This document shows positions 1-64,000 of a DNA stretch of 64,000 nucleotides, in pieces. The first letter of the stretch is position 1; each line of letters opens with the position of its first letter. The position numbers and the translations under genes were made by a program. Source of the DNA: Ancylomarina euxina (GTDB taxonomy: Bacteria > Bacteroidota > Bacteroidia > Bacteroidales > Marinifilaceae); the NCBI RefSeq assembly GCF_003863355.1, contig NZ_QQWG01000001.1:1-64000 (forward strand). Reading direction: 5' to 3'. The notes beneath the pieces are model-generated. The model made no database searches, was not told where the DNA came from, and saw nothing but the letters and a program-made list of their open reading frames with translations.

Positions 1-92
1 ATTATTTTGAGAAATATTTTCTCTCCCTTTTTCAACTCTCGTCGTTTTCCTTTACCAGACTTTTAAGAACTTTTTCGCTATTTAAGCGGCTG

Positions 93-100
93 CAAATATA
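93..100 (-). promoter_or_regulatory. Bacteroidota -7 box, leftward
   Basis: Read on the minus strand the site is TATATTTG, matching the Bacteroidota -7 consensus TAnnTTTG. It lies in a gene-free region and would drive a gene off the left edge. No clear -33 box was identified. Confidence 0.45.
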
Positions 101-227
101 AGAACTTTAATTCCTAAACTGCAAATCTTTTTTCGTTTATTTTTTAATTGTTTTTTACCAAGATTACTCAGTGTTTACAATACTTACAAACGGTTCAAAG
201 ATCAACGCCTCTCTCTTAAAGCGAGTG

Positions 228-235
228 CAAATATA
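228..235 (-). promoter_or_regulatory. Second leftward -7 box
   Basis: This is another minus-strand TATATTTG, 135 bp upstream of the first one and in a similar local context: a short run ending in GCGAGTGCAAATATA here and GCGGCTGCAAATATA there. It suggests two promoters in series for the off-window gene. Confidence 0.45.
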
Positions 236-394
236 GACTTTATATTCCCAACTTTCCTAATGATTTTTTTAAGTTTATTTGAATTAATCCTTAAGCGACT
301 GACTGACAGTAAATATTATTTGAAAAAAGATTTCCCAGGGGAATAATTCTAACAATTACGCGCTGTTGGGAGCCTATGTATTACACAAATAATC

Positions 395-429
395 AAAAAA
401 GAAAAGGATGGACTCGCGTCTACCCTTTT
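395..429 (-). terminator. Leftward terminator
   Basis: A 12-bp stem with one mismatch and one wobble (402-413 with 418-429) closes a TCGC loop and is followed on the minus strand by a T run. It lies about 125 bp past the end of the flavin-binding protein gene and probably ends its transcript. Confidence 0.5.
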
Positions 430-553
430 AAAAAAGAAAATCAATTCTCATGTATGTATTATTTTAGCTTTATAGGCTATCTCAAATTAAAAAACACTCA
501 GAATAAAATCTTAAGTCTTGAATATGAGAACAGAAGCGTATAAACCGTACTGT

Positions 554-1057
554 TTATCGTCCATGTTTCTTCATCCAGGGGAAAGTTTGGTCATTAAACT
601 TACCAAATTCTTTTGCTGTTAGGTCATCCATCTTCATTCGATAAACCTCAACATTTTTAACTGCAGGAGAGTTATAAGTGAACTTTCTATCGGTAAATTG
701 GGCCATCATTGAATTTAAAGCATCTACTTTCTGATCGTAATCATTAATAAACTCTATAGTACCTCGAGCAATTATACTTTTACCTTTTACTCTATAACTA
801 CATGCCACTTCTACATTTTGATATGCTAATACCGTATCGGTACAAAATGTTAGGCAGGCATCAGGGTTCTTTTTTAATGAATCAATCAGCAATCCAAAGC
901 TAGCTCCATGTAAATAGATATAACCATCTAGGTAACCAAAATTCATTGGTACTACATAAGGTCTTCCCTCAGTATCGATAACCCCTAAATGACAAAGATC
1001 GCATGATTTTATAATTTCGTCAATCTGCCCCTGATCTTCTATAAATACAGTCTTCAT
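554..1057 (-). CDS. Pyridoxamine 5'-phosphate oxidase-fold (flavin-binding) protein
   Basis: This 167-residue protein has the split-barrel fold pattern of the pyridoxamine-phosphate-oxidase/NimA superfamily. The N-terminal strand pair contains LGVIDTEGRPYVVPMNF. It is followed by an IYLHGAS strand and later by a CSYRVKGKSIIARG strand typical of FMN- or heme-binding members. It is expected to be a small cytoplasmic flavoprotein. Members include NimA-type nitroimidazole reductases, but the family is broad and the substrate cannot be assigned here. It stands alone, reading away from dnaG, with a terminator downstream. Family placement is confident and function is not. Confidence 0.85.
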   Translation of the reverse strand: MKTVFIEDQGQIDEIIKSCDLCHLGVIDTEGRPYVVPMNFGYLDGYIYLHGASFGLLIDSLKKNPDACLTFCTDTVLAYQNVEVACSYRVKGKSIIARGTIEFINDYDQKVDALNSMMAQFTDRKFTYNSPAVKNVEVYRMKMDDLTAKEFGKFNDQTFPWMKKHGR

Positions 1058-1115
1058 AAGTATATTCGTTTTATTGAAGCTAGTATCTTAAAAATACCAG
1101 CCTATATATCGTCAA

Positions 1116-3068
1116 TTAAAATACAGTCCTATTCCCTAATTCTTTTGATATAGCATTCTTAATTTGATCAAGGACCATTTTTTGTTTCATCAACTCCATC
1201 AATCGATCAGAATCGCCAGTTTCCTGAACTTTTTGCATTTCTTGTACCACTTCTTCAATCAGAAGTTTCACCTTTTTGCCTTTATATTCATTTACAATTT
1301 TGGGAACAATCTCCTTCAACTTCATCTCCTCTGATTCGATATAACTATCCTTACGGGTCCACATCCCACTCAATTGGTGGGGCTCACTCATAATATCAGC
1401 AGCAAGCTGAACGATTTTAGAATCGGTATGATCTCTAAAAAAGGTTTTAGATTCGAAATTCGGATCTAGCTTATTTTTCATGTATTCATCAAATACTTGC
1501 TGGTAAGCTCCATTTACAGAGGTTAACTCATCACGTTCAAGTTCATCGACAATATAGTTACCAACCAGAATTATCTCTTCCTCACCCTGTTCATTCTTCT
1601 GAGTGAACAGTTCCTCTTTCCCAAAATTAAGTAATAAACGAATCAGGGCTCTTTCTTCCAAATCACAATCATTATCAGCACGGATAATACTTTGATTGAC
1701 TATAGAATCTTCTTGTGCCTGAAGTTCAATATTTGAACGTTCTTCATTTTTCCAGGCTTCTTCCTGCAAACGTCCCTTAATCTTATTAATCTCGGTATAT
1801 AGCACACGTTCATCAACATTTAGAATGTTGCTGCATTCTTTCACGTATACAGAACGAACAATATTATCAGGAATAATGGCGATTGAACGGACAATATCAA
1901 TAATTAGATTAGCACGCTTCACCGGATCGTTTTTAGCATCTGCTAGAAGCAAATTGGTTTTAAAAACAATAAAGTCGGTTTCGTTCTTCTCTATATATTG
2001 TGTCAATTCCGTTGAACCCATCGTTCTTGAAAATGAATCCGGATCTTCCCCATCAGGTAATAAGAGAACCTTTACATTTAGTTCTTGTTCCAAAACCAAA
2101 TCAATTCCTCGAAGCGAAGCTTTGATACCAGCGGGGTCACCATCATATATAATGGTCATATTATTAGAAAAACGCTTAACCAATCGAATCTGATCAGCAG
2201 TTAAGGCTGTTCCTGATGAAGCTACTACATTTTCTATTCCTGCCTGGTGAAATGACAATACATCGGTATAACCTTCAACTAAATAACATTTATCGTTTTG
2301 AACAATACTCTTTTTGGCCTGATAGATACCATATAGAATACGACTTTTATGATAAACTTCGGACTCCGGAGAGTTAAGGTATTTAGCCGCTTTGGGATCT
2401 TTCTTTAAAATTCGGCCTCCAAAACCAAGTGTTCGACCCGCAATTCCATGTATCGGAAAAATGACTCTCCCTTTAAAACGGTCGATCATTCCTTTTTCTT
2501 TATCGATACTTAAACCCGTTTTAACCAGAAATTCCTTTTTATAACCTGACTGAGTTGCTTGCTCCGAAAAAGCATTCCAGCTGTCGAGACAGAAACCAAC
2601 CTGAAATTTCTTTATAATATCTTCTCGAAAACCACGCTCACGCAGGTAACTCATCCCAACAGCGATACCTTCTTCGCTCTGAAAAAGTTTCTCTGAAAAG
2701 TATTTTTGCGCAAAAGAGTTGACAATCATCATACTCTCCCTATCGTTCTTTCTTTGTTCTTGTTCTGGCGACAATTCTTCGTCGACAATATCGATATGAT
2801 ATTTTTTACCAAGATATTTTAAAGCTCCAACATAGTCGAGGTGCTCATGCTCCATCACGAAATTAACCGAGTTTCCACCTTTACCACAACCAAAGCACTT
2901 ATAAATACCTTTGGCTGGAGAAACGGTGAATGATGGTGATTTTTCATTATGAAAAGGACACAGTCCCAAAAAGTTAACGCCTCGTTTTCGAAGGGTTACG
3001 AAATCAGAAACGACTTCGTCAATTTGAGCTGTATCAAAAATTCTTTGTACTGTTGATTGATCAATCAT
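1116..3068 (-). CDS. dnaG: DNA primase DnaG
   Basis: This primase makes RNA primers for the replication fork in complex with the DnaB helicase. The N-terminal CHC2 zinc finger is intact (C37, H40, C58, C61, in CPFH and CFGCGKGGN). The catalytic core follows (VIFPIHGIAGRTLGFGGR). The TOPRIM domain carries the acidic motif YLVEGYTDVL and the metal-binding IIYDGDPAG. The C-terminal third is a divergent helicase-binding region, as usual for Bacteroidota. The length of 650 residues is normal for the phylum. It starts at ATG 3068. A small hypothetical gene lies 23 bp upstream on the same strand. Confidence 0.97.
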   Translation of the reverse strand: MIDQSTVQRIFDTAQIDEVVSDFVTLRKRGVNFLGLCPFHNEKSPSFTVSPAKGIYKCFGCGKGGNSVNFVMEHEHLDYVGALKYLGKKYHIDIVDEELSPEQEQRKNDRESMMIVNSFAQKYFSEKLFQSEEGIAVGMSYLRERGFREDIIKKFQVGFCLDSWNAFSEQATQSGYKKEFLVKTGLSIDKEKGMIDRFKGRVIFPIHGIAGRTLGFGGRILKKDPKAAKYLNSPESEVYHKSRILYGIYQAKKSIVQNDKCYLVEGYTDVLSFHQAGIENVVASSGTALTADQIRLVKRFSNNMTIIYDGDPAGIKASLRGIDLVLEQELNVKVLLLPDGEDPDSFSRTMGSTELTQYIEKNETDFIVFKTNLLLADAKNDPVKRANLIIDIVRSIAIIPDNIVRSVYVKECSNILNVDERVLYTEINKIKGRLQEEAWKNEERSNIELQAQEDSIVNQSIIRADNDCDLEERALIRLLLNFGKEELFTQKNEQGEEEIILVGNYIVDELERDELTSVNGAYQQVFDEYMKNKLDPNFESKTFFRDHTDSKIVQLAADIMSEPHQLSGMWTRKDSYIESEEMKLKEIVPKIVNEYKGKKVKLLIEEVVQEMQKVQETGDSDRLMELMKQKMVLDQIKNAISKELGNRTVF

Positions 3069-3091
3069 GAAACAAAAATAGGAAAGATGAC

Positions 3092-3319
3092 TTAAATGAT
3101 TTCTCTATTTCGAAAAAAGATTTCAACAAGAGATTTGTGTTGGTATTCAATATTAATTGTTTCTAAATCGCAACAAATCCACCAATATTGGTTTTCATTA
3201 GATAAATGCTTACCAAACACATCTACCTTGATACATATTTTACTACTTTTGCCATCTAAATAACAATCATTTATAATAAACCTATCTTGTTCACTAATAA
3301 AGCTTAGGAGATTCCTCAT
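3092..3319 (-). CDS. Small hypothetical protein upstream of dnaG
   Basis: This is a 75-residue open frame with ATG start, rich in aromatic and charged residues (QYWWICCDLE in the middle). It has no signal peptide and no motif I recognise. It fills the gap between dnaG and rpiB without overlapping either. It is 23 bp upstream of dnaG on the same strand, so it could be co-transcribed with it. It could be a chance frame in AT-rich DNA. Confidence 0.4.
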   Translation of the reverse strand: MRNLLSFISEQDRFIINDCYLDGKSSKICIKVDVFGKHLSNENQYWWICCDLETINIEYQHKSLVEIFFRNREII

Positions 3320-3355
3320 TTTGTTTTATTAGTGTATAAATACAAAAGAAAAAGT

Positions 3356-3787
3356 ATGAAAATTGCAATTGCTTGTGACCACGCTGGATTTCAATATAAA
3401 AACCAATTGGTCGAATTTTTCACCCAAATGGGTCATGAAGTTAAAGACTTTGGTTGTCATTCAGAAGATAGCATGGACTATCCTGATACGGCTCATCCTT
3501 TGGCTAAAGCTTTAGAAAATAAGGAATTCAACTTCGGATTTACAATTTGTGGAAGTGGTAATGGCATTACAATGACTGCTAATAAATATCAAGGCATTCG
3601 TGCGGCACTTTGTTGGACTGCTGAAATTGCAGAACTAGCACGTCAGCATAATAATGCGAATGTTTGTGGGTTGCCAGCTCGATTTATTTCTTACGAAGAA
3701 GCAGAAGCTATTGCTAAAACTTTTATTTCAACTGATTTCGAAGGTGGGCGACACCAAAACAGAGTTGACAAAATTGCTGTAAAATAA
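3356..3787 (+). CDS. rpiB: Ribose-5-phosphate isomerase B
   Basis: RpiB interconverts ribose-5-phosphate and ribulose-5-phosphate in the pentose phosphate pathway. The family hallmarks are all present: N-terminal KIAIACDHAGF with the Asp-His pair, the DYPD motif, the active-site cysteine loop FTICGSGNGI, and the C-terminal GGRHQNRVDKI. I start it at ATG 3356 because the conserved fold begins there; an in-frame GTG at 3332 would add eight unconserved residues. The product is 143 residues, standard length. It is monocistronic, reading away from dnaG. Confidence 0.95.
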   Translation: MKIAIACDHAGFQYKNQLVEFFTQMGHEVKDFGCHSEDSMDYPDTAHPLAKALENKEFNFGFTICGSGNGITMTANKYQGIRAALCWTAEIAELARQHNNANVCGLPARFISYEEAEAIAKTFISTDFEGGRHQNRVDKIAVK

Positions 3788-3874
3788 ATATTCCTTTATG
3801 ATGTCAGGATTTAAGAATCATGATAAATTGAGAATTACAGAGTTAGAGATGCGTTATTAATCTTTTAATTTTCC

Positions 3875-3882
3875 TATATTTG
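3875..3882 (+). promoter_or_regulatory. -7 promoter box of the Rrf2 regulator gene
   Basis: TATATTTG matches the Bacteroidota -7 consensus TAnnTTTG. It lies 124 bp upstream of the Rrf2-family gene and runs directly into a palindrome that looks like an operator. Confidence 0.55.
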
Positions 3883-3895
3883 CCCAGCTGGGTAA
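3880..3895. promoter_or_regulatory. Probable Rrf2 operator palindrome
   Basis: TTGCCCAGCTGGGTAA is a near-perfect 16-bp palindrome with a perfect CCCAGCTGGG core. It overlaps the end of the -7 box, where bound protein would block transcription. The downstream gene encodes an Rrf2 regulator, so autorepression is the simplest reading. This is inference from position and symmetry. Confidence 0.5.
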
Positions 3896-4005
3896 TTTCT
3901 TCTTAATATAAAGAAGTGAAATGACTCAATCATAATACAAGGAAAAAAGCAGATATCGCTTTTTAATTGTCATGTTTAGTGAACTATTATTAGAAAAGAA
4001 TAAGA

Positions 4006-4449
4006 ATGTTATCGAATACTTGTAAATACGCAATCCGATCAGTTATCTATTTAGCATTACATGCTCAGGATGGTAAAAAAATTGGAATTAAAAAGATATC
4101 TGAAGATCTGGACATTCCAACTCCTTTTTTAGGAAAAATTCTTCAAAGCTTAGCTCGTCAAAAACTACTAAGTTCCACCAAAGGACCTCATGGTGGATTT
4201 GGTTTAGGTAAGGATCCTATGGAAATTAGCTTGATGAATATCGTTGAGATTGTTGACGGACTTGATATGTTTGAGAATTGTTTAATTGGTATGCGTCCAT
4301 GTAAAACAGACACTAACAATCAAGCCCCATGTCCGGTTCACGGTCAGTTTGGTGGTATTCGTCAACAGCTATACGATTTGTTTAACGACAGAACTGTTGG
4401 TAAACTAATTACAGAAATTGAAGGAACTGAAGAGTATATCAGTTTATAA
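4006..4449 (+). CDS. Rrf2-family transcriptional regulator with Fe-S-type cysteines
   Basis: This 147-residue regulator has an N-terminal winged helix of Rrf2 type (KYAIRSVIYLALHA, then the recognition region KISEDLDIPTPFLGKILQSLA and the wing KGPHGGFGL). A three-cysteine cluster follows at about residues 92-109 (ENC, RPCK, APCPVHG), as in IscR/NsrR-like members that ligate an iron-sulfur cluster. It therefore probably senses redox state, nitric oxide or iron-sulfur status. A palindrome at its own promoter suggests autoregulation. Its regulon is not evident from the neighbours. Confidence 0.9.
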   Translation: MLSNTCKYAIRSVIYLALHAQDGKKIGIKKISEDLDIPTPFLGKILQSLARQKLLSSTKGPHGGFGLGKDPMEISLMNIVEIVDGLDMFENCLIGMRPCKTDTNNQAPCPVHGQFGGIRQQLYDLFNDRTVGKLITEIEGTEEYISL

Positions 4450-4872
4450 GATTTTCTTAAGAAAAGAATAATTACAAAAGGGCTTACGATTCAAAAGTAA
4501 GTCCTTTTGTTTTTTTAGGATCGGAAACATGAAAACAGAACAAACTCCTCCAGCAACATCCGCGCAAAGATCCCAAATATCACCACTTCTATTAATAAAG
4601 TAACGTTCTTGTAATATCTCAATCGCCCCACCATAAATAGCGATCAATAGAAAAGTAAATATTGCAATACTAATTCTATTTAATTTTGTTTGGTATCGTA
4701 ATTCTGCAATCAAAAATATCCCCATAATAAAGAATAACCCAAAGTGAATGATCTTATCGAAATGAGGGATTTCAATCATGGAGGTATGGGGAAGGCTATC
4801 GCCAGGTACTGAGCATAAAACAAAAATAACAATTGCCCAGATAATATTTCGAATAAACAGATTAATACCCAT
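4444..4872 (-). CDS. VanZ-like membrane protein
   Basis: This 142-residue protein has about four hydrophobic segments. It also has the VanZ-family pattern: an early IWAIVIFVLCSVPGDSLP, then FDKIIHFGLFFIMG, and a late GGAIEILQERYFINRSGDIWDLCADVAGG resembling the family's E-x-x-Q...D-x-x-D-x-x-A-N-x-x-G signature. VanZ homologues are common in Bacteroidota and mostly uncharacterised. Its 3' end overlaps the converging Rrf2 gene by 6 bp. The Rrf2 terminator hairpin lies within its last codons. Confidence 0.85.
   Translation of the reverse strand: MGINLFIRNIIWAIVIFVLCSVPGDSLPHTSMIEIPHFDKIIHFGLFFIMGIFLIAELRYQTKLNRISIAIFTFLLIAIYGGAIEILQERYFINRSGDIWDLCADVAGGVCSVFMFPILKKQKDLLLNRKPFCNYSFLKKIL
4476..4516 (+). 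terminator. Terminator of the Rrf2 gene
   Basis: Inverted arms 4476-4487 and 4497-4508, with one mismatch, are followed by a T run. It sits inside the last codons of the converging VanZ-like gene. Confidence 0.7.
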
Positions 4873-4968
4873 ACTATAAATTTACAGTTTTGATTAAGAT
4901 GATCAACTTCTATATTAAGTTAGCTATAAAGTTGCTGAAGAATTTTCAAAACCCAATAACATTTGCAT

Positions 4969-5010
4969 AAAAAGCCCCTATGTTTAACTTTTTTAAACAT
5001 AGGGGGCTTT
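4969..5010 (-). terminator. Terminator of the GIN-domain gene
   Basis: Long inverted arms (4971-4987 with 4994-5010, nearly perfect) are followed on the minus strand by TTTTT. It lies just past the stop of the GIN-domain gene. Confidence 0.85.
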
Positions 5011-5029
5011 AGGGAGTTTTATAAAATTC

Positions 5030-5749
5030 TTACAACTTTCGAAGCACTCCTAAGAACGAGATATCACTAGTAACTTTAGGATCACCTTTATACTTAACGG
5101 ATCCAATACCCGAAATACTCACTTTAAGTTTATCCTCTACATAAACTTTACCTGTTCCAACACCACTAATATCAATTCGAGCTTCACTCGCTTTTAAATC
5201 AACTGCATTTACACTACCTGCGCCTGATATATCAATATTTAGTTCTTTAGCCGATCCTTTTAAACTAATTGATGATGCCCCACTATTGTCAATAGAAAGC
5301 TTGTTGGCTGTAAGTTCAAGCTTAGCAGAAGATGCTCCATTTATCTCAATTTCGAGCTCATCAAATTTCAAACTGTTTTCATTTTTTAAAGAAATTGCAC
5401 CACTCGCTTTTATAAAACGTAAGTATTTAAAGCCAATGTATAACTCCATTTTTTTTGTATCGTGAATATCGTCTTCATTTTTAATGTATAAAACTTCATT
5501 TCGAACCTCCGTTTTAATGAGATCCTGAACATTTTCATCAGCGACTACTTTAAGACTGCAATTTTCGTCTTGAGTAAGATAGATTGTATATGCACCACTC
5601 ACTTTAATACCCGAAAAATCGCTTACTTCTCGTACTTCAGTCTTAAGCTTTCCATTTCCTTTAACGCCATCAGCAAAAACGGGTGTACTAATTGCAAAAA
5701 TCAATAGTAATGCTACAAGACTTGTCATGATATTTCTTAACTTATTCAT
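5030..5749 (-). CDS. Exported GIN-domain (DUF2807) protein
   Basis: This secreted protein has a signal peptide (MTSLVALLLIFAISTPVFA) and a right-handed beta-helical head GIN domain (DUF2807). The start of the domain is marked by FSGIKVSGAYTIYLTQ. It continues as regular short beta repeats with GAS/GAG turns (INGASSAKLEL, IDNSGASSISL, IDISGAGSVNA). It is likely periplasmic or surface-associated, and the family's function is unknown. I choose ATG 5749 rather than the in-frame start at 5773, because a normal signal peptide begins there. It is monocistronic. Confidence 0.88.
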   Translation of the reverse strand: MNKLRNIMTSLVALLLIFAISTPVFADGVKGNGKLKTEVREVSDFSGIKVSGAYTIYLTQDENCSLKVVADENVQDLIKTEVRNEVLYIKNEDDIHDTKKMELYIGFKYLRFIKASGAISLKNENSLKFDELEIEINGASSAKLELTANKLSIDNSGASSISLKGSAKELNIDISGAGSVNAVDLKASEARIDISGVGTGKVYVEDKLKVSISGIGSVKYKGDPKVTSDISFLGVLRKL

Positions 5750-5940
5750 GCTAAATATTTTTACCCCGAGCAATCGGGCTGAAACAAAAAATCTTTATTT
5801 GGTTGGTATCAACTATCTGAAAGACGACATTTTTTAACTAATGTTGCACCATCGTTTCAAATTTGATTTGATACAATATAATAAACTCGCAATCGTTCTG
5901 AAATTAACGATCTCATTTTAAAATTCTTAATCAAGTCCAT

Positions 5941-7074
5941 ATGTCAGGTATCTATTTTCATATCCCCTTCTGTAAACAGCTCTGTCACTACTGTGCCTTT
6001 CATAAAAGCATTAGCCTACAAGCTAAGGAGAGGATGCTGGCTTGTTTAAAAAAAGAACTAGATGACAGAAAAGCTTACCTAGAAGGAAAAAATATTGAGA
6101 GTATCTATTTTGGTGGAGGCACGCCATCGGTTTATTCGCCAGAGGAAATTCAATCTTTGATTCTCGAAATTGAAAGACATTTTATTATAAATGACGATGC
6201 TGAAATCACTTTAGAAGCTAATCCTGATGACTTAACTCACGACTACCTTAAAGATTTAAAAAAAACTTCAGTCAATCGGCTATCGGTGGGTATTCAATCT
6301 TTTCACGATGAAGATTTAATATTGATGAACCGTCGTCATTCTGGCCAACAAGCATATGATGCAATTAAAAGAGCACAAGATTATGGCTTCAATAATATTT
6401 CTGTCGATCAAATATATGGTGTACCAGGCTTGACTTTAAAAAAATGGGAAGAGAATCTTAAAAAGGTATTTGAACTGAATATACAGCATATTTCCTCATA
6501 CCATTTAATGTATGATCCTAATACAGTATTTACTCACAAACTGAAAAAAGGAATTATAAAGGAAGTTGACGAGGAGGTCAGTTTAGCTCAATATAAACTT
6601 CTTATTTCTGAATCCAAGAAGCACGGCTTTAAACATTACGAAATATCAAACTTCAGTAAATTAGGTTTAGAATCGAAGCACAATAGTAGCTATTGGCAAC
6701 AAAAAATGTATTTAGGCTTAGGCCCATCAGCACATTCTTATAATATAAACAGAAGGGAATGGAACATATCCGACAATCTAAAATACATGAATGCAATTGA
6801 AAAAGGAGAGGAGTATTCAGAATATGAAGAACTCAGTTTCAACGATAAATTTAATGACTATGTACTAACATCCTTGAGAACCATGTGGGGATTAGATTTA
6901 GAAGTCGTGAAAAGTGAGTTTGGTGAGCAATACCATAGAAATTGTCTGGAAAAAGCTGATAAATTTATTGAAAGTGATGATGTGAGGATAGAAAACGGAC
7001 ATATTATTCTTACGGACAAGGGTGTTTTTATCTCAAATGATGTGATGTCAGATTTCTTTTTTATAGAAGATTGA
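5941..7074 (+). CDS. hemW: Radical SAM heme chaperone HemW
   Basis: HemW is a radical-SAM protein related to HemN that delivers heme. It opens with the 4Fe-4S motif CKQLCHYC (C11, C15, C18), preceded by IYFHIPF. It continues with the family strings IESIYFGGGTPS, EITLEANPDDL, VNRLSVGIQSFHD and MNRRHSGQQAYDAI, then SYHLMYDPNT and LGLGPSAHSY. The HemW pattern CxxxCxxC lacks the fourth cysteine found in true HemN, so heme-chaperone function is preferred over coproporphyrinogen oxidation. The length of 377 residues is typical. A rhodanese gene follows after 31 bp. Confidence 0.94.
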   Translation: MSGIYFHIPFCKQLCHYCAFHKSISLQAKERMLACLKKELDDRKAYLEGKNIESIYFGGGTPSVYSPEEIQSLILEIERHFIINDDAEITLEANPDDLTHDYLKDLKKTSVNRLSVGIQSFHDEDLILMNRRHSGQQAYDAIKRAQDYGFNNISVDQIYGVPGLTLKKWEENLKKVFELNIQHISSYHLMYDPNTVFTHKLKKGIIKEVDEEVSLAQYKLLISESKKHGFKHYEISNFSKLGLESKHNSSYWQQKMYLGLGPSAHSYNINRREWNISDNLKYMNAIEKGEEYSEYEELSFNDKFNDYVLTSLRTMWGLDLEVVKSEFGEQYHRNCLEKADKFIESDDVRIENGHIILTDKGVFISNDVMSDFFFIED

Positions 7075-7105
7075 AGACATTTTAAACTCTAAGCCATAAC
7101 AAATC

Positions 7106-7534
7106 GTGTACATTATAAAACGTTTAATACCTATAGGCATTCTACTGCTACTTTTTAACCTCACAAGTCAGGCACAAAAAATTGAGTTTGAAAAAGTGAG
7201 TGCTAGGAAATTTCAATCCCTAATTTTAAAGGATAACAATCATTTATTAATAGATGTCAGCAGAACTATTGATCATCTGGAAGGTCATATTCCAGGTGCT
7301 ATATTTGCCGAAACATCTGAAAAATTGTTCTCCATTTTAGATACGATACCTATTTCGCGCCCGATTTTAATTTATTGCAAATATGGAAAACGAAGTCAGA
7401 AAGCCAGTTGGTTAATCGCAGAAAAATATCCACATAAGGTTTTCGCCCTTAAAGAAGGGATCGAAAACTGGAAAGCCAGAGGATTTAATGTAACGAACAC
7501 GGCCAATTCACTAAAAGTTAGATTAACAAAATAG
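7106..7534 (+). CDS. Exported rhodanese-like protein
   Basis: A signal peptide (about residues 1-24, ending in TSQAQ) precedes one rhodanese domain. The domain shows VSRTIDHLEGHIPGA and the active-site loop CKYGKRS with catalytic Cys91, then GIENWKARGF. It is expected to be a periplasmic sulfurtransferase or persulfide carrier. The only usable start is GTG 7106, since the frame contains no early ATG. It is close behind hemW and may share its transcript. Confidence 0.85.
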   Translation: MYIIKRLIPIGILLLLFNLTSQAQKIEFEKVSARKFQSLILKDNNHLLIDVSRTIDHLEGHIPGAIFAETSEKLFSILDTIPISRPILIYCKYGKRSQKASWLIAEKYPHKVFALKEGIENWKARGFNVTNTANSLKVRLTK

Positions 7535-7744
7535 AATTCTCAACCCGTTTACCGATTATTATTCCCTTTTCACCTAAAAGAGTGAAATAATTTTTCAGAT
7601 ACTTCCTATTTTCACATTCAGATAACATCCTTAGAACTATGGATATGAGTTTGTATAAGAAATGATATCCTCATTTTATCATATTCATGCAAAACCAAGG
7701 AAACTTTAAGAGGTTTAATAGTTTCCCAAGTTTATATTAGTTTT

Positions 7745-7752
7745 TATATTTG
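7745..7752 (+). promoter_or_regulatory. -7 box immediately upstream of the TetR gene
   Basis: TATATTTG ends only 4 bp before the ATG at 7757. A start site at the usual distance from this box would fall at or inside the start codon, implying a leaderless or nearly leaderless transcript. Confidence 0.5.
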
Positions 7753-7756
7753 CCGA

Positions 7757-8365
7757 ATGGAAAGTTTAAAACAAAAAATTTTAGTATCAGCTCACGCCTT
7801 ATTTTTTCAATGTGGTACGAGAAGCATCTCCATGGATGATATATCTAGAAATCTAAGTATTTCAAAAAAAACACTTTATCAATATTTTAAAAACAAGAAT
7901 GAATTAATTGAACACGTATTAGAGTGGGATTTAAACAACCCTAGATTCGATTTTCAATCTCAACAACATAAAGATTTAAATGCCATAGACTGCTATTGGA
8001 AATTCCATCAATTTGTTCTGGATATTTTAAAAAATCCACATCATTCATTTGAATACGATTTGAATAAATATCATCCGGAGCTTGCTAAAGTATTCAAAGC
8101 AAAAAAAATAGATCTATTTAAGGCGGATCTACTTATAAACTTGAATCAAGGTATTGAAGAAGGCTTGTATCGAGATGACTTTAATATCGATATCATCTCA
8201 AATCTATTAATTCGTTTTTATCTAAATCATTGGAATAAAGAACTGGAGAGTTATTGTGGAGATGATAAATTTTCAGGAATATTTCATAGAGAATTAACCC
8301 TATATCATTTACATGGTATTTGTAGTATAAAAGGTATTGAATACCTGAAGAAAATTTCAGAATAA
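7757..8365 (+). CDS. TetR/AcrR-family regulator of the efflux operon
   Basis: The 202-residue protein has an N-terminal TetR helix-turn-helix (ALFFQCGTRSISMDDISRNL, then SISKKTLYQYFKNKNELI). A helical ligand-binding domain follows with no recognisable specificity. It is the first gene of a same-strand cluster with a TolC-like channel, an RND adaptor and an RND pump, with only 40 bp to the next gene. It is therefore the probable local repressor of that pump. Confidence 0.9.
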   Translation: MESLKQKILVSAHALFFQCGTRSISMDDISRNLSISKKTLYQYFKNKNELIEHVLEWDLNNPRFDFQSQQHKDLNAIDCYWKFHQFVLDILKNPHHSFEYDLNKYHPELAKVFKAKKIDLFKADLLINLNQGIEEGLYRDDFNIDIISNLLIRFYLNHWNKELESYCGDDKFSGIFHRELTLYHLHGICSIKGIEYLKKISE

Positions 8366-8405
8366 TAAATACTAACTAAAAAGATAATAAATCACCACTA
8401 AAATA

Positions 8406-9767
8406 ATGAAACAACAAATGAAGAATATCCTACAAATTGCGAGCATTCTTTTGTTGGTATTTTCAAGTTGGAGCCTGAAAGCCCAAACTGAGAATCTCAC
8501 AAAATTTAGTTTGCAGGAAGCCCAAAACTATGCTTTAGAAAATTCCTTTATGGTAAAGGGCAACGATTACGACTTAAAAGTGGCTAAGAAAAAAGTGTGG
8601 GAAGCGATTTCGACTGGTTTACCTCAAGTAAAAGCAAGCGCTGACTATACAAAAAACCTGGATATTGCAGTAAGTTTATTGCCTGCTGAAATTTTTGGCG
8701 GTACAGCTGGTGAATATACTCCTGTGAAGTTCGGACAAACCTATGCGAGTTCTGCTACAATTAATGTTGATCAAAAGATTTTTGATGGTTCATATATTGT
8801 AGGACTTGGAGCTGCCAAGGTTTTTGTGCAATTATCTCAAAACACAAAAATAAAATCAGAAATTGAAGTTAAAGATCTTGTAGCACAAGCCTATTATAAT
8901 GTTTTAATAGCTAGAGAAAATTACAAAACCATTGAAGAGAATGTAACGATCACCAAGAAAACTCATTTCGAAACTAAAGCTTATTACGAAAATGGTTTTC
9001 GTGAAGAATTGGATGTCGATCAGGTGATGTTAATGCTTAAGCGCTCTGAAAATCAATTGTCAGATGCTAAAAGAGCAATATCAAATTCTCTTATCATGTT
9101 AAAATTTACCATGGGTTATGATATAGAGAAAAAGATTGAGCTTAAAAATGATTTAGAAGCTTTCATAAACCCACTTCTGATTTCTAAAACAGAATCGACC
9201 GAATTAGATCTCGAAAATCATATCGACTATAGGATTGTAAGCACTCAGCTTAATGCTCAAAAATTAATCATTAGAAACGAACAATCAGGCTATCTTCCTA
9301 ATCTTTCAGCTTTTTACAACTATGGTAAAAATACAAGTACTGATGCTTCTAATGTCTATAAAAGCAATGTGCCATGGTTTAAATCATCAATGATTGGCTT
9401 AAAAATGAGCATGCCAATTTTCACTGGCTTTAATCGTCGTTCTAAGATTAAACAAGAGAAAATCAACTATAAGAAAATTGAAGATCTTAAATACAATACA
9501 GAACAAAGTCTTAAAAAAGATTTGAGCATTTCGTATAACTCATTGATGAATGCTAAAGATAATTACGAAAACGACCTGAAAGGTTTGGAAATTGCCAAAC
9601 GAATTTACGACAGAACTCTGGTTAAGTTTAACGAAGGAGTTTCCACTAGCACTGAACTTTCGAATAATGAACAACAGTATTTGAATTCTCATTCGGCTTA
9701 CATTGGATCAACACTTCAGTTATTAAATTCAAAAGTTGCATTCGATAAAGCTTTGGGGAAATTATAG
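8406..9767 (+). CDS. TolC-family outer membrane efflux channel
   Basis: A signal peptide ends near SLKAQ. The mature part shows two OEP-type halves of long helices and beta strands (FSLQEAQNYALENSF at the start, then PNLSAFYNYG and a second SMPIFTGFNRRSKIKQEK helix). At 453 residues it has the standard length of Bacteroidota TolC-like channels. It would be the outer membrane exit duct of the tripartite pump encoded by the two following genes. Confidence 0.92.
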   Translation: MKQQMKNILQIASILLLVFSSWSLKAQTENLTKFSLQEAQNYALENSFMVKGNDYDLKVAKKKVWEAISTGLPQVKASADYTKNLDIAVSLLPAEIFGGTAGEYTPVKFGQTYASSATINVDQKIFDGSYIVGLGAAKVFVQLSQNTKIKSEIEVKDLVAQAYYNVLIARENYKTIEENVTITKKTHFETKAYYENGFREELDVDQVMLMLKRSENQLSDAKRAISNSLIMLKFTMGYDIEKKIELKNDLEAFINPLLISKTESTELDLENHIDYRIVSTQLNAQKLIIRNEQSGYLPNLSAFYNYGKNTSTDASNVYKSNVPWFKSSMIGLKMSMPIFTGFNRRSKIKQEKINYKKIEDLKYNTEQSLKKDLSISYNSLMNAKDNYENDLKGLEIAKRIYDRTLVKFNEGVSTSTELSNNEQQYLNSHSAYIGSTLQLLNSKVAFDKALGKL

Positions 9768-9861
9768 GTTTCCAAACTTTAATATCTAACAATCAATTTA
9801 CACTTATAAAAAATCAGAATCCTTATTCAAGTTTGAAAACTGATTTTAAAATACAAAAACG

Positions 9862-10983
9862 ATGAAAAAATTTATTATAGCAGGTCTTATTCCATTATTG
9901 TTTGCATGTTCTGCCAAAAATGTTGACGAAAATAAAGACAAAACAGAAAAGCTAAAAGAATACAAAACTGAATTGAATCTTTTGAAAGAAAAAATTTCGA
10001 AACTTGAATCTGAAGTTAAGAAAGGACCTAAGAAAGAAATTGCTCTAAACGTAAATATTGAAAAATTGAATGTTTCAAAATTTGAGCACTTCATTCAAAT
10101 TACAGGAAATGTAGAAGCTGATAAAAACATTACCATTCAACCTGAAGCATCAGGAAATATTATTTCAATTGATGTGAAAGAAGGACAGCATGTGAAACAA
10201 GGAGATGTGATAGCACAACTAAACTTCTCAAAACTCCAAAACGATATAGATGAATTAAAAACGCAGTTGGCTTTAAGTAAAACTCTATTCGACAGACAAG
10301 AACGTTTGTGGAATCAAAAAATTGGTTCTGAAGTTGAATTCCTGACTATTAAATCTAATTTGGAAGCACAAAAAAGTAAACTAAGTGCTCTTGAAGCTCA
10401 AAAAGATTTAGCCATTGTTCGTGCTCCATTCGATGGCATTATCGATGAAATTCACCAGAAAAAAGGCGAAATGGCTGGTCCTTCTACCCCACTGGCTCAA
10501 CTTGTAAATATCAATCGCGTTTACGTTGAAGGCGATGTTTCTGAAACTTATCTGAATTCTATAAAAGCTGGTGGAAATGCTCAATTAGATTTTCCTGCTA
10601 TTAATTACCAGACTGAAGCACCGATTTACCGTACTTCGAATGTTATAGATCCTGCAAATAGAAGCTTTAAGGTTCGTGTGAATTTAAAAAACCCAGGTCA
10701 GATTATTAAACCAAACCTTATCTCAATTATAAAAATTCGCGATTTTGTTCAAAACGAAGCATTAGTCGTGCCTTCTATTATTATTAAGAAAGATTTCGAA
10801 GGGAACTACTTGTATATTGCTGAGAAAATGGATAAGAAAATGTTTGCAAAAAAGGTTTACGTTGATGTTTCTAAAACTTACAACAACCTTTCTATGATTG
10901 AATCAGGACTTATGTTAGGCGATTTAATTATTACTGAAGGTTTTTCACAAGTCGTTAACGGTACACTTATTAATATTAAATAA
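9862..10983 (+). CDS. RND efflux periplasmic adaptor lipoprotein
   Basis: This is a membrane fusion protein. A lipobox places the lipidated residue at Cys16 (LLFACSAK), followed by a coiled-coil region (residues 25-55). The lipoyl-like half motifs are ITIQPEASGNIISIDVKEGQHVKQGDVIAQL and APFDGIIDEIHQKKGEMAGP, split by an alpha-hairpin. Beta-barrel and membrane-proximal domains follow. It bridges the TolC-like channel and the RND pump, which flank it on the same strand. Confidence 0.93.
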   Translation: MKKFIIAGLIPLLFACSAKNVDENKDKTEKLKEYKTELNLLKEKISKLESEVKKGPKKEIALNVNIEKLNVSKFEHFIQITGNVEADKNITIQPEASGNIISIDVKEGQHVKQGDVIAQLNFSKLQNDIDELKTQLALSKTLFDRQERLWNQKIGSEVEFLTIKSNLEAQKSKLSALEAQKDLAIVRAPFDGIIDEIHQKKGEMAGPSTPLAQLVNINRVYVEGDVSETYLNSIKAGGNAQLDFPAINYQTEAPIYRTSNVIDPANRSFKVRVNLKNPGQIIKPNLISIIKIRDFVQNEALVVPSIIIKKDFEGNYLYIAEKMDKKMFAKKVYVDVSKTYNNLSMIESGLMLGDLIITEGFSQVVNGTLINIK

Positions 10984-11043
10984 TTACCGTATTAATAATT
11001 TTCGAATTTCATCCCGATCCTATCGGTACACAATAATATAAAG

Positions 11044-14000
11044 ATGAACGATAATACTAAAAACACACCTGCCGAAACTGAACAAAGACAGTTTAAGCCA
11101 ACCTTCGCAGCCTTAAAGAACAAGAATTCCATTTTTATTCTAACTGGTCTTTTATGTTTGTATGGTTTATTTTCATACATGGGTATGCCAAGGGAGTTAT
11201 TCCCTGAAGTCGTTATTCCAAATATTTCAATTTCTACACCATATCCAGGTAACTCACCTGTCGATATCGAAAACCTGGTGACAAGACCTATTGAGAAGGA
11301 ATTAAAATCTTTAAAAAATGTCAAGAAATTATCCTCTGCTTCTTTTGAAGATCTGAGTTTAATTATAGTAGAGTTTAATACAGATATTGAAGTTAAACAA
11401 GCTTTACAAGACACAAAAGATAAAGTTGATAAAGCATTAAGTGACTTACCTGATGATTTACCAAGCGATCCAGTTGTTGCAGATATTGATATGGCTGATT
11501 TTCCCATTCTGAATGTTAACTTATCTGGAGATTACGGCTTAGATGACTTAAAGCATTTTGCTGAAGAACTACAAGACAAATTTGAATCATTAGCTGAAGT
11601 TTCAGAAGCTGACATTAAGGGTATTGATGAGCGTGAAATTAAAATCAACGCTGATTTGCACAAAATGGAAGCCAACGGTATTGCTTTTAAAGATATAGAA
11701 ACAGCAATAGGTGACGAAAATGTAACCATGAGTGCGGGTACTTTAATTACCGATAATACACGTAGAAGTATTCGCACATCGGCCGACTACACCTCAATGA
11801 AACAGATTGAAAATACCATTGTAAAAGTCACAAATAATAAAGTAGTCTACCTTAAAGATGTCGCCGAAGTTGTTGATGGGTATGAAGAGCTTTCTTCAAT
11901 TTCCCGTTTAAATAACAACCCAGTAGTTTCACTTTCGTTGAGTAAGAAAAGTGGCGAAAATCTTCTGGCAGCTACCGATCAGATTTATAAGATTATTGCT
12001 GAGCTTAAAGAAAGTGGATTCTTACCAGAGGGCTTAACCGTAACAGTTACCAACGATACTTCTGAAGATGTTCGTGGTATGATTAGTGATTTGGAGAATT
12101 CTATTATCATGGGTATGATTTTAGTTGTTCTTATTCTGTATTTATTTATGGGATTAAGAAATGCATTATTTTCTGGTTTAGCTATTCCTATGTCGATGTT
12201 TATCTCAATGATAGTTCTAAGTCAAATGGGATATACCATTAATCAGATGATTCTTTTTTCTCTGATTCTGGCCTTAGGGATGTTGGTTGATAATGCCATT
12301 GTCGTCGTCGAGAATGTTTATCGACTCCACGAAGAAGGCCTCCCTCCTCTCGAGGCAACTAAAAGAGGAGTGAGTGAAATTGCTGGCCCAATCATATCGT
12401 CAACAGCAACAACTGTTGCAGCCTTTTTCCCTCTATTAATGTGGGGTGGCATTATGGGAGAGTTCATGAAATATCTGCCAATTACTTTGATTATTGTTCT
12501 GACATCATCATTATTTGTTGCTTTAATTCTGAATCCAGTCTTTACAGCAACTTTTGTTAAGATTGATAACATTAAAGCAAAATTGAAATACAAAAGGGTT
12601 ATTACAATTGCTTCTATTATTATCGCAATTTCAATACCTTTCTATATTGCTACAAGTTATTTCGTTGCTAATATTTTAGTTTGTATCGCAATTGTCATGC
12701 TATTTAATTTATTAGCATTAAGACCTTTTGCGCGTTGGTTCCAATTAAAAATGTTGGTAACACTTGAAAATGTATACGAGAATAGTTTGCGATTTGCTCT
12801 TAAAGGCTACCGTCCTCTACTTTTCTTTTTTGCCACATTTGTATTAATGGTCGGATCAATATCTTTCTATTTTGGAAGTGACCCTGTTGTTGTTTTCTTT
12901 CCAGATAATGATCCTAAATCTGTTTATGTAACAATGGAATTGCCTTTGGGAACTGATATTCATAAAACAGATGAGATTTCTGGAAGAGTAGAGAAAATTG
13001 TCAAGAATACTCTTGAGCCTTATCAGGATATAATCCGTTCTGTAGCAACCAATGTTGGATCAGGTAAAGGTGGTATGTTTGAATCAAGTCGCGCTGCAAA
13101 CAAGTCTTTAACGACAGTTTCTTTTGTTGAATTTAAAGATAGAAAAGGACACAGTACATCTGAAATTATGAAACTCATATCTAAAAATCTTAATGGGTTT
13201 GTTGGTGCGAAGATATTTGTTGAAAAAGATGATAGTGGACCTCCAGTTGGAAATCCAATTAACTTAGAAGTTTCTGGTGATGATTTTGAAGAGTTATTGA
13301 CTATTTCAAATGACATCAAACAAATGCTTGATGCTGATAAAATTCCAGGTATTGAAGAGTTAAAATTAGATTTGGATCAGGGAAAACCTGAAATGTTGAT
13401 TAATATCGATAGAGATAAGGTTCGTCGATTTGGTTTATCAACCAGTCAAGTTGCAAGTGCACTTCGTAATTCACTATATGGTTTAGAGGTTTCTAAATTT
13501 AAGGATGGTGAGGATGAGTTTGATATCATGCTACGTTTAAGCGATAAATATCGATACGATGTTCCAGCTCTAATGAATCAAAAAATTTCTCTGATGAGTC
13601 CTGTAAATAATAAATTTATACAGATCCCTATTTCATCGGTTGCTTCCTATAAATATGGATCAACATATGAACGAATCAACCGTATAGAAAACAAACGTGT
13701 TGTAACTATTTATTCTAATGTTGTTGAAGGATTTAATGCCAATGTTATTAATACTCGTATTAGAGAGTTAATGGCTGACTACAATATGCCCAAGTCTTAT
13801 TCATTTAAACTAACGGGTGAGCAAGAAGAACAAGATGAGACATCAGCCTTCCTGGCGGAAGCTCTTATGATTGCTTTAGCATTGATTACATTAATCTTAG
13901 TAACTCAATTTAACTCAGCTGTTAAGCCTTTAATCATCATGATTACAGTTCTTTTTAGTACCATTGGTGTATTCCTTGGTTTAGGTACTTTCCAAATGCC

Positions 14001-14469
14001 ATTCGTTATTTTAATGACAGGTATTGGTATTATATCTCTGGCAGGTATTGTGGTTAATAACGGAATTGTTCTGGTCGATTATATCGATTTGCTAAGAAAA
14101 GAGAAAAAAGCGAATACCGACTTAGAAGGTAGAAAATATTTGACACCACAACAAGAAATTGATTGTATTGCTCAAGCAGGTAAAACGCGTTTACGTCCGG
14201 TTTTGCTTACAGCTATTACAACAGTATTAGGCTTATTACCACTTGCAGTTGGTATGAATTTTAATTTCTTAACCCTTTTTAGTGAATTCGATCCACAACT
14301 ATCATTCGGTAGTGATAGTACTGCATTTTGGGGACCAATGTCCTGGACTGTGATTTTCGGTTTAACCGTTGCCACTTTCCTTACATTGATTATTGCACCT
14401 GTGATGTTTAGAATTTCAACTCAGGTTGAACACAGACTTTATCGTTTAGCTGAAAAAAGACAAAAATAA
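11044..14469 (+). CDS. RND-family efflux pump
   Basis: At 1141 residues this has the two-fold RND architecture: TM1 near residues 28-47, a large porter loop, TM2-6, a second loop and TM8-12. Family motifs include YPGNSPVDIENLVTRPIE in the first porter domain and the proton-relay segment LGMLVDNAIVVVENVYR in TM4. GIVVNNGIVLVDYIDLLRKE and the late KTRLRPVLLTAITTVLGLLPL repeat are also present. It is probably an AcrB/MexB-like inner membrane proton antiporter. The substrate is unknown. It is the last gene of the TetR-TolC-adaptor-pump operon and is followed by a strong hairpin. Confidence 0.94.
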   Translation: MNDNTKNTPAETEQRQFKPTFAALKNKNSIFILTGLLCLYGLFSYMGMPRELFPEVVIPNISISTPYPGNSPVDIENLVTRPIEKELKSLKNVKKLSSASFEDLSLIIVEFNTDIEVKQALQDTKDKVDKALSDLPDDLPSDPVVADIDMADFPILNVNLSGDYGLDDLKHFAEELQDKFESLAEVSEADIKGIDEREIKINADLHKMEANGIAFKDIETAIGDENVTMSAGTLITDNTRRSIRTSADYTSMKQIENTIVKVTNNKVVYLKDVAEVVDGYEELSSISRLNNNPVVSLSLSKKSGENLLAATDQIYKIIAELKESGFLPEGLTVTVTNDTSEDVRGMISDLENSIIMGMILVVLILYLFMGLRNALFSGLAIPMSMFISMIVLSQMGYTINQMILFSLILALGMLVDNAIVVVENVYRLHEEGLPPLEATKRGVSEIAGPIISSTATTVAAFFPLLMWGGIMGEFMKYLPITLIIVLTSSLFVALILNPVFTATFVKIDNIKAKLKYKRVITIASIIIAISIPFYIATSYFVANILVCIAIVMLFNLLALRPFARWFQLKMLVTLENVYENSLRFALKGYRPLLFFFATFVLMVGSISFYFGSDPVVVFFPDNDPKSVYVTMELPLGTDIHKTDEISGRVEKIVKNTLEPYQDIIRSVATNVGSGKGGMFESSRAANKSLTTVSFVEFKDRKGHSTSEIMKLISKNLNGFVGAKIFVEKDDSGPPVGNPINLEVSGDDFEELLTISNDIKQMLDADKIPGIEELKLDLDQGKPEMLINIDRDKVRRFGLSTSQVASALRNSLYGLEVSKFKDGEDEFDIMLRLSDKYRYDVPALMNQKISLMSPVNNKFIQIPISSVASYKYGSTYERINRIENKRVVTIYSNVVEGFNANVINTRIRELMADYNMPKSYSFKLTGEQEEQDETSAFLAEALMIALALITLILVTQFNSAVKPLIIMITVLFSTIGVFLGLGTFQMPFVILMTGIGIISLAGIVVNNGIVLVDYIDLLRKEKKANTDLEGRKYLTPQQEIDCIAQAGKTRLRPVLLTAITTVLGLLPLAVGMNFNFLTLFSEFDPQLSFGSDSTAFWGPMSWTVIFGLTVATFLTLIIAPVMFRISTQVEHRLYRLAEKRQK

Positions 14470-14490
14470 GTCTATATAGAATAAAAAGAA

Positions 14491-14524
14491 ATGCCCAAAA
14501 CTCGTTTGAGTTTTGGGCATTTTA
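14491..14524. terminator. Bidirectional terminator between RND pump and GH16-like gene
   Basis: Perfect 13-bp arms (ATGCCCAAAACTC and its complement) around a GTTT loop have T-rich tails on both sides. It serves both converging genes. Confidence 0.85.
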
Positions 14525-14550
14525 TATTCTAGTAGATTATAAATCCAATA

Positions 14551-15957
14551 TTAAAACTTCTGGTAACATTTAACCCAATCAATTTCCATAACTGAATTGA
14601 TATCCGACTTTGGATTAATAACACCCGAACTCAGAATAAGATACATAGGATCTTGAGGAATATTTTCAGTTTGAGTGTAAACAACCACATCGTTTATTTT
14701 CCAAACTAATTTATTTGGAGCCCACTCTAAAGAATAAATGAAAAAATCATTTGTCCAGTCTAGACCTTTAATTTTTGCTTGCTTAACCAAAGGTTTCTCT
14801 TCAGATCCTGTAATTTGCCCTGGAAATAATTTTCCACAACTACCAGTTCTTGCAATATCAATATGTGGTAAGCTTGTATCGGAAAGCATCCAGAATGCAT
14901 GCATCACATTTTTAATATCACTCACTTTAATTTTAGCTTCGAATAAACCATATTTCTGACGGAAAGATTTCCCTGTACTAATTAAGGCTGAAGTATAATC
15001 AAACTCAGTTGGTATAAAACCAAATTTTGCATCCCATACTTTGCCTTGAGCTTTCTCTTTTCGAGTTTCAAGTCGAGCTACAGAGTCTGATATTTTGATA
15101 TTCTTTTCAGAAAAAATATGAGCATCGCTTGGTAAAGCGTAATCATCATTCATTAATACATCACCCCAATAATAACGAGTCATCCATTTGTCCTTATCTA
15201 GCTCAGTACCTTCAAAATCTTCAAAAAAAGTCAATTCCCATTCTTTAACCAAATGAAAATCGTTCTTCTTTTTGAATTGAAAATATTTTTTTAATGATTC
15301 TGTTTCACTCAATTCTTTATAAGTAATCAATTTATTGAAAGCCTCTGATTTTTCAAATCGCTTCTTATCTAACAAATAATCCTTTTCTGATACAAATTCT
15401 TCAGAAGCTAATTCGGTTTTCAAATCTTCAATCTCCTGCAATAGATTTGAAGCTAAAACCTCAAAGTAAATTTTATGCTTATTTGAGTGTTTAAATTTAA
15501 AATAAGATCTTATTTCTGATGACTTTTTTAAACTCTTATAAAGTAACCAAGTTTCTTTATCTTCTTTTTTTGTCAGTTTCCCAGAGTTAACATCAGCTTG
15601 TAATTCCATATATCTTACAAGATCTTCTGACTCTTTCATTTTTTCAAAAGATAAAAGTTCAGATCCATCGTTAACAGACGAATAAATTTTATAGCGTTTC
15701 GATTTTAAAAGACGCTTAAGCTCCTTTTCTTTTCTTTCCAGCTCACTACCTTTAAAGCTTTTAGCTTCAATTTGTTTTCTATTTTGTTTAAAATCTTCGG
15801 AATTAACCTCTTTTTCAAGTTCTATATATTTCTGTAAATCCTCAGAATCTTCAAAAGCAATAAATTCTTCGTGGTCGTTCAAAAGCTGATTTTTTCTTTC
15901 TTCAAGTATTGAAGTATTTGCTGCTTTTCGAAGTTTAGATGAAAGGAATAAAGCCAT
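14551..15957 (-). CDS. GH16-fold protein with helical repeats, probably inactive
   Basis: The C-terminal half (about residue 235 onward) is a GH16 jelly roll: WELTFFEDFEGTELDKDKW, then YGLFEAKIKVSD, MHAFWMLSD, FFIYSLEWAPNKLVWKINDVVVY and a final MEIDWVKCYQ. The catalytic box, normally E-x-D-x-x-E, reads HIDIAR here. H365 replaces the nucleophile and R370 the acid/base, while D367 remains. The N-terminal half is helical, with four spaced copies of a motif like SEDLQKYIELEKEV (also SEDLVRYMELQADV, SEIRSYFKFK, ESLKKYFQFKKK). There is no signal peptide. It is therefore likely an intracellular carbohydrate-binding or scaffold pseudoenzyme. The fold is confident and the role is unknown. Confidence 0.85.
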   Translation of the reverse strand: MALFLSSKLRKAANTSILEERKNQLLNDHEEFIAFEDSEDLQKYIELEKEVNSEDFKQNRKQIEAKSFKGSELERKEKELKRLLKSKRYKIYSSVNDGSELLSFEKMKESEDLVRYMELQADVNSGKLTKKEDKETWLLYKSLKKSSEIRSYFKFKHSNKHKIYFEVLASNLLQEIEDLKTELASEEFVSEKDYLLDKKRFEKSEAFNKLITYKELSETESLKKYFQFKKKNDFHLVKEWELTFFEDFEGTELDKDKWMTRYYWGDVLMNDDYALPSDAHIFSEKNIKISDSVARLETRKEKAQGKVWDAKFGFIPTEFDYTSALISTGKSFRQKYGLFEAKIKVSDIKNVMHAFWMLSDTSLPHIDIARTGSCGKLFPGQITGSEEKPLVKQAKIKGLDWTNDFFIYSLEWAPNKLVWKINDVVVYTQTENIPQDPMYLILSSGVINPKSDINSVMEIDWVKCYQKF

Positions 15958-16124
15958 ATTTTATGCTATTTGATGTTAAGAATGAAGTCCGAATTTAATC
16001 ATTTCTTATAAATACTCAATTTATTGAGAGAATGATTCAGTAGTATGAAAAAAGTATTTGTTCTAATTTCAAAAAATGTAGTGCCTAAATTACAAACTTT
16101 TAAGTCCAAATATAGAAATCTTAT

Positions 16125-16946
16125 TTATTGCTTAACAAAGTTGAAAGTAATACTTCCCACTTGCTTGATAGGACTTTTATTATCTGCATTAAATCGAGAT
16201 CGATAAGCCGCATTCAAAGCAGCTTCGTATAGGTTTTCATCTCTGGTATCCGATTCTTTTTCAAGAACCTTAGCTTTTATCACCTTACCTTGTCGACTCA
16301 CCGTAATTTCTACGCGAACCCTACCCGAATTTTCACATTTAAAAACTGGAATCGGCAGAATTAATTTATGTCGTCCACTCAAGCTATAAAAAACACTACT
16401 CGGTCCACTATACTCTATATTTTTTAGCGAATCTAATTTTAATTGCTCTTTGCGTTCTTTAGCTACTTGAGCACTATCACGCTTGAATGCATCGATATCT
16501 TTTTGACTAGCACCATATTCATTAGATTCATAACCATCCAACTCTTGTTTGATATCATCAATCATTTTATCGATATCCTGCGCTGTTCGTTCTCTCCTAT
16601 TCTCAGTTTTTAAATCCTGATTGACTGCTATTGACTTTAGCATTTCATCAACACTACTGGATATTTTATCTTTTTGTTTCTCAACTTTATCTTCCTCAAC
16701 CCGTTTGTTTTCCTGTTCTATTTGTTGCACAATATCATCAGGAATGGCTAAGGTAATTTCAGTTTCTACGAAACGCATGGGTGAATTAAGCTTAAATAAT
16801 AACAAAATAATAAGTAAGACCATATGAAAAGCCAAAGTTCCCATTAATCCGTAACGATTACGATTTAAGTAGTCCTTCAATTCCTCCCAGGCACTTATAT
16901 TTGAGCTGTATTGATTTTCTTTATTTAATTCTGACTTAGCCACCAA
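16125..16946 (-). CDS. TonB-like energy transducer protein
   Basis: One N-terminal membrane helix (about residues 36-52, LAFHMVLLIILLLF) is followed by a long charged periplasmic linker. The C-terminal domain (RHKLILPIPVFKCENSGRVRVEITVSRQGKVIKAKV, then AALNAAYRSRFNAD) matches the TonB C-terminal/AgmX fold. The start is not an ATG: the frame opens with TTG 16946 followed by GTG 16943, and the next Met lies inside the membrane region. No ExbB/ExbD genes are nearby, so the TonB role is family-based. Confidence 0.8.
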   Translation of the reverse strand: MVAKSELNKENQYSSNISAWEELKDYLNRNRYGLMGTLAFHMVLLIILLLFKLNSPMRFVETEITLAIPDDIVQQIEQENKRVEEDKVEKQKDKISSSVDEMLKSIAVNQDLKTENRRERTAQDIDKMIDDIKQELDGYESNEYGASQKDIDAFKRDSAQVAKERKEQLKLDSLKNIEYSGPSSVFYSLSGRHKLILPIPVFKCENSGRVRVEITVSRQGKVIKAKVLEKESDTRDENLYEAALNAAYRSRFNADNKSPIKQVGSITFNFVKQ

Positions 16947-17220
16947 TTCTATTAATTCTGATTAAGATTTAAAATCAAACAAAGCTATCAAGATTAGTTG
17001 AAATAGGCAATTTTGATAAAAATGATATCAAGCCTCTTTTAAATATATTATAAGTAAAAACTCTTCCTATCAATACAATAATATGATTATCAATAAGGTG
17101 CTAAAAGTGCGTTTATCAGGGCATTACCAACAAAACCATTTTTTTTATTTAAATAATATTTTTAAATTATGGCTAATAATAAGTCTTTTAACGATGAAAA
17201 GGGCTTGAAACTTATTTCAT

Positions 17221-17955
17221 ATGCCACCTAAAACACGTTATAAAAAATGGAATGCATACAGGTATTATATAACAAGTACGTGGTGGGACTTTTTAAACCT
17301 ATTTTTCCCTCTAAACTGTGCAGCTTGTGGTAATTATTTATTTAAAGGTGAAAAGGTTATTTGTACATCTTGTCTCTTTCAATTACCTAAAACAAACTTT
17401 CATTTTCATAAAGAAAATCCCATTTTTGAAATTTTCATAGGCCGTGTTAAAATTAATAATGCCACCGCATTTTTTACTTTTAATAAAGGCAGTAAATATC
17501 AAAAACTCATACACAAACTAAAATACAATAGACAAGCTGAAATAGGTATTGAACTTGGAAGGCATTTTGGAAATACCTTAATGAATTCAGATGAGTATAG
17601 AGATATTGATTTCATCATACCTGTCCCACTCCATCCAAAAAAGAAAAAAGCGAGAACCTACAATCAATCAGAAATGATTGCAAAAGGCATGGCAGAAGTA
17701 ATGAATTCTAAATTACTTGTCGATGTACTCGTAAGAAATATTCATTCGGAATCGCAAACTAAAAAAGATAAAATTGAAAGATGGCTAAATGTAAAAAATG
17801 TGTTTGCTTTAAAATCTTCAGAACAAATAAAAAATAAACATGTTTTATTAGTGGATGATGTGGTCACAACTGGCGCTACTCTCGAAGCGTGCGCTCAAAG
17901 GTTATTAGAAACAGATCAAATCAAAGTCAGTATCGCTTGTCTGGCTCAAGCCTAA
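17221..17955 (+). CDS. comF: ComF family phosphoribosyltransferase-like protein
   Basis: An N-terminal four-cysteine zinc ribbon (NCAACGNYL and ICTSC) precedes a phosphoribosyltransferase fold with the PRPP-binding loop LLVDDVVTTGATLEACA. The mid-protein string VPLHPKKKKARTYNQSEMIAKG is typical of ComF/GntX. Homologues take part in DNA uptake or use of external DNA, with a helicase partner in Firmicutes. The Bacteroidota role is not established. The length of 244 residues is normal. Confidence 0.9.
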   Translation: MPPKTRYKKWNAYRYYITSTWWDFLNLFFPLNCAACGNYLFKGEKVICTSCLFQLPKTNFHFHKENPIFEIFIGRVKINNATAFFTFNKGSKYQKLIHKLKYNRQAEIGIELGRHFGNTLMNSDEYRDIDFIIPVPLHPKKKKARTYNQSEMIAKGMAEVMNSKLLVDVLVRNIHSESQTKKDKIERWLNVKNVFALKSSEQIKNKHVLLVDDVVTTGATLEACAQRLLETDQIKVSIACLAQA

Positions 17956-17974
17956 ATTGACATTATTGCATAAA

Positions 17975-18017
17975 AAAACCTTAATTTATTTTTAATCTTT
18001 ATATAAATTAAGGTTTT
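17975..18017 (-). terminator. Terminator of the two-component operon
   Basis: Perfect 15-bp arms (17975-17989 with 18003-18017) are followed by a T run on the minus strand. It lies just after the response regulator stop and is also positioned to stop comF transcription. Confidence 0.75.
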
Positions 18018-18038
18018 CAATTATTTACCCAGGAAAAT

Positions 18039-18743
18039 CTACTCGTTATCTACAAATTTATAACCGACACCTTTCACCGTTTTTATCAAATTATCACCTA
18101 ATTTTTCTCTTAATTTTCGAATATGAACATCAATTGTTCTATCACCAACAATAATATTTTCTCCCCAAACGCCATTATAAATTTCCTCTCGAGTGAAAAC
18201 TCTTTGTGGACGAGATGATAATAAACACAACAATTCAAATTCTTTTCGAGGTAAAGAAAGCTCTTCATTATCTTTTAAAACCAAATAACGTTCCTTATCA
18301 ATAGCAATAGGTCCAATTTGCTTTATAGTATTTTCTTCATTCTGTGCAGTTGCATTAGATCGATTAGAACGTTTCAACATGGCTTTAATTCGAGATATTA
18401 AAACTTTAGGTTTAATTGGTTTACTAATATAGTCATCTGCTCCAGCATCGAAACCAGCAATTTGAGAATAATCTTCACTTCTCGCTGTTAAAAATGTAAT
18501 CAAAACATCTGAAAAATCAGGCATTTCTCTCAATTTATCACAAGTTTCAATCCCATCCATTTCGGGCATCATTACATCTAAAATAATCAGATGGGGTCGG
18601 AATTTTTTCGCAATTTCTATACTTTCAATCCCATTACTAGCTGTTTCAACCTGGAATCCTTCCTTCCTAATATTATAACTTAAGAATTCTAAAATGTCTG
18701 GTTCATCATCGACAAGTAAAATTTTATAGTCACTATTTTCCAT
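18039..18743 (-). CDS. OmpR/PhoB-family response regulator
   Basis: The receiver domain (residues 6-120) has the acidic pair DDEP, the phospho-acceptor in LIILDVMMPEMDG, the switch residue in FLTARS and the conserved Lys in ISKPIKPK. A winged helix follows (RKEFELLCLLSSRPQRVFTREEIY, VGDRTIDVHIRKLREKLGD, VKGVGYKF). It lies 18 bp downstream of its histidine kinase in one operon. Architecture fits PhoB or RprY-like regulators; target genes are not visible. Confidence 0.93.
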   Translation of the reverse strand: MENSDYKILLVDDEPDILEFLSYNIRKEGFQVETASNGIESIEIAKKFRPHLIILDVMMPEMDGIETCDKLREMPDFSDVLITFLTARSEDYSQIAGFDAGADDYISKPIKPKVLISRIKAMLKRSNRSNATAQNEENTIKQIGPIAIDKERYLVLKDNEELSLPRKEFELLCLLSSRPQRVFTREEIYNGVWGENIIVGDRTIDVHIRKLREKLGDNLIKTVKGVGYKFVDNE

Positions 18744-18761
18744 ATCAAATATTTTAGATGC

Positions 18762-19805
18762 TTAAGTATTTGTTGCCTTATTTAGTGTGAACGAAAAACT
18801 GGTGCCTTCACCATAAGTGCTACTCACATTAATGCTTTGCTCATGAGCATCAATAATATGCTTGACGATAGCCAAACCTAATCCTGATCCCCCCATATTT
18901 CTCGATCTACTTTTATCTACTCGATAAAAACGTTCAAATATTCTAGGTAAATTATCTTTCTCGATACCTATTCCACTATCTCTGACTTCAATCAAATATT
19001 TATCGCCCATCTCCATCACTTCAATATGTGTTTTACCACCTTGCTTTCCATATTTTATGGAATTTACAACGAGATTAACCATGGCTTGAAATATTTCTTT
19101 TTTATCCGCATTTACATATATTGGAATAGCATTTGCTTGAGAAAATACAACTTTAATTTTATGCTTTTGCGCACGCATTTCTTGTGTTTCCACAACCTCA
19201 TTTATCAAATCAATAATATTAAATCGTTCAGGTATCAATTTTAACTCTCCATATTCAAGCTTCGAAATAGATTCAAGATCTTTAACAATCCCAATCATTC
19301 TATTAATACTCTTCTCTGTTCTTTCAAGATATAATCGATTAATATTTTTATCTTCCAAACCACCATCAAGTAGTGTTAAAATATAACCTTGAATATTAAA
19401 AATAGGTGTCTTTAATTCATGAGATACATTTCCAATAAACTCTTTTCGGTATTCTTCCTGGCGTTTCATTTGCATGAGTAATGAGCCACGTCCTTCACTC
19501 CACTCTCTAACTTCTTTTTCAGCTTCATAAATAATATCAATCGTCTTCACTTTGTCAACAAATTCCCTATCTATAAATTGAGTATCATGAATTGTTTTAT
19601 AAAGGATTCTAATTTTTGAGTATAAAAATCGGCGAATTAAATAGCGAGATATGAGAAACATGAAACCGCTTAAAAGAACCAAGCTGGTGAAAAGTACCAA
19701 AGCTTTATCTTCGATATATGTGTAAAGTAAAAATTCAATTAAGATGATAATAGCACTGGAAAGTGTCATCAATAAATTGACTTTTTTAGAAGATATTATT
19801 TGCAT
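18762..19805 (-). CDS. Membrane histidine kinase, PhoR-like
   Basis: Two adjacent membrane helices at the N-terminus have almost no periplasmic loop. They are followed by a HisKA domain ([17 protein letters not shown] with the phospho-His) and a HATPase_c domain ([47 protein letters not shown]). It resembles PhoR-like kinases that sense through membrane or cytoplasmic partners. I start at ATG 19805; an in-frame upstream start at 19874 would add 23 unlikely residues. It is the first gene of the kinase-regulator operon. Confidence 0.9.
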
Positions 19806-20035
19806 AAATGAGTCTAAAATCAGATTAATGTCAATATAAAATAAAGATAATATTAAGAATCTTTTCTGACACAAATATTAGAATTAATAAATGAGCATTT
19901 GCATTTGTTATATTAAGTAATGGTTAAGATTATATTATTTAAACCATCATGAAGTTTAATTTAATAAACAAGACTTTCTAAATTAATGCTTATTTATTAA
20001 TAATGATTGAAGGTGTTTTGATAATTTCATATAAA

Positions 20036-20095
20036 AAAGACTCCCAATAATTAGCAAAAAAAAAAGAGAGTCATAATCAGATAAACTGACTAGAC
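20036..20095 (-). terminator. Possible weak terminator
   Basis: Several GAGTC/GACTC half-sites can pair here, and a T run follows on the minus strand at about 20036. It would end the small membrane protein transcript. The stems are short and alternative pairings exist. Confidence 0.3.
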
Positions 20096-20149
20096 TCCCG
20101 CTGTATTTTAATGCTTAAATATTCTTTGAGAAGGTAAATACACAAATAA

Positions 20150-20485
20150 TTAAATTTTCTTTTTAAAAGAAATCTCTTTCATATTCACCAATAAATCTAA
20201 GACAATTGAAAGTATCAAAAGATTAAATTTTTGTTCTGATTCAAAAACAAAACTCAAGCAAGCTGCAGCCATAAAAATCATATTACCAAGCTTAAGAAGT
20301 TCTAACCAATGAAAATAAGCGACTTTTTTAAGATCTAAATTTATCCCTCTATAAACGATATTTAAAACCAATCCTAAACCAAGAAAAATAATACCGAAAG
20401 CATCATCTTGTAAAATAAAAAGAGCACCTATAATAATTAATATAGTTGCCAAAGTATAAAGAATTGAGCGTATTTTAGACATCAA
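20150..20485 (-). CDS. Small membrane protein
   Basis: This 111-residue protein has roughly four hydrophobic segments: SILYTLATILIIIGALFIL, then FGIIFLGLGLVLNIVY, GNMIFMAAACLSFVF and LLILSIVLDLLV. It resembles the GldL/GldM-less small membrane proteins that are common and unnamed in Bacteroidota, and I cannot assign a family. It lies 32 bp downstream of ruvB on the same strand, so it is probably co-transcribed. The start may be the first or second of two adjacent ATGs. Confidence 0.65.
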   Translation of the reverse strand: MMSKIRSILYTLATILIIIGALFILQDDAFGIIFLGLGLVLNIVYRGINLDLKKVAYFHWLELLKLGNMIFMAAACLSFVFESEQKFNLLILSIVLDLLVNMKEISFKKKI

Positions 20486-20517
20486 TTTATTTTTTATTAT
20501 GTAATTACCTGTTTGGT

Positions 20518-21540
20518 TTAAAAAAGGGTATTAGGTTCATCGAAACGATTTTTACCTAAGTGCGAATAAGCAAGTGCTGTCACTTCTCTTCCGCGAGGCG
20601 TTCTTTTTATAAAACCTTCTTTAATTAAAAAAGGTTCATAAACTTCCTCAATCGTACCACTGTCTTCGCCTACAGCAGTTGCAATGGTCGTAATCCCCAC
20701 TGGTCCACCTTTAAATTTATCTATAATGGTCGTTAAAATTCGATTATCCATTTCATCCAAACCATGCTTATCAATATTTAAGGCTTCAAGTGAATAACGA
20801 GTAATTTCGATATCAATAGATCCATTTCCTTTCACTTGTGCAAAATCGCGTACACGACGCAGTAATGCGTTTACAATTCGAGGTGTTCCTCTACTTCGAG
20901 AAGCAATTTCTCCAGCAGCCTCATGTGTAATCTCAACATTCAGAATTTTAGCTGATCGTTTTACAATTTGTGTTAAGATAGACATATCGTAATACTCTAA
21001 GTGTGAGTTGATACCAAAACGAGCACGAAGAGGTGATGTTAATAAGCCAGAACGAGTCGTAGCACCAATCAAGGTAAATGGATTTAATTCCAATTGAATT
21101 GAACGCGCTGCAGGTCCTTTATCGATCACAATGTCTATTCTGAAGTCCTCCATTGCGGAATACAGATATTCTTCGACTATGGGGCTTAAACGGTGTATCT
21201 CGTCGATGAAAAGAACATCATTCTCATCGAGATTGGTTAAAAGTCCTGCCAAATCTCCAGGTTTGTCTAAAACAGGACCAGATGTGATTTTAATGCCAAC
21301 TCCCAATTCATTTGCAAGAATATTCGATAGAGTTGTTTTACCTAGACCTGGAGGTCCGTGAAGTAAAACATGATCCAAAGCTTCTCCACGCATTTTAGCT
21401 GCTTTCACAAAAATGTCAAGATTCTCAACAATCTTTTGTTGTCCACTAAAGTCCTCAAAACGTAAGGGTCTTAATTGTTGATCGACATCAATCTCCTTAT
21501 CCTTAATGTCTTGATTTCTTATGTCGAGCTTATCATCCAT
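20518..21540 (-). CDS. ruvB: Holliday junction helicase RuvB
   Basis: RuvB is the AAA+ motor that drives branch migration of Holliday junctions with RuvA. The sequence shows [19 protein letters not shown], Walker [12 protein letters not shown], Walker [24 protein letters not shown], and sensor 1 with the arginine finger region [18 protein letters not shown]. The C-terminal winged helix contains [18 protein letters not shown] start at ATG 21540, giving 340 residues. Upstream in-frame codons to 21633 would add a hydrophobic tail not found in RuvB. ruvA and ruvC are not adjacent. Confidence 0.97.
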
Positions 21541-21664
21541 TTTATAAGTGTTGTATAAAAGCAGTTTAAAATAGCTAGCAAACTGTATATTGCAAAGCAC
21601 AAAAATAGTCTCATTTGTTCGATATAAAATCACAAATGAGATAAAAATTATCCGTGTTATTTAT

Positions 21665-22045
21665 TTATAGATTTAAACTTTCCAGGATTTCAAAAAGTTT
21701 CTCTACATCGAAAGGTTTTGACATATGAGCACTCATACCACTATCTTTGCATTTATTCGCAGTTGCTGTAATCACATCAGCAGTAAGGGCAATAATTGGA
21801 ATATCTTTGCCTTTTTCAAGTTTTCTGATGTGTTCGGTTGCTTCTAAACCATCCATTTCAGGCATCATTACATCCATCAGAATAAAATCAAATTCGCCTT
21901 GGTTAAATTCCTCTATAGCTTCAATACCATTGTTGGCAGTTACAATTTCGTAACCAAATCGTTTTAAACTAAACTTCACAACAATTTGATTCAGTTTGTT
22001 GTCTTCCACCAATAGTAATCTAAAGTTTCTATTTTCCCAGCTCAT
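21665..22045 (-). CDS. Stand-alone CheY-like receiver protein
   Basis: This is a single receiver domain of 126 residues with LLVEDNKLNQ, the phospho-acceptor in FILMDVMMPEMDG, the Thr switch in IIALTAD and the conserved Lys in HMSKPFD. The EDNKLNQ motif resembles receivers of hybrid or phosphorelay kinases rather than DNA-binding regulators. It has no output domain. The soluble histidine kinase at 34 kb lacks a receiver and could be a partner, but nothing links them directly. Confidence 0.88.
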   Translation of the reverse strand: MSWENRNFRLLLVEDNKLNQIVVKFSLKRFGYEIVTANNGIEAIEEFNQGEFDFILMDVMMPEMDGLEATEHIRKLEKGKDIPIIALTADVITATANKCKDSGMSAHMSKPFDVEKLFEILESLNL

Positions 22046-22966
22046 TCTTTTGTTCAGTTTAGAATAGTGTTATGCAAGATACTAAATTCATCAATATAAA
22101 TTTCTTTTTCAAATTCAATTTCTCAATTTAGTTTCACCTCAAATATAACTGATTTTAGAAAGCTTTTTTTGGGGCTTATTATTTTTTCAATTTGGAGAAA
22201 ACCTCAATTTTTCAAATTTGACTTTATTCACCATTCTTATCCCTTTATCAACACTTATTATATTATTATCTTTTTTTTAATTTTTCTAAAAAATATGATG
22301 ATTATAATATCCTGTTGATAATGTTGGTAATTGAAAACATCTTTTATAGGATTTTAGGAGTAAATAAGTCTAATAACAGGCTATTAACATAGGTTGTTAA
22401 TATAGGGCTTTTGTTTTAGAGCGTTTTATGGGTGTTATGAACAATCTGTTGATAACGTATTTTTCTGAAAAGAATTCGCTAGTTTACTATTAACAGATTG
22501 TTGATAAGCTGTTGGAAGATCTAATTTCAGTACTTAAAAGTAAAATTGGTTAGTTGGGATATTTTTTTCATAGGAAATGCTTAATTAAATATCCTAAGAA
22601 TTGTTTCGAATATTTAATAAGAAAAAATCAACAGTATGTTAACTAAATGTGAACAAAACTGTTGATTTCTTCAAAAACTGTTGTAAATACTTGCTTATTA
22701 GAATCATATGTACTCTATTGCATGAAAAAATAAAAACGATACTCAATGTTCTCTATTAACTTTAATACTAACCATATTCTGATGTATAATTCTAATAAGG
22801 TTTATGAATGCTTATACTTGTTTTAAATAAAAAGGTTGCATTTATCTTTGAGTTTTTTTAAATTTTTCAATACATTTTAGATTTTAATATTTATCCCTTT
22901 TTAAGGTAAAAAAAAGCAGCTACATTTAAAATGCAGCTGCTTATTAAAACGATTAGAATTTAGTTT
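22046..22966. other. 920-bp AT-rich gene-free region, candidate replication origin
   Basis: No gene is supported here. The region holds four exact copies of TTATCAACA: 22245-22253 on plus, and 22313-22321, 22447-22455 and 22499-22507 on minus. Near copies lie at 22322-22330 and 22660-22668, among long A/T runs. The nonamer differs from the classical DnaA box TTATCCACA at one base. Clustered DnaA-box-like sites in a long AT-rich gap fit an oriC, although dnaA is not adjacent. Confidence 0.4.
22908..22941 (-). terminator. Terminator of the acyl-CoA synthetase gene
   Basis: Arms AGCAGCT(A)CAT and its complement surround a short loop. An uninterrupted run of eight T follows on the minus strand. 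Confidence 0.8.
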
Positions 22967-24622
22967 CTAGTGATACATCTCTGTATAAAGAAATCGCTTA
23001 ATATTTCGTTTTGGTGTTTTTTCGAACTCTTCAGGAAAAAGAATTATCCTTGATACGTTCATATAAGCTGGAAGATTCTTATTCAAAATTTTTCGGTCTG
23101 ATTCGAAAGCTTCTTGAATTTCCTCCTTTGTTAAACCTTCTGCATCGCAAACTTCATAATCTGGATAAACCAGAGCAATTAATTTGTGATCCTTATCGTC
23201 GGTGATAATTGACTCTTGTATAAAAGGTAAATTATTTAATATAGATTCTATTTCTTCAGGATAGATATTTTGCCCCGATGGACCTAAAAGCATGTTTTTG
23301 CTTCGGCCTTTAATATAGATTACATCATCTTGATCAACGACACCTAAATCGCCTGTTTTTAACCAGCCATCCTTTGTTAAAGCCTCGGCTGTGGCTTCCG
23401 TATTTTTGTAATAACCTGTCATTACATTATCGCCCTTAACTTGTATTTCACCAACGATATTTAAGGGGTCTTTTGAATCGATTCGCACTTGCATTCTATC
23501 GACGACATGACCACATGAATGGGGGCGAAATTTACCACTAGGACTATAACTAATCAATGGACCACATTCTGTCATTCCATAGCCAATGGAAAATGGAAAA
23601 TCTATCTTTTTAAGAAAATCTTCAACTTCTTTACTTAAGGCAGCACCACCTATAATAACTTCGATAAATTGGCCGCCAAAAGTTTCTATAAGTGAATTTC
23701 TAATTTTTTTATAAACCTTCTTTTCCAGTATAGGAACTTTTAGCATTAGCTTTACACGACGACTCTCTAAAGCAGGTAAAATACGTTTCTTATATATTTT
23801 CTCCATGATTAATGGCACCAAACAAATAAGTCGAGGCTTAACCTCCTGAAAAGCTTTGGTTATAAGTTGTGGGGTAGGAACGCGTGATAGAAAAACCACA
23901 TGACACCCACAACAAAACTCGGTAAGGAATTCAAACATACAACCAAAAACGTGTGCCAATGGTAAAAATGAAACAACCTTATCCTGTGGTCTCAAATCGA
24001 TATGATCGAAACCAATTTGTACATTGGAATGTAAACTTCGATAAGTTAGCATAACGCCTTTTGAAAAACCAGATGTTCCTGATGTGTATGAGAGAACTGC
24101 TATCTCATTTTCTTTAGGATCGGCATATTCCAACTGATTCTTATCTAAAATCTTTTTGCTTGCTTTTTCATGGGCAATTTTCAAAGTCTTCTCTAATTTA
24201 TCACAAGAAGTACAGAGTAGCGAAAAATCGTTTAATGAGAGAATCCCTTTTATCTTTTTAATCTTTGAATCATCAATTTTATTAAAAATATTCTCTGTTG
24301 CAAAAAGTAAAGATGCTTCAGAATGATTGATGATGTGATGAATATCCCCAGAGTTAAAATCTGGGAGAATTGGAACAATGGTAGCACCATAAGTGACAGT
24401 GGCCAGATAAGTAACTGCCCAATTGTTTAGGTTACGACCAATAAGCGCAATTTTATCTCCTTTTTTTATGCCCATCTCTTTATAGAGAATATGAAGCCAT
24501 TGGATATGCTGAGCGACTTCTTTAAAACTCAGGCTATCTTTTTGGTAGTTGGTAAAGGCTGGAGACTCCCAGTTATTTTGAATACTTTCCTTAATGGAAT
24601 GGATTAACTTGTTTTGAATCAT
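22967..24622 (-). CDS. AMP-binding long-chain acyl-CoA synthetase-like protein
   Basis: This 551-residue member of the adenylate-forming superfamily has the P-loop-like motif LSYTSGTSGFSKGVMLTYRS, the A5 string SIGYGMTECGP, and GWLKTGDLGVVDQDDVIYIKGRSKNMLLGPSGQNIYPEEIE. The conserved lysine region is near the C-terminus (TPKRNIKRFLY). It activates fatty acids or related acids to acyl-CoA with ATP. The short linker domain and Bacteroidota context suggest a FadD-like role. Chain-length preference cannot be read. It is monocistronic. Confidence 0.9.
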   Translation of the reverse strand: MIQNKLIHSIKESIQNNWESPAFTNYQKDSLSFKEVAQHIQWLHILYKEMGIKKGDKIALIGRNLNNWAVTYLATVTYGATIVPILPDFNSGDIHHIINHSEASLLFATENIFNKIDDSKIKKIKGILSLNDFSLLCTSCDKLEKTLKIAHEKASKKILDKNQLEYADPKENEIAVLSYTSGTSGFSKGVMLTYRSLHSNVQIGFDHIDLRPQDKVVSFLPLAHVFGCMFEFLTEFCCGCHVVFLSRVPTPQLITKAFQEVKPRLICLVPLIMEKIYKKRILPALESRRVKLMLKVPILEKKVYKKIRNSLIETFGGQFIEVIIGGAALSKEVEDFLKKIDFPFSIGYGMTECGPLISYSPSGKFRPHSCGHVVDRMQVRIDSKDPLNIVGEIQVKGDNVMTGYYKNTEATAEALTKDGWLKTGDLGVVDQDDVIYIKGRSKNMLLGPSGQNIYPEEIESILNNLPFIQESIITDDKDHKLIALVYPDYEVCDAEGLTKEEIQEAFESDRKILNKNLPAYMNVSRIILFPEEFEKTPKRNIKRFLYTEMYH

Positions 24623-24934
24623 AGGTTTAATGTATAGTTCTAAGTTTCTAAAGGTACTAATCTGATTAAAAAATCAAGATTTAGCCATATTAAATTTTAC
24701 TAAGTCTCAAATTAGATTCAATAAATCAATCATTTAGATAATCTTTCCTTTTAGTGATATTTATCTTTAATATTCGGATTTGTTTTTATTTAAGGAGACT
24801 TGTTCACCTAAGCTTTTTATGATTTAATTCTATGTAACTAAGCTTAATTGAATGCATTTTTATATTTTTGTAGCCTTGTTATCGGTTTTCTTATTTTAAG
24901 CCGATGCGTATTATCTCATTAAGTCAGAATAAAA
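24623..24934. other. Divergent promoter region between acyl-CoA synthetase and asnS
   Basis: This 312-bp gap separates two divergent genes. I see one rightward -7 box for asnS and no small gene or strong hairpin. Confidence 0.5.
24863..24870 (+). promoter_or_regulatory. -7 promoter box of asnS
   Basis: TATTTTTG fits TAnnTTTG and lies 64 bp upstream of the asnS start. No convincing -33 box was found. Confidence 0.4.
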
Positions 24935-26380
24935 ATGGAACAGAAAAGAATTAAGATCAAAGATCTGTTAGTTTCGAAAGAGTACGGCAGTGAAGTAAAT
25001 GTTAAAGGATGGGTAAGAACCAAGCGTGGTAATAAGCAAATTAATTTTGTTGCTTTGAATGACGGTTCTACTATTAATAATATTCAGATCGTTGTTGATG
25101 TTCCTAGTTTTAATGAGGACTTGTTAAAGAAGATTACGACGGGTGCTGCTATTTCGGTTAATGGAAAATTAATTGAATCGGCAGGTAGTGGACAATCAGT
25201 AGAATTAGAGGCAACTGAAATTGAAGTTTTAGGTGTATCGGATCCTGAGAAATACCCATTGCAGCCTAAAAAACATTCTTTAGAATTCTTAAGAGAAAAG
25301 GCACATTTACGTTTCCGTACTAATACTTTTTCAGCGGTATTCCGTATTCGTCATGCTATGGCATTTGCTGTGCACGAGTTTTTCAACAAAAAGGGTTTCT
25401 TCTATATGCACACACCTCTTATCACCGGTTCTGATGCCGAGGGTGCTGGTGAAATGTTTAGAGTATCAACTTTAGATCCTAAAAATCCACCTTTAAACGA
25501 GGATGGAAGCATTAATTATAAGGAAGATTTCTTTGGTAAGGAAACTAATCTTACGGTTTCTGGTCAGCTGGAAGGTGAGCTAGGCGCTATGGCCTTGGGT
25601 GAAATATACACTTTTGGTCCTACTTTCCGTGCAGAGAACTCAAATACAACCCGTCACCTTGCTGAATTTTGGATGATTGAGCCAGAAATGGCGTTTTACG
25701 ATATCGTTGACAATATGGATTTGGCCGAGGAGTTTTTGAAGTATCTAATTAAATATGCTTTAGATAACTGCATGACCGATCTTGAATTCTTAAGCAAGCG
25801 TCTTCAGGAAGAAGAAAAAGGCAAAAAAGCGGATGAGCAATCAATGGAACTGATCGAGAAGTTGAGATTTGTATTGGAGGATGACTTTGTTCGTTTAACT
25901 TACACTGAAGCTATCGATATTCTGCGTAACTCTAAGCCAAACAAGAATAAGAAATTTCAATATGTGATTGATGGTTGGGGTGCTGATCTTCAATCGGAAC
26001 ACGAGCGTTATCTGGTTGAGAAGAAATTCAAAAAACCAGTGATTCTGATTGATTATCCAAAAGAGATCAAGTCATTTTATATGAAACAGAATGATGATGG
26101 TAAAACCGTTGCGGCTATGGATATTCTATTCCCAGGTATAGGCGAAATTGTTGGTGGATCGCAACGTGAAGAAGATTACGATAAATTAACGACTCGTATG
26201 AAAGAAATGGGTGTTCCTGCTGAAGATATGGATTGGTATTTAGATACTCGTCGTTTCGGAACGGCAACACACTCAGGTTTCGGACTAGGTTTTGAGCGTA
26301 TGATGCTGTTTGTTACAGGTATGGGTAATATTCGCGACGTAATTCCTTTTCCACGTACACCAAAAAATGCTGAATTTTAA
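24935..26380 (+). CDS. asnS: Asparaginyl-tRNA synthetase
   Basis: This class IIb synthetase charges tRNA-Asn. An N-terminal OB-fold anticodon-binding domain ([25 protein letters not shown]) precedes the catalytic domain. Motif 2 is in [25 protein letters not shown], and motif 3 is [29 protein letters not shown]. The string [15 protein letters not shown] distinguishes AsnRS from AspRS. The length of 481 residues fits the Bacteroidota form with an internal insertion. A hairpin terminator follows. Confidence 0.97.
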
Positions 26381-26404
26381 AAATATAGCACAAGCATATA
26401 TTCA

Positions 26405-26433
26405 AGTCGGTTCTTTTAGAGCCGACTTTTTTT
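26405..26433 (+). terminator. Terminator of asnS
   Basis: Arms AGTCGG and CCGACT with extra pairs (TC/GA) and a T7 tail lie directly after the gene. Confidence 0.8.
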
Positions 26434-26587
26434 GTGTTAAACTTTTCTGTTAAAAGTCTTTTTATTCAGTCTTTCTGCTTGTATATTTACCTTTATTTAA
26501 TTCATTTATCTTTTGTGGTTTGATATTTGTATAAACAATCTACAATTTATAAATATCCTATATTATAGACAACAGTTAAGTACATAT

Positions 26588-28042
26588 ATGCTGAAGCAGA
26601 GCCTACAACAAAAATTATTACAAAAGTTATCACCTCAACAAATTCAGGTGATCAAACTTCTCGAGCTTCCTACTCTTCAACTTGAAGAAAGAATAAAAAA
26701 AGAGTTGGAAGAAAATCCTGTTCTTGACGAAGGTGGAAGTGACGAAGCCGTTCAGGAGGATTATCAGGAAGAAGAGCATGAAGTAAAAGACAAGGATAAG
26801 GAAGAATTCTCATTGGAGGATTATATGGACGATGATGACACCCCTTCTTATAAATTAGCAGCTCAAAACTATTCTAAAGACGATAAGCACGAGGATATAC
26901 CTTTCTCTGGAGGGACAACCTTTCATGAACAATTAGTATCTCAGTTGGGGTTAAGAATACTAACACCTGAAAAAGCTGCTTTGGCCGAATATCTGATTGG
27001 TAATATAGATGAAGATGGCTACTTGCGTCGCGATATTGATAGTATTGTTGATGATTTGGCTTTTTCAACAGGTATAAATACAAGTTTTGAAGAATTGGTG
27101 GAGTTACTACATATAATTCAGGATTTTGATCCAGTTGGTGTTGGTGCTCGCGATTTACAGGAATGTTTACTGCTTCAAATCAAACGTAAGGGCTCTCACA
27201 ATCCAGATGTGAAAATAGCTCATCAGATTCTTAAAAAATATTTCGATGAATTTACTCGCAAGCACTACGATAAAATTCAGAATCGTTTAAATTTAGATGA
27301 TGACGATTTTAAATGTGCTGTAGATGAGATTTTAAAATTAAATCCCAAACCTGGTGGCGCTTTTGTCAACCCTATGTCTAAGCCTTCACCTACCATTATT
27401 CCTGATTTTATTCTCGAGGAGCAAGACGGTGAATTAAATTTGAGTTTGAATTCTCGCAACGTTCCCGATTTGCATATCAATCGATCTTATGCTGATATGA
27501 TTCACGATTATTCTACCAATAAGGATAATCAGTCACGGGAACAGAAAGAGGCTGTGATGTTTGTCAAACAAAAGCTCGATTCTGCGAAATGGTTTATAGA
27601 TGCCATTCGTCAACGTCAGAACACACTAATGCTGAGCATGAAAGCCATTATAGATTTTCAGCGTGAGTATTTTATAGAGGGCGACGAAAAGAAATTAAGA
27701 CCGATGATTTTGAAAGATATTTCAGAGCTAACCTCTTTGGATATTTCAACGATCTCTCGTGTTTCAAACTCTAAATATATTCAAACACATTTTGGTATAT
27801 TTTCATTAAAATATTTCTTTTCTGAAGGTTTACAAACTGATACAGGTGAGGAAGTATCTACTCGTGAAATTAAGAATATTCTTAAAGAGTGTGTCGATAA
27901 TGAAGACAAGAAAAAACCACTTACCGATGATAAGCTGGCTGCAATTCTTAAAGAAAAATCTTACTTAATTGCTCGAAGAACAGTGGCTAAATATCGCGAA
28001 CAGTTGAATATTCCTGTAGCGCGATTAAGAAAAGAACTCTAA
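26588..28042 (+). CDS. rpoN: RNA polymerase sigma-54 factor RpoN
   Basis: RpoN directs RNA polymerase to -24/-12 promoters that need an AAA+ activator. Region I is glutamine-rich (QSLQQKLLQKLSPQQIQVIKLL). An acidic region II follows, then the core-binding and HTH segments (LTSLDISTISRVSNSKYIQT). The C-terminal RpoN box is ARRTVAKYREQLNIPVARLR, intact. I start at ATG 26588 (484 residues), where conservation begins, not at the in-frame 26513. A PAP2-like membrane gene begins about 17 bp after the stop. Confidence 0.96.
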   Translation: MLKQSLQQKLLQKLSPQQIQVIKLLELPTLQLEERIKKELEENPVLDEGGSDEAVQEDYQEEEHEVKDKDKEEFSLEDYMDDDDTPSYKLAAQNYSKDDKHEDIPFSGGTTFHEQLVSQLGLRILTPEKAALAEYLIGNIDEDGYLRRDIDSIVDDLAFSTGINTSFEELVELLHIIQDFDPVGVGARDLQECLLLQIKRKGSHNPDVKIAHQILKKYFDEFTRKHYDKIQNRLNLDDDDFKCAVDEILKLNPKPGGAFVNPMSKPSPTIIPDFILEEQDGELNLSLNSRNVPDLHINRSYADMIHDYSTNKDNQSREQKEAVMFVKQKLDSAKWFIDAIRQRQNTLMLSMKAIIDFQREYFIEGDEKKLRPMILKDISELTSLDISTISRVSNSKYIQTHFGIFSLKYFFSEGLQTDTGEEVSTREIKNILKECVDNEDKKKPLTDDKLAAILKEKSYLIARRTVAKYREQLNIPVARLRKEL

Positions 28043-28059
28043 AAAAACAGTTGAATTCC

Positions 28060-28662
28060 ATGAACTATTCCAGAATTATATTGGGGCTTGCCCATCCTAT
28101 GCTAATGCCCTTATATGCCATCTATTTAATTTTTCATTCCAATACTTTCCTCGATTTTACACCATTTACATTGGTAAAGGCTATATATATGATTGTTTTT
28201 ATTACGACCATATTATTACCGATTAGTTGTTTGCCTCTATTAAAATCGTATTCACTTATCAGTAGTTATAGTTTGACCGAGCGTAAGGATAGAATGATTC
28301 CTTTGGCTTTGGCTATTTTATCCTATAGTTTGGGTTTTTATCTTTTGATGAAGCTACCTGGAACAAATATATTCGCACGTTTACAGCTTGCAGGTATAAT
28401 TAGTTTGACCTTACTGTTGATAATCTCTTACTGGTGGAAGATAAGTCTGCATATGGCAGGTATTGGTGGTTTATGTGCTTTAATCTTTACATTCTCCATC
28501 CGTTTTTCTACTTCGCTACGCAGCATGTTTATGATGGCTATTTTGGCAGCAGGTTTTTTAGCCTTCTCACGCTTGAAATTGGAAGTACATAAGCCAACTC
28601 AAATTTATGCAGGTTTTCTTTTAGGATTTGTAGTAGTCGGGGGGACATTCTTGTTTCAATAG
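28060..28662 (+). CDS. PAP2-like membrane protein
   Basis: This 200-residue integral membrane protein has about six hydrophobic segments. Late in the sequence, KISLHMAGIGGL and KLEVHKPTQIYAGFLLG resemble the second and third PAP2 phosphatase motifs (SxHxA and HxxxQVxxG), in degenerate form. Homologues follow rpoN in other Bacteroidota, by my recollection. Catalysis is uncertain because the first PAP2 motif is not clear. It starts at ATG 28060; an in-frame TTG at 28051 is less likely. Confidence 0.7.
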   Translation: MNYSRIILGLAHPMLMPLYAIYLIFHSNTFLDFTPFTLVKAIYMIVFITTILLPISCLPLLKSYSLISSYSLTERKDRMIPLALAILSYSLGFYLLMKLPGTNIFARLQLAGIISLTLLLIISYWWKISLHMAGIGGLCALIFTFSIRFSTSLRSMFMMAILAAGFLAFSRLKLEVHKPTQIYAGFLLGFVVVGGTFLFQ

Positions 28663-28689
28663 GAATTTAATATTGAGAAATCAAAGCAC

Positions 28690-28716
28690 AAAAAAAAGAG
28701 CTCATATGAGCTCTTT
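28690..28716 (-). terminator. Palindromic terminator between PAP2-like and SPOR genes
   Basis: The perfect palindrome AAAGAGCTCATATGAGCTCT plus TT is followed by T runs on the minus strand and T-rich sequence on the plus strand. It can serve both converging units. Confidence 0.75.
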
Positions 28717-28717
28717 A

Positions 28718-29137
28718 TTATTCTTTTAAAATCCACAAATCAGGTTTGTGATTCAATTTCTTTAATCTTTTTAATTCCCTAACGGCTACCTTTTTATTGG
28801 AGAATGATTGGATAACAACTCGGTATTTACCATTTGTTTCAATTACCCTACAAGGGTATCCTTTTTTATAAAGCTGCTGGCTTAAATTAAGAGCCGTATT
28901 TTTCCTCTTACTACTTCCTCCAACAATATGGTAGTTGAACAAGGCTCTGTTCTCAAGAATTTGAGTTAACGAGAATTTTTTGGATAATTGTTGACTTTCG
29001 GGCGAAGGCGCTTTAGGTACTTTTCTATTTGCCGTAAGCTCAACAATATTAGTTCCATCAAGTTTTGTCAGTTCTTTTTTACTGCAAGCTGATAGGATTA
29101 ATATAAGTGAAATTAAGCTGTATTTTAACGACTTCAT
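28718..29137 (-). CDS. SPOR-domain lipoprotein, second of a pair
   Basis: The signal peptide has a lipobox (SLILILSACS). The C-terminal SPOR-like domain (FNYHIVGGSSKRKNTALNLSQQL, then YPCRVIETNGKYRVVIQSF) would bind denuded glycan strands of peptidoglycan, typically at the division site. I start at ATG 29137, which gives a clean lipoprotein signal. It follows another SPOR lipoprotein gene by 14 bp, so the two form an operon. Confidence 0.82.
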   Translation of the reverse strand: MKSLKYSLISLILILSACSKKELTKLDGTNIVELTANRKVPKAPSPESQQLSKKFSLTQILENRALFNYHIVGGSSKRKNTALNLSQQLYKKGYPCRVIETNGKYRVVIQSFSNKKVAVRELKRLKKLNHKPDLWILKE

Positions 29138-29151
29138 AGAATTAAATATAG

Positions 29152-29565
29152 TTAATGCTTTATATGCAACCAAACACTTTCTCGTCCTTCGGTCAATCGT
29201 GCTATTCTCAATTCTTTGAATGCTTCGGTACGATTAGAAAATTCTTTATATGACACACGGTAAAAATTATTTGGTGCAGGAATTATCCGAGAATCATAAC
29301 CTTCTTGCTGAAGCTTAGATTGCATTCTTTTTGCGTTAGCTTGACTTTTAAAACTTGCCGAAATCAAGAAATATTTATTGATAGCTTTTTTAACGACTTC
29401 TTTAGGAACAACTTTCTCAGTAGGCTTTTTCTGTTCTGTCTTAGCTTTGACGATTTTTTTTGTCGTCTTTGGGTTTTTTAAGGTTTTCTTTTCTTCCTTA
29501 CAGGCACTCATCCCAATAGTTAAACAAAGGAATGTAATAAATAGGATCTTATATTTTGTATTCAT
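29152..29565 (-). CDS. SPOR-domain lipoprotein, first of a pair
   Basis: This 137-residue lipoprotein has its lipobox at about residues 18-22 (IGMSACKEE) and a lysine-rich linker. The SPOR domain (KYFLISASFKSQANAKRMQSKL, then YDSRIIPAPNNFYRVSYKEF) has the usual beta-alpha-beta repeats. It probably binds septal peptidoglycan. A -7 promoter box lies just upstream of the start, and the paralogous SPOR gene follows. Confidence 0.85.
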   Translation of the reverse strand: MNTKYKILFITFLCLTIGMSACKEEKKTLKNPKTTKKIVKAKTEQKKPTEKVVPKEVVKKAINKYFLISASFKSQANAKRMQSKLQQEGYDSRIIPAPNNFYRVSYKEFSNRTEAFKELRIARLTEGRESVWLHIKH

Positions 29566-29572
29566 ATGGATG

Positions 29573-29580
29573 CAAATTTA
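29573..29580 (-). promoter_or_regulatory. -7 box of the SPOR operon
   Basis: On the minus strand the site reads TAAATTTG, matching TAnnTTTG. It ends 8 bp before the first SPOR gene, implying a very short 5' leader. Confidence 0.45.
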
Positions 29581-29803
29581 ATATAATGCAAATCAAATTA
29601 TTAACAAATATAAGAGATTTCGCTAAACCCCAAAGCGATAATAATCATTATTTAACTTTAGAATATCTATTTTTATGCGGAATGTAATTATTTTTGGATG
29701 GCATTTTAAAGTTTAAATTAAAACCATCATCCGTTTTCAAATAGATAAGTTTATTATTTGAAACCCGATATTCGATAAATTCAAAAAACTAATAATATAA
29801 CGT

Positions 29804-30190
29804 ATGAAAAGAATTGCTTTAGTCGCTCATAACCAAAAAAAAAGTGAAATGTTAGCTTGGGTGAAACGTCATATGGACGAATTAAAAAAGCACAAATTAA
29901 TTGGGACTACAAATACTTCAAAATTATTGAATTCTGTTTTAGATCTTGAAGTTGAAGGATTTGGTCATGGCCCCAATGGAGGAGATATTCTTTTGGCTGC
30001 TCAGATACTAGAAGGTAAAGTTGATGAAGTTATTTTCTTGATTGATGCTGAAACCCCACACGGTCATGAGCACGATATTCAGACTTTAATCAGAACAGCT
30101 GTATTAAATAATGTGCCCATTGCCTTGAATTTAGCGACCGCAGATTTCTTGGTTGAACTTAATAAAACAGAAAGAGATAAAGAAGTTTAA
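29804..30190 (+). CDS. mgsA: Methylglyoxal synthase
   Basis: MgsA converts dihydroxyacetone phosphate to methylglyoxal, a bypass of lower glycolysis that frees phosphate. The sequence has the N-terminal RIALVAHNQKKSEM, the phosphate-binding GTTNTS and the catalytic-Asp loop GHGPNGGDI. The HGHEHD segment holds the conserved His/Asp, and ALNLATADFLVE is near the end. At 128 residues it is shorter than E. coli MgsA, mainly at both ends. It is monocistronic with a clear terminator. Confidence 0.92.
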   Translation: MKRIALVAHNQKKSEMLAWVKRHMDELKKHKLIGTTNTSKLLNSVLDLEVEGFGHGPNGGDILLAAQILEGKVDEVIFLIDAETPHGHEHDIQTLIRTAVLNNVPIALNLATADFLVELNKTERDKEV

Positions 30191-30233
30191 TTTGGATTGA
30201 ATTTTGATAAAATATTCTTTGTGAAAGTTTTTT

Positions 30234-30272
30234 AAAAGCTCCCAATAAACTGATTTATTGTGAGCTTTTTTT
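30234..30272 (+). terminator. Terminator of mgsA
   Basis: Arms AAAGCTC and GAGCTTT with an inner AATAAA/TTTATT pairing are followed by a T run. Confidence 0.75.
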
Positions 30273-30323
30273 CGTTTATTGGGAACTTATTACTTACTAC
30301 CAAATGACTAACCCCAGCCCCTA

Positions 30324-30698
30324 ATGAAGGACTTTTATAAATATGAATTTAACGAAGAATTAAATATTCTTTATAAGTATTACTATGGACCAATTAGCTT
30401 AGAAGATATTTTTTCTTCTTGGGAGCATGCTATTAACAATAATATAATTCCATGTGATATTAAGGGATTTATTCTTGACTTTAGAAAATCAACTTTTAAT
30501 TTTAAAGTGGAGAGATTTGTCGATATATCAAATTTTTACAAGAAACATATTGATGTTTTTAGAGGGACTAAGCTTGCATTAATCTCTGTTGATCCTAAAG
30601 ATCTTGTAATACCTATTTTGTTTAAAACAAAAGATGAAGGTTATATATCAGAGCCTTTTAGTACGGAAAAAGCTGCTGTTGATTGGATTCTATCTTAA
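30324..30698 (+). CDS. Conserved hypothetical, STAS/SpoIIAA-like fold
   Basis: This 124-residue cytoplasmic protein has the strand-helix rhythm of Bacteroidota STAS/SpoIIAA-like proteins. A first strand pair ILYKYYYGPISLEDIFSSWE is followed by a central strand IKGFILDFRKSTFNF, then KLALISVDPKDLVIPILF and a final FSTEKAAVDWIL. I recognise the pattern as a common uncharacterised family, not a named one. It stands between mgsA and a phosphate transporter with no operon link. Confidence 0.65.
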   Translation: MKDFYKYEFNEELNILYKYYYGPISLEDIFSSWEHAINNNIIPCDIKGFILDFRKSTFNFKVERFVDISNFYKKHIDVFRGTKLALISVDPKDLVIPILFKTKDEGYISEPFSTEKAAVDWILS

Positions 30699-30826
30699 TT
30701 TTTATTGTCCTTAAAAATGTAGTTATATCTTGCTGTTAACCTTAAATTAACACAAAGGTAAAATTTAGGAAACACCCTTCATTTCAACTGTTTGTAGATT
30801 TGTATCGAACTTACAAATCGAAAAAC

Positions 30827-33085
30827 ATGGATAATTTTTATTTAATACTTGTTGTTGTGCTTTTTGCGCTAGCGATCTCTGACTTAATTGTTGGGGTGAG
30901 TAACGATGCGGTCAATTTCTTAAATTCGGCATTCGGTTCTAAAGCAGCTCCACGTTGGGCAATCCTGATAATTGCCAGTTTGGGTATTCTTGTTGGAGCA
31001 ACATTTTCTAGTGGTATGATGGAAGTGGCTAGAAAGGGTATTTTTCACCCAGATCAGTTTTACTTTGCTGAAATCATGATCATTTTTGTTGCCGTCATGT
31101 TAACGGATATTATTCTCTTAGACTTTTATAACACGATTGGTCTACCAACATCTACAACGGTTTCTATTGTGTTCGAATTGCTTGGTGCTGCAGTTGCTGT
31201 TGCCTTGGTAAAAATTATGAACTCTGATCAAACCCTAGCAGATTTGGGTAGCTATATTAACTCTGCGAAAGCGCTAGCCATTATAACGGGTATACTCTTG
31301 AGTGTTGTTATAGCTTTCTCTGCCGGAGCTTTGGTTCAATATATTACTCGAATTATTTTTACCTATAAATATGATAAGAGGTTTAAATACTTCGGAGCTA
31401 TTTTTGGTGGATTTGCTATTACTGCTATCACCTATTTTATCTTGATTAAAGGAGCAAAGGGATCTTCATTTATATCGAAAGATGCGCTTGTTTGGATCAA
31501 GTCGAATACATTTACAATTTTAGCTTTTTGTTTTGTAGGGTGGAGCGTTATCTTGCAACTATTGGTATGGCTAGTTCGTCTAGATATCCTTAAGGTTATT
31601 GTACTAGTAGGAACTTTTGCTTTGGCTATGGCTTTTGCAGGTAATGATTTGGTTAACTTTATTGGAGTCCCATTGGCAGGATTTAAATCATTCCAGGCTT
31701 TCGTTGCAAGTGGTTCTGGTGATCCATATAGCTTTACTATGGAAATGCTAACGGGAAAAGTTCAAACCGAAACTTATCTTTTGCTAATTGCTGGTTTAGT
31801 TATGACAGTTACTCTTTGGTTTTCGAAGAAAGCAAGAACAGTAACTGAGACTGAATTGAGTTTAAGTAATCAAAATGAAGGCGATGAGCGTTTTGGCTCT
31901 TCTTATTTTGGTCGTTTAATAGTACGTCGTTCATTATCAGCCAATAGTCATTTGAGAGGTATTTTACCAGAGCGTATTCAAAGAAGCATTAATAAGAGTT
32001 TTGTACAACCAGCAGCTGCTGCTAATATTGATAAAAAGGATATTCCAGCTTTTGATATGATTCGAGCTTCAGTAAACCTGACTGTAGCGAGTATTTTGAT
32101 TGCAATTGGTACATCTTTAAAATTACCCCTTTCTACGACTTACGTTACTTTTATGGTTGCGATGGGTACGTCATTGGCTGACAGAGCCTGGGGACGTGAT
32201 TCTGCTGTTTATCGTATTACAGGTGTGATTACAGTCATCGGAGGTTGGTTCTTTACTGCATTTAGTGCTTTCACTGCTGCCTTTATCTTTGCAAATTTGA
32301 TAAACTGGTTTGGTGCTTATGCAATCTTTGGATTATTAGTTCTTGCTATATTCTTTGTTATTCGTTCACATAGGGCTCATAAGCTTAAAAATGAGACAAA
32401 TGATTCTGTAGACAACGATTCATTAATTATAAAAGGCGATGCCGCAGAGCAATGTACTTATGCTGTTTCTTCTTTGACTGCTAAAATCCCAGCTATTTTT
32501 GGTAAGATGATTACGGGTTTGGCTTATGAAGATAGAGCAAATCTTAAGGCATGTTCAAAGAAGGTGAATAAGTTAAATTCTGAAGTCAAGAAAATTAAAA
32601 ATCAGGTGCCTTCTATGGTTAAAATTCTTCGAGCAGACAGTGTCTATTCGGGAGCATTCTATGTTCAGTTAATCGATTATCTTCGTGAGATGGCCCATGC
32701 AATAAGCTTTATTGTGGAACCTGTTTACGAGTATATCGATAATAACCATAAAGCTTTAGAGGCTGAACAAATTGAAGAATTGAATGTTATTCAAGCAAAA
32801 TTATCTCAATTCTTTACGCATATTAACGCGATTATTAATGATAGGGATTATGGATTAGTAAATATTGACTCTGTACTTGAAGAACAAGAAGGCTTATTGA
32901 AATCAATTAAGAGGTTCAGAAAGGAACAAATTAAGCGAATTAAGGCCGAGAAGGTTGGAACAAGAAATTCGGTTCTATTCTTAGGAGTCCTAAGTGAGAC
33001 TAAGAATCTGGTATTATATGCAGGGAATCTTCTAAAGTCTGCTCGTGATTTTGCTACTTCAAATAAAGATGAGTATCAGGATTAA
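30827..33085 (+). CDS. PiT-family phosphate transporter with PhoU-like C-terminus
   Basis: This 752-residue integral membrane protein has the PiT signature duplicated. The first copy is GVSNDAVNFLNSAFGS near the N-terminus and the second is FAGNDLVNFIGVPLAG near residue 280, each followed by several membrane helices. LPLSTTYVTFMVAMGTSLADRAWG lies in the later half. After the last helix, about 210 residues form a soluble helical region (ADSVYSGAFYVQLIDYLREM and following) resembling PhoU. It should take up inorganic phosphate. I start at ATG 30827 rather than the in-frame 30800. Confidence 0.92.
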   Translation: MDNFYLILVVVLFALAISDLIVGVSNDAVNFLNSAFGSKAAPRWAILIIASLGILVGATFSSGMMEVARKGIFHPDQFYFAEIMIIFVAVMLTDIILLDFYNTIGLPTSTTVSIVFELLGAAVAVALVKIMNSDQTLADLGSYINSAKALAIITGILLSVVIAFSAGALVQYITRIIFTYKYDKRFKYFGAIFGGFAITAITYFILIKGAKGSSFISKDALVWIKSNTFTILAFCFVGWSVILQLLVWLVRLDILKVIVLVGTFALAMAFAGNDLVNFIGVPLAGFKSFQAFVASGSGDPYSFTMEMLTGKVQTETYLLLIAGLVMTVTLWFSKKARTVTETELSLSNQNEGDERFGSSYFGRLIVRRSLSANSHLRGILPERIQRSINKSFVQPAAAANIDKKDIPAFDMIRASVNLTVASILIAIGTSLKLPLSTTYVTFMVAMGTSLADRAWGRDSAVYRITGVITVIGGWFFTAFSAFTAAFIFANLINWFGAYAIFGLLVLAIFFVIRSHRAHKLKNETNDSVDNDSLIIKGDAAEQCTYAVSSLTAKIPAIFGKMITGLAYEDRANLKACSKKVNKLNSEVKKIKNQVPSMVKILRADSVYSGAFYVQLIDYLREMAHAISFIVEPVYEYIDNNHKALEAEQIEELNVIQAKLSQFFTHINAIINDRDYGLVNIDSVLEEQEGLLKSIKRFRKEQIKRIKAEKVGTRNSVLFLGVLSETKNLVLYAGNLLKSARDFATSNKDEYQD

Positions 33086-33113
33086 TTTATAGAATATAAA
33101 TTAAGTTACTACT

Positions 33114-33156
33114 AAAAATGAGAGCTGTTCATATTTATGAACAGCTCTCATTTTAA
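33114..33156. terminator. Bidirectional terminator between PiT transporter and deacylase
   Basis: Perfect 18-bp arms (33115-33132 with 33137-33154) surround a four-base loop between two converging genes. Confidence 0.85.
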
Positions 33157-33165
33157 TATATATAA

Positions 33166-33873
33166 TTATTTCGAAGCAGATTGTGAGACTATCAACTTGA
33201 ATAGTTTTTTCATGCCAATACTTGCTTTCTCTTTTATGAAAGTGCGTTGACCATATGAAGACATATTAACTTCATTAGGATCTATAATATAAATTGGGCA
33301 ATGAGAGGGTGCGTAATCAATTAAACCAGCAGCGGGGTATACATTCATTGATGTACCAACAATGACAAGTATGTCAGCTTTAGAAACGAGAACTGAAGCC
33401 TCTGTTATGGCAGGTACAGCTTCTCCAAACCAAACGATGTGAGGTCTTAAGCGAGATCCTTTTTCACATCGACTTTCTGATGTCAGTTCCCAGTTATCTA
33501 ATTCATAAATAAGATCAGGATCTATCGTACTTCTTGCTTTTTTGAGTTCTCCGTGTAAATGCAGAATCTTTGAACTGCCTGCTCTTTCATGTAAATCATC
33601 TACATTTTGCGTGATGATTTCAACATCGAAATACGTTTCAAGCTCATGTAGAAGTAGGTGAGCATTATTGGGCTGGCAATTCAGAAGTTGTTTTCGTCTT
33701 TCATTATAGAAGCGAGTAACCAGTTCGGGATCTCTTTCCCAGGCTTGAGGACTTGCGACTTCCATAACATCGTACTCTTCCCATAAGCCTCCCATTTCAC
33801 GAAAAGTTCTTAAACCACTTTCAGCACTAATTCCAGCTCCGGAAAGTACGACAAGTTTTTTCTTATTAGGCAT
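33166..33873 (-). CDS. cobB: Sir2-family NAD-dependent protein deacylase, SIRT5-like
   Basis: The sirtuin core is intact. The NAD-binding loop is GAGISAESGLRTFR, the TQNVDDLHERAG motif is present, and the catalytic His107 sits in LHLHGEL. GTSMNVYPAAGL closes the site. Y56 and R59 (FYNER) form the YxxR motif that in SIRT5 and CobB binds acidic acyl groups, suggesting desuccinylase or demalonylase activity. The usual four zinc cysteines are missing; only one Cys remains in that region, as in the small zinc-less class III proteins. It is cytoplasmic and monocistronic. Confidence 0.92.
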   Translation of the reverse strand: MPNKKKLVVLSGAGISAESGLRTFREMGGLWEEYDVMEVASPQAWERDPELVTRFYNERRKQLLNCQPNNAHLLLHELETYFDVEIITQNVDDLHERAGSSKILHLHGELKKARSTIDPDLIYELDNWELTSESRCEKGSRLRPHIVWFGEAVPAITEASVLVSKADILVIVGTSMNVYPAAGLIDYAPSHCPIYIIDPNEVNMSSYGQRTFIKEKASIGMKKLFKLIVSQSASK

Positions 33874-34011
33874 GTTTTCTCTATTTAATCTCGTTTAGAA
33901 ATTAAAGATAAGAAATTTGATGTACAGATAATGAGGTATTAAATATTCCAGTTCAGTAATATGAACCGATTAGTAAAAAGGTAGGATAGAAGGGATGTGT
34001 GTTGCTTTTGA

Positions 34012-34839
34012 TTATTTTAAAAACGTATTTTTGCTTTGAATTTTCGAGGTAGATTCTACAGTTTCAAGTTCTTCAGAATTGTATTGGCTGGGAACATTTA
34101 GGTGAAAAATTGAGCCTTTACCTAATTCGGACTCAAGTTTTATAGAACCTTTCATCAATTTCATATAACGAGAACATAGGCTTAAACCAATGCCAGCACC
34201 AGATTGCTTACGTGTATATGAATTATCAACCTGATTGAATCTTTCAAAGATTGATTGCTGTTGTTCTAAACTAATCCCAGCGCCAGTATCCTTCACAAAG
34301 ATTTTAATCTTCTGATCGTCTTGCAAGGAACAAGAAAGTTGGATTTCTCCAGATTGAGTAAAATTAATGGCATTATCCAGTAGGTAGCTGATTGATTTCT
34401 CCAGCTTTTCACCATCAATTAGTATATTGGGATTAATGCAATTGACTTGATAATTAATTGTAATGTCTTTACCTAGAACTTTTATCTTCTCTTCGTAGAG
34501 GGTATATAACCTAATGATAAGAGCTTCCAGATCAATTTCGGATTCCTCGACTTGCATAATGCCCGAATCCAGTTGTGATAAATCTATAATTCGATTGAGT
34601 AAATCGAGAAGTGAACGACTGCTAATATTCAGGATAGAAGCAAATTCATTTCGTTCGTCATTAGTTAGTGACTCGTCTCTCAGGATGTCCGATGCTCCAA
34701 TGATGGCATTCATGGGCGTGCGTATTTCATGTGAAATATTCGCAAGGAAAGCATTCTTTATATCTTCTGCTCCTTCTGCTCTTTGTAATGCCTCTGCTAA
34801 CTGTTCTTCAAGCTCGCAGTAAGTCGGACGTTTATCCAT
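34012..34839 (-). CDS. Soluble histidine kinase without sensor domain
   Basis: This 275-residue kinase has a short coiled coil (residues 9-30) and a HisKA domain with phospho-His37 in ANISHEIRTPMNAIIGASDI. The HATPase_c domain has LLDNAINFT, KDTGAGI, ERFNQVD and GAGIGLSL. No membrane helix, PAS domain or receiver is present. The short tail (residues 250-275) is polar. It lies 75 bp downstream of two tiny double-glycine peptide genes on the same strand, so the three may be one transcript. Its input must come from a partner protein; the receiver at 21.7 kb is one candidate output. Confidence 0.88.
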   Translation of the reverse strand: MDKRPTYCELEEQLAEALQRAEGAEDIKNAFLANISHEIRTPMNAIIGASDILRDESLTNDERNEFASILNISSRSLLDLLNRIIDLSQLDSGIMQVEESEIDLEALIIRLYTLYEEKIKVLGKDITINYQVNCINPNILIDGEKLEKSISYLLDNAINFTQSGEIQLSCSLQDDQKIKIFVKDTGAGISLEQQQSIFERFNQVDNSYTRKQSGAGIGLSLCSRYMKLMKGSIKLESELGKGSIFHLNVPSQYNSEELETVESTSKIQSKNTFLK

Positions 34840-34914
34840 TCAGGAATCTTTTCTAATGGTACTTTATTGTGAGAGTTTGTGATAATAAGGGTATCACTTT
34901 ATTCAAAAGGTTAA

Positions 34915-35019
34915 CTAGACAATTGCTTCTTCAACAATATCTTTCTGAGTTAGTTCATTATGTCCACCTTTTACCTCTAGTAATTGCTCTGCGCTAATAA
35001 TCTCGAAATTATTCATCAT
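34915..35019 (-). CDS. Double-glycine leader peptide 1
   Basis: This 34-codon gene starts at ATG 35019. The predicted leader MMNNFEIISAEQLLEVKGG ends in the double-glycine cleavage motif (LLEVKGG) recognised by C39 peptidase ABC exporters. The predicted mature product is HNELTQKDIVEEAIV, 15 residues and net acidic, with no cysteine. The same mature sequence is encoded by the neighbouring gene 28 bp upstream, with only silent base changes, which argues that both are real. The acidity suggests a signal peptide rather than a pore-forming bacteriocin. A candidate exporter lies at 59.7 kb. Confidence 0.8.
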   Translation of the reverse strand: MMNNFEIISAEQLLEVKGGHNELTQKDIVEEAIV

Positions 35020-35047
35020 AGTATGTTTTGGAAAATTAATAAAAAAA

Positions 35048-35149
35048 TTAAACAATAGCTTCTTCAACAATATCTTTCTGAGTTAGCTCATTATGACCAC
35101 CTTTTACTTCTAATAATTGCTGTGTGTTAAGAATTTCAAAATTTTCCAT
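35048..35149 (-). CDS. Double-glycine leader peptide 2
   Basis: This 33-codon gene has leader MENFEILNTQQLLEVKGG and mature product HNELTQKDIVEEAIV, identical to that of peptide 1. The leaders share the NFEI and QLLEVKGG blocks but differ between them. In the mature part three codons differ and all changes are silent (GAA/GAG, GCA/GCT, GTC/GTT). It is the first gene of a leftward unit: peptide 2, peptide 1, soluble kinase. A 33-bp element shared with the sigma-factor gene lies 45 bp upstream of the start. Confidence 0.82.
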   Translation of the reverse strand: MENFEILNTQQLLEVKGGHNELTQKDIVEEAIV

Positions 35150-35193
35150 GGTTATTTAAATTATAAAGTGAATATTGGAATCGTTTTACATCC

Positions 35194-35226
35194 CTTTATT
35201 CCCTTTTTGGATAAAAAGTAACCCAG
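35194..35226 (-). promoter_or_regulatory. 33-bp shared element upstream of the peptide genes
   Basis: Read leftward, it begins CTGGGTTACTTTTT, continues with a short spacer and an A run, and ends GGAATAAAG. The same blocks with the same total length occur 11 bp upstream of the ECF sigma gene, and in degenerate form at 38540. This suggests common control, perhaps by that sigma factor. Confidence 0.55.
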
Positions 35227-35330
35227 AAAGTGAAAGTTTTTTTTCAAAAACATAAATAAGTCCTATGTTTTGAATAATTTTGCAGGGCCTATTTATCACA
35301 CATTCAGCTTTTTAAAACTATTTTTCTACA

Positions 35331-38204
35331 GTGAAAAAAAATCAAGAAATATCTCGATATCTGCTGATTACGGCATGCTTTTTTATGCTTTGTGGATCGA
35401 CCTTTCATGCAAAAGCATCAAAACCATCACCAGTTTTTCAATCAGATGTGACAACATCTGCTGATTCGACTCTGCTCATTATACTAAATAAGGCTGTCAA
35501 TGAATTACGTGCTCGAAATAATAAGGGAGCGGAGAGTTTCTTTAAGCAAGCAGAAAGTAGGATTAGTGAAAGTGACTTAAAGAATTATGAGCTTTTATAT
35601 CGATATAAAGTTAATTATGGGGTTACTCTTATAAGATTGGGGAACTTTAAAGATGCAATTCCCCTTTTTAATTCGGCAGAACGTATCTGTAAGAATCATT
35701 TTGGAGAATCCTCTGGTAAATTAGCTCCAGTCTACATAAACATGGGGAATATTTATTTTAATTCAAAAGACAATTTAAAAGCACAAAAATATTATGAGGC
35801 GGCTCTTTTTATTATTGATAAAAACCCAGAAGCCTCATTCTGGAGGGATCGAATAATAAGTAATCTTGGTCTGGTTTCAAAGAGCAATAAAGACTTTACT
35901 AAAGCACTCAAATATTTGTTAGAAAGTCTTGACATAAAGAAAAAAAGAAATGTGAAAGATCTTTCTTCCAGCTATAATAATATCGGCAATTGTTATGATA
36001 AACTAGGGGATAGTAAGGAAGCTGATCGTTATTTCGAAATGAGTGTACAGGAATCCATCAAATTGAATGGAGAGGGAAATTCTGATTTGGCAAATTTTTA
36101 TTTGAATTATGCCATCTTTCATGCCTCTAATGAAAATGGAGCATTGGCTAAAGAATACCTAAATAAATCCTTTAAAATTTATTTAGATAAATTTGGATTG
36201 AGGCATCCAGACACGGCTCATTGTTTGAAAAATTTAGGTGGCTTGTATTTTAAAGACCAGGACTATGTTAAGGCATTAGAATATTATCAAAAAGCGCTTA
36301 TTTCTAGCACCTATGACTTTGAAAGTGAAGAATGTGATCAGAATCCTAGTATCCAGCAAGTAGACGGTCAATTGACCACTTTTGATATCATTGATGATAA
36401 AGCCTCCGCCTTATATAAGTTGTATGGTACTACAAATCAGATTAAGTATTTAAAATTGTCTCTTGAGACGTTTGATTTGTGCGTTGATATTATAGATCAA
36501 ATCCATATTGCTTATCAGGATGAAGAATCGAAGTTGGCATTGAGTGCCAATGAGAATGAAACCTTTTCTTCCGCTATCGAGGTGGCTGCCAAATTGTTTG
36601 AAATTACAGGTAATCCGATTTATAAAGAAAAAGCTTTTAGATATTCCGAAAGAGCTAAGGCATCTAGTTTGCGTAACTATTTAAATGATGTCGATGCTAA
36701 AACATTTGGAGGTATTCCTATTGATCTGCAAAATTTGGAGCATCAATTAAAGCAAGATATTGCTGATTATCGTGATAAGATCTATCAGGAGAGAAAACAG
36801 CTTAGACCGGTTCAGGATTCTATATCGAGTTGGCGACATACTCTTTTTGGACTGAATACTGATTATGAGCAAATGGTGAAGCGTTTCGAAAAGGAACATC
36901 CAGACTATTATGCCTTAAAGTATGATAATGCAAGTATTTCTGTAGAAGAGCTACAAGCTCAATTAAAAGATGATGAAGTCCTGATTGAATATGCCTTATC
37001 GGATTCCACCCTGTATTCTTTTGCTATAAGTTCTGATCTTTTCGAAATGAAAAAAATACCTCTAAGAAAAGGGGAATTAGAGAAAAGCATTACTGATATT
37101 CGAACCAGTTTAAAGACCAATGATTTTTCCGGTAATAGTATGCAATATTATCAGGATTATATTTCTGCAGCTCATAAGCTTTATCAATTTATGATTAAGC
37201 CTTACGAAGAGCTTATAGAGAATAAACATTTAATTATTATTCCTGAAGGTAAATTGGCCTATGTACCCTTTGGCGTATTGCTTAAGGAAAAAGGAGACCC
37301 TGAGAGCTTGAATTATCGTAATTTGGATTATCTGGTACGTCACAATCCAATAAGCTATCAAAACTCAGCTACCATTGCTTACAAGCGTCCTGAAAAGGGT
37401 TTTTCTGTCCCTTCATCCAAAAGACTATTGGCTTTTGCGCCTTCCTATGATAATGTGAGCGACTCAATCCTGGTAACCAGACAAGTTCATGACAACAAGC
37501 TTTATCCTCTGCCTGCAGCTAAAATTGAGGTTGAGAATATTTCTAAAATATTCAATGGTGAAACCTATCTGGATGAATTGGCTTCTGAAACGAATTTTAA
37601 GGCTAAAGCAGTGAGTTTTGATATACTTCATTTAGCCATGCATACTATTTTAGACGATGATAATCCGATGTATTCAAAGTTAGTTTTCACCCAAACAGGT
37701 GATAGTTTGAATGACGGTTTATTGAATGCTCATGAGATTTATAATATGAATCTTAAAGCCAGAATGGTTGTTTTGAGTGCCTGTAATTCGGGAGATGGTA
37801 AGTTTCTTAAAGGTGAGGGTGTTATGAGTTTAGCTCGTGGATTCTTCTATTCGGGTTGCCCAAGTTTAATCATGACACTTTGGACTGTGGAAGATGTTTC
37901 AGGGGCTAGCTTAATGTCTTCATTTTATAAGTACTTATCTCAAAGTTTTCCTAAGGACGTTGCTCTGCAGCAAGCCAAGCTGGAATATCTGGATACTGCC
38001 GATGCTTTGAAATCGCATCCTTACTTTTGGTCGGGCTATGTTGCCATTGGTGATACTGAAAGCTTGTTCAGATTCAGTATGATTCATAAGATTTTGATGT
38101 TCCTGGGGCTTACTTTATTGTTTGGAGGCATTTATTTCATTTGGCAACGTTCGACATCTAAAAAGACTGGCGAACAAACTCTTGACATCATGAACTTAGA
38201 ATAA
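35331..38204 (+). CDS. Secreted membrane-anchored TPR-CHAT protease, copy 1
   Basis: This 957-residue protein has a signal peptide (about residues 1-29), then TPR repeats from about residue 45 to 320 (for example YINMGNIYFNSKDNLKAQKY, SYNNIGNCYDKLGDSKEA). A helical linker and a CHAT domain (caspase-HetF-associated protease) follow at about residues 560-905. The catalytic dyad is in place: His771 in LHLAMHT and Cys818 in LSACNSG. One membrane helix lies at residues 921-938, with a short cytoplasmic tail. The protease should face the periplasm. It starts at GTG, as does its paralogue. It is divergent from the double-glycine peptide genes. Its substrate is unknown; the peptides or the anti-sigma protein at 42 kb are plausible. 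Confidence 0.9.
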   Translation: MKKNQEISRYLLITACFFMLCGSTFHAKASKPSPVFQSDVTTSADSTLLIILNKAVNELRARNNKGAESFFKQAESRISESDLKNYELLYRYKVNYGVTLIRLGNFKDAIPLFNSAERICKNHFGESSGKLAPVYINMGNIYFNSKDNLKAQKYYEAALFIIDKNPEASFWRDRIISNLGLVSKSNKDFTKALKYLLESLDIKKKRNVKDLSSSYNNIGNCYDKLGDSKEADRYFEMSVQESIKLNGEGNSDLANFYLNYAIFHASNENGALAKEYLNKSFKIYLDKFGLRHPDTAHCLKNLGGLYFKDQDYVKALEYYQKALISSTYDFESEECDQNPSIQQVDGQLTTFDIIDDKASALYKLYGTTNQIKYLKLSLETFDLCVDIIDQIHIAYQDEESKLALSANENETFSSAIEVAAKLFEITGNPIYKEKAFRYSERAKASSLRNYLNDVDAKTFGGIPIDLQNLEHQLKQDIADYRDKIYQERKQLRPVQDSISSWRHTLFGLNTDYEQMVKRFEKEHPDYYALKYDNASISVEELQAQLKDDEVLIEYALSDSTLYSFAISSDLFEMKKIPLRKGELEKSITDIRTSLKTNDFSGNSMQYYQDYISAAHKLYQFMIKPYEELIENKHLIIIPEGKLAYVPFGVLLKEKGDPESLNYRNLDYLVRHNPISYQNSATIAYKRPEKGFSVPSSKRLLAFAPSYDNVSDSILVTRQVHDNKLYPLPAAKIEVENISKIFNGETYLDELASETNFKAKAVSFDILHLAMHTILDDDNPMYSKLVFTQTGDSLNDGLLNAHEIYNMNLKARMVVLSACNSGDGKFLKGEGVMSLARGFFYSGCPSLIMTLWTVEDVSGASLMSSFYKYLSQSFPKDVALQQAKLEYLDTADALKSHPYFWSGYVAIGDTESLFRFSMIHKILMFLGLTLLFGGIYFIWQRSTSKKTGEQTLDIMNLE

Positions 38205-38284
38205 AACCTATTTAAGTCACTTTTCGCCTCAAAATATTAAATATCAGGTTTATTAATAAAAATAAAAGAATTACAAGGGGAGTC

Positions 38285-38428
38285 CATTATCGTTGGCGAA
38301 TTGAGAACAAACATTATTAGATTTTGGATCTTACTATATTCAAGGATGTTTCAAGAAAGAGAGTAGGAAAGGCCTCAGAAATATTCGCCATACATATCAA
38401 AATTGCCATTAACTTACTGAAAAGATGA
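38285..38428 (+). pseudogene. Remnant of an ISAs1-family transposase
   Basis: One frame reads HYRWRIENKHY, a stop, then ILDLTIFKDVSRKR and KASEIFAIHIKIAINLLKR, a stop, then KIRIAYGQVKK. This follows the C-terminal block of ISAs1 DDE transposases (HW-x-IEN-x-LHW-x-LD-V-x-F-x-ED-x-SR-x-R...IALNLLK). Two in-frame stops and the lack of the N-terminal two thirds make it nonfunctional. No terminal inverted repeats are seen. Confidence 0.7.
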
Positions 38429-38539
38429 AAAATTCGAATAGCCTATGGGCAAGTGAAAAAGGTTGATAGCAGAATAAGATTAAAACCAGTTACTCATAGT
38501 TCTCAGTAAAAAGTATGAGTTTGCCTTCCTTTTTCGTCT

Positions 38540-38572
38540 CTTTATTTCTTTGGAAGAGTAGAAGTAATCCAG
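38540..38572 (-). promoter_or_regulatory. Degenerate copy of the 33-bp element
   Basis: It has the same length and order of blocks as at 35194 and 43059, with several substitutions (CTGGATTACTTCT at one end, AATAAAG at the other). It sits 104 bp upstream of the second CHAT gene, the same distance as copy 1 from the first, so it was carried by the tandem duplication. Confidence 0.45.
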
Positions 38573-38675
38573 AAACAGAAAGTTTTATTTCAAAAACATA
38601 AATAAGTTCTATGTTTTTCATAATTTCACGAACTTATTTGTTACGTATTCAGTTTTTTAAACTATCTCCCCCAAA

Positions 38676-41549
38676 GTGAGAATCAAACAAGAAATATTTC
38701 GATATATACTGATTACTGCATGCTTTTTTATGTGTTGCGGATTCAATTTTCACGTAAAAGCATCAAAACCATCTCAAGCTCTTCAATCAGATGTGACAAC
38801 ATCTGCAGATTCTTCCTTACTCGTTATACTAAATAAGGCCGTAAATGAATTGCTTTCTCAAAATTATAAGGGGGCGGAGATCTTTTTTAAAGAAGCTGAA
38901 GAAGGTATTGACGAAAGTGAGTTGAATAATATTGAGCTTTTATATCGATATAAAGTCAATTATGGAGTTGCACTTCGAAAATTAGGAAAATTTAAAGATG
39001 CATTGGTTTCTTTTAATTCAGCTGAGATTATTTGTAAAAAGAACTATGGAGAATTATCAGGTAAACTAGCTCCTGTATATGCCAATGTGGGAAATATTTA
39101 TCTTAATTTGAAAGATAATATAAAGGCACAAAAATTTTATGAGGCTGCTCTTTTTATTATCGAAAAGAATCCCTCGGCTTCACGCTGGAAAGATCCAATA
39201 ATGAATAACCTTGGTCTGGTTTCAAAGAACAATAAGGACTATAATAATGCTCTCAAATATTTATTTGAGGGACTAAAAATTAAGAAAGCAAGGAATGCTA
39301 CAAATCTTTCTGTGAGTTACACTAATATTGGTAATTGTTATAAGGAATTGGGTTACGATAAAGAGGCTAATCATTATTTTAAATTGAGTATTGATGAATC
39401 GATTAAATTAAATGGGGATGGTAATTCCGATTTGGCTAACTTTTATTTGAATTATGCCATATTTCATTCTTCTAAGGAAAATGGAGTTTTGGCTGAAGAA
39501 TATTTAAATAAGTCCTACAAAATTTATTTAGATAAGTTTGGATTAAAGCACCCTGACACGGCTCATTGTTTGAAAAATTTGGGTGGCTTGTACTTCAAGG
39601 ATAAAGACTATACTAAAGCCCTAGAGTATTACCAAAAAGCACTTGTGTCAAGCACCTATGACTTTCATGGAGAAGGTTTTGAGCAGAATCCCAATATACA
39701 GCAAATTGATGGTCAGTTATCGACATTTGATATTATAAATGACAAGGCTACAACATTAGAGAAGCTGTATGCTGAATCAAAACAAGTCAAGTATCTTAAA
39801 GCATCCTTGAATACATTCGATTTGTGTGTTGATATTATTGATCAAATTCGAATTGCTTATCAGGATGAAGAATCAAAGTTGGCACTGAGTGCCAACGAGA
39901 ATGAAACCTTTTCTTCAGCTATTGAGGTGGCTGCAGATTTGTTTGAAATCACGGGTAATCCAATTTATAAGGAGAAAGCTTTTAGGTATTCGGAAAGCGC
40001 TAAGGCATCTAGTTTACGTCACTTTCTAAATGATGTCGACGCTAAATTAATTGGGGGTATTCCTATTGATCTTCAAAACTTGGAGCATCAATTAAAACAA
40101 GATATTGCAGATTACCGTGATAAGATTTATCAGGAGAGAAAGCAGTTTCATCCTAGGCAAGACTCTGTCGCTAATTGGCGCTATACTTTATTTGGTCTGA
40201 ATGTCGACTATGAGAAAATGGTGAAGCGTTTTGAGACAGATCACCCAAGCTACTATGCCATTAAATACTCTAGTGCAGGCATTTCTGTAGAAGAACTGCA
40301 AAAGCAGCTGAAAGAAGATGAAATATTGCTTGAATATGCCTTATCTGGTTCAACTTTGTATTCTTTTGCTATTGGTTCTGATCTTTTCGAAATGAAAAAA
40401 GTGAGCCTAAAACAAGGTGAGTTTGAGAAAAGTATCACTAATATTCTAAGCTGTTTAAAGACCAATGATTTTTTTGGTAATCGTATGAAATATCATCAGG
40501 ATTATATTTCTGCAGCTCATAAGCTTTATCAATTTGTAATCGAACCTTATGAAGATGTTATTCTGAATAAGCATTTAATCATAGTCCCCGAAGGTAAAAT
40601 GGCCTATGTCCCCTTTGGTGTATTGTTGAAGCAAAAAGGAGACCCTGAGAGTTTGAATTACCGTGATTTGGATTACCTGATACGTCATAATCCTATTAGT
40701 TATCAAAACTCAGCTACGATTGCTTACAAGCGACCTAATAAAGGATTTTCAACACCATCATCAAAAAGACATTTGGCATTTGCTCCGTCCTATAATAATT
40801 TGAGCGATTCAATTCTAACAACCAGAAATATTCGTAACAACAATCTTTTTCCTTTACCTGGAGCTAAAGTAGAGGTTGAAAATATTTCTAAGATATTTGC
40901 AGGTGAGACTTATACTGATGAGCTTGCTTCTGAGACGAATTTTAAGAAAAAAGCTGAGGATTTTGACATTCTTCATTTAGCCATGCATACCATTTTAGAT
41001 GATGATAATCCCATGTATTCAAAATTGGTTTTTACTCAAACAGGAGATACTTTTAATGACGGTTTATTGAATGCTCATGAGATTTACAATATGAACCTTA
41101 AAGCCAGGATGATTGTCTTGAGTGCTTGTAATTCAGGAAACGGAAAATTCCTTAAGGGAGAGGGTATTATGAGTTTGGCACGTGGTTTTTTCTATTCGGG
41201 TTGTCCAAGTTTAATCATGACACTTTGGACTGTGGAAGATTTATCAGGATCGACTTTAATGTCTTCATTTTATAAGTACTTGGCTCAAAGTTTTCCTAAG
41301 GACGTTGCTCTCCAGCAAGCTAAACTGGAATATCTTGAAACAGCTGATGCATTTAAATCGCATCCTTACTTTTGGTCGGGCTATGTTGTTATTGGTGATA
41401 AAGAAACCTTGTTCAGATTCAGTATGATTCATAAGATCTTGATGTTTCTGGGACTATCTCTTCTATTTGGAGGTATTTACTTCATTTGGCAACGCTCGTC
41501 TTCTAAAAATATTCACGAACAAACTCTGGATGAGTTCGATTTAGTTTAA
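38676..41549 (+). CDS. Secreted membrane-anchored TPR-CHAT protease, copy 2
   Basis: This paralogue of the preceding CHAT protein has exactly the same length (957 residues) and no large gaps. It has the same signal peptide type, TPR block, and catalytic His771 and Cys818 (LHLAMHT, LSACNSG). The same C-terminal membrane helix is present. The C-terminal third is almost unchanged, while the TPR region differs most, so the two copies may recognise different partners with the same protease. It also uses GTG as start. It is followed by the converging sigma/anti-sigma operon. Confidence 0.9.
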   Translation: MRIKQEIFRYILITACFFMCCGFNFHVKASKPSQALQSDVTTSADSSLLVILNKAVNELLSQNYKGAEIFFKEAEEGIDESELNNIELLYRYKVNYGVALRKLGKFKDALVSFNSAEIICKKNYGELSGKLAPVYANVGNIYLNLKDNIKAQKFYEAALFIIEKNPSASRWKDPIMNNLGLVSKNNKDYNNALKYLFEGLKIKKARNATNLSVSYTNIGNCYKELGYDKEANHYFKLSIDESIKLNGDGNSDLANFYLNYAIFHSSKENGVLAEEYLNKSYKIYLDKFGLKHPDTAHCLKNLGGLYFKDKDYTKALEYYQKALVSSTYDFHGEGFEQNPNIQQIDGQLSTFDIINDKATTLEKLYAESKQVKYLKASLNTFDLCVDIIDQIRIAYQDEESKLALSANENETFSSAIEVAADLFEITGNPIYKEKAFRYSESAKASSLRHFLNDVDAKLIGGIPIDLQNLEHQLKQDIADYRDKIYQERKQFHPRQDSVANWRYTLFGLNVDYEKMVKRFETDHPSYYAIKYSSAGISVEELQKQLKEDEILLEYALSGSTLYSFAIGSDLFEMKKVSLKQGEFEKSITNILSCLKTNDFFGNRMKYHQDYISAAHKLYQFVIEPYEDVILNKHLIIVPEGKMAYVPFGVLLKQKGDPESLNYRDLDYLIRHNPISYQNSATIAYKRPNKGFSTPSSKRHLAFAPSYNNLSDSILTTRNIRNNNLFPLPGAKVEVENISKIFAGETYTDELASETNFKKKAEDFDILHLAMHTILDDDNPMYSKLVFTQTGDTFNDGLLNAHEIYNMNLKARMIVLSACNSGNGKFLKGEGIMSLARGFFYSGCPSLIMTLWTVEDLSGSTLMSSFYKYLAQSFPKDVALQQAKLEYLETADAFKSHPYFWSGYVVIGDKETLFRFSMIHKILMFLGLSLLFGGIYFIWQRSSSKNIHEQTLDEFDLV

Positions 41550-41673
41550 AATCTATTTACTTCTCTTTTTAAGCTCCTAGAAGAATTAATTTATAGACTG
41601 AGACCTTATTACTTAAAGCTTCGATAAAACGGCTTATTTGCTTATTAAAACACCAATCTCAATAAGTCGGATA

Positions 41674-41708
41674 CAAAAGAAAGGATTGTTCTGAAAAGAA
41701 CAATCCTT
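41674..41708 (-). terminator. Terminator of the sigma/anti-sigma operon
   Basis: Perfect arms GGATTGTTCT and AGAACAATCC around GAAA have T-rich sequence on the minus-strand side. It may also stop transcription from the CHAT gene. Confidence 0.75.
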
Positions 41709-41737
41709 GTATATTAACGATAGTATGACGAATCGAT

Positions 41738-42490
41738 TTATTCCAGTTTGTTGAGAATCTCTTTGGCTTTTGTTCTGTAGAAACTATTCCCTTTGGCAAT
41801 AGCACTATAAGTTTCCTTAGCCTTTTCTCTTTCGTTAGTCATTAGGTAGCAAATTCCTAAATACCACTCAGATTGCTCTATAAACAGGTTATTTTTGTGT
41901 TTTAATACTCGAATAAAATTCTTATTCGCTTTGGGGTATTCTTGTACTTGAATATTAGAAATACCGGAATAGAAGTTACTCGTTAAATTGGTACTGTCTT
42001 TATCTAGTATGGTTTGGAATAATGATAAAGCAGCACGATAATTTTTAGACTCATAGGATTTAAGAGCCTGTTCCAGAATTTTATCTGCATTATCAGCATC
42101 AGAAGCGGAACGAGTATTGATTACAATACCGTAGGGCTTGTAGTAGTTTCTGAATATTTCTTCATTGGAATATGGTTTGTTGCCAAGCATAGAATATATG
42201 CCAGCCATACCAATAAAAAGAATCATAGAAGCAGCAGCAATCCTCCATTTACCTTGGAATCTCGCTTTGCGTTTTTCAATAGGAGCAGGAATATCAATAG
42301 CTTCAAGTTTGCTTCTAAGCTCCATGACATCCTCTTCCATAATTGCCTCGTTAATCTCGTTATGAAGATTTAGTTCCATCTCCAGGTCAAGATCATCCAT
42401 TAGATCTTTTTCAAAATCTAAGATTTCATTTTCGTTAAGCAGACCGTCTAGATAATTATCTATGCGATCAAAGTTTTTTTCGTCCATCAT
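41738..42490 (-). CDS. Membrane anti-sigma-like protein with TPR domain
   Basis: The N-terminal cytoplasmic part (residues 1-75, acidic, starting FDRIDNYLDGLLNENEILDFE) has the pattern of Bacteroidota anti-sigma factors. One membrane helix follows (about residues 83-101, IAAASMILFIGMAGIYSML). The periplasmic part carries TPR-like repeats (AALSLFQTILDKDSTN, YPKANKNFIRVLKHKN, AKETYSAIAKGN). It starts within the stop of the sigma gene (ATGA overlap), a translational coupling typical of sigma/anti-sigma pairs. It probably holds the sigma factor inactive until a periplasmic signal or cleavage releases it. The neighbouring periplasmic CHAT proteases are candidates for that cut. Confidence 0.8.
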   Translation of the reverse strand: MMDEKNFDRIDNYLDGLLNENEILDFEKDLMDDLDLEMELNLHNEINEAIMEEDVMELRSKLEAIDIPAPIEKRKARFQGKWRIAAASMILFIGMAGIYSMLGNKPYSNEEIFRNYYKPYGIVINTRSASDADNADKILEQALKSYESKNYRAALSLFQTILDKDSTNLTSNFYSGISNIQVQEYPKANKNFIRVLKHKNNLFIEQSEWYLGICYLMTNEREKAKETYSAIAKGNSFYRTKAKEILNKLE

Positions 42491-43047
42491 ACTTCGGTAA
42501 ATTGATTATCGCTTTTAATATTCATTATAAGTGTTTGCTTGCACTTATATTTCCTAGATTTCACGTAATCTTCTCCGGCAAAGCCCATTTTTTTTGCAAT
42601 TTCTTTTGCAGATACTTTCTCAAGATAAAGTCTCATGATTTCCTGACAATCAGCTGGCAAACGTTTAAAATGCTTCTGATACAGACGGTACTTTTCAGTT
42701 TGCTCGTAAGATAAACTTACATCATCAACCTGTTGGTCGAGTACTACGTCTGATTGGATAATGTCAAGATTATCATTCCTTTTCTCAAGTTTTTTTAACC
42801 ACAATAGTCGGCATACAGAGTAGATATACGTTCTAAAGTTACAAGTCAGCACTATAGGTGCTTTCTTCATCTTTCGAAAGATTACAATGATAGCCTCCTG
42901 AAAAAGATCGCGTGCGTCTTCACTGGTTCCACTATTATTTTCAACGAATCTGCAAGTATCAGGAAAGAACTTGCGATAGATGTAATTCAATACATCATTA
43001 TTGCTCATTCCAATTCCTTCTAGAATTGCTTCTGTTGTGTAATCCAT
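42487..43047 (-). CDS. ECF-type sigma factor
   Basis: This 186-residue sigma-70 family protein has region 2 (NDVLNYIYRKFFPDTCRFV, then SEDARDLFQEAIIVIFRKM and CNFRTYIYSVCRLLWLKKL). It also has region 4 (YQKHFKRLPADCQEIMRLYLEKVSAKEIAKKMGF, then VKSRKYKCKQTL). No region 1 or 3 is present, so it is of the extracytoplasmic-function class. It overlaps the anti-sigma-like gene by 4 bp. A 33-bp element lies 11 bp upstream of its start and also upstream of the double-glycine peptide genes, suggesting autoregulation and a small local regulon. Confidence 0.9.
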   Translation of the reverse strand: MDYTTEAILEGIGMSNNDVLNYIYRKFFPDTCRFVENNSGTSEDARDLFQEAIIVIFRKMKKAPIVLTCNFRTYIYSVCRLLWLKKLEKRNDNLDIIQSDVVLDQQVDDVSLSYEQTEKYRLYQKHFKRLPADCQEIMRLYLEKVSAKEIAKKMGFAGEDYVKSRKYKCKQTLIMNIKSDNQFTEV

Positions 43048-43058
43048 GTTATCTACCT

Positions 43059-43091
43059 CTTTATTCCTTCTTTTTGCAAAAAGTAACCCAG
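43059..43091 (-). promoter_or_regulatory. 33-bp shared element upstream of the ECF sigma gene
   Basis: Read leftward it begins CTGGGTTACTTTTT, continues GCAAAAAGAA and ends GGAATAAAG, 11 bp before the sigma start codon. The first 14 and last 9 bases are identical to the copy at 35194. The internal CTTTTTGCAAAAAG is itself an inverted repeat. Confidence 0.55.
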
Positions 43092-43094
43092 TAA

Positions 43095-43493
43095 AACGAA
43101 AAAAAAATAAAAACTAATTAATTAACGCTTGTATTATTCGAATTATCAATCTGTTATAAATAATTAAAAATTAGGTTTTTTCTGTAATTTATACATAATA
43201 TGATTGAAAAAACAACTTATATATTACCCAACAAATATGTGACGAAGTTGTTTAAAATACGGATGAATTATTGTTTTATTTGTGTGAATGTAAATATATG
43301 TAAAAAAAATATAGTTTTTGATAAATGGATAAATCCTTTTCTCATATTGACATAAATATTTAAAAGGCTAACCAGTGTTATGGGCACATGCATTGCTTTA
43401 ATTTGATATTAAGTTTTTTTGAGATTTATGGCTTTAAGCTGAAGGGGGAATTATTCTGGACTCAAGAAACATATTTGTTAGAGAGTGTAAAAT
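43095..43493. other. AT-rich gap upstream of the sigma gene
   Basis: About 400 bp of very AT-rich sequence lies between the sigma gene and the tRNA terminator. I see no small gene, repeat or hairpin of note. Confidence 0.5.
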
Positions 43494-43524
43494 AAAAAAA
43501 GGAAATTTTCATGCGAAAATTTCC
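43494..43524 (-). terminator. Terminator of the tRNA-Val cluster
   Basis: Perfect arms GGAAATTTTC and GAAAATTTCC around ATGC are followed on the minus strand by seven T. It lies 17 bp past the last tRNA. Confidence 0.85.
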
Positions 43525-43540
43525 TTTTTATTTCTCGGTG

Positions 43541-43615
43541 TGGGCGATATAGGATTCGAACCTATGACCCCTTGGGTGTAAACCAAGTGCTCTGAACCAA
43601 CTGAGCTAATCGCCC
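43541..43615 (-). tRNA. tRNA-Val (anticodon TAC), third in transcript
   Basis: A 75-nt cloverleaf has acceptor GGGCGAT/ATCGCCC, D-arm AGCTCAGTTGGTTCAGAGC, anticodon arm CTTGG-TTTACAC-CCAAG with anticodon TAC, and T-loop GGTTCGAATCC. CCA is not encoded. It is identical to the two tRNAs upstream. Confidence 0.95.
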
Positions 43616-43644
43616 GAGAAGACTGTGTGTATGTTATACAATTG

Positions 43645-43719
43645 TGGGCGATATAGGATTCGAACCTATGACCCCTTGGGTGTAAACCAAGTGCTCTGAA
43701 CCAACTGAGCTAATCGCCC
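43645..43719 (-). tRNA. tRNA-Val (anticodon TAC), second in transcript
   Basis: This copy is identical to its two neighbours. It is separated on each side by the same 29-bp spacer, so the repeat unit is 104 bp. Confidence 0.95.
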
Positions 43720-43748
43720 GAGAAGACTGTGTGTATGTTATACAATTG

Positions 43749-43823
43749 TGGGCGATATAGGATTCGAACCTATGACCCCTTGGGTGTAAACCAAGTGCTC
43801 TGAACCAACTGAGCTAATCGCCC
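43749..43823 (-). tRNA. tRNA-Val (anticodon TAC), first in transcript
   Basis: This is the first of three identical leftward tRNA-Val genes. A -7 box lies just upstream at 43842-43849. Confidence 0.95.
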
Positions 43824-43841
43824 TTTCCCTTAATTGCGATG

Positions 43842-43849
43842 CAAATATA
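43842..43849 (-). promoter_or_regulatory. -7 box of the tRNA-Val cluster
   Basis: The minus-strand TATATTTG matches TAnnTTTG. It lies 19 bp before the first tRNA, a suitable distance for a short 5' leader. Confidence 0.6.
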
Positions 43850-43964
43850 GGAGGGAATTTTTTCATACGCAAGCCCTAAATGAAAATAAATTAAAAAAAG
43901 GTCTCTTGAACCCTTGGTTTTTGTTGAAAAACTCTACTTTTAGGACTCATAAAAAATTGATTAG

Positions 43965-44315
43965 ATGGATAATAATTTAGAAAGTGACTGGAATAAACTT
44001 TTATATAAAATTTCTGAAGATTTTAATGTTGATGCCGATTTAAATGGAACTTTACTGCTAATTGGCATTCAGGAGCGTGAAGAAGGCTTCAAAGAAACTT
44101 ATTCGAAAGATGATAAAATGGCTCTAATTAATCTTGCAACTTGTCGCTTGTTGATGAAATGGAACTATTACTCGATAGAAGGCTATGATGAAGATAAGTG
44201 GCCAATCTTCAAAAAAAATAAAATGATACCTCCTTTTTCAAAGGAGAAAGAAGAATTACTTTTGATGTCGTCTATTGTAGAATACTTCAAAGAGAACGCT
44301 TATCTTGGATCTTAA
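43965..44315 (+). CDS. Conserved hypothetical protein
   Basis: This 116-residue acidic protein has no signal peptide, membrane segment or known motif. It includes LLLIGIQEREEGFKETYSKD in the first half and a helical C-terminus. I recognise it only as a type often found in Bacteroidota beside peptidyl-prolyl isomerase genes. It lies 33 bp upstream of the first cyclophilin gene on the same strand, so they probably share a transcript. Confidence 0.65.
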   Translation: MDNNLESDWNKLLYKISEDFNVDADLNGTLLLIGIQEREEGFKETYSKDDKMALINLATCRLLMKWNYYSIEGYDEDKWPIFKKNKMIPPFSKEKEELLLMSSIVEYFKENAYLGS

Positions 44316-44348
44316 ATTCTCACAAACACAATCATTAATTATTAAACA

Positions 44349-45170
44349 ATGAACAAACTCATCACTCTAAGTTTCATTTTTCTTTTGGCAGGAGCTTATT
44401 CTTGTAAAACTCCTGTTAAGCTTGGTAAAAAAGATCGCATTGTTCAGATCGATACGGAATACGGTGCTGTTAAAATCCAATTGTATGATGAAACACCTGG
44501 TCATCGTGATAATTTCATCAAGCTGGCTCATCAAGGTTTTTTCGATGGAACTCTTTTTCATAGAGTTATTGATGGTTTTATGATTCAAGGTGGTGATCCT
44601 GACTCTAAGGGGGCAAAACCTGGTACGATGTTAGGCGAAGGTGGACCAGGTTATGATATTCCAGCTGAATTCCACCCTAACTTATTTCATAAAAAAGGCG
44701 TGATTGCTGCTGCACGCGAAGGCGATAGTGCTAATCCTAAACGGGAATCTTCGGGATCTCAGTTTTATATCGCTCAAGGAAAAGTTTATGAGCCTGAAGC
44801 TTTGGAGGCACTGGTTGTTAGTATCAATAAGAAACGGGCGAATGCTATTTTTGAGAATCAAAGAGCTCAATATAAGGATGAGTTGACTCAGTTACAGAAG
44901 GATGGTGAATTTGATAAATTCAACACTAAAATGGAGGAGATGAAGCATAACATTGATTCAATTTCTAAATCTCAAATTCTTGTTTTAACTGATCCAATGA
45001 GGGAAGCATACTCCACGGTTGGGGGAATTCCTCACCTTGATCAAGCCTATACGGTTTTTGGGGAGGTGATTGAGGGCCTAGATATTATTGATAAGATTGC
45101 TTCTGAGGAAACTGATGGTAATGATCGTCCACTAAAGGATATGAAAATGAAGGTTACGATTGTTCAATAA
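44349..45170 (+). CDS. Cyclophilin-type peptidyl-prolyl isomerase lipoprotein
   Basis: A lipoprotein signal (LLAGAYSC, lipidated Cys19) precedes a cyclophilin fold: VQIDTEYGAVKIQLYDETPGHRDNFIKL, the active-site segment FHRVIDGFMIQGGDP, SSGSQFYIAQG and YTVFGEVIEGLDIIDKIA. About 80 residues rich in charged helix are inserted between SQFYIAQG and the next core strand, near the rim of the active site. It should catalyse proline isomerisation of exported proteins in the periplasm. The next gene is a paralogue. Confidence 0.92.
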   Translation: MNKLITLSFIFLLAGAYSCKTPVKLGKKDRIVQIDTEYGAVKIQLYDETPGHRDNFIKLAHQGFFDGTLFHRVIDGFMIQGGDPDSKGAKPGTMLGEGGPGYDIPAEFHPNLFHKKGVIAAAREGDSANPKRESSGSQFYIAQGKVYEPEALEALVVSINKKRANAIFENQRAQYKDELTQLQKDGEFDKFNTKMEEMKHNIDSISKSQILVLTDPMREAYSTVGGIPHLDQAYTVFGEVIEGLDIIDKIASEETDGNDRPLKDMKMKVTIVQ

Positions 45171-45192
45171 ACAATTTGCGATTATAAATTTG

Positions 45193-45230
45193 GAAAAGGC
45201 TTCGAACATTCGGAGCTTTTTTGTTTTTTT
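45193..45230 (+). terminator. Terminator between the two cyclophilin genes
   Basis: A hairpin with arms AAAGGCTTCGA and TCGGAGCTTTT (some mismatches) is followed by a T-rich run. Confidence 0.55.
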
Positions 45231-45254
45231 GGATTGACAAAGTTAAATTTCGGC

Positions 45255-46094
45255 ATGACTCAGATTAAGAAAATATTATTATTAACTGTCCTATTGTTCA
45301 TTTTTTGCTCAAAAGGAGAATTAATTGCTCAGGATAATCGTACAAATTCAATTGTATTGATCGAAACGAATTTGGGTAATATGAAATTGATGCTTTACAA
45401 GGAAACGCCTAAGCATCGTAAGAATTTTTTGCAGTTGATCGAAAATAAGCATTTCGATGGAACTTTATTTTATCGGGTGATAAAGGGATTTGTACTTCAG
45501 GGAGGTTCTCAGGATTCAAGGAATGCTGCGCCTGGTAGACAGATTGGTTATGGAAGTTCGAATAGAACCATTGAGTCAGAATTCTCTCCGCAATATTTTC
45601 ACAAAAAGGGTGCATTGGCAGCCGCTCGTCAGCCTGATAAGGTTAATGTATTTAAAGAATCGGATATTTCTCAATTCTATATTACTCACGGTAGAGTTTA
45701 CACTATGGAAGAATTAACGACTATGGAAAAAGCTGTAAATGTACCTTTGAAAAAACAGATTGTTAAGCGATATCTAACACCTAAAAAGCGTCAGTTACTC
45801 GACTCGCTAAAGAAGTTGAAAAAGGTTGAGGAATTTAGAGAGATTGCAGATAAAATCAAGTCAAACATTAGTTTTGATTTCGAAAGCTCAACCGATAAGT
45901 TAATTTTTACTGAGGCTCAAAAAAAAGCCTATACAACAGTAGGTGGTGTACCTCATTTAGACAAAAACTACACGGTTTTTGGTGAAGTTATTTCGGGTTT
46001 CGATGTGATGGATAAAATTGCAAATTTAAAAACGGATCAATACGATAGACCCAATCTGGATGTGAAAATGAAGGTTCGAATTTTACAATATTGA
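45255..46094 (+). CDS. Exported cyclophilin-like protein, paralogue
   Basis: A signal peptide ends near GELIAQ with no lipobox Cys, so the protein is periplasmic rather than lipidated. The cyclophilin core is recognisable (VLIETNLGNMKLMLYKETPKHRKNFLQL, YTVFGEVISGFDVMDKIA). The active-site segment reads FYRVIKGFVLQGGS: the conserved His is Tyr and the GGD Asp is Ser, while the catalytic Arg remains. It carries the same kind of charged helical insertion (about 85 residues). Activity may be reduced or specialised. It starts at ATG 45255; an in-frame TTG at 45234 is unlikely. Confidence 0.88.
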   Translation: MTQIKKILLLTVLLFIFCSKGELIAQDNRTNSIVLIETNLGNMKLMLYKETPKHRKNFLQLIENKHFDGTLFYRVIKGFVLQGGSQDSRNAAPGRQIGYGSSNRTIESEFSPQYFHKKGALAAARQPDKVNVFKESDISQFYITHGRVYTMEELTTMEKAVNVPLKKQIVKRYLTPKKRQLLDSLKKLKKVEEFREIADKIKSNISFDFESSTDKLIFTEAQKKAYTTVGGVPHLDKNYTVFGEVISGFDVMDKIANLKTDQYDRPNLDVKMKVRILQY

Positions 46095-46240
46095 AAGTCA
46101 TTTTTCACACCTAAATTTGTTTCAGCTTATATATTTCTATCATTATCTTGATTTCTATGTCGAGACTTAGCTTTGTACTTTATTAAAATTCAACAATCTT
46201 TTGTAACTTCGCCGCCCTATTTGGTTGACTAAACAATACA

Positions 46241-47266
46241 ATGATGGTAGGTAAGATAAATGAATTATTAGAGGAATTAAGAGCTTTTACAGCGACTAAT
46301 CTCGACGAGGTAGAGCAATTCAGAATTAAACATCTAAGTAAAAAAGGGACAATTGCTGTTCTTTTTGGCGATTTTAAAAATGTGCCAAATGAAGAAAAGA
46401 AGGCTGTTGGACAACTCTTAAATGAGTTGAAAACCACTGCTCTTGATAAGGTAAATGAACTGAAAGATAGTTTTACAAATTCTGATTTTGACAAGTCGGG
46501 TTTAGATTTAAGTCTTCCTGCTGATCCAGTCAAGTTAGGTTCTCGCCACCCATTGTCCTTGGTTAAGAATGAAATTATAGAGATTTTTTCTCGCTTAGGT
46601 TTTACTATTTCTGAAGGACCAGAAATTGAAGATGATTGGCATAATTTCTCAGCCTTGAATTTCCCAGAGGAGCATCCAGCACGTGATATGCAGGATACTT
46701 TCTTTATCGAGAAGAATCCAGATATTTTATTACGTACGCACACATCATCGGTTCAGGCTCATGATATGTCTGAAATGGAATTGCCAATTCGTTGTTTAAC
46801 TCCAGGGCGTGTGTTCCGTAACGAAGCTATTTCGGCTCGAGCTCACTGTATTTTCCATCAAATTGAGTGTTTGTATATCGACGAGAATGTTTCTTTCGCA
46901 GATTTGAAACAAACGCTTAGTTATTTTGCCAAAGAGTTCTTTGGAGAAAAAACAGAGATTCGTTTACGTCCATCATATTTCCCATTTACGGAGCCATCGG
47001 CCGAGGTTGATGTAACTTGCTCGCTTTGTGGAGGTGATGGTTGTAATGTATGTAAGGGTACAGGATGGTTAGAAATTTTGGGTTGTGGTATGGTTGATCC
47101 TAATGTTCTGGATCTTAACAATATCGACAGTAAGAAATACACTGGTTTTGCTTTAGGTATGGGTATTGAACGTATTACCATGTTGAAGTATGGAATTAAG
47201 GACCTCCGTTTGTTCTTTGAAAATGATATTCGTTTCCTTGAGCAATTTTCTGCGGCAGGTTTCTAG
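46241..47266 (+). CDS. pheS: Phenylalanyl-tRNA synthetase alpha subunit
   Basis: PheS forms the catalytic subunit of the (alpha-beta)2 enzyme that charges tRNA-Phe. Class II motifs are clear: motif 1 around HPLSLVKNEIIEIFSRLGF, motif 2 TPGRVFRNEAISARAHCIFHQIE, and motif 3 GFALGMGIERITMLKYGIKDLR. A Cys-rich stretch (CSLCGGDGCNVCKGTGW) near residue 260 is the zinc-finger-like insertion seen in many bacterial PheS. pheT is not adjacent. A terminator follows. Confidence 0.96.
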   Translation: MMVGKINELLEELRAFTATNLDEVEQFRIKHLSKKGTIAVLFGDFKNVPNEEKKAVGQLLNELKTTALDKVNELKDSFTNSDFDKSGLDLSLPADPVKLGSRHPLSLVKNEIIEIFSRLGFTISEGPEIEDDWHNFSALNFPEEHPARDMQDTFFIEKNPDILLRTHTSSVQAHDMSEMELPIRCLTPGRVFRNEAISARAHCIFHQIECLYIDENVSFADLKQTLSYFAKEFFGEKTEIRLRPSYFPFTEPSAEVDVTCSLCGGDGCNVCKGTGWLEILGCGMVDPNVLDLNNIDSKKYTGFALGMGIERITMLKYGIKDLRLFFENDIRFLEQFSAAGF

Positions 47267-47290
47267 ACTATACATAATCATAATATATAG

Positions 47291-47328
47291 ATCCCGAGGG
47301 CTTTACAAGCTTTCGGGATTTTTTTTTA
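47291..47328 (+). terminator. Terminator of pheS
   Basis: Arms ATCCCGA(G)GGCTT and AAGC(T)TTCGGGAT are followed by a long T run. Confidence 0.85.
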
Positions 47329-47499
47329 AGTAAAGTTTTCGAGCTTGTTTTTCTCGAAGTTAAATTGCTATATTTATCTGCCCATTTAGGACTCGAAATG
47401 CCATTTTAAAATGATCTTTCAGATCCCTAATTTGTATGTTTAATGGGCTTTTTTGAGTGTGTTGAAAATTTAGTTTTTTAGATTTTAATAGCTTTGAAA

Positions 47500-48204
47500 A
47501 TGAATCAGAATCAAACTTTCCCCAATTGTGATCAATTAGCCGAATGTTTCGCAAAAACATTTAAGCATTTGAGTAGCGATCAGATGAATCTTCTTTTTTG
47601 GGAAGAGGAATGTGAATTGCTGAAAAGGGGTAAGGTCATATATGCCGAAGGGGATTCTGCACGTGGCTGTTATTTTGTCTATTCAGGCGTATTAAAAGTT
47701 TTTAAAACGGGCCTAGAAGGGAAAGAACAGATTATCCGTTTTGCAAAGTCTGGCGATATTATAGGCTTTCGATCGGCCTTGAGTCAGGAACCAGCCTGTA
47801 CATCCTCAAAGGTAATTGAGGATGCAATAGTTTGTTTTATTCCTAGCGATACTTTAACCAAGTTGATTCAACAAAACCCTGATTTTTCATTGGAGTTGAT
47901 TAAGATGACTTGTAAGGAGCTTGGACAAGCCAATAGTTATATTACTGATATTGCACAAAAATCGGTTCGAGAGCGCTTAGCTGAGGTCTTAATGCAGCTT
48001 ATGGAAACCTTTGGCTTAGCTCAGGACAATACGCTTCAAATCTCATTAACTCGCGAAGAACTTGCCAATATGGTAGGTACTGCTACCGAATCAGTCATCC
48101 GTTTGCTATCAGAATTTAAGAACGATGGTCTCATAGAGATTAAAGGCAGAAAAATTAAGATTGTTGATGTTCGCTCTCTCAAAAGAGTTGGAGGCGTTTA
48201 CTAA
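47500..48204 (+). CDS. Crp/Fnr-family transcriptional regulator
   Basis: The N-terminal cyclic-nucleotide-binding-like domain (GKVIYAEGDSARGCYFVYSGVLKVF, then GDIIGFRSALSQEP) precedes a helical linker and a Crp-type winged helix with LTREELANMVGTATESVIRLLSEFK. No N-terminal Fe-S cysteine cluster of Fnr type is obvious, and the cAMP-specific residues are not clearly present. The effector is therefore unknown. I start at ATG 47500; a TTG lies two codons upstream. Confidence 0.92.
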   Translation: MNQNQTFPNCDQLAECFAKTFKHLSSDQMNLLFWEEECELLKRGKVIYAEGDSARGCYFVYSGVLKVFKTGLEGKEQIIRFAKSGDIIGFRSALSQEPACTSSKVIEDAIVCFIPSDTLTKLIQQNPDFSLELIKMTCKELGQANSYITDIAQKSVRERLAEVLMQLMETFGLAQDNTLQISLTREELANMVGTATESVIRLLSEFKNDGLIEIKGRKIKIVDVRSLKRVGGVY

Positions 48205-48282
48205 TTAGTGATTAAGGATTATCGATTTACAATTTAAGAGTAAATTTTTAGTTCACAGATATACATAAGCCCAAAATATACT

Positions 48283-48317
48283 AAAGCACTGTTCGTTTAT
48301 TCGGATGGTGCTTTTAC
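48283..48317 (+). terminator. Terminator of the Crp/Fnr gene
   Basis: Arms AAAGCAC and GTGCTTT with partial inner pairing are followed by a short T-rich run. Confidence 0.5.
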
Positions 48318-48322
48318 TTAAT

Positions 48323-48360
48323 AAGTATCAAGTATCAAGTATCAAGTATCAAGTATCAAG
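48323..48360. repeat. Heptamer tandem repeat
   Basis: The unit AAGTATC is repeated five times without error, followed by AAG. It lies between a terminator and the next promoter. Confidence 0.95.
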
Positions 48361-48480
48361 TTGCGGGTGGTTTCTTTCCCTTTTATGTATTTTCTTCATT
48401 TTTTTACACTTTCACTTCTTCACTCGTTTCTCTTTCTTACTTCTCAAACTATGTTAAAAAATGTTATCTGAATTTTGATT

Positions 48481-48498
48481 CTACTACAAAAGTAGTAG
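48481..48498. promoter_or_regulatory. Inverted repeat at the TPR gene promoter
   Basis: CTACTAC-AAAA-GTAGTAG is a perfect 7-bp inverted repeat that overlaps the -7 box, so it is a possible repressor site. Confidence 0.35.
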
Positions 48499-48503
48499 AT
48501 TTG
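48496..48503 (+). promoter_or_regulatory. -7 box of the TPR gene
   Basis: TAGATTTG fits TAnnTTTG and lies 38 bp upstream of the start codon. Confidence 0.45.
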
Positions 48504-48541
48504 ATTTTGTTAACCCAATTCTCACTACCCAATTAATTATC

Positions 48542-49813
48542 ATGAAGAAGACCCTAAACTTATTAATCATCTTAAGCTGCCTTCAATTCTCACTTTTTGC
48601 TCAGACTACTGAATTACTGGAGCTCTGGCAAAAGAAAGATTGGAAGACCTTAGTTACTGCCTCTAGCCAGCAGATACAAGCTAATAAAAGTAATTACCAA
48701 GCCTATTATTGGAAACAATATGCCTTAGTTGAGCAAGGTCAGAATGTAGATGCCTTAGAGGTTTTAAAAGCGGCGTTCAAATCTTGTGAAAACAAGCTGG
48801 AGATTAGAAGTGAATTGGCAAATCTTTATTTTTTGCAGGGCATGTATCATCAGGCTAAAAGCGAATTAGATACCTTGCTTAAAGAACAAAGACCTGATTT
48901 TAGGACTTTCGAACAAAGGGTTTTAATTCATGAATTCTCTAAAGAACGACTGGCTGCTATTAACCTCTTACATAGAGGGAAAAATAACGATGCTTCCCAG
49001 ATATTTTATTGGATTCATTTAGGTGATAATTACAATCATTTAGGTGAGTACGACGATGCGATTAAGTTTTACGAAATGGCTATGGACATGAACCCATTAG
49101 ACTATGAGACCAATAGTAAATTAGCTCGTGTTTATTTGAAAGTCGATCCTGAATCAGCTCTCGATATTTGTGATTTAGTCTTAGAAAAAGATTCTACGAA
49201 TATCCGCTTTATCCAAATTGCTGCATCGGCTTTTATTAAATTGGATAAGGAAATAGAAGCGCTCAACCAATATAGCAAAGCTTTAAGTTTGGGAGACTCT
49301 ACTTTAAATACCATGCGTAATGCAGGTATTCTTTTTCAAAAGTTTCAGAAATCTGATAAGGCTCTAAAGCTTTTAAATAAATCCTATCAGATAGATAGTA
49401 CCGATGTGAAGGTCGTTTTTTATTTGGCCATGGCAGAGACGCATCTTTTTAAGCCTGAAAAGGGCTTGGAGCTTTTTGATGAATCATTGAAATTGATGCA
49501 AGCCGACTCGTCTATTCTTTCGATTATTCATAAAGAGAAGGGTGTTATTTACGCTGATAAAAAGCAACATCAGAAGGCATTAGATAACTACTTAATTGCT
49601 CACAAACTCAATCCCAAAAAGAAGTTCTACTTGTTTTTAATTGCTGAGCAATACGATGCTCTAAACAGAAAGAAAGAAGCTCTGGAATATTACCAGCAAG
49701 TGTTTGATAATATAGATGAGAAGAAAGGACTTGATCTATTATCAGCATCTATTCGTGACTTCTCAAAATCGAGAATCGAAAGGCTGAAAGAAGATCTGTT
49801 TATGGAGCAATAA
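48542..49813 (+). CDS. Secreted TPR-repeat protein
   Basis: A signal peptide (about residues 1-20, ending SLFAQ) is followed by TPR-like helical hairpins through the whole 423 residues (for example HLGDNYNHLGEYDDAIKFYEMAMDMNPLD and QKALDNYLIAHKLNPKKKFYLF). It is likely a periplasmic or outer membrane-associated scaffold. No enzymatic domain is present. It has its own promoter and terminator. Confidence 0.85.
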   Translation: MKKTLNLLIILSCLQFSLFAQTTELLELWQKKDWKTLVTASSQQIQANKSNYQAYYWKQYALVEQGQNVDALEVLKAAFKSCENKLEIRSELANLYFLQGMYHQAKSELDTLLKEQRPDFRTFEQRVLIHEFSKERLAAINLLHRGKNNDASQIFYWIHLGDNYNHLGEYDDAIKFYEMAMDMNPLDYETNSKLARVYLKVDPESALDICDLVLEKDSTNIRFIQIAASAFIKLDKEIEALNQYSKALSLGDSTLNTMRNAGILFQKFQKSDKALKLLNKSYQIDSTDVKVVFYLAMAETHLFKPEKGLELFDESLKLMQADSSILSIIHKEKGVIYADKKQHQKALDNYLIAHKLNPKKKFYLFLIAEQYDALNRKKEALEYYQQVFDNIDEKKGLDLLSASIRDFSKSRIERLKEDLFMEQ

Positions 49814-49833
49814 TTCAGGTGAAATTTTAAAGG

Positions 49834-49872
49834 CAAAAAGGAGCATTATCTTATCAAGATGATGCTTTTTTT
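49834..49872 (+). terminator. Terminator of the TPR gene
   Basis: Arms AGCATTATCTT and AAGATGATGCT (one mismatch) are followed by a run of T. Confidence 0.75.
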
Positions 49873-49977
49873 ATATGAGGTGTTTAAAGGGGGAAGTTTT
49901 AACTTTAGTTATCCGATTCGAAAAGAATAGCTTCGATCTATTGTCAATTCTTTTTGAACACATATCACATTGAATAT

Positions 49978-50532
49978 ATGGATAAGTTTAAAAACAAATA
50001 TCGCATACCATCAGCCAGAGCAAGGTGGTGGTATTATTCCAACGAAGGTTTCTATTTTATTACGATTTGTACCCATAATAGGCGGCGTTTTTTTGGCAGC
50101 GTGTCCGATAGAAAAATGAATTTATCGAAGATTGGCCTGTTATCAGAAAAGTATGGGTTCGAAATTCCCGATCATTTTCCATTTGTAAAGTTGCATGCCT
50201 TTGTGGTGATGCCCGATCATGTGCATATGATTATCGAAATTGCCCATTCCCCCAATCCCGCCAATTCCGCTACAGAGGCGTTGCATGCAGATATTACTGG
50301 AGAGGCGTTGCATGCAACGCCTGTACGGATGGCAGCCATTTCGCCCAAGCGAGGTTCCCTGGCCAGCATCATTCGTTCCTATAAATCGGCGGTAAGCCGC
50401 GATGCCCGAAAAGTGAATCCCAATTTTGAGTGGCAGAGCCGTTTTCACGATCATATTATTAGAGATGATGGCGCGTACGATCGTATTTCGAAATATATTA
50501 TCGATAATCCCAAAAATTGGAATAAATACTAG
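49978..50532 (+). CDS. REP-associated tyrosine transposase (RAYT)
   Basis: This Y1-type HUH nuclease of the RAYT family mobilises or maintains REP palindromes. From ATG 49978 (184 residues) it shows FYFITICTHNRRRFFG, the metal-binding HUH motif VVMPDHVHMII (H81, H83), and the catalytic Tyr135 in IIRSYKSAVSR. SRFHDHIIRDDGAYDRISKYI follows, all standard for the family. Residues 100-118 are an insertion encoded by REP-like palindromes lying inside the gene in frame. REP palindromes also follow the stop codon. Confidence 0.92.
   Translation: MDKFKNKYRIPSARARWWYYSNEGFYFITICTHNRRRFFGSVSDRKMNLSKIGLLSEKYGFEIPDHFPFVKLHAFVVMPDHVHMIIEIAHSPNPANSATEALHADITGEALHATPVRMAAISPKRGSLASIIRSYKSAVSRDARKVNPNFEWQSRFHDHIIRDDGAYDRISKYIIDNPKNWNKY
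50275..50330. repeat. REP palindromes inside the RAYT gene
   Basis: AGGCGTTGCATGCAACGCCT at 50303-50322 is a perfect palindrome, followed by CTGTACGG. A half copy, GAGGCGTTGCATGCA, lies at 50275-50289. They match the REP array downstream of the gene and are translated in frame. Confidence 0.8.
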
Positions 50533-50652
50533 AGACGTTGCATGCAACGTCTGTATACGTTATGAAATGCATGCAACGTCTGTATACGGTTATGAAATGC
50601 ATGAACGTCTGTATACGGTTATCAAATGCATGCAAGGGCTGTAACAGATGCC
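50533..50652. repeat. REP array downstream of the RAYT gene
   Basis: Four units start near 50540, 50569, 50599 and 50628 (29-30 bp period), each with GCATGCAACGTCTGTATAC or a variant. The first forms the perfect palindrome AGACGTTGCATGCAACGTCT at 50533-50552. The last unit is degraded (AAGGGCTGTAAC). Confidence 0.88.
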
Positions 50653-50778
50653 TAATGTTATAGCCCCATTATCAAATCATTAAAATTATTTTAGAATCAT
50701 TGTTTTTTGGATTGTATGTTTATTATGATTATTTTCAGTTGTCATAAAAATATTTTTTAACCCAAAATTCTATTTAAA

Positions 50779-51522
50779 ATGAGTGATAAAGAAAATTTTG
50801 ACAGTCTTAAGCTAATTTACGATGCTATTAGCCAAGAGGCAATAAAACAGCCTAATCTACCTGTTGATGTAGCTAACAACGAAGCCATGTATTTGTACGA
50901 AATTGCGACACGCGACAAAGACAAGTTTGCGAGCACTGATGTAGATATTACATTAATTGAGAGTTTACCCATTAGAGTAGGTGGCTTGCGTTATTCGCAG
51001 ACTCGCTGGACCCAGGTTTTTGCAGCAAAATCGGAAATTGAAAAGCAGTGGAGCCTGATATCGGCGGAGGGATTTGAACTGCGCGACGAACTGTTGCATT
51101 TCTGCCGATATGCTTATCGAAAGGATAGTGCTTTAATGGATATTGTACACCGAATTGCCGAAGGATCGACAAATGCAGATATGATTCAGGATTTATCGGA
51201 GCTTGCCATGCTGGGTAAAAATAATCCGACACAGTTGGAAGGTGTGAGTTTCGATTTATTAAAGCTTGATAGAGCCACGGAATTGGCTGAGCAAGGTGGT
51301 TTGTTGCTGGGTAAAGTAAATGGTGACAGAGACGATAATCTTAAAATTGATAAAGACATGCGCGATCGTGCCTTTACACATCTTAAAGAGGCTGTTGATG
51401 CCATTCGTGAAGCAGGGCGTTTCTTGTTTTGGAAAGATGAAGAGAAAGCAGAGCAGTATGCTAGTGCTTATTTCCGAGCAATTCGTGAAAAGAATAAAAA
51501 AGAGGAAGCACAGGAAGCTTAA
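50779..51522 (+). CDS. Hypothetical helical protein
   Basis: This 247-residue cytoplasmic protein is predicted helical, with no signal peptide. Segments include LIESLPIRVGGLRYSQTRWTQ, RDELLHFCRYAYRKDSALM and ELAEQGGLLLGKVNGDRDD. The tail is very charged. I recognise this kind of protein from Bacteroidota genomes but know no function. An iteron-like array begins right after its stop codon, and a terminator follows that array. Confidence 0.7.
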   Translation: MSDKENFDSLKLIYDAISQEAIKQPNLPVDVANNEAMYLYEIATRDKDKFASTDVDITLIESLPIRVGGLRYSQTRWTQVFAAKSEIEKQWSLISAEGFELRDELLHFCRYAYRKDSALMDIVHRIAEGSTNADMIQDLSELAMLGKNNPTQLEGVSFDLLKLDRATELAEQGGLLLGKVNGDRDDNLKIDKDMRDRAFTHLKEAVDAIREAGRFLFWKDEEKAEQYASAYFRAIREKNKKEEAQEA

Positions 51523-51540
51523 AACCTCTGGAAGCCCCGC

Positions 51541-51708
51541 GATGGTTGAGTCGAATCGAGATGGGAGGCTTAAAAACCCGATGGGAGCCATTCCAAACCC
51601 GATGGGCGGTACAAAAGTGAGATGGACGCCATTATTTGACCAATATACGCCATTCGAAACCCGATGGGAGCTATTAATTTCCGATGGGACGTGTTTTTTT
51701 TGAAATGG
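51541..51708. repeat. Iteron-like array with 20-21-bp period
   Basis: GATGG motifs occur at 51541, 51560, 51580, 51601, 51621, 51663 and 51683, and as AATGGG near 51703. One position near 51642 is degenerate. The best units read AACCCGATGGGAGC with a roughly 21-bp repeat. The spacing is not a multiple of three throughout, so it is not a coding repeat. Confidence 0.8.
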
Positions 51709-51745
51709 GCTCCTTGTTCTTGTGATTCTACAATATTATACGATT

Positions 51746-51783
51746 AAAACGGACTAAGACAACAAGCTTAGTCCGTTTTTTTT
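51746..51783 (+). terminator. Terminator after the hypothetical gene and iteron array
   Basis: Perfect arms AAAACGGACTAAG and CTTAGTCCGTTTT are followed by a T run. Confidence 0.85.
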
Positions 51784-52189
51784 ATGGCTTATAGTTTCTC
51801 GAAATAAACTACAAGATGTGATTCATAATAAGTAAATATGATATTTATCAGTATTGTGAAACATGTTTTTTTGTTATGCTACCTGTATTTAATATAAATT
51901 AAATATTGAAGCTGTATTTTTATTTTCAGTTAAGACTTATTATCCTTTGCCTGAAGACGCTGTTTTTACTGCCCTGTGTATGATTAATGCACTTTTAATG
52001 CTGATAAATAAGCTTTTTTGTATGGTAAATATTATGGGGGGCGGGATTTTTGATTTTAAATTAGTTTATCATATATTCGTTCACGATTTAAAATAATCGA
52101 ATGTTTATGTGTTATGAATAGTATTACGGTCTGTGCACAGATAATTAATTAAACCAGTAATTTTCTTGTAACATATAAATAAAAAAGCC

Positions 52190-52310
52190 GCCCCGGGAAA
52201 ATAGATCTAAATCAATTCTCAACCCGGAAGCGACTTGGTAAGCTTTGCAGCTCTTAACAAAGGCAAAGCTACTAAAATGAGATGACTCGTACAATTGGCA
52301 ATTGTGTGGG
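52190..52310 (+). ncRNA. Structured leader of the small peptide gene
   Basis: Three hairpins lie in series: CCGGG/CCCGG (52193-52197 with 52223-52227), AGCTTTGC/GCAAAGCT (52241-52248 with 52263-52270), and ACAATT/AATTGT (52291-52296 with 52300-52305). They end 33 bp before the peptide start codon. It does not match any riboswitch class I could recall. It could be a regulatory 5' leader or a separate small RNA. Confidence 0.4.
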
Positions 52311-52342
52311 AAATGGAGCTATGCTGATTTATTATTTAAGTT

Positions 52343-52540
52343 ATGAAATTAAAAATGTTATGTGTTGTTGGAATCATTTTTTTAAGTTTAGGAGCTACTA
52401 AAAGTGCTAATGCAGCTTGTATCACGGCAAGTGTTGACTGTGGAGGTGGTAAAGGTGGTTATGGTTTGGTTTGTGGAGATTCTGGACAAGAAATGGCCGA
52501 TAATGCAAAGGAAATGGCTGATGTCATTTGTGGTGGATAA
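52343..52540 (+). CDS. Small secreted four-cysteine peptide
   Basis: This 65-residue precursor has a Sec signal peptide (residues 1-24, ending KSANA) and a 41-residue mature part. The mature part has four cysteines (C26, C33, C44, C63), a glycine-rich loop (CGGGKGGYG) and C-terminal CGG. The cysteine number would allow two disulfides in the periplasm. It resembles short peptide precursors found near GLPGLI and NVEALA-type loci in Bacteroidota, but I cannot place it in a family. A structured leader precedes it. A terminator-like hairpin separates it from four GLPGLI genes. Possible roles are secreted effector, toxin or signal. Confidence 0.7.
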   Translation: MKLKMLCVVGIIFLSLGATKSANAACITASVDCGGGKGGYGLVCGDSGQEMADNAKEMADVICGG

Positions 52541-52549
52541 GTAAATTTT

Positions 52550-52586
52550 AAAGGAGTTGTTTTAACTACATAAACAACTCCTTTTT
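52550..52586 (+). terminator. Terminator or attenuator between peptide and GLPGLI genes
   Basis: Perfect arms AAAGGAGTTGTT and AACAACTCCTTT are followed by TT. It would make the peptide transcript more abundant than the downstream genes if it is leaky. Confidence 0.75.
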
Positions 52587-52612
52587 GAAAATTAAATTAT
52601 TAATAGATAGTT

Positions 52613-53452
52613 ATGAAACAGTCTATTTTAGCATTAATACTAATAATGCTTACATGTTGTGTGTCAGCCCAAGAACGTATCACTATAGATACAATTAAGA
52701 GTATATTCTATTACGATTACAATTTTCAACAAGATTCCACTGATTCGGGAAGTGAAGTGTATCAGGAAATGGTTCTCCAAGTAGGTACTAACCATTCAAA
52801 ATTTATAAGTGTAAATGCTCTTTTAACAGACTCGTTACTCTTCACAGTTAAAGATTTAGAAGCAGGTGTGGGGTTTTCTAAAGTATGGCCTCAGATGAAT
52901 GGGTTAAGGGAAAATATATTATGTAAGTATGTTGTTTATAAAGATTACCCCCAAAAAAGGAATAGTCAATTTGTAGGTAAACTAGGTGCAAAAACAACTA
53001 TAATGGTGAATGAGCAAATAAATTTTAATTGGCAGCTAGAACAAGTTAGAGATACTAGTATTTTGGGATACACATGCCAAAAAGCGACATGTAGCTTTGG
53101 AGGGAGAAATTATGAAGCCTGGTATACCATTGAGATTCCTATTAGTGATGGTCCTTATAAATTTGAAGGTTTACCAGGTTTAATTGTTCGAGTTGCCGAT
53201 GTCGAAAAAGAACACATCTTTCAGCTCTATGGGGTCAAGAATTATAGTAAAGATATGACTCCTATGTATGGAAAAGCCCAAAAACTACAAACAACCACTG
53301 CTCAGGGCTTTGCAAAAGCCGTGAAAGTGTATCTTGCTGATTTGTATAGAAAATATGGAGGTAATCCCGATATAAGCTATTCAAATCCCGATGGTGAGTC
53401 AAAAACCTTGAGAAATATCAGATCTAAAAATAATTTTATAGAAAGGTATTAA
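52613..53452 (+). CDS. GLPGLI-family exported protein 1
   Basis: This 279-residue protein has a signal peptide (ending CVSAQ) and the family hallmark GLPGLIVRVAD near residue 190. The hallmark is preceded by YTCQKATCSFGGRNYEAWYT and IPISDGPYKF. The C-terminus SNPDGESKTLRNIRSKNNF plus IERY is shared with the next three genes. GLPGLI proteins are exported Bacteroidota proteins of unknown function, commonly beside TonB-dependent receptor genes, as here. It is the first of four tandem paralogues. Confidence 0.9.
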   Translation: MKQSILALILIMLTCCVSAQERITIDTIKSIFYYDYNFQQDSTDSGSEVYQEMVLQVGTNHSKFISVNALLTDSLLFTVKDLEAGVGFSKVWPQMNGLRENILCKYVVYKDYPQKRNSQFVGKLGAKTTIMVNEQINFNWQLEQVRDTSILGYTCQKATCSFGGRNYEAWYTIEIPISDGPYKFEGLPGLIVRVADVEKEHIFQLYGVKNYSKDMTPMYGKAQKLQTTTAQGFAKAVKVYLADLYRKYGGNPDISYSNPDGESKTLRNIRSKNNFIERY

Positions 53453-53607
53453 TATTGAGAACTGTATATGTATTAGGAGATACTACTCTTAAGACCTGAG
53501 GATCTGTTGTACAAGTTATGGGGGATTTGGAAGTTCTTCTCGATGCAGTTTGTAATTAATTGAAATAACTAAAGAGAAACTCTCTCTCTCTTAAAACCAT
53601 TTTAGGT

Positions 53608-54447
53608 ATGAAAAAGTATTGTGTTTTAGTATGGTCACTATTATTGTCGATCTCTGTTTTTGGACAAGATTTTGTCAAAGTAGACACTATTGTAAAGGAA
53701 TTCTATTACGATTATAATTTCCAACGAGATTCGACCGATTCTAGCAGTGAAAAATATCAGGAAATGGTATTGCAAGTAGGCAAAAAACATACAAAATTTA
53801 CGAGTACAAATACCCTTTACAAAGACTCATTACTCTTTGTGTATAAAGATTTAGATCCAATGGTTGCACTTTCTAAAATCATGCCTGAAATCAGTGGATT
53901 CGTAACAAGTAGTTTATGTAAGTATGTTATTTATAAAAACTACCCTCAAAAAGGAAGTGTTCAATTTATTGGAAAATTAGGTTCAAAAATAAACTTAGGG
54001 GTAAATGAGGAAATAAAATTAGATTGGCAATTAGAAGAAGTTAGAGATACTAGTATTTTGGGGTACACTTGTCAAAAAGCTACCTGTTATTTTGGAGGAA
54101 GAAATTATGAAGCCTGGTATACTATGGAAATACCAATTAGTGACGGACCTTATAAATTTAATGGTTTACCTGGTTTAATTGTTCGAATTGCCGATGTCGA
54201 AAAGGAACATGTTTTTCAGCTACATCGCGTTAAAAATTGTATGAGTAATAAGGCTTTAATTTATACAAAACCAGATAAATTCCAAACTTCAACTGCACGG
54301 GGTTTTGTTAAGGCTCTGAAAGTTCATTTTGCCAATTTGTATCGAAGATATAGTGGTAATAATAGTATAACGCATACGAGCCCCGATGGCGAAGCAAAAA
54401 TGTTAAGAAATATTCGTGCCAATAATAATTATATAGAAAGATATTGA
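53608..54447 (+). CDS. GLPGLI-family exported protein 2
   Basis: This 279-residue paralogue has a signal peptide ending VFGQ, GLPGLIVRIAD, and the same FGGRNYEAWYT block as protein 1. It ends ...RANNNYIERY. The 155-bp gap before it is the longest between the four and may hold a promoter. Just past its stop, at 54454, the sequence ATGATAAGGATTCTT repeats the start of the outer membrane gene at 56197 and then hits a stop, a scar of duplication. Confidence 0.9.
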   Translation: MKKYCVLVWSLLLSISVFGQDFVKVDTIVKEFYYDYNFQRDSTDSSSEKYQEMVLQVGKKHTKFTSTNTLYKDSLLFVYKDLDPMVALSKIMPEISGFVTSSLCKYVIYKNYPQKGSVQFIGKLGSKINLGVNEEIKLDWQLEEVRDTSILGYTCQKATCYFGGRNYEAWYTMEIPISDGPYKFNGLPGLIVRIADVEKEHVFQLHRVKNCMSNKALIYTKPDKFQTSTARGFVKALKVHFANLYRRYSGNNSITHTSPDGEAKMLRNIRANNNYIERY

Positions 54448-54492
54448 TACAATATGATAAGGATTCTTTAACTCTATTCAAATAGTTTAGAT

Positions 54493-55329
54493 ATGAAAAA
54501 ATATGCAGTTTTAGTGTGGTTGATATTATTATCAAGCACGGTATTTACTCAGAAATATATAAAAATTGATAGTGTGTTGACTGAATTTTATTACGATTAT
54601 AATTTCCAACAAGATTCAACCGATTCTAATAGTGAAAAATATCAAGAAATGGTACTTCAAGTTGGTATGCATTCTTCAAAATTCACAAGTGTTAATATCT
54701 TATATACAGATTCATTGCTTTATACTGTTAGAGATTTAGGTGCTGCCGGGTTTTCAAAAATATGGACCAAAATTAGTGGCTTAAGAGTTCATCGTTTTTG
54801 TGAGTATACATTATTTAAAAATTATCCGAATAAAGGGAATATCCATTTTAAGGGAGGTTTGGGTCCGAAAGTGAATGTTATGGTTGACGAGTCAATAAAT
54901 TTTAATTGGAAGTTACAAACCAATTCAGACACTATTATTGCTAAATATCCTTGCCAGAAAGCTACTTGTAATTTTGGAGGACGGAAATACGTAGCTTGGT
55001 ATACAATGGTGATACCTATTAGTGATGGACCCTATAAATTTAAGGGTTTACCTGGCCTAATAGTTCGTATAGCAGACACTAAAAAAGAACATGTTTTTCA
55101 GTTGTACAAGGTGAAAAATAGTAATGCTGGTACTTCTATAATCAATGTTGTTGAGGATCAATATCAGAATTCAACACCGCAAGGTTTTGCAAAAGCCATG
55201 AAGGTTTATATTGCAGATATGTATCGAAAATATGGAGGTAATACAGATATAAGCTATTCAAATCCAGATGGTGAATCGAAAACCTTAAGAAACATACGTG
55301 CGAAAAATAATTATATAGAAAGATATTGA
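54493..55329 (+). CDS. GLPGLI-family exported protein 3
   Basis: This 278-residue paralogue has a signal peptide (ending TVFTQ), KATCNFGGRKYVAWYT, GLPGLIVRIAD and the common C-terminal SNPDGESKTLRNIRAKNNY. It is separated from the next paralogue by only 6 bp, so these are translated from one transcript. The variable parts lie in the first 150 residues, suggesting that recognition of different partners drives divergence. Confidence 0.9.
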   Translation: MKKYAVLVWLILLSSTVFTQKYIKIDSVLTEFYYDYNFQQDSTDSNSEKYQEMVLQVGMHSSKFTSVNILYTDSLLYTVRDLGAAGFSKIWTKISGLRVHRFCEYTLFKNYPNKGNIHFKGGLGPKVNVMVDESINFNWKLQTNSDTIIAKYPCQKATCNFGGRKYVAWYTMVIPISDGPYKFKGLPGLIVRIADTKKEHVFQLYKVKNSNAGTSIINVVEDQYQNSTPQGFAKAMKVYIADMYRKYGGNTDISYSNPDGESKTLRNIRAKNNYIERY

Positions 55330-55335
55330 TACAAT

Positions 55336-56190
55336 ATGATAAGATTTTTTATTAAAATTGCTTTATTCTTATTGCCATGCCTTGGCTTTTCTCAAGCTAA
55401 TGATCCTGGTTTTGTTCGCATTAGCATGGATACCATAGCAAACGAGTTTTATTACGATTATAACTACCAGCAAGACTCTACTGATTCTGGTAGTGAGAAA
55501 TATCAAGAAATGGTACTCCAAGTAGGTAAGAGGCACTCAAAATTTACTAGTGTTAACAAGCTCTTAAAAGATTCGTTAATGATTGCATTTAAAGATCTCA
55601 GTCTCAGATTAGCGGTTACTAAAGTCGCCTCTGGAATCAAAGGAAGTTCTACTGGAATCTTATGTCAGTATTATGTTTATAAAGATCAGCCAAATATAGG
55701 GCAAGTTAATTTTATAGGCGATTTAGACTCAAAAACTTCATTAAGTGTAATTGAAACGCCCTCATTTAATTGGAAACATATTAAGGGAGATACGACCATA
55801 TTAAGCTATGCTTGCCAAAAAGCTATATGTAGCTATGGGGGTAGAGACTATATAGCATGGTATACTCCTGAGATACCAATAAGCGATGGACCTTATAAGT
55901 TTTTAGGTCTTCCTGGCTTGATTGTACGTATTGCTGATACCCATAAGGAACATATTTTTCAGCTTTATAAAGTGAAAAACTCAAGAAATAATCGTGAAAT
56001 GTTTTTTATAGAGGATAATTATTTATCTGAAACTACTGCTAAAGGATTCACCAAAGCTTTTAAACGATATGTGAATAGTCTATATATGAAATATGGAGGC
56101 AATCCTAATCTTCAACATAGTAGTCCTGATGGAGAGTCAAGAATGTTAAGAAATATTAGAGCTACTAATAATTTTATAGAAAGATATTAG
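55336..56190 (+). CDS. GLPGLI-family exported protein 4
   Basis: At 284 residues it is the most divergent of the four, with a longer N-terminus (signal ending LGFSQ) and FLGLPGLIVRIAD. It ends SSPDGESRMLRNIRATNNF plus IERY. It begins 6 bp after paralogue 3 and ends 6 bp before the TonB-receptor-like gene. It may therefore be the copy originally paired with that gene. Confidence 0.9.
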   Translation: MIRFFIKIALFLLPCLGFSQANDPGFVRISMDTIANEFYYDYNYQQDSTDSGSEKYQEMVLQVGKRHSKFTSVNKLLKDSLMIAFKDLSLRLAVTKVASGIKGSSTGILCQYYVYKDQPNIGQVNFIGDLDSKTSLSVIETPSFNWKHIKGDTTILSYACQKAICSYGGRDYIAWYTPEIPISDGPYKFLGLPGLIVRIADTHKEHIFQLYKVKNSRNNREMFFIEDNYLSETTAKGFTKAFKRYVNSLYMKYGGNPNLQHSSPDGESRMLRNIRATNNFIERY

Positions 56191-56196
56191 TATAGT

Positions 56197-58839
56197 ATGA
56201 TAAGGATTCTACTCTCTCTCGTTTTATTAGTTATTAGTTCATTTGTATTCTCTCAGTCTACTGTTAAAGGCTATTTAGAATCGGATAAAAAGAACTCTGT
56301 TGAAGGAATAATTGTCAGCCTGCATAATGATTCTATCAGCAAAAAATTCCTTACTTATTGCATTAGCGATACTAAGGGGTATTTTGAATTGAACTATTCG
56401 GAAGATTATATAGGAAAGACTTTACGTATGCGTTCGCTTTCCTATCAGGACACTTGCATTCTTCTGGTAAACAAACAGGAAGCGTATCATATTAAACTAA
56501 AAGCGCAAATTCAGAAACTAAAAGAGGTGAGTGTGCGCTCTACGCCTATTTTCAGCAAAGGCGATACGACGACTTATATTGCTGGCGTTTTTGCTCAGAA
56601 AAGAGATTTCTCCATTGGCGATGTTATAAGTCGTATGCCTGGTTTCGATTTGGCTGGCAATGGTAAAATCACCTATCAGGGACGAGAAATTGAGAAGTAT
56701 TATATAGAAGGTTCTGATTTGTTAGAAGAGCGCTATAGTTTAGCTAATAGGAATTTACCTCATAAGGCTGTTGCTGCTGTAGAGGTCTTGCATAATCACC
56801 AGAGTAAAAAGGTTTTTGAGAACAAGATCTCTACGGATCAAACTTCAATAAATATCAAACTAAAAAAATCGGTTGCTTTTACAGGTACAGCACAACTAGG
56901 TGCTGCCTACAAACCATTGGGGCGATATGTCAATATAACGCCTATGATGTTCTCTAAAAAGTATCAGTTCATAGGCTCAATACAGTCCAATGATATTGGC
57001 GATGATCTTTCAAGTAATATCAATACGCTTAGCTTTAAAGACGGAGAGTTACAAGGGATGGAAAAGCATAGATCTACCTTTTTGGGGCTCCCCGCCTTAT
57101 TCTATCCCAAAGTAAACAAAAGTAGGTTTCTGATGAACGATGCCAATTTTGTGAGCATAAATGCGCTTCGAAAATTGGATAATCAGTCGGAATTAAAAAT
57201 AAATACAGCTTATCTAGCTGATCATATCGAAGAACAAAAGAGAAACAAAACGACTTATTTCTTAGATGATGCTTTGTTTACGACTAATGAAAAGTTTGTG
57301 AACAACTTTAAGAATAGATCTTTTTTTGCCGACCTAAATCTAAAGAGGAACTTATCTTCCATCTATCTGAATAATAAACTAGGCTATATTCAGTACAGAG
57401 ATAAAGCCAAGGCGATTATTACAGGTGATCAGCAACAAATTATTGAAGCTAAAACACCTCATAAAAGCTTGTATAATATTTTTGACTGCACCATTCCTTT
57501 TGAAAAGAATTTTGCCACCGTTTTCTCCTCAGTGGATATTAACGAAAGCGACGAAGATTTGTTTTTTAGTCCTTCTGTTTTTCCCAACGTCTTAGATTAT
57601 GGAAATGATTTGTCTGTAAGTCATCAGAATTTAAAGAATACTAGTATTGTTAGCAGGAATCATATTCAGTTTGGGCGATCGGTGAAATCTTTTGTACTCC
57701 AATCAAAAATAGGATTCAATTACGAAAGACAGGATTTAAAAACATCTATGTTTTCGGGACAAGATTTATTAGACTACAATTTATTACAGAATAATATATT
57801 GTGGGATAAGACCAATTACTTATTCGAGCCTAGCATAAAATACGAAGGACGAAAGCTGAAAATGACTCTGGATTTGCCCTTAGATTACTCCTATCTGGAT
57901 TTTGAAGACAAACAATACAAATCTCGAATAAAACAGAATGACTTATTATTCAAACCAAGATTATTTATAAGTTATCAATGGAATTCATATATCTCAAGTA
58001 AAATAAACCTAAGAAGTTCTGAAAGCATTGGCGACCCTAATAGAATGATGCAAGGCAATGTTGTATACGACCATAGAACAATGCGAAGCCGAGTGGCACA
58101 AATAGATGGTGATAAAAGGAAATCAGCAAACATTTATATAAGCTATCGAAATTCTATAAGTGGTGTATTTGCAAACCTATCTTATAACAAAAAACAAACC
58201 GACAAAGATTTTATGACAGATACAGAGATTATTTCTCCTGGTGTATTTTCTTATAGTCTAATAGCTAAAGCCAATCGTTCTACTAGCGATCTGATATCGG
58301 GAAAAATATCTTATTACTGGCATAACATGCATCTGAATTTAGATTATAAAAGCTCTTTCATGAAACAGAAATCGAATTATCTGTTGAGTGGTGACCTAAA
58401 GGATTTTGACATAAATATGTATAGCAATTCTTTCAAAATGAGTTTTGATAAGTGGCAATTCTTAGCTTTAGACTACGACTTTTCCTTAAGTACCAATAAG
58501 CAGGCAAGCAATGGCAATGAAACAAAGTCGATAGAACAAAAACACAAAGCCCGGATTTGTTATTATTTAGATTCCCGACAATGGATAGAGCTTCGCCCTG
58601 AGTATTCTGTTCTTAACCACTCAGTAAATGATACTCAAGAGGCTTTATTTACCGATTTAACCTATTCATATACTCCCAAAGGAAGTAGAATAAGTTATTT
58701 GCTTGAGTGCAGAAATATCTTTAATAATAGATATGTCTATTCTACCTACGACTCAAGCCTGAGTATGGTGTATAACGAGTTTAACCTCAGACCAAGGCAA
58801 TTTGTAGCAAGAGTAAGGATTACTTTTGGGAAAAATTAA
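56197..58839 (+). CDS. TonB-dependent-receptor-like outer membrane protein
   Basis: This 880-residue protein has a signal peptide (ending FVFSQ) and an N-terminal carboxypeptidase-regulatory-like beta domain (TVKGYLESDKKNSVEGIIV). A plug-like domain follows (FSIGDVISRMPGFDLAGNGKITYQGREIE, then AVEVLHNHQSKKVFE). The long strand-rich C-terminus typical of an outer membrane beta-barrel ends in VARVRITFGKN. It has no clear TonB box, as in many GLPGLI-associated members. It probably acts with the four GLPGLI proteins at the outer membrane, in uptake or in export of a peptide. Confidence 0.85.
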   Translation: MIRILLSLVLLVISSFVFSQSTVKGYLESDKKNSVEGIIVSLHNDSISKKFLTYCISDTKGYFELNYSEDYIGKTLRMRSLSYQDTCILLVNKQEAYHIKLKAQIQKLKEVSVRSTPIFSKGDTTTYIAGVFAQKRDFSIGDVISRMPGFDLAGNGKITYQGREIEKYYIEGSDLLEERYSLANRNLPHKAVAAVEVLHNHQSKKVFENKISTDQTSINIKLKKSVAFTGTAQLGAAYKPLGRYVNITPMMFSKKYQFIGSIQSNDIGDDLSSNINTLSFKDGELQGMEKHRSTFLGLPALFYPKVNKSRFLMNDANFVSINALRKLDNQSELKINTAYLADHIEEQKRNKTTYFLDDALFTTNEKFVNNFKNRSFFADLNLKRNLSSIYLNNKLGYIQYRDKAKAIITGDQQQIIEAKTPHKSLYNIFDCTIPFEKNFATVFSSVDINESDEDLFFSPSVFPNVLDYGNDLSVSHQNLKNTSIVSRNHIQFGRSVKSFVLQSKIGFNYERQDLKTSMFSGQDLLDYNLLQNNILWDKTNYLFEPSIKYEGRKLKMTLDLPLDYSYLDFEDKQYKSRIKQNDLLFKPRLFISYQWNSYISSKINLRSSESIGDPNRMMQGNVVYDHRTMRSRVAQIDGDKRKSANIYISYRNSISGVFANLSYNKKQTDKDFMTDTEIISPGVFSYSLIAKANRSTSDLISGKISYYWHNMHLNLDYKSSFMKQKSNYLLSGDLKDFDINMYSNSFKMSFDKWQFLALDYDFSLSTNKQASNGNETKSIEQKHKARICYYLDSRQWIELRPEYSVLNHSVNDTQEALFTDLTYSYTPKGSRISYLLECRNIFNNRYVYSTYDSSLSMVYNEFNLRPRQFVARVRITFGKN

Positions 58840-58901
58840 ATACAAACAGATTGTACACGCATATTTATACCATTAATATGCTGACGAAATTCTGATGAGA
58901 A

Positions 58902-59519
58902 ATGAAAATTAATAGAATAACAAGTCGAGTTTCCCTTTTTATATTATTTGCCGCGATCCTTGGACTATCTTTTGGTATTAAGGGGAAGGCTAGTGATAGA
59001 GAAAAATCGGAATATGTAAGTGATAGTATTGTGGCTATTCAGGATAGTTTAGCATTTGAGTTAGCACAAATTTATGGTCTCGATCAAGGAATGCGAACCT
59101 CTAAGGGGTTCAAGAATAAAATGCGTTTGATACAGTGCGTTGATTCTTCAAATTTCTATCGCATTTTTGAGTTTGTTAAAACACATGGCATGCCAAGTGA
59201 TAAATTGCTGGGTAAGAATAATTACAAAAGAGAATGTGTCCAGTCAGCTTTCTTTGCAGTGATGCTGCATAACCCACACATGCTTGTAAACAATGAAGAA
59301 TATCTGAATTTCTTTGCTGATTTAGTTGAAAAAGGGGAATTAGGAGAAGGAATTTTATTGACTATTTTGGATAAATACTATTGGGCAAAAAACTCAAAGC
59401 GAGTTATGTATGGTTCTCAATTTGGCATGCCACATATAGATGATAAAGAGAAAACCAATAAGGCTAGAGTAGAAATTGGAGTTAAACCTTTGCCAGATTC
59501 TCTTTTTATTAGACATTAA
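58902..59519 (+). CDS. Exported DUF6624-like protein
   Basis: This 205-residue protein has an N-terminal signal or membrane segment (VSLFILFAAILGLSFGI). The domain resembles DUF6624: VKTHGMPSDKLLGKNNYKRE, then a helical block, then LTILDKYYWAKNSKRVMYGSQF and a final ARVEIGVKPLPDS. The GMP...YGSQ...R-x-x-x-G pattern is what I base this on. Function is unknown. It stands between the outer membrane gene and the peptide exporter and may belong to the same locus. Confidence 0.65.
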   Translation: MKINRITSRVSLFILFAAILGLSFGIKGKASDREKSEYVSDSIVAIQDSLAFELAQIYGLDQGMRTSKGFKNKMRLIQCVDSSNFYRIFEFVKTHGMPSDKLLGKNNYKRECVQSAFFAVMLHNPHMLVNNEEYLNFFADLVEKGELGEGILLTILDKYYWAKNSKRVMYGSQFGMPHIDDKEKTNKARVEIGVKPLPDSLFIRH

Positions 59520-59590
59520 TGATTTTACCACCTTGTTAGGCTTGTTTATCCATCAGATTTTGAACTTGACCATAAAATACTTTCTAAATT

Positions 59591-59623
59591 ATAGCTGGAA
59601 ATTCAATTTTCAGCTATATTTTT
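59591..59623 (+). terminator. Terminator before the exporter gene
   Basis: Arms ATAGCTG and CAGCTAT with inner AAAT/ATTT pairing have a T-rich tail. It separates the DUF6624-like gene from the ABC exporter. Confidence 0.55.
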
Positions 59624-59684
59624 AAGCTTTACTAAACACATGTTTTTTATAATCAATTGATTTGTAAAAGACTGGTCCTGATCT

Positions 59685-61892
59685 ATGAAAAAAAAATTCC
59701 CTCACTTTCGTCAACTCGATGCCATGGACTGCGGGCCCACTTGCCTGCGCATGATATCGAAGTTTTATGGTAAAACATATAGCTTGCAATCGCTGCGCGA
59801 TAAATCCTACATTACCCGTGAAGGGGTATCGATGATGGGTATTGCCGATGCGGCTGAGAGTATTGGTTTTCGTAGTATGGGGGTACGAATTACTTTTGAG
59901 CAGTTGGCCGAGCAGGCAACACTACCTGCTATTTGTCATTGGAACCAAGCGCATTTTGTGGTGGTTCATAAAATCGAGAAAAAGAAGAATAAAACTATCG
60001 TTCATGTTGCGGACCCAGCTTCGGGTTTATTGAAATTTACTAAGGAAGAGTTTATTAAGGCTTGGGCTTCGACTAAGGTTGATGGTGAATTGAAAGGCTT
60101 GTGTTTATTGTTGGAGGCTACACCTGATTTTTATAAAGCCAAGGATGAGAGCAAGAGCAGGAAAAAGAGCCTGGTTTTTCTTTTACGCTACCTTAAGCCC
60201 TACAAAAAGTTCCTTTTTCAATTGTTCCTGGGCATGCTTTTCGGAAGTATGCTGCAGCTTATTTTTCCATTCCTCACGCAGTCGGTGGTGGATATCGGGA
60301 TTAATACGCAGAACCTGAGTTTTATTTATTTGGTGCTGATTGCACAGATGGTGCTTTTTATCTCTCGTATATCGGTTGAGTTTATTCGTTCCTGGATACT
60401 CTTGCATATCTCTACCCGCATAAATATTTCTCTGATTTCCGATTTCCTAATCAAGCTGATGAAGCTGCCTATTGGTTTCTTTGACATCAAGATGATTGGT
60501 GATCTTTTACAGCGTATACAAGACCATACACGTATCGAGAATTTCCTGACTTCCTCGACTCTGAATATTCTGTTCTCCATGGTGAACTTGTTGATATTCG
60601 GTGTGGTATTGGCTATTTATAACATGACTATTTTCGCTGTTTTCCTTTTGGGATCTAGTCTTTATATTATTTGGATCAACCTTTTCCTGAAAAAGCGTCG
60701 GGAGTTGGATGGCAAGCGTTTCGCACAGCTATCGAGTAATCAGAATTCATTGGTTCAGTTGATTACTGGGATGCAGGAAATCAAGCTGAACAACTGCGAA
60801 AAGCAGAAGCGATGGGAGTGGGAACAGATTCAGGCTGAACTCTTTCAGGTGCGTACCAAAGGACTGGCATTGAACCAGTATCAGGTATCGGGTTCGGTCT
60901 TTTTTAATGAAACCAAAAATATTGTTATCACTTTTTTAGCAGCGCAAGCTGTGGTGAATGGTAGTATGACCTTGGGTATGATGCTGGCGGTTCAGTACAT
61001 TCTTGGTCAATTGAATTCGCCAATTGATAATTTGGTTCAGTTCATTCATTCCTGGCAGGATGCTAAGATTTCTCTTGAACGTTTGGGAGAGATACATGAA
61101 ATGGACGATGAGGAATTGGATAAGGATGAAAAGTTAATTGAATTGCCTGAAGATAAATCCATTCATATCGAAAAAGTAAGCTTTCAATACGAAGGACCAC
61201 ATTCCGAAATGGTGTTGAATGAGGTTGATCTGCACGTGGCAAAAGGTAAAACAACGGCTATTGTTGGTGCTTCTGGCTCCGGTAAAACAACTTTGATTAA
61301 GCTTATGTTGGGATTCTATCCAGCAACCAAGGGGAAGATTAATTTAGGTGGGGTTTCCATTCAAAATTACAGCTCAGCCATGTGGCGTCAGAACTGTGGT
61401 GTGGTTATGCAAGATGGCTTTATCTTTTCGGATACTATTGCTAAGAATATTGCGGTTGGTGATGAAGTCATTGATAAAAAAAGATTGCTTTATTCGGTGC
61501 AAGTCGCCTGTATTCATGAGTTTATTGACAGTTTGCCATTGCGATACAACACCAAGATTGGGGCTAATGGCCATGGATTGAGTCAGGGACAAAAACAGCG
61601 CATATTAATTGCTCGTGCCGTTTATAAAAATCCGGAATTCTTATTTTTTGATGAAGCGACCAATGCTCTTGATGCCAATAATGAAAGGGCTATCATGGAA
61701 AATCTGGATGAGTTCAATCAGGGACGTACGGTTGTTGTTGTTGCCCATCGTTTAAGCACGGTACGAAATGCCGATAAGATCATTGTTCTGGATAAAGGAC
61801 AAATTGTGGAACATGGTAGCCATAAGGATTTGACTCAATTGAGAGGTCGCTATTACGAATTGGTTAAGAATCAACTAGAACTGGGCAATTAG
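59685..61892 (+). CDS. C39-peptidase ABC exporter for double-glycine peptides
   Basis: This is a single-chain exporter of 735 residues. The N-terminal C39 peptidase (residues 1-130) has its triad: Cys16 in LDAMDCGPTCL, His90 in NQAHFVVVHK and Asp110 in VADPASG. A six-helix membrane domain (about residues 165-440) is followed by an ABC ATPase with Walker A GASGSGKTTLIKL, signature LSQGQKQRILIARAVY and Walker B FLFFDEATNALD. Such proteins cut leaders after Gly-Gly and export the product with a HlyD partner, encoded 0.5 kb downstream. The peptides at 35 kb have matching leaders; no such leader gene was found next to the exporter. Confidence 0.95.
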   Translation: MKKKFPHFRQLDAMDCGPTCLRMISKFYGKTYSLQSLRDKSYITREGVSMMGIADAAESIGFRSMGVRITFEQLAEQATLPAICHWNQAHFVVVHKIEKKKNKTIVHVADPASGLLKFTKEEFIKAWASTKVDGELKGLCLLLEATPDFYKAKDESKSRKKSLVFLLRYLKPYKKFLFQLFLGMLFGSMLQLIFPFLTQSVVDIGINTQNLSFIYLVLIAQMVLFISRISVEFIRSWILLHISTRINISLISDFLIKLMKLPIGFFDIKMIGDLLQRIQDHTRIENFLTSSTLNILFSMVNLLIFGVVLAIYNMTIFAVFLLGSSLYIIWINLFLKKRRELDGKRFAQLSSNQNSLVQLITGMQEIKLNNCEKQKRWEWEQIQAELFQVRTKGLALNQYQVSGSVFFNETKNIVITFLAAQAVVNGSMTLGMMLAVQYILGQLNSPIDNLVQFIHSWQDAKISLERLGEIHEMDDEELDKDEKLIELPEDKSIHIEKVSFQYEGPHSEMVLNEVDLHVAKGKTTAIVGASGSGKTTLIKLMLGFYPATKGKINLGGVSIQNYSSAMWRQNCGVVMQDGFIFSDTIAKNIAVGDEVIDKKRLLYSVQVACIHEFIDSLPLRYNTKIGANGHGLSQGQKQRILIARAVYKNPEFLFFDEATNALDANNERAIMENLDEFNQGRTVVVVAHRLSTVRNADKIIVLDKGQIVEHGSHKDLTQLRGRYYELVKNQLELGN

Positions 61893-61912
61893 TAATTATC
61901 AATTAGTGGTTA
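61886..61912. repeat. Two copies of a 13-bp repeat upstream of the four-helix gene
   Basis: CAATTAGTAATTA (61886-61898) and CAATTAGTGGTTA (61900-61912) match, with one or two changes, a 13-mer found on the other side of the four-helix gene and after the HlyD gene. Confidence 0.6.
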
Positions 61913-61930
61913 TGGATCAATACTATATTC

Positions 61931-62302
61931 ATGGAAAAGAATTTAATACAGGAGAAGTCTTATCAGTTTAGTATTCGGATTATTAAGCTCTATCAATATC
62001 TTAAAAATGAAAAGAAGGAGTATGTTCTTTCGAAACAAATTTTAAGGTGTGGTACCTCAATTGGTGCTAATACCGAAGAAGCTATTGGAGGGAGTTCTCA
62101 GAAAGATTTCGTTGTCAAATTGAATATATCGTACAAGGAGGCTCGCGAAACGCATTATTGGTTGCGTTTATTAAAGGATACTGATTATATTGATGTTGTC
62201 ATGTTCGATTCATTGATTGAGGATTGTGAGAGTATCCTTAAGATACTTTATAAGATCATTGAGACATCAAGATTGAATATGAACAAAACCAAGATTAATT
62301 AA
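61931..62302 (+). CDS. Four-helix-bundle protein (S23/IVS family)
   Basis: This 123-residue helical protein has the S23/IVP family pattern: SYQFSIRIIKLYQYL at the start, LRCGTSIGANTEEAIGGSSQ in the middle, then KEARETHYWLRLL. The family is often encoded within 23S rRNA intervening sequences or scattered in Bacteroidota genomes. Its function is unknown. It sits between an exporter and its HlyD partner and is flanked by related repeats, which looks like an insertion into that operon. Confidence 0.9.
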   Translation: MEKNLIQEKSYQFSIRIIKLYQYLKNEKKEYVLSKQILRCGTSIGANTEEAIGGSSQKDFVVKLNISYKEARETHYWLRLLKDTDYIDVVMFDSLIEDCESILKILYKIIETSRLNMNKTKIN

Positions 62303-62364
62303 TGATGAGTAATTTTCAATTAGTGATTAATAATTACTCATCACTAATCGATAATCACTAATTG
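62302..62364. repeat. Two interleaved perfect inverted repeats
   Basis: TGATGAGTAATT (62303-62314) pairs with AATTACTCATCA (62332-62343). CAATTAGTGATTA (62317-62329) pairs with TAATCACTAATTG (62352-62364). The order A, B, A', B' means that in RNA the two stems would form a pseudoknot or compete. It lies between the four-helix gene and the HlyD gene. Confidence 0.85.
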
Positions 62365-62398
62365 TACATCGCTTTTTGAAACCAGTATACCGTTGAAT

Positions 62399-63703
62399 AT
62401 GGAACAAGATACAAATATAGAATTGCGCTCGGAGTCCGTTCAAGAGATTCTAGGGAAAATGCCATCATGGATCGTTCGTGTAGGTTCAGGATTAGTGTTT
62501 CTTGTCGTGCTGATATTAGTAATCGGTTCTTGGTTTTTCTCTTATCCGGAGATTATCAGCTCGAAGCTTGTTTTAACGACAGAGAATCCTCCTGCAGAGT
62601 TGATTGCTCGTGTAAATGGTAAGATTATAGATTTAAAAGTGAGCGATAATCAGCTGATTGAGGCTGGTGATTTGTTGGCTGTTATTGAAAACCCAGCGAA
62701 TTCGCAAGATGTTTTCTCATTACGTAAACAGCTTAATAATCAGATTCCTCAGTTTGATGGGAAGAATGAAATGACACCCGAATTTGTCGATAAAAATTAT
62801 CGTTTGGGTGAGGTGCAAGCTCCATTTAACGCTTATCTAAAGGCTTGTACAGATTATAGCCGTTTTGTCGATCTTCAATATCACGAAAAAAAGAAAGCTT
62901 CTTTGATTCAGAAAAGAAGTAACTATCGCATGTATTACAATCGTCAATACAAACAGCGAAATATTTTAGAGAAGGAGTTGGCAATTGTGTATAAAGAATT
63001 CCATCGGGATTCTCTGCTCTATACCCGAGGAGTGATTTCAAAAGCCAATTATCAGCAATCGGAGAAGGAATATCTACAACAAAGCTATGCCTTTCATGGT
63101 TCACGTTCAACCCTTTCCTCAACTCAAATTCAGATTAATGAGGTGGATCAATCGATTATTGACTTGGATTTGGATGAAGAAAATAAAAGAAAGGAATTGC
63201 TTGATCAGATTTTGCATGCCTATGATAATTTGACTGCTCAGATTGATATATGGGAGCAGAATTATCTGCTTAAATCACCAATTACAGGTGCAGTTAGTTT
63301 CAATCGATTTTGGTCAGCTAACCAAAATGTGAAACAAGGTGAAAAGGTTTTTACAGTACTTCCATCGGATTCAACTCGAATTATAGTTCGTGTTGATTTA
63401 GGAATGAATCGTTCTGGTAAGGTACAACTCGGACAACGTGTCAATATTAAGCTTAATAACTACCCCTATATGGAATTTGGCATGCTCGAAGGCAGTATAC
63501 GCTCAATTTCTGAGGTTCCTGATGGCGACAATTATAGCTTAGACGTTGAGTTAACTAATGGGCTTATAACTAGCTATGGAAAAGAATTAAAATTCGCTCA
63601 AAAGATTGAAGGAGTTGCCGAAATTATTACTGAGGATCAACGTTTACTTCAGCGTATTTTTAATCCATTAAAGGCACTTTTGAAGGAACACGTGGTTAAA
63701 TGA
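62399..63703 (+). CDS. HlyD-family exporter accessory protein
   Basis: One N-terminal membrane helix (about residues 28-47, GLVFLVVLILVIGSWFF) is followed by a lipoyl-like half (ARVNGKIIDLKVSDNQLIEAGDLLAVIE). A long coiled-coil hairpin comes next, then the second half (SPITGAVSFNRFWSANQNVKQGEKVF) and a beta-barrel domain (VDLGMNRSGKVQLGQRVNIKLNNYPY). It should link the C39 ABC exporter to an outer membrane channel. I start at ATG 62399; an in-frame TTG lies two codons upstream. Confidence 0.92.
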   Translation: MEQDTNIELRSESVQEILGKMPSWIVRVGSGLVFLVVLILVIGSWFFSYPEIISSKLVLTTENPPAELIARVNGKIIDLKVSDNQLIEAGDLLAVIENPANSQDVFSLRKQLNNQIPQFDGKNEMTPEFVDKNYRLGEVQAPFNAYLKACTDYSRFVDLQYHEKKKASLIQKRSNYRMYYNRQYKQRNILEKELAIVYKEFHRDSLLYTRGVISKANYQQSEKEYLQQSYAFHGSRSTLSSTQIQINEVDQSIIDLDLDEENKRKELLDQILHAYDNLTAQIDIWEQNYLLKSPITGAVSFNRFWSANQNVKQGEKVFTVLPSDSTRIIVRVDLGMNRSGKVQLGQRVNIKLNNYPYMEFGMLEGSIRSISEVPDGDNYSLDVELTNGLITSYGKELKFAQKIEGVAEIITEDQRLLQRIFNPLKALLKEHVVK

Positions 63704-63711
63704 TTAATTGA

Positions 63712-63724
63712 CAATTAGTAATCA
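63712..63724. repeat. Copy of the 13-bp repeat after the HlyD gene
   Basis: CAATTAGTAATCA resembles the 13-mers at 61886, 61900 and 62317, about 10 bp after the HlyD stop. Confidence 0.5.
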
Positions 63725-63916
63725 GCGATGGGTCATTTCTAACAGGGCTGACTTGCTGAATTGTTTCGATTGTATGATTGAGGTGTCTGGATTTTCAACT
63801 CTTTAACCTTTTCCTCCTTTATCCTTTACACTTTATTGTTTCGATACTTTATCCTTGTTTTCCTTTGTTCATCTCACGCTTTTAATCTAAATTAGTTGGG
63901 AACGTAAGATTAGGTT

Positions 63917-64000
63917 ATGCAAAAACTAGCAGTTGGGATCGATATTGGTGGTACGAATACCGTTTACGGTTTCGTAACTGAGGCTGGTGTTTGCCTTTTT
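63917..64000 (+). CDS. ROK-family sugar kinase/regulator, 5' end only
   Basis: The window ends after 28 codons. The visible N-terminus contains the phosphate-1 motif VGIDIGGTNTVYGFV of the ASKHA/ROK fold, as in bacterial glucokinases. Whether it is a glucokinase or another ROK kinase cannot be judged from this fragment. Confidence 0.75.
   Translation, partial: MQKLAVGIDIGGTNTVYGFVTEAGVCLF

Follow-up and report, generated by a model that had tools for sequence, protein, structure and literature searches.

The first 64,000 nucleotides of an Ancylomarina euxina contig (the whole stretch analysed here, referred to below as the window) contain two very small adjacent genes on the minus strand, which a first-pass annotation had singled out as encoding different leaders followed by one and the same 15-residue product. 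The question raised by this locus is whether such a peptide acts as a signal and, if so, which of the neighbouring genes may export it, perceive it and respond to it.

Two adjacent peptide genes with one mature product

Both genes have homologues in relatives and are as follows.

35048..35149, minus strand: peptide gene copy 1, leader MENFEILNTQQLLEVKGG, mature part HNELTQKDIVEEAIV
34915..35016, minus strand: peptide gene copy 2, leader MNNFEIISAEQLLEVKGG or one Met longer, mature part HNELTQKDIVEEAIV

Copy 2 has 34 codons when the preceding ATG is counted and 33 when it starts as its relatives do. Both leaders end in VKGG and fit the double-glycine (GG) pattern, with GG at the cleavage site and hydrophobic residues at positions -4, -7 and -12; they differ from each other in 10 codons, five with an amino-acid change and five silent. 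The mature 15-mer HNELTQKDIVEEAIV is identical in both copies and differs in three codons, all of them synonymous, which confirms the original observation. Silent changes make up about 21% of the possible single substitutions in the mature part, and three independent changes would all be silent by chance with a probability of about 0.009. A peptide search of the A. euxina genome returned these two sites only.

Comparison with family models placed the window copies near PF10439 (21.9 and 15.9 bits, E 1.7e-4), thus under its cut-off of 27.1, and an NCBIfam scan of the window peptides gave no model over cut-off. Four of the ten representatives of the relatives exceeded the cut-off of TIGR01847 (15.7), and the ComC and BlpC family models matched these representatives weakly, below cut-off.

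A conserved cassette around the peptide genes

The genes next to the twins, with the evidence for each, are listed below.

34012..34839, minus strand: histidine-kinase-like (HK-like) protein with HisKA and HATPase domains (Pfam; family loci)
35331..38204, plus strand: TPR-CHAT (caspase-like) protease (PF12770, E 2.7e-58, with TPRs; alignments, structure model, fold search, hydropathy)
38676..41549, plus strand: second, tandem TPR-CHAT copy, 79-80% identical, without a peptide gene of its own (Pfam)
41738..42490, minus strand: protein with what seems to be one membrane span and with C-terminal TPRs (TM-TPR), putative anti-sigma factor (conserved in relatives)
42487..43047, minus strand: ECF-type sigma-70 factor (TIGR02937, 59.7 bits against a cut-off of 42.9; conserved in relatives)

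The catalytic His-Cys dyad of the CHAT protease (His771 and Cys818) is invariant in 55 CHAT sequences. The window protease has a hydrophobic N-terminus and a C-terminal membrane helix; a C-terminal hydrophobic helix was present in 56/56 CHATs tested, with a positive tail in 52, and a hydrophobic N-terminus in 35/56, the last figure probably being an undercount because starts were forced to ATG (CHAT frames outside 850-1000 aa were omitted from this analysis). The structure model of the protease (mean pLDDT 81.9, pTM 0.73) found its best matches in Csx29 chains, separase and DdvA; the rmsd was high over long alignments, so what is shared is the order of domains and not their exact arrangement. 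The TPR part of the model matched LGN, kinesin light chain, RapI and a phage Rap with bound peptide, a resemblance to peptide receptors that is partly generic, and no HTH was among the Pfam matches of the protease. The tandem CHAT duplication (35331-41549) is present in this genome and was found in none of four other genomes of the genus searched.

The TM-TPR gene overlaps the sigma gene by 4 bases, and its product matched no known anti-sigma family, its hits being mostly TPR models with none over cut-off. The HK-like gene follows immediately after the peptides, on their strand, and its product has no membrane segment discernible by eye. In the 20 family stretches fetched (window included), the HK-like gene occurred in 17 and each of CHAT, sigma and TM-TPR in 16; where a gene was missing, this was mostly due to contig ends. 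The family order is sigma, TM-TPR, CHAT, a peptide array divergent from CHAT, and the HK-like gene on the peptide strand; neither a modification enzyme nor a CRISPR gene was recognised in the cassette. Family loci are flanked on one side by a gene that we take to be pheS-like and, in genera outside Ancylomarina, by ruvB on the other; because these flanking genes are also shared, the cassette appears to have been inherited mostly vertically.

Peptide copies in Marinifilaceae and signs of selection on the mature part

The link to CHAT genes guessed in the first-pass annotation proved correct, as the peptides adjoin CHAT genes in relatives, and the search of related genomes that it had proposed did uncover more copies: BLAST detected the peptide in 20/56 genomes of the family (Marinifilaceae), while a profile search gave some match at E <=0.5 in 26/56, of which 21 were strong (E <1e-6). 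In genome G024 only weak leader matches were obtained, by profile alone, and these correspond to two GG peptides beside its CHAT gene. CHAT orthologues (E <=1e-60) were found in 22/56 family genomes, the same 22 that carry peptides, mostly in tandem; the other 34/56 gave no convincing peptide in the profile search, their best match (E 0.09) lying in a fragmented bin. Altogether 82 peptide copies were collected from 22 assemblies, one to six in each, with some arrays ending at contig edges. The spacing between copies is 133-140 bp in Ancylomarina-type genomes and, elsewhere, mostly 152-174 bp. Among 393 genomes of the order (taken from a larger group), the profile matched 18 besides our own at E <=0.1, mostly as partial leader matches, and outside the family this set yielded no mature peptide of the family type.

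Frames of this size arise by chance and two copies alone prove little, so that the twins, taken by themselves, could be a recent functionless duplication of chance or decaying ORFs. We hold this to be extremely improbable and rejected it, because there are 82 homologous copies in 22 assemblies with no stop inside the matches, and because mature-part pN/pS within genomes is 0.10-0.12, a value used as a description since copy pairs are not independent.

Divergence of leader and mature part runs in opposite order at the two levels compared, the leader being faster within a genome and the mature part faster between species. For copies of one genome with leader identity below 75%, the mature part had pS 0.75 and pN 0.078 (ratio 0.10, again descriptive) against a leader pN of 0.31, whereas between species the mature pN was 0.225, 0.239 and 0.263 in three genus-level groups against leader values of 0.079, 0.012 and 0.030. 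All mature copies were exactly identical in 8/21 assemblies with at least two copies, the remainder differing at one mature position (six assemblies) or at two to seven (seven assemblies), chiefly in Labilibaculum-type genomes. In five Ancylomarina-type genomes the mature part of both copies is identical. At the end of an array, the final copy frequently differs in leader type, yet its mature part is nearly the genome's own. When genomes were permuted, the within-genome match between copies was equalled in 2/720, 2/720 and 1/120 arrangements (sets of six, six and five genomes, the identity arrangement being counted).

This matching within genomes looks selected, because recent gene conversion alone would erase the silent differences too, and the earlier proposal of selection on the peptide itself is thereby supported: the product stays closely matched within genomes although silent sites are saturated. 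The same proposal had expected the mature part to be free of stop codons and of non-silent changes among relatives. No internal stop occurs among the profile matches listed, but non-silent mature changes do exist between species, as the values above indicate. Change of that kind is the wrong test, since what is kept is the similarity of copies inside one genome, alongside divergence between species, as would be expected of a specific signal.

The mean distance was 0.29 for the CHAT core and 0.49 for the TPR part. Co-divergence of the peptide with the CHAT TPR domain, in a partial Mantel test with PheS as control, was weak (partial r 0.16; p 0.046 before any correction for the 8 tests). When the CHAT core served as control, even an unrelated neighbour gave a positive value, which makes that control useless.

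Two further loci of the family are recorded here. In genome G033 (L037, 5427-9267) the CHAT and TM-TPR frames are both split while five peptide genes are open, which may reflect joint decay or an assembly error. A fragmented bin, G030, has a GG peptide ending in DGDVIIWQ (L109, 1655-1789) and a C39 orthologue, and gave no CHAT match at E <=1e-60.

The putative exporter

Two genes towards the end of the window encode a candidate export machinery.

59685..61892, plus strand: ABC exporter with a C39 peptidase domain, which probably processes and exports the peptide (Pfam; orthologue in relatives)
62393..63703, plus strand: HlyD-type membrane fusion protein beside the exporter (Pfam)

An orthologue of the exporter was present in 22/22 peptide genomes (68% identity in G024, at least 83% in the rest) and also in G030, and other family genomes with a C39 match did not exceed 63% identity. 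In the window 24 kb separate the exporter from the peptides; in 18/22 genomes it is on the peptide contig, 12-46 kb away. At locus L139 the peptide, TM-TPR, a HisKA protein (in which an ATPase domain was not detected), a LytTR protein, the C39 exporter and HlyD are all on one strand, and C39 matches of 65-73% identity were located upstream in L130, L132, L139, L140, L142, L150, L153 and L165. Several Marinifilaceae genomes have further GG peptides, so the cassette peptide is one candidate substrate of the exporter among others; in two of them, other GG peptides unlike the CHAT type were seen near C39 exporters (L105, 5037-5366; L107, 5902-8761).

In the window the exporter and HlyD genes are preceded by four tandem GLPGLI-type genes (one scanned, the other three alike by clustering) and a large protein without a Pfam match (52613-58839); a promoter of the cassette type was not found in front of these GLPGLI genes. 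A short frame at 52282-52401 of the window (MTRTIGNCVGNGAMLI...) resembles another at position 610 of L306 (MTCAIGGCAGNGVKLI...), the former preceding the GLPGLI/C39 cluster and the latter a lanthipeptide cluster; the two may represent a shared hairpin and not a gene.

CHAT loci beyond the family

A scan with the CHAT alignment found 222 relatives, from which the best 80 were kept, 62 of them distant; the counts of CHAT loci in this section refer to these best 80 of 222. A GG mini-gene was present upstream of CHAT in 37 of the 48 distant loci with at least 700 bp there. The density of GG-ORFs was 46 in 79,078 bp (0.58/kb) upstream of CHAT against 14 in 630,221 bp (0.022/kb) elsewhere in the same distant loci; the leader length of the filter had been relaxed after a first look at the candidates, and the stricter, earlier filter gave 18 candidates in 49 loci, at 0.23 against 0.028 per kb.

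Among the 59 loci with at least 700 bp of flank, a GG mini-gene accompanied 46/46 short CHAT frames (<=1010 aa) and 2/13 long ones (>1010 aa), the border having been chosen after the frame lengths were seen; the two long frames with a peptide (L131, L165) encode short proteins when read from the first ATG. On the CHAT tree (fasttree, with loci of uncertain peptide status omitted) the presence of the peptide requires one change, and the 11 peptide-less long CHATs cluster together. This long-CHAT group (L149, L159, L160, L164, L170, L177, L178, L180, L183, L184 and L185) had no GG mini-gene by the filter and no copy of the promoter described below upstream of CHAT; several members have a lipoprotein-like start by eye and some have a sigma gene nearby.

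Mature types track the CHAT clades (DLWPP, YADLN, VEDLD, DILV, DDEAWL and others). The 85 distinct mature peptides have a median of 15 residues and a median charge of -3; four are neutral, none is net positive and 26 contain Cys. The set is thus acidic overall, in line with the earlier description of the product, but the description as cysteine-free is true of this species and not of the kind. One peptide gene in L188 (position 7560, minus strand) has a doubled mature unit, KSEDVYVPLN-G-KSEDVYVPLN, perhaps another form of dose doubling.

A predicted ECF-type promoter and its putative regulon

The gap between the peptide and CHAT genes contains an element (GGGTTACCTTTT, 12 bases, AATAAA) oriented to the peptide, and the sites of this kind in the window are as follows.

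35195..35224, minus strand: predicted promoter of the peptide operon, GGGTTACTTTTT-N12-AATAAA
43060..43089, minus strand: the same predicted promoter upstream of the sigma gene, GGGTTACTTTTT-N12-AATAAA
38541..38570, minus strand: possible decayed copy with 3 mismatches, before the second CHAT copy

The -35-like part precedes the peptide gene in 50/57 loci with 300 bp of sequence there. It precedes the sigma gene in 22/54 short-CHAT loci (16/17 in Marinifilaceae) and in 0/7 long ones, the 32/54 loci missing it by this pattern being mostly distant; the -10-like part accompanies it but varies in distant loci (e.g. AATATA, AATTAA). We also considered the element as a promoter of CHAT and rejected this, as it is oriented to the peptide and sigma genes, and the distance from its end to the first ATG of the CHAT frame in L174 is 8 bases.

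A genome-wide search that tolerated at most one mismatch gave 88 sites, against 2 for the reversed pattern, in 14 of the 22 genomes with the cassette; in 14 of the 34 family genomes that lack it there were 3 sites against 1 for the control. When the -10 part was left out, the search lacked specificity (5-13 matches per genome, with 2-14 for the control, in 8 genomes). Since the element goes with the cassette, the simplest reader of the GGGTTAC-AATAAA sites would, judging by this co-occurrence, be the sigma factor of the cassette.

Twenty-eight of the 88 sites (two per cassette genome) belong to the peptide and sigma genes, and 48 of the 60 others were examined. Thirteen of these 48 stand before the gene for a small HTH protein (nine at a distance of 29-38 bp), and behind the HTH gene lie, for example, LanC and LanB genes in L296, L306 and L318, a GG peptide with a radical-SAM enzyme in L284, and a C39 gene in L304. 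A further 6/48 precede one family of proteins of up to 983 aa, whose member in L295 is a C25 protease with a type IX sorting tail, and 4/48 precede another, whose member in L308 is an S8 protease with an inhibitor propeptide; 19/48 were without a recurring target. Pfam gave no match for the regulon proteins of L286, L288, L290, L297 and L302 and only matches below cut-off for those of L305 and L315. In the A. euxina genome itself, the sites outside the cassette include one (0 mismatches) that precedes an HTH gene and a GLPGLI gene and another (1 mismatch) that precedes a cluster of S41, LytTR, LanC, LanB and C39 genes. An ORF start lay within 120 bp downstream of 34/48 sites and of 1099/1920 random positions, a comparison that is uninformative because positions inside genes also catch internal starts.

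What the peptide may do

The peptide, the C39 orthologue, the TPR-CHAT protease, and the ECF sigma factor with its overlapping TM-TPR gene are linked to one another, and one predicted two-part promoter stands before both the peptide operon and the sigma gene. The signalling role suggested by the first-pass annotation gains support from this linkage, as far as gene content and predicted sites can speak for it. In the reading that we favour and consider rather probable, the peptide is an exported, unmodified double-glycine autoinducer read by a periplasmic TPR-CHAT protease that frees an ECF sigma factor. The C39 exporter would cut after GG and secrete the 15-mer, which would bind the TPR superhelix of the membrane-anchored CHAT protease in the periplasm. 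The activated protease would then cut the one-span protein, the putative anti-sigma factor, in its TPR domain, or would initiate that cut. The freed sigma factor would transcribe the peptide genes and its own gene, in what we assume to be positive feedback, and may also drive a small regulon that takes in exported proteases as well as peptide clusters of the lanthipeptide and radical-SAM kinds. With several genes for nearly the same product, the dose of signal would be higher while the identity of that signal drifts between species.

The main rival has the same parts with the opposite sign: the peptide would be an inhibitor or decoy substrate of CHAT, filling the TPR groove or the active site in the periplasm as negative feedback within its own cell. 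Strict pairing with CHAT and a promoter common with sigma fit such feedback equally, and the acidic peptides with hydrophobic ends found in many clades might imitate a cleavage site. A mature part that diverges strongly between close species is, however, a trait more often expected in signals than in inhibitors whose target is a conserved active site, and in some distant loci the C39 exporter and its HlyD partner sit with the peptide. We therefore regard inhibition as unlikely, although it deserves to be kept in view. A class II bacteriocin, with CHAT or its partners giving immunity, is a still less likely identity for the 15-mer. The GG leader near PF10439, the TIGR01847 matches and the C39 exporter would all suit an antimicrobial, but not one of the 85 mature peptides is net positive, no modification enzyme was recognised in the cassette, and no immunity family appears there (judged by named families only). 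The predicted promoter also precedes real lanthipeptide clusters elsewhere in these genomes, for which reason the peptide looks more like a regulator of antimicrobials.

Marginally more doubtful again is a ComD-type role for the downstream HK-like protein, which would make it the peptide receptor and reduce CHAT to a bystander or peptide processor. Its gene follows the peptide array on the same strand in family loci, and HisKA and LytTR proteins belong to the L139 cluster; against this, the protein has no evident membrane segment, the L139 protein is the one in which the ATPase domain went undetected, and an HK-like match lies within 4 kb of the peptide in only 26/40 loci with enough flank, compared with the 46/46 pairing of peptide and short CHAT among the best 80 of 222 CHAT relatives.

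Comparison with known systems and significance

Double-glycine pheromones of the ComC/BlpC type are exported by C39 exporters, and the system proposed here resembles them in its GG leader, C39 exporter, species-specific mature part, predicted autoinduction and predicted control of bacteriocin-like clusters. It differs from them in having an ECF sigma factor and a caspase-like protease, an acidic peptide, a Gram-negative host and tandem copies, and no membrane kinase of the ComD type was seen. RRNPP receptors (Rap, NprR) are cytoplasmic and read re-imported peptides, unlike the TPR protein described here, which is predicted to face the periplasm, carries a protease and had no HTH matched.

Closer precedents exist for the protease. 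Csx29, a TPR-CHAT protein, cleaves an inhibitor of an ECF sigma factor in the type III-E CRISPR system CASP/Craspase (Csx29, Csx30, CASP-sigma), where, according to the part of the account consulted, the trigger is target RNA via Cas7-11 (PMC10028731). Compared with Craspase, the CHAT proteins here have the C-terminal hydrophobic helix throughout the 56 tested, a partner peptide of secreted type and no recognised CRISPR gene. To go by its PDB entry titles (8rot, 8rw5), the transmembrane anti-sigma factor DdvA combines a TPR-CHAT-like part and the anti-sigma function in one protein, whereas CHAT and the one-span TPR protein are here encoded by separate genes and joined by a peptide gene. By analogy, the best reading would be that of the Csx29 and DdvA precedents with a species-specific secreted peptide put in front. 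Heterocyst development in cyanobacteria likewise draws on a CHAT-TPR protein, HetF, together with the regulatory peptide PatS and the C39 exporter HetC; the portions of these accounts that were consulted mention no direct HetF-PatS link, joint cassette or sigma pair (PMC8406250, PMC10986499). A survey of Bacteroidales RiPPs reports TPR-domain genes in two predicted clusters and points out that TPR proteins act after pheromone binding elsewhere; in the sections consulted, it contains no CHAT domain and no cassette of GG peptide, CHAT and sigma (PMC10352776).

Our literature search (titles and the starts of abstracts, with subscription journals mostly uncovered) gave no account of a GG peptide with CHAT, and in it 'CHAT domain' and 'ECF sigma' occurred together only in the Csx29 paper (PMC10028731). 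Each part is thus known by itself, their joint occurrence as GG peptide, TPR-CHAT and ECF sigma is new as far as searched, and there is a real chance that it forms a class of its own. More tentatively, and without going so far as to call it probable, we suggest that these loci may represent a widespread, undescribed form of quorum sensing in Bacteroidales, in which hypervariable GG pheromones act through a periplasmic, caspase-like TPR-CHAT receptor protease; by cutting an anti-sigma partner, this protease would set an ECF sigma factor free and so switch on production of the pheromones together with lanthipeptide and other RiPP clusters and secreted proteases of the C25 and subtilisin types.

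If the favoured reading holds, a Gram-negative order would have a concrete and testable candidate for an unmodified peptide signal, and a trigger would be named for lanthipeptide clusters and secreted proteases in Bacteroidales. Caspase-like CHAT proteases would gain a small-peptide ligand beside the RNA trigger of Csx29, and the matching of mature parts within genomes, together with their drift between species, would offer a natural test bed for the co-evolution of signal and receptor.
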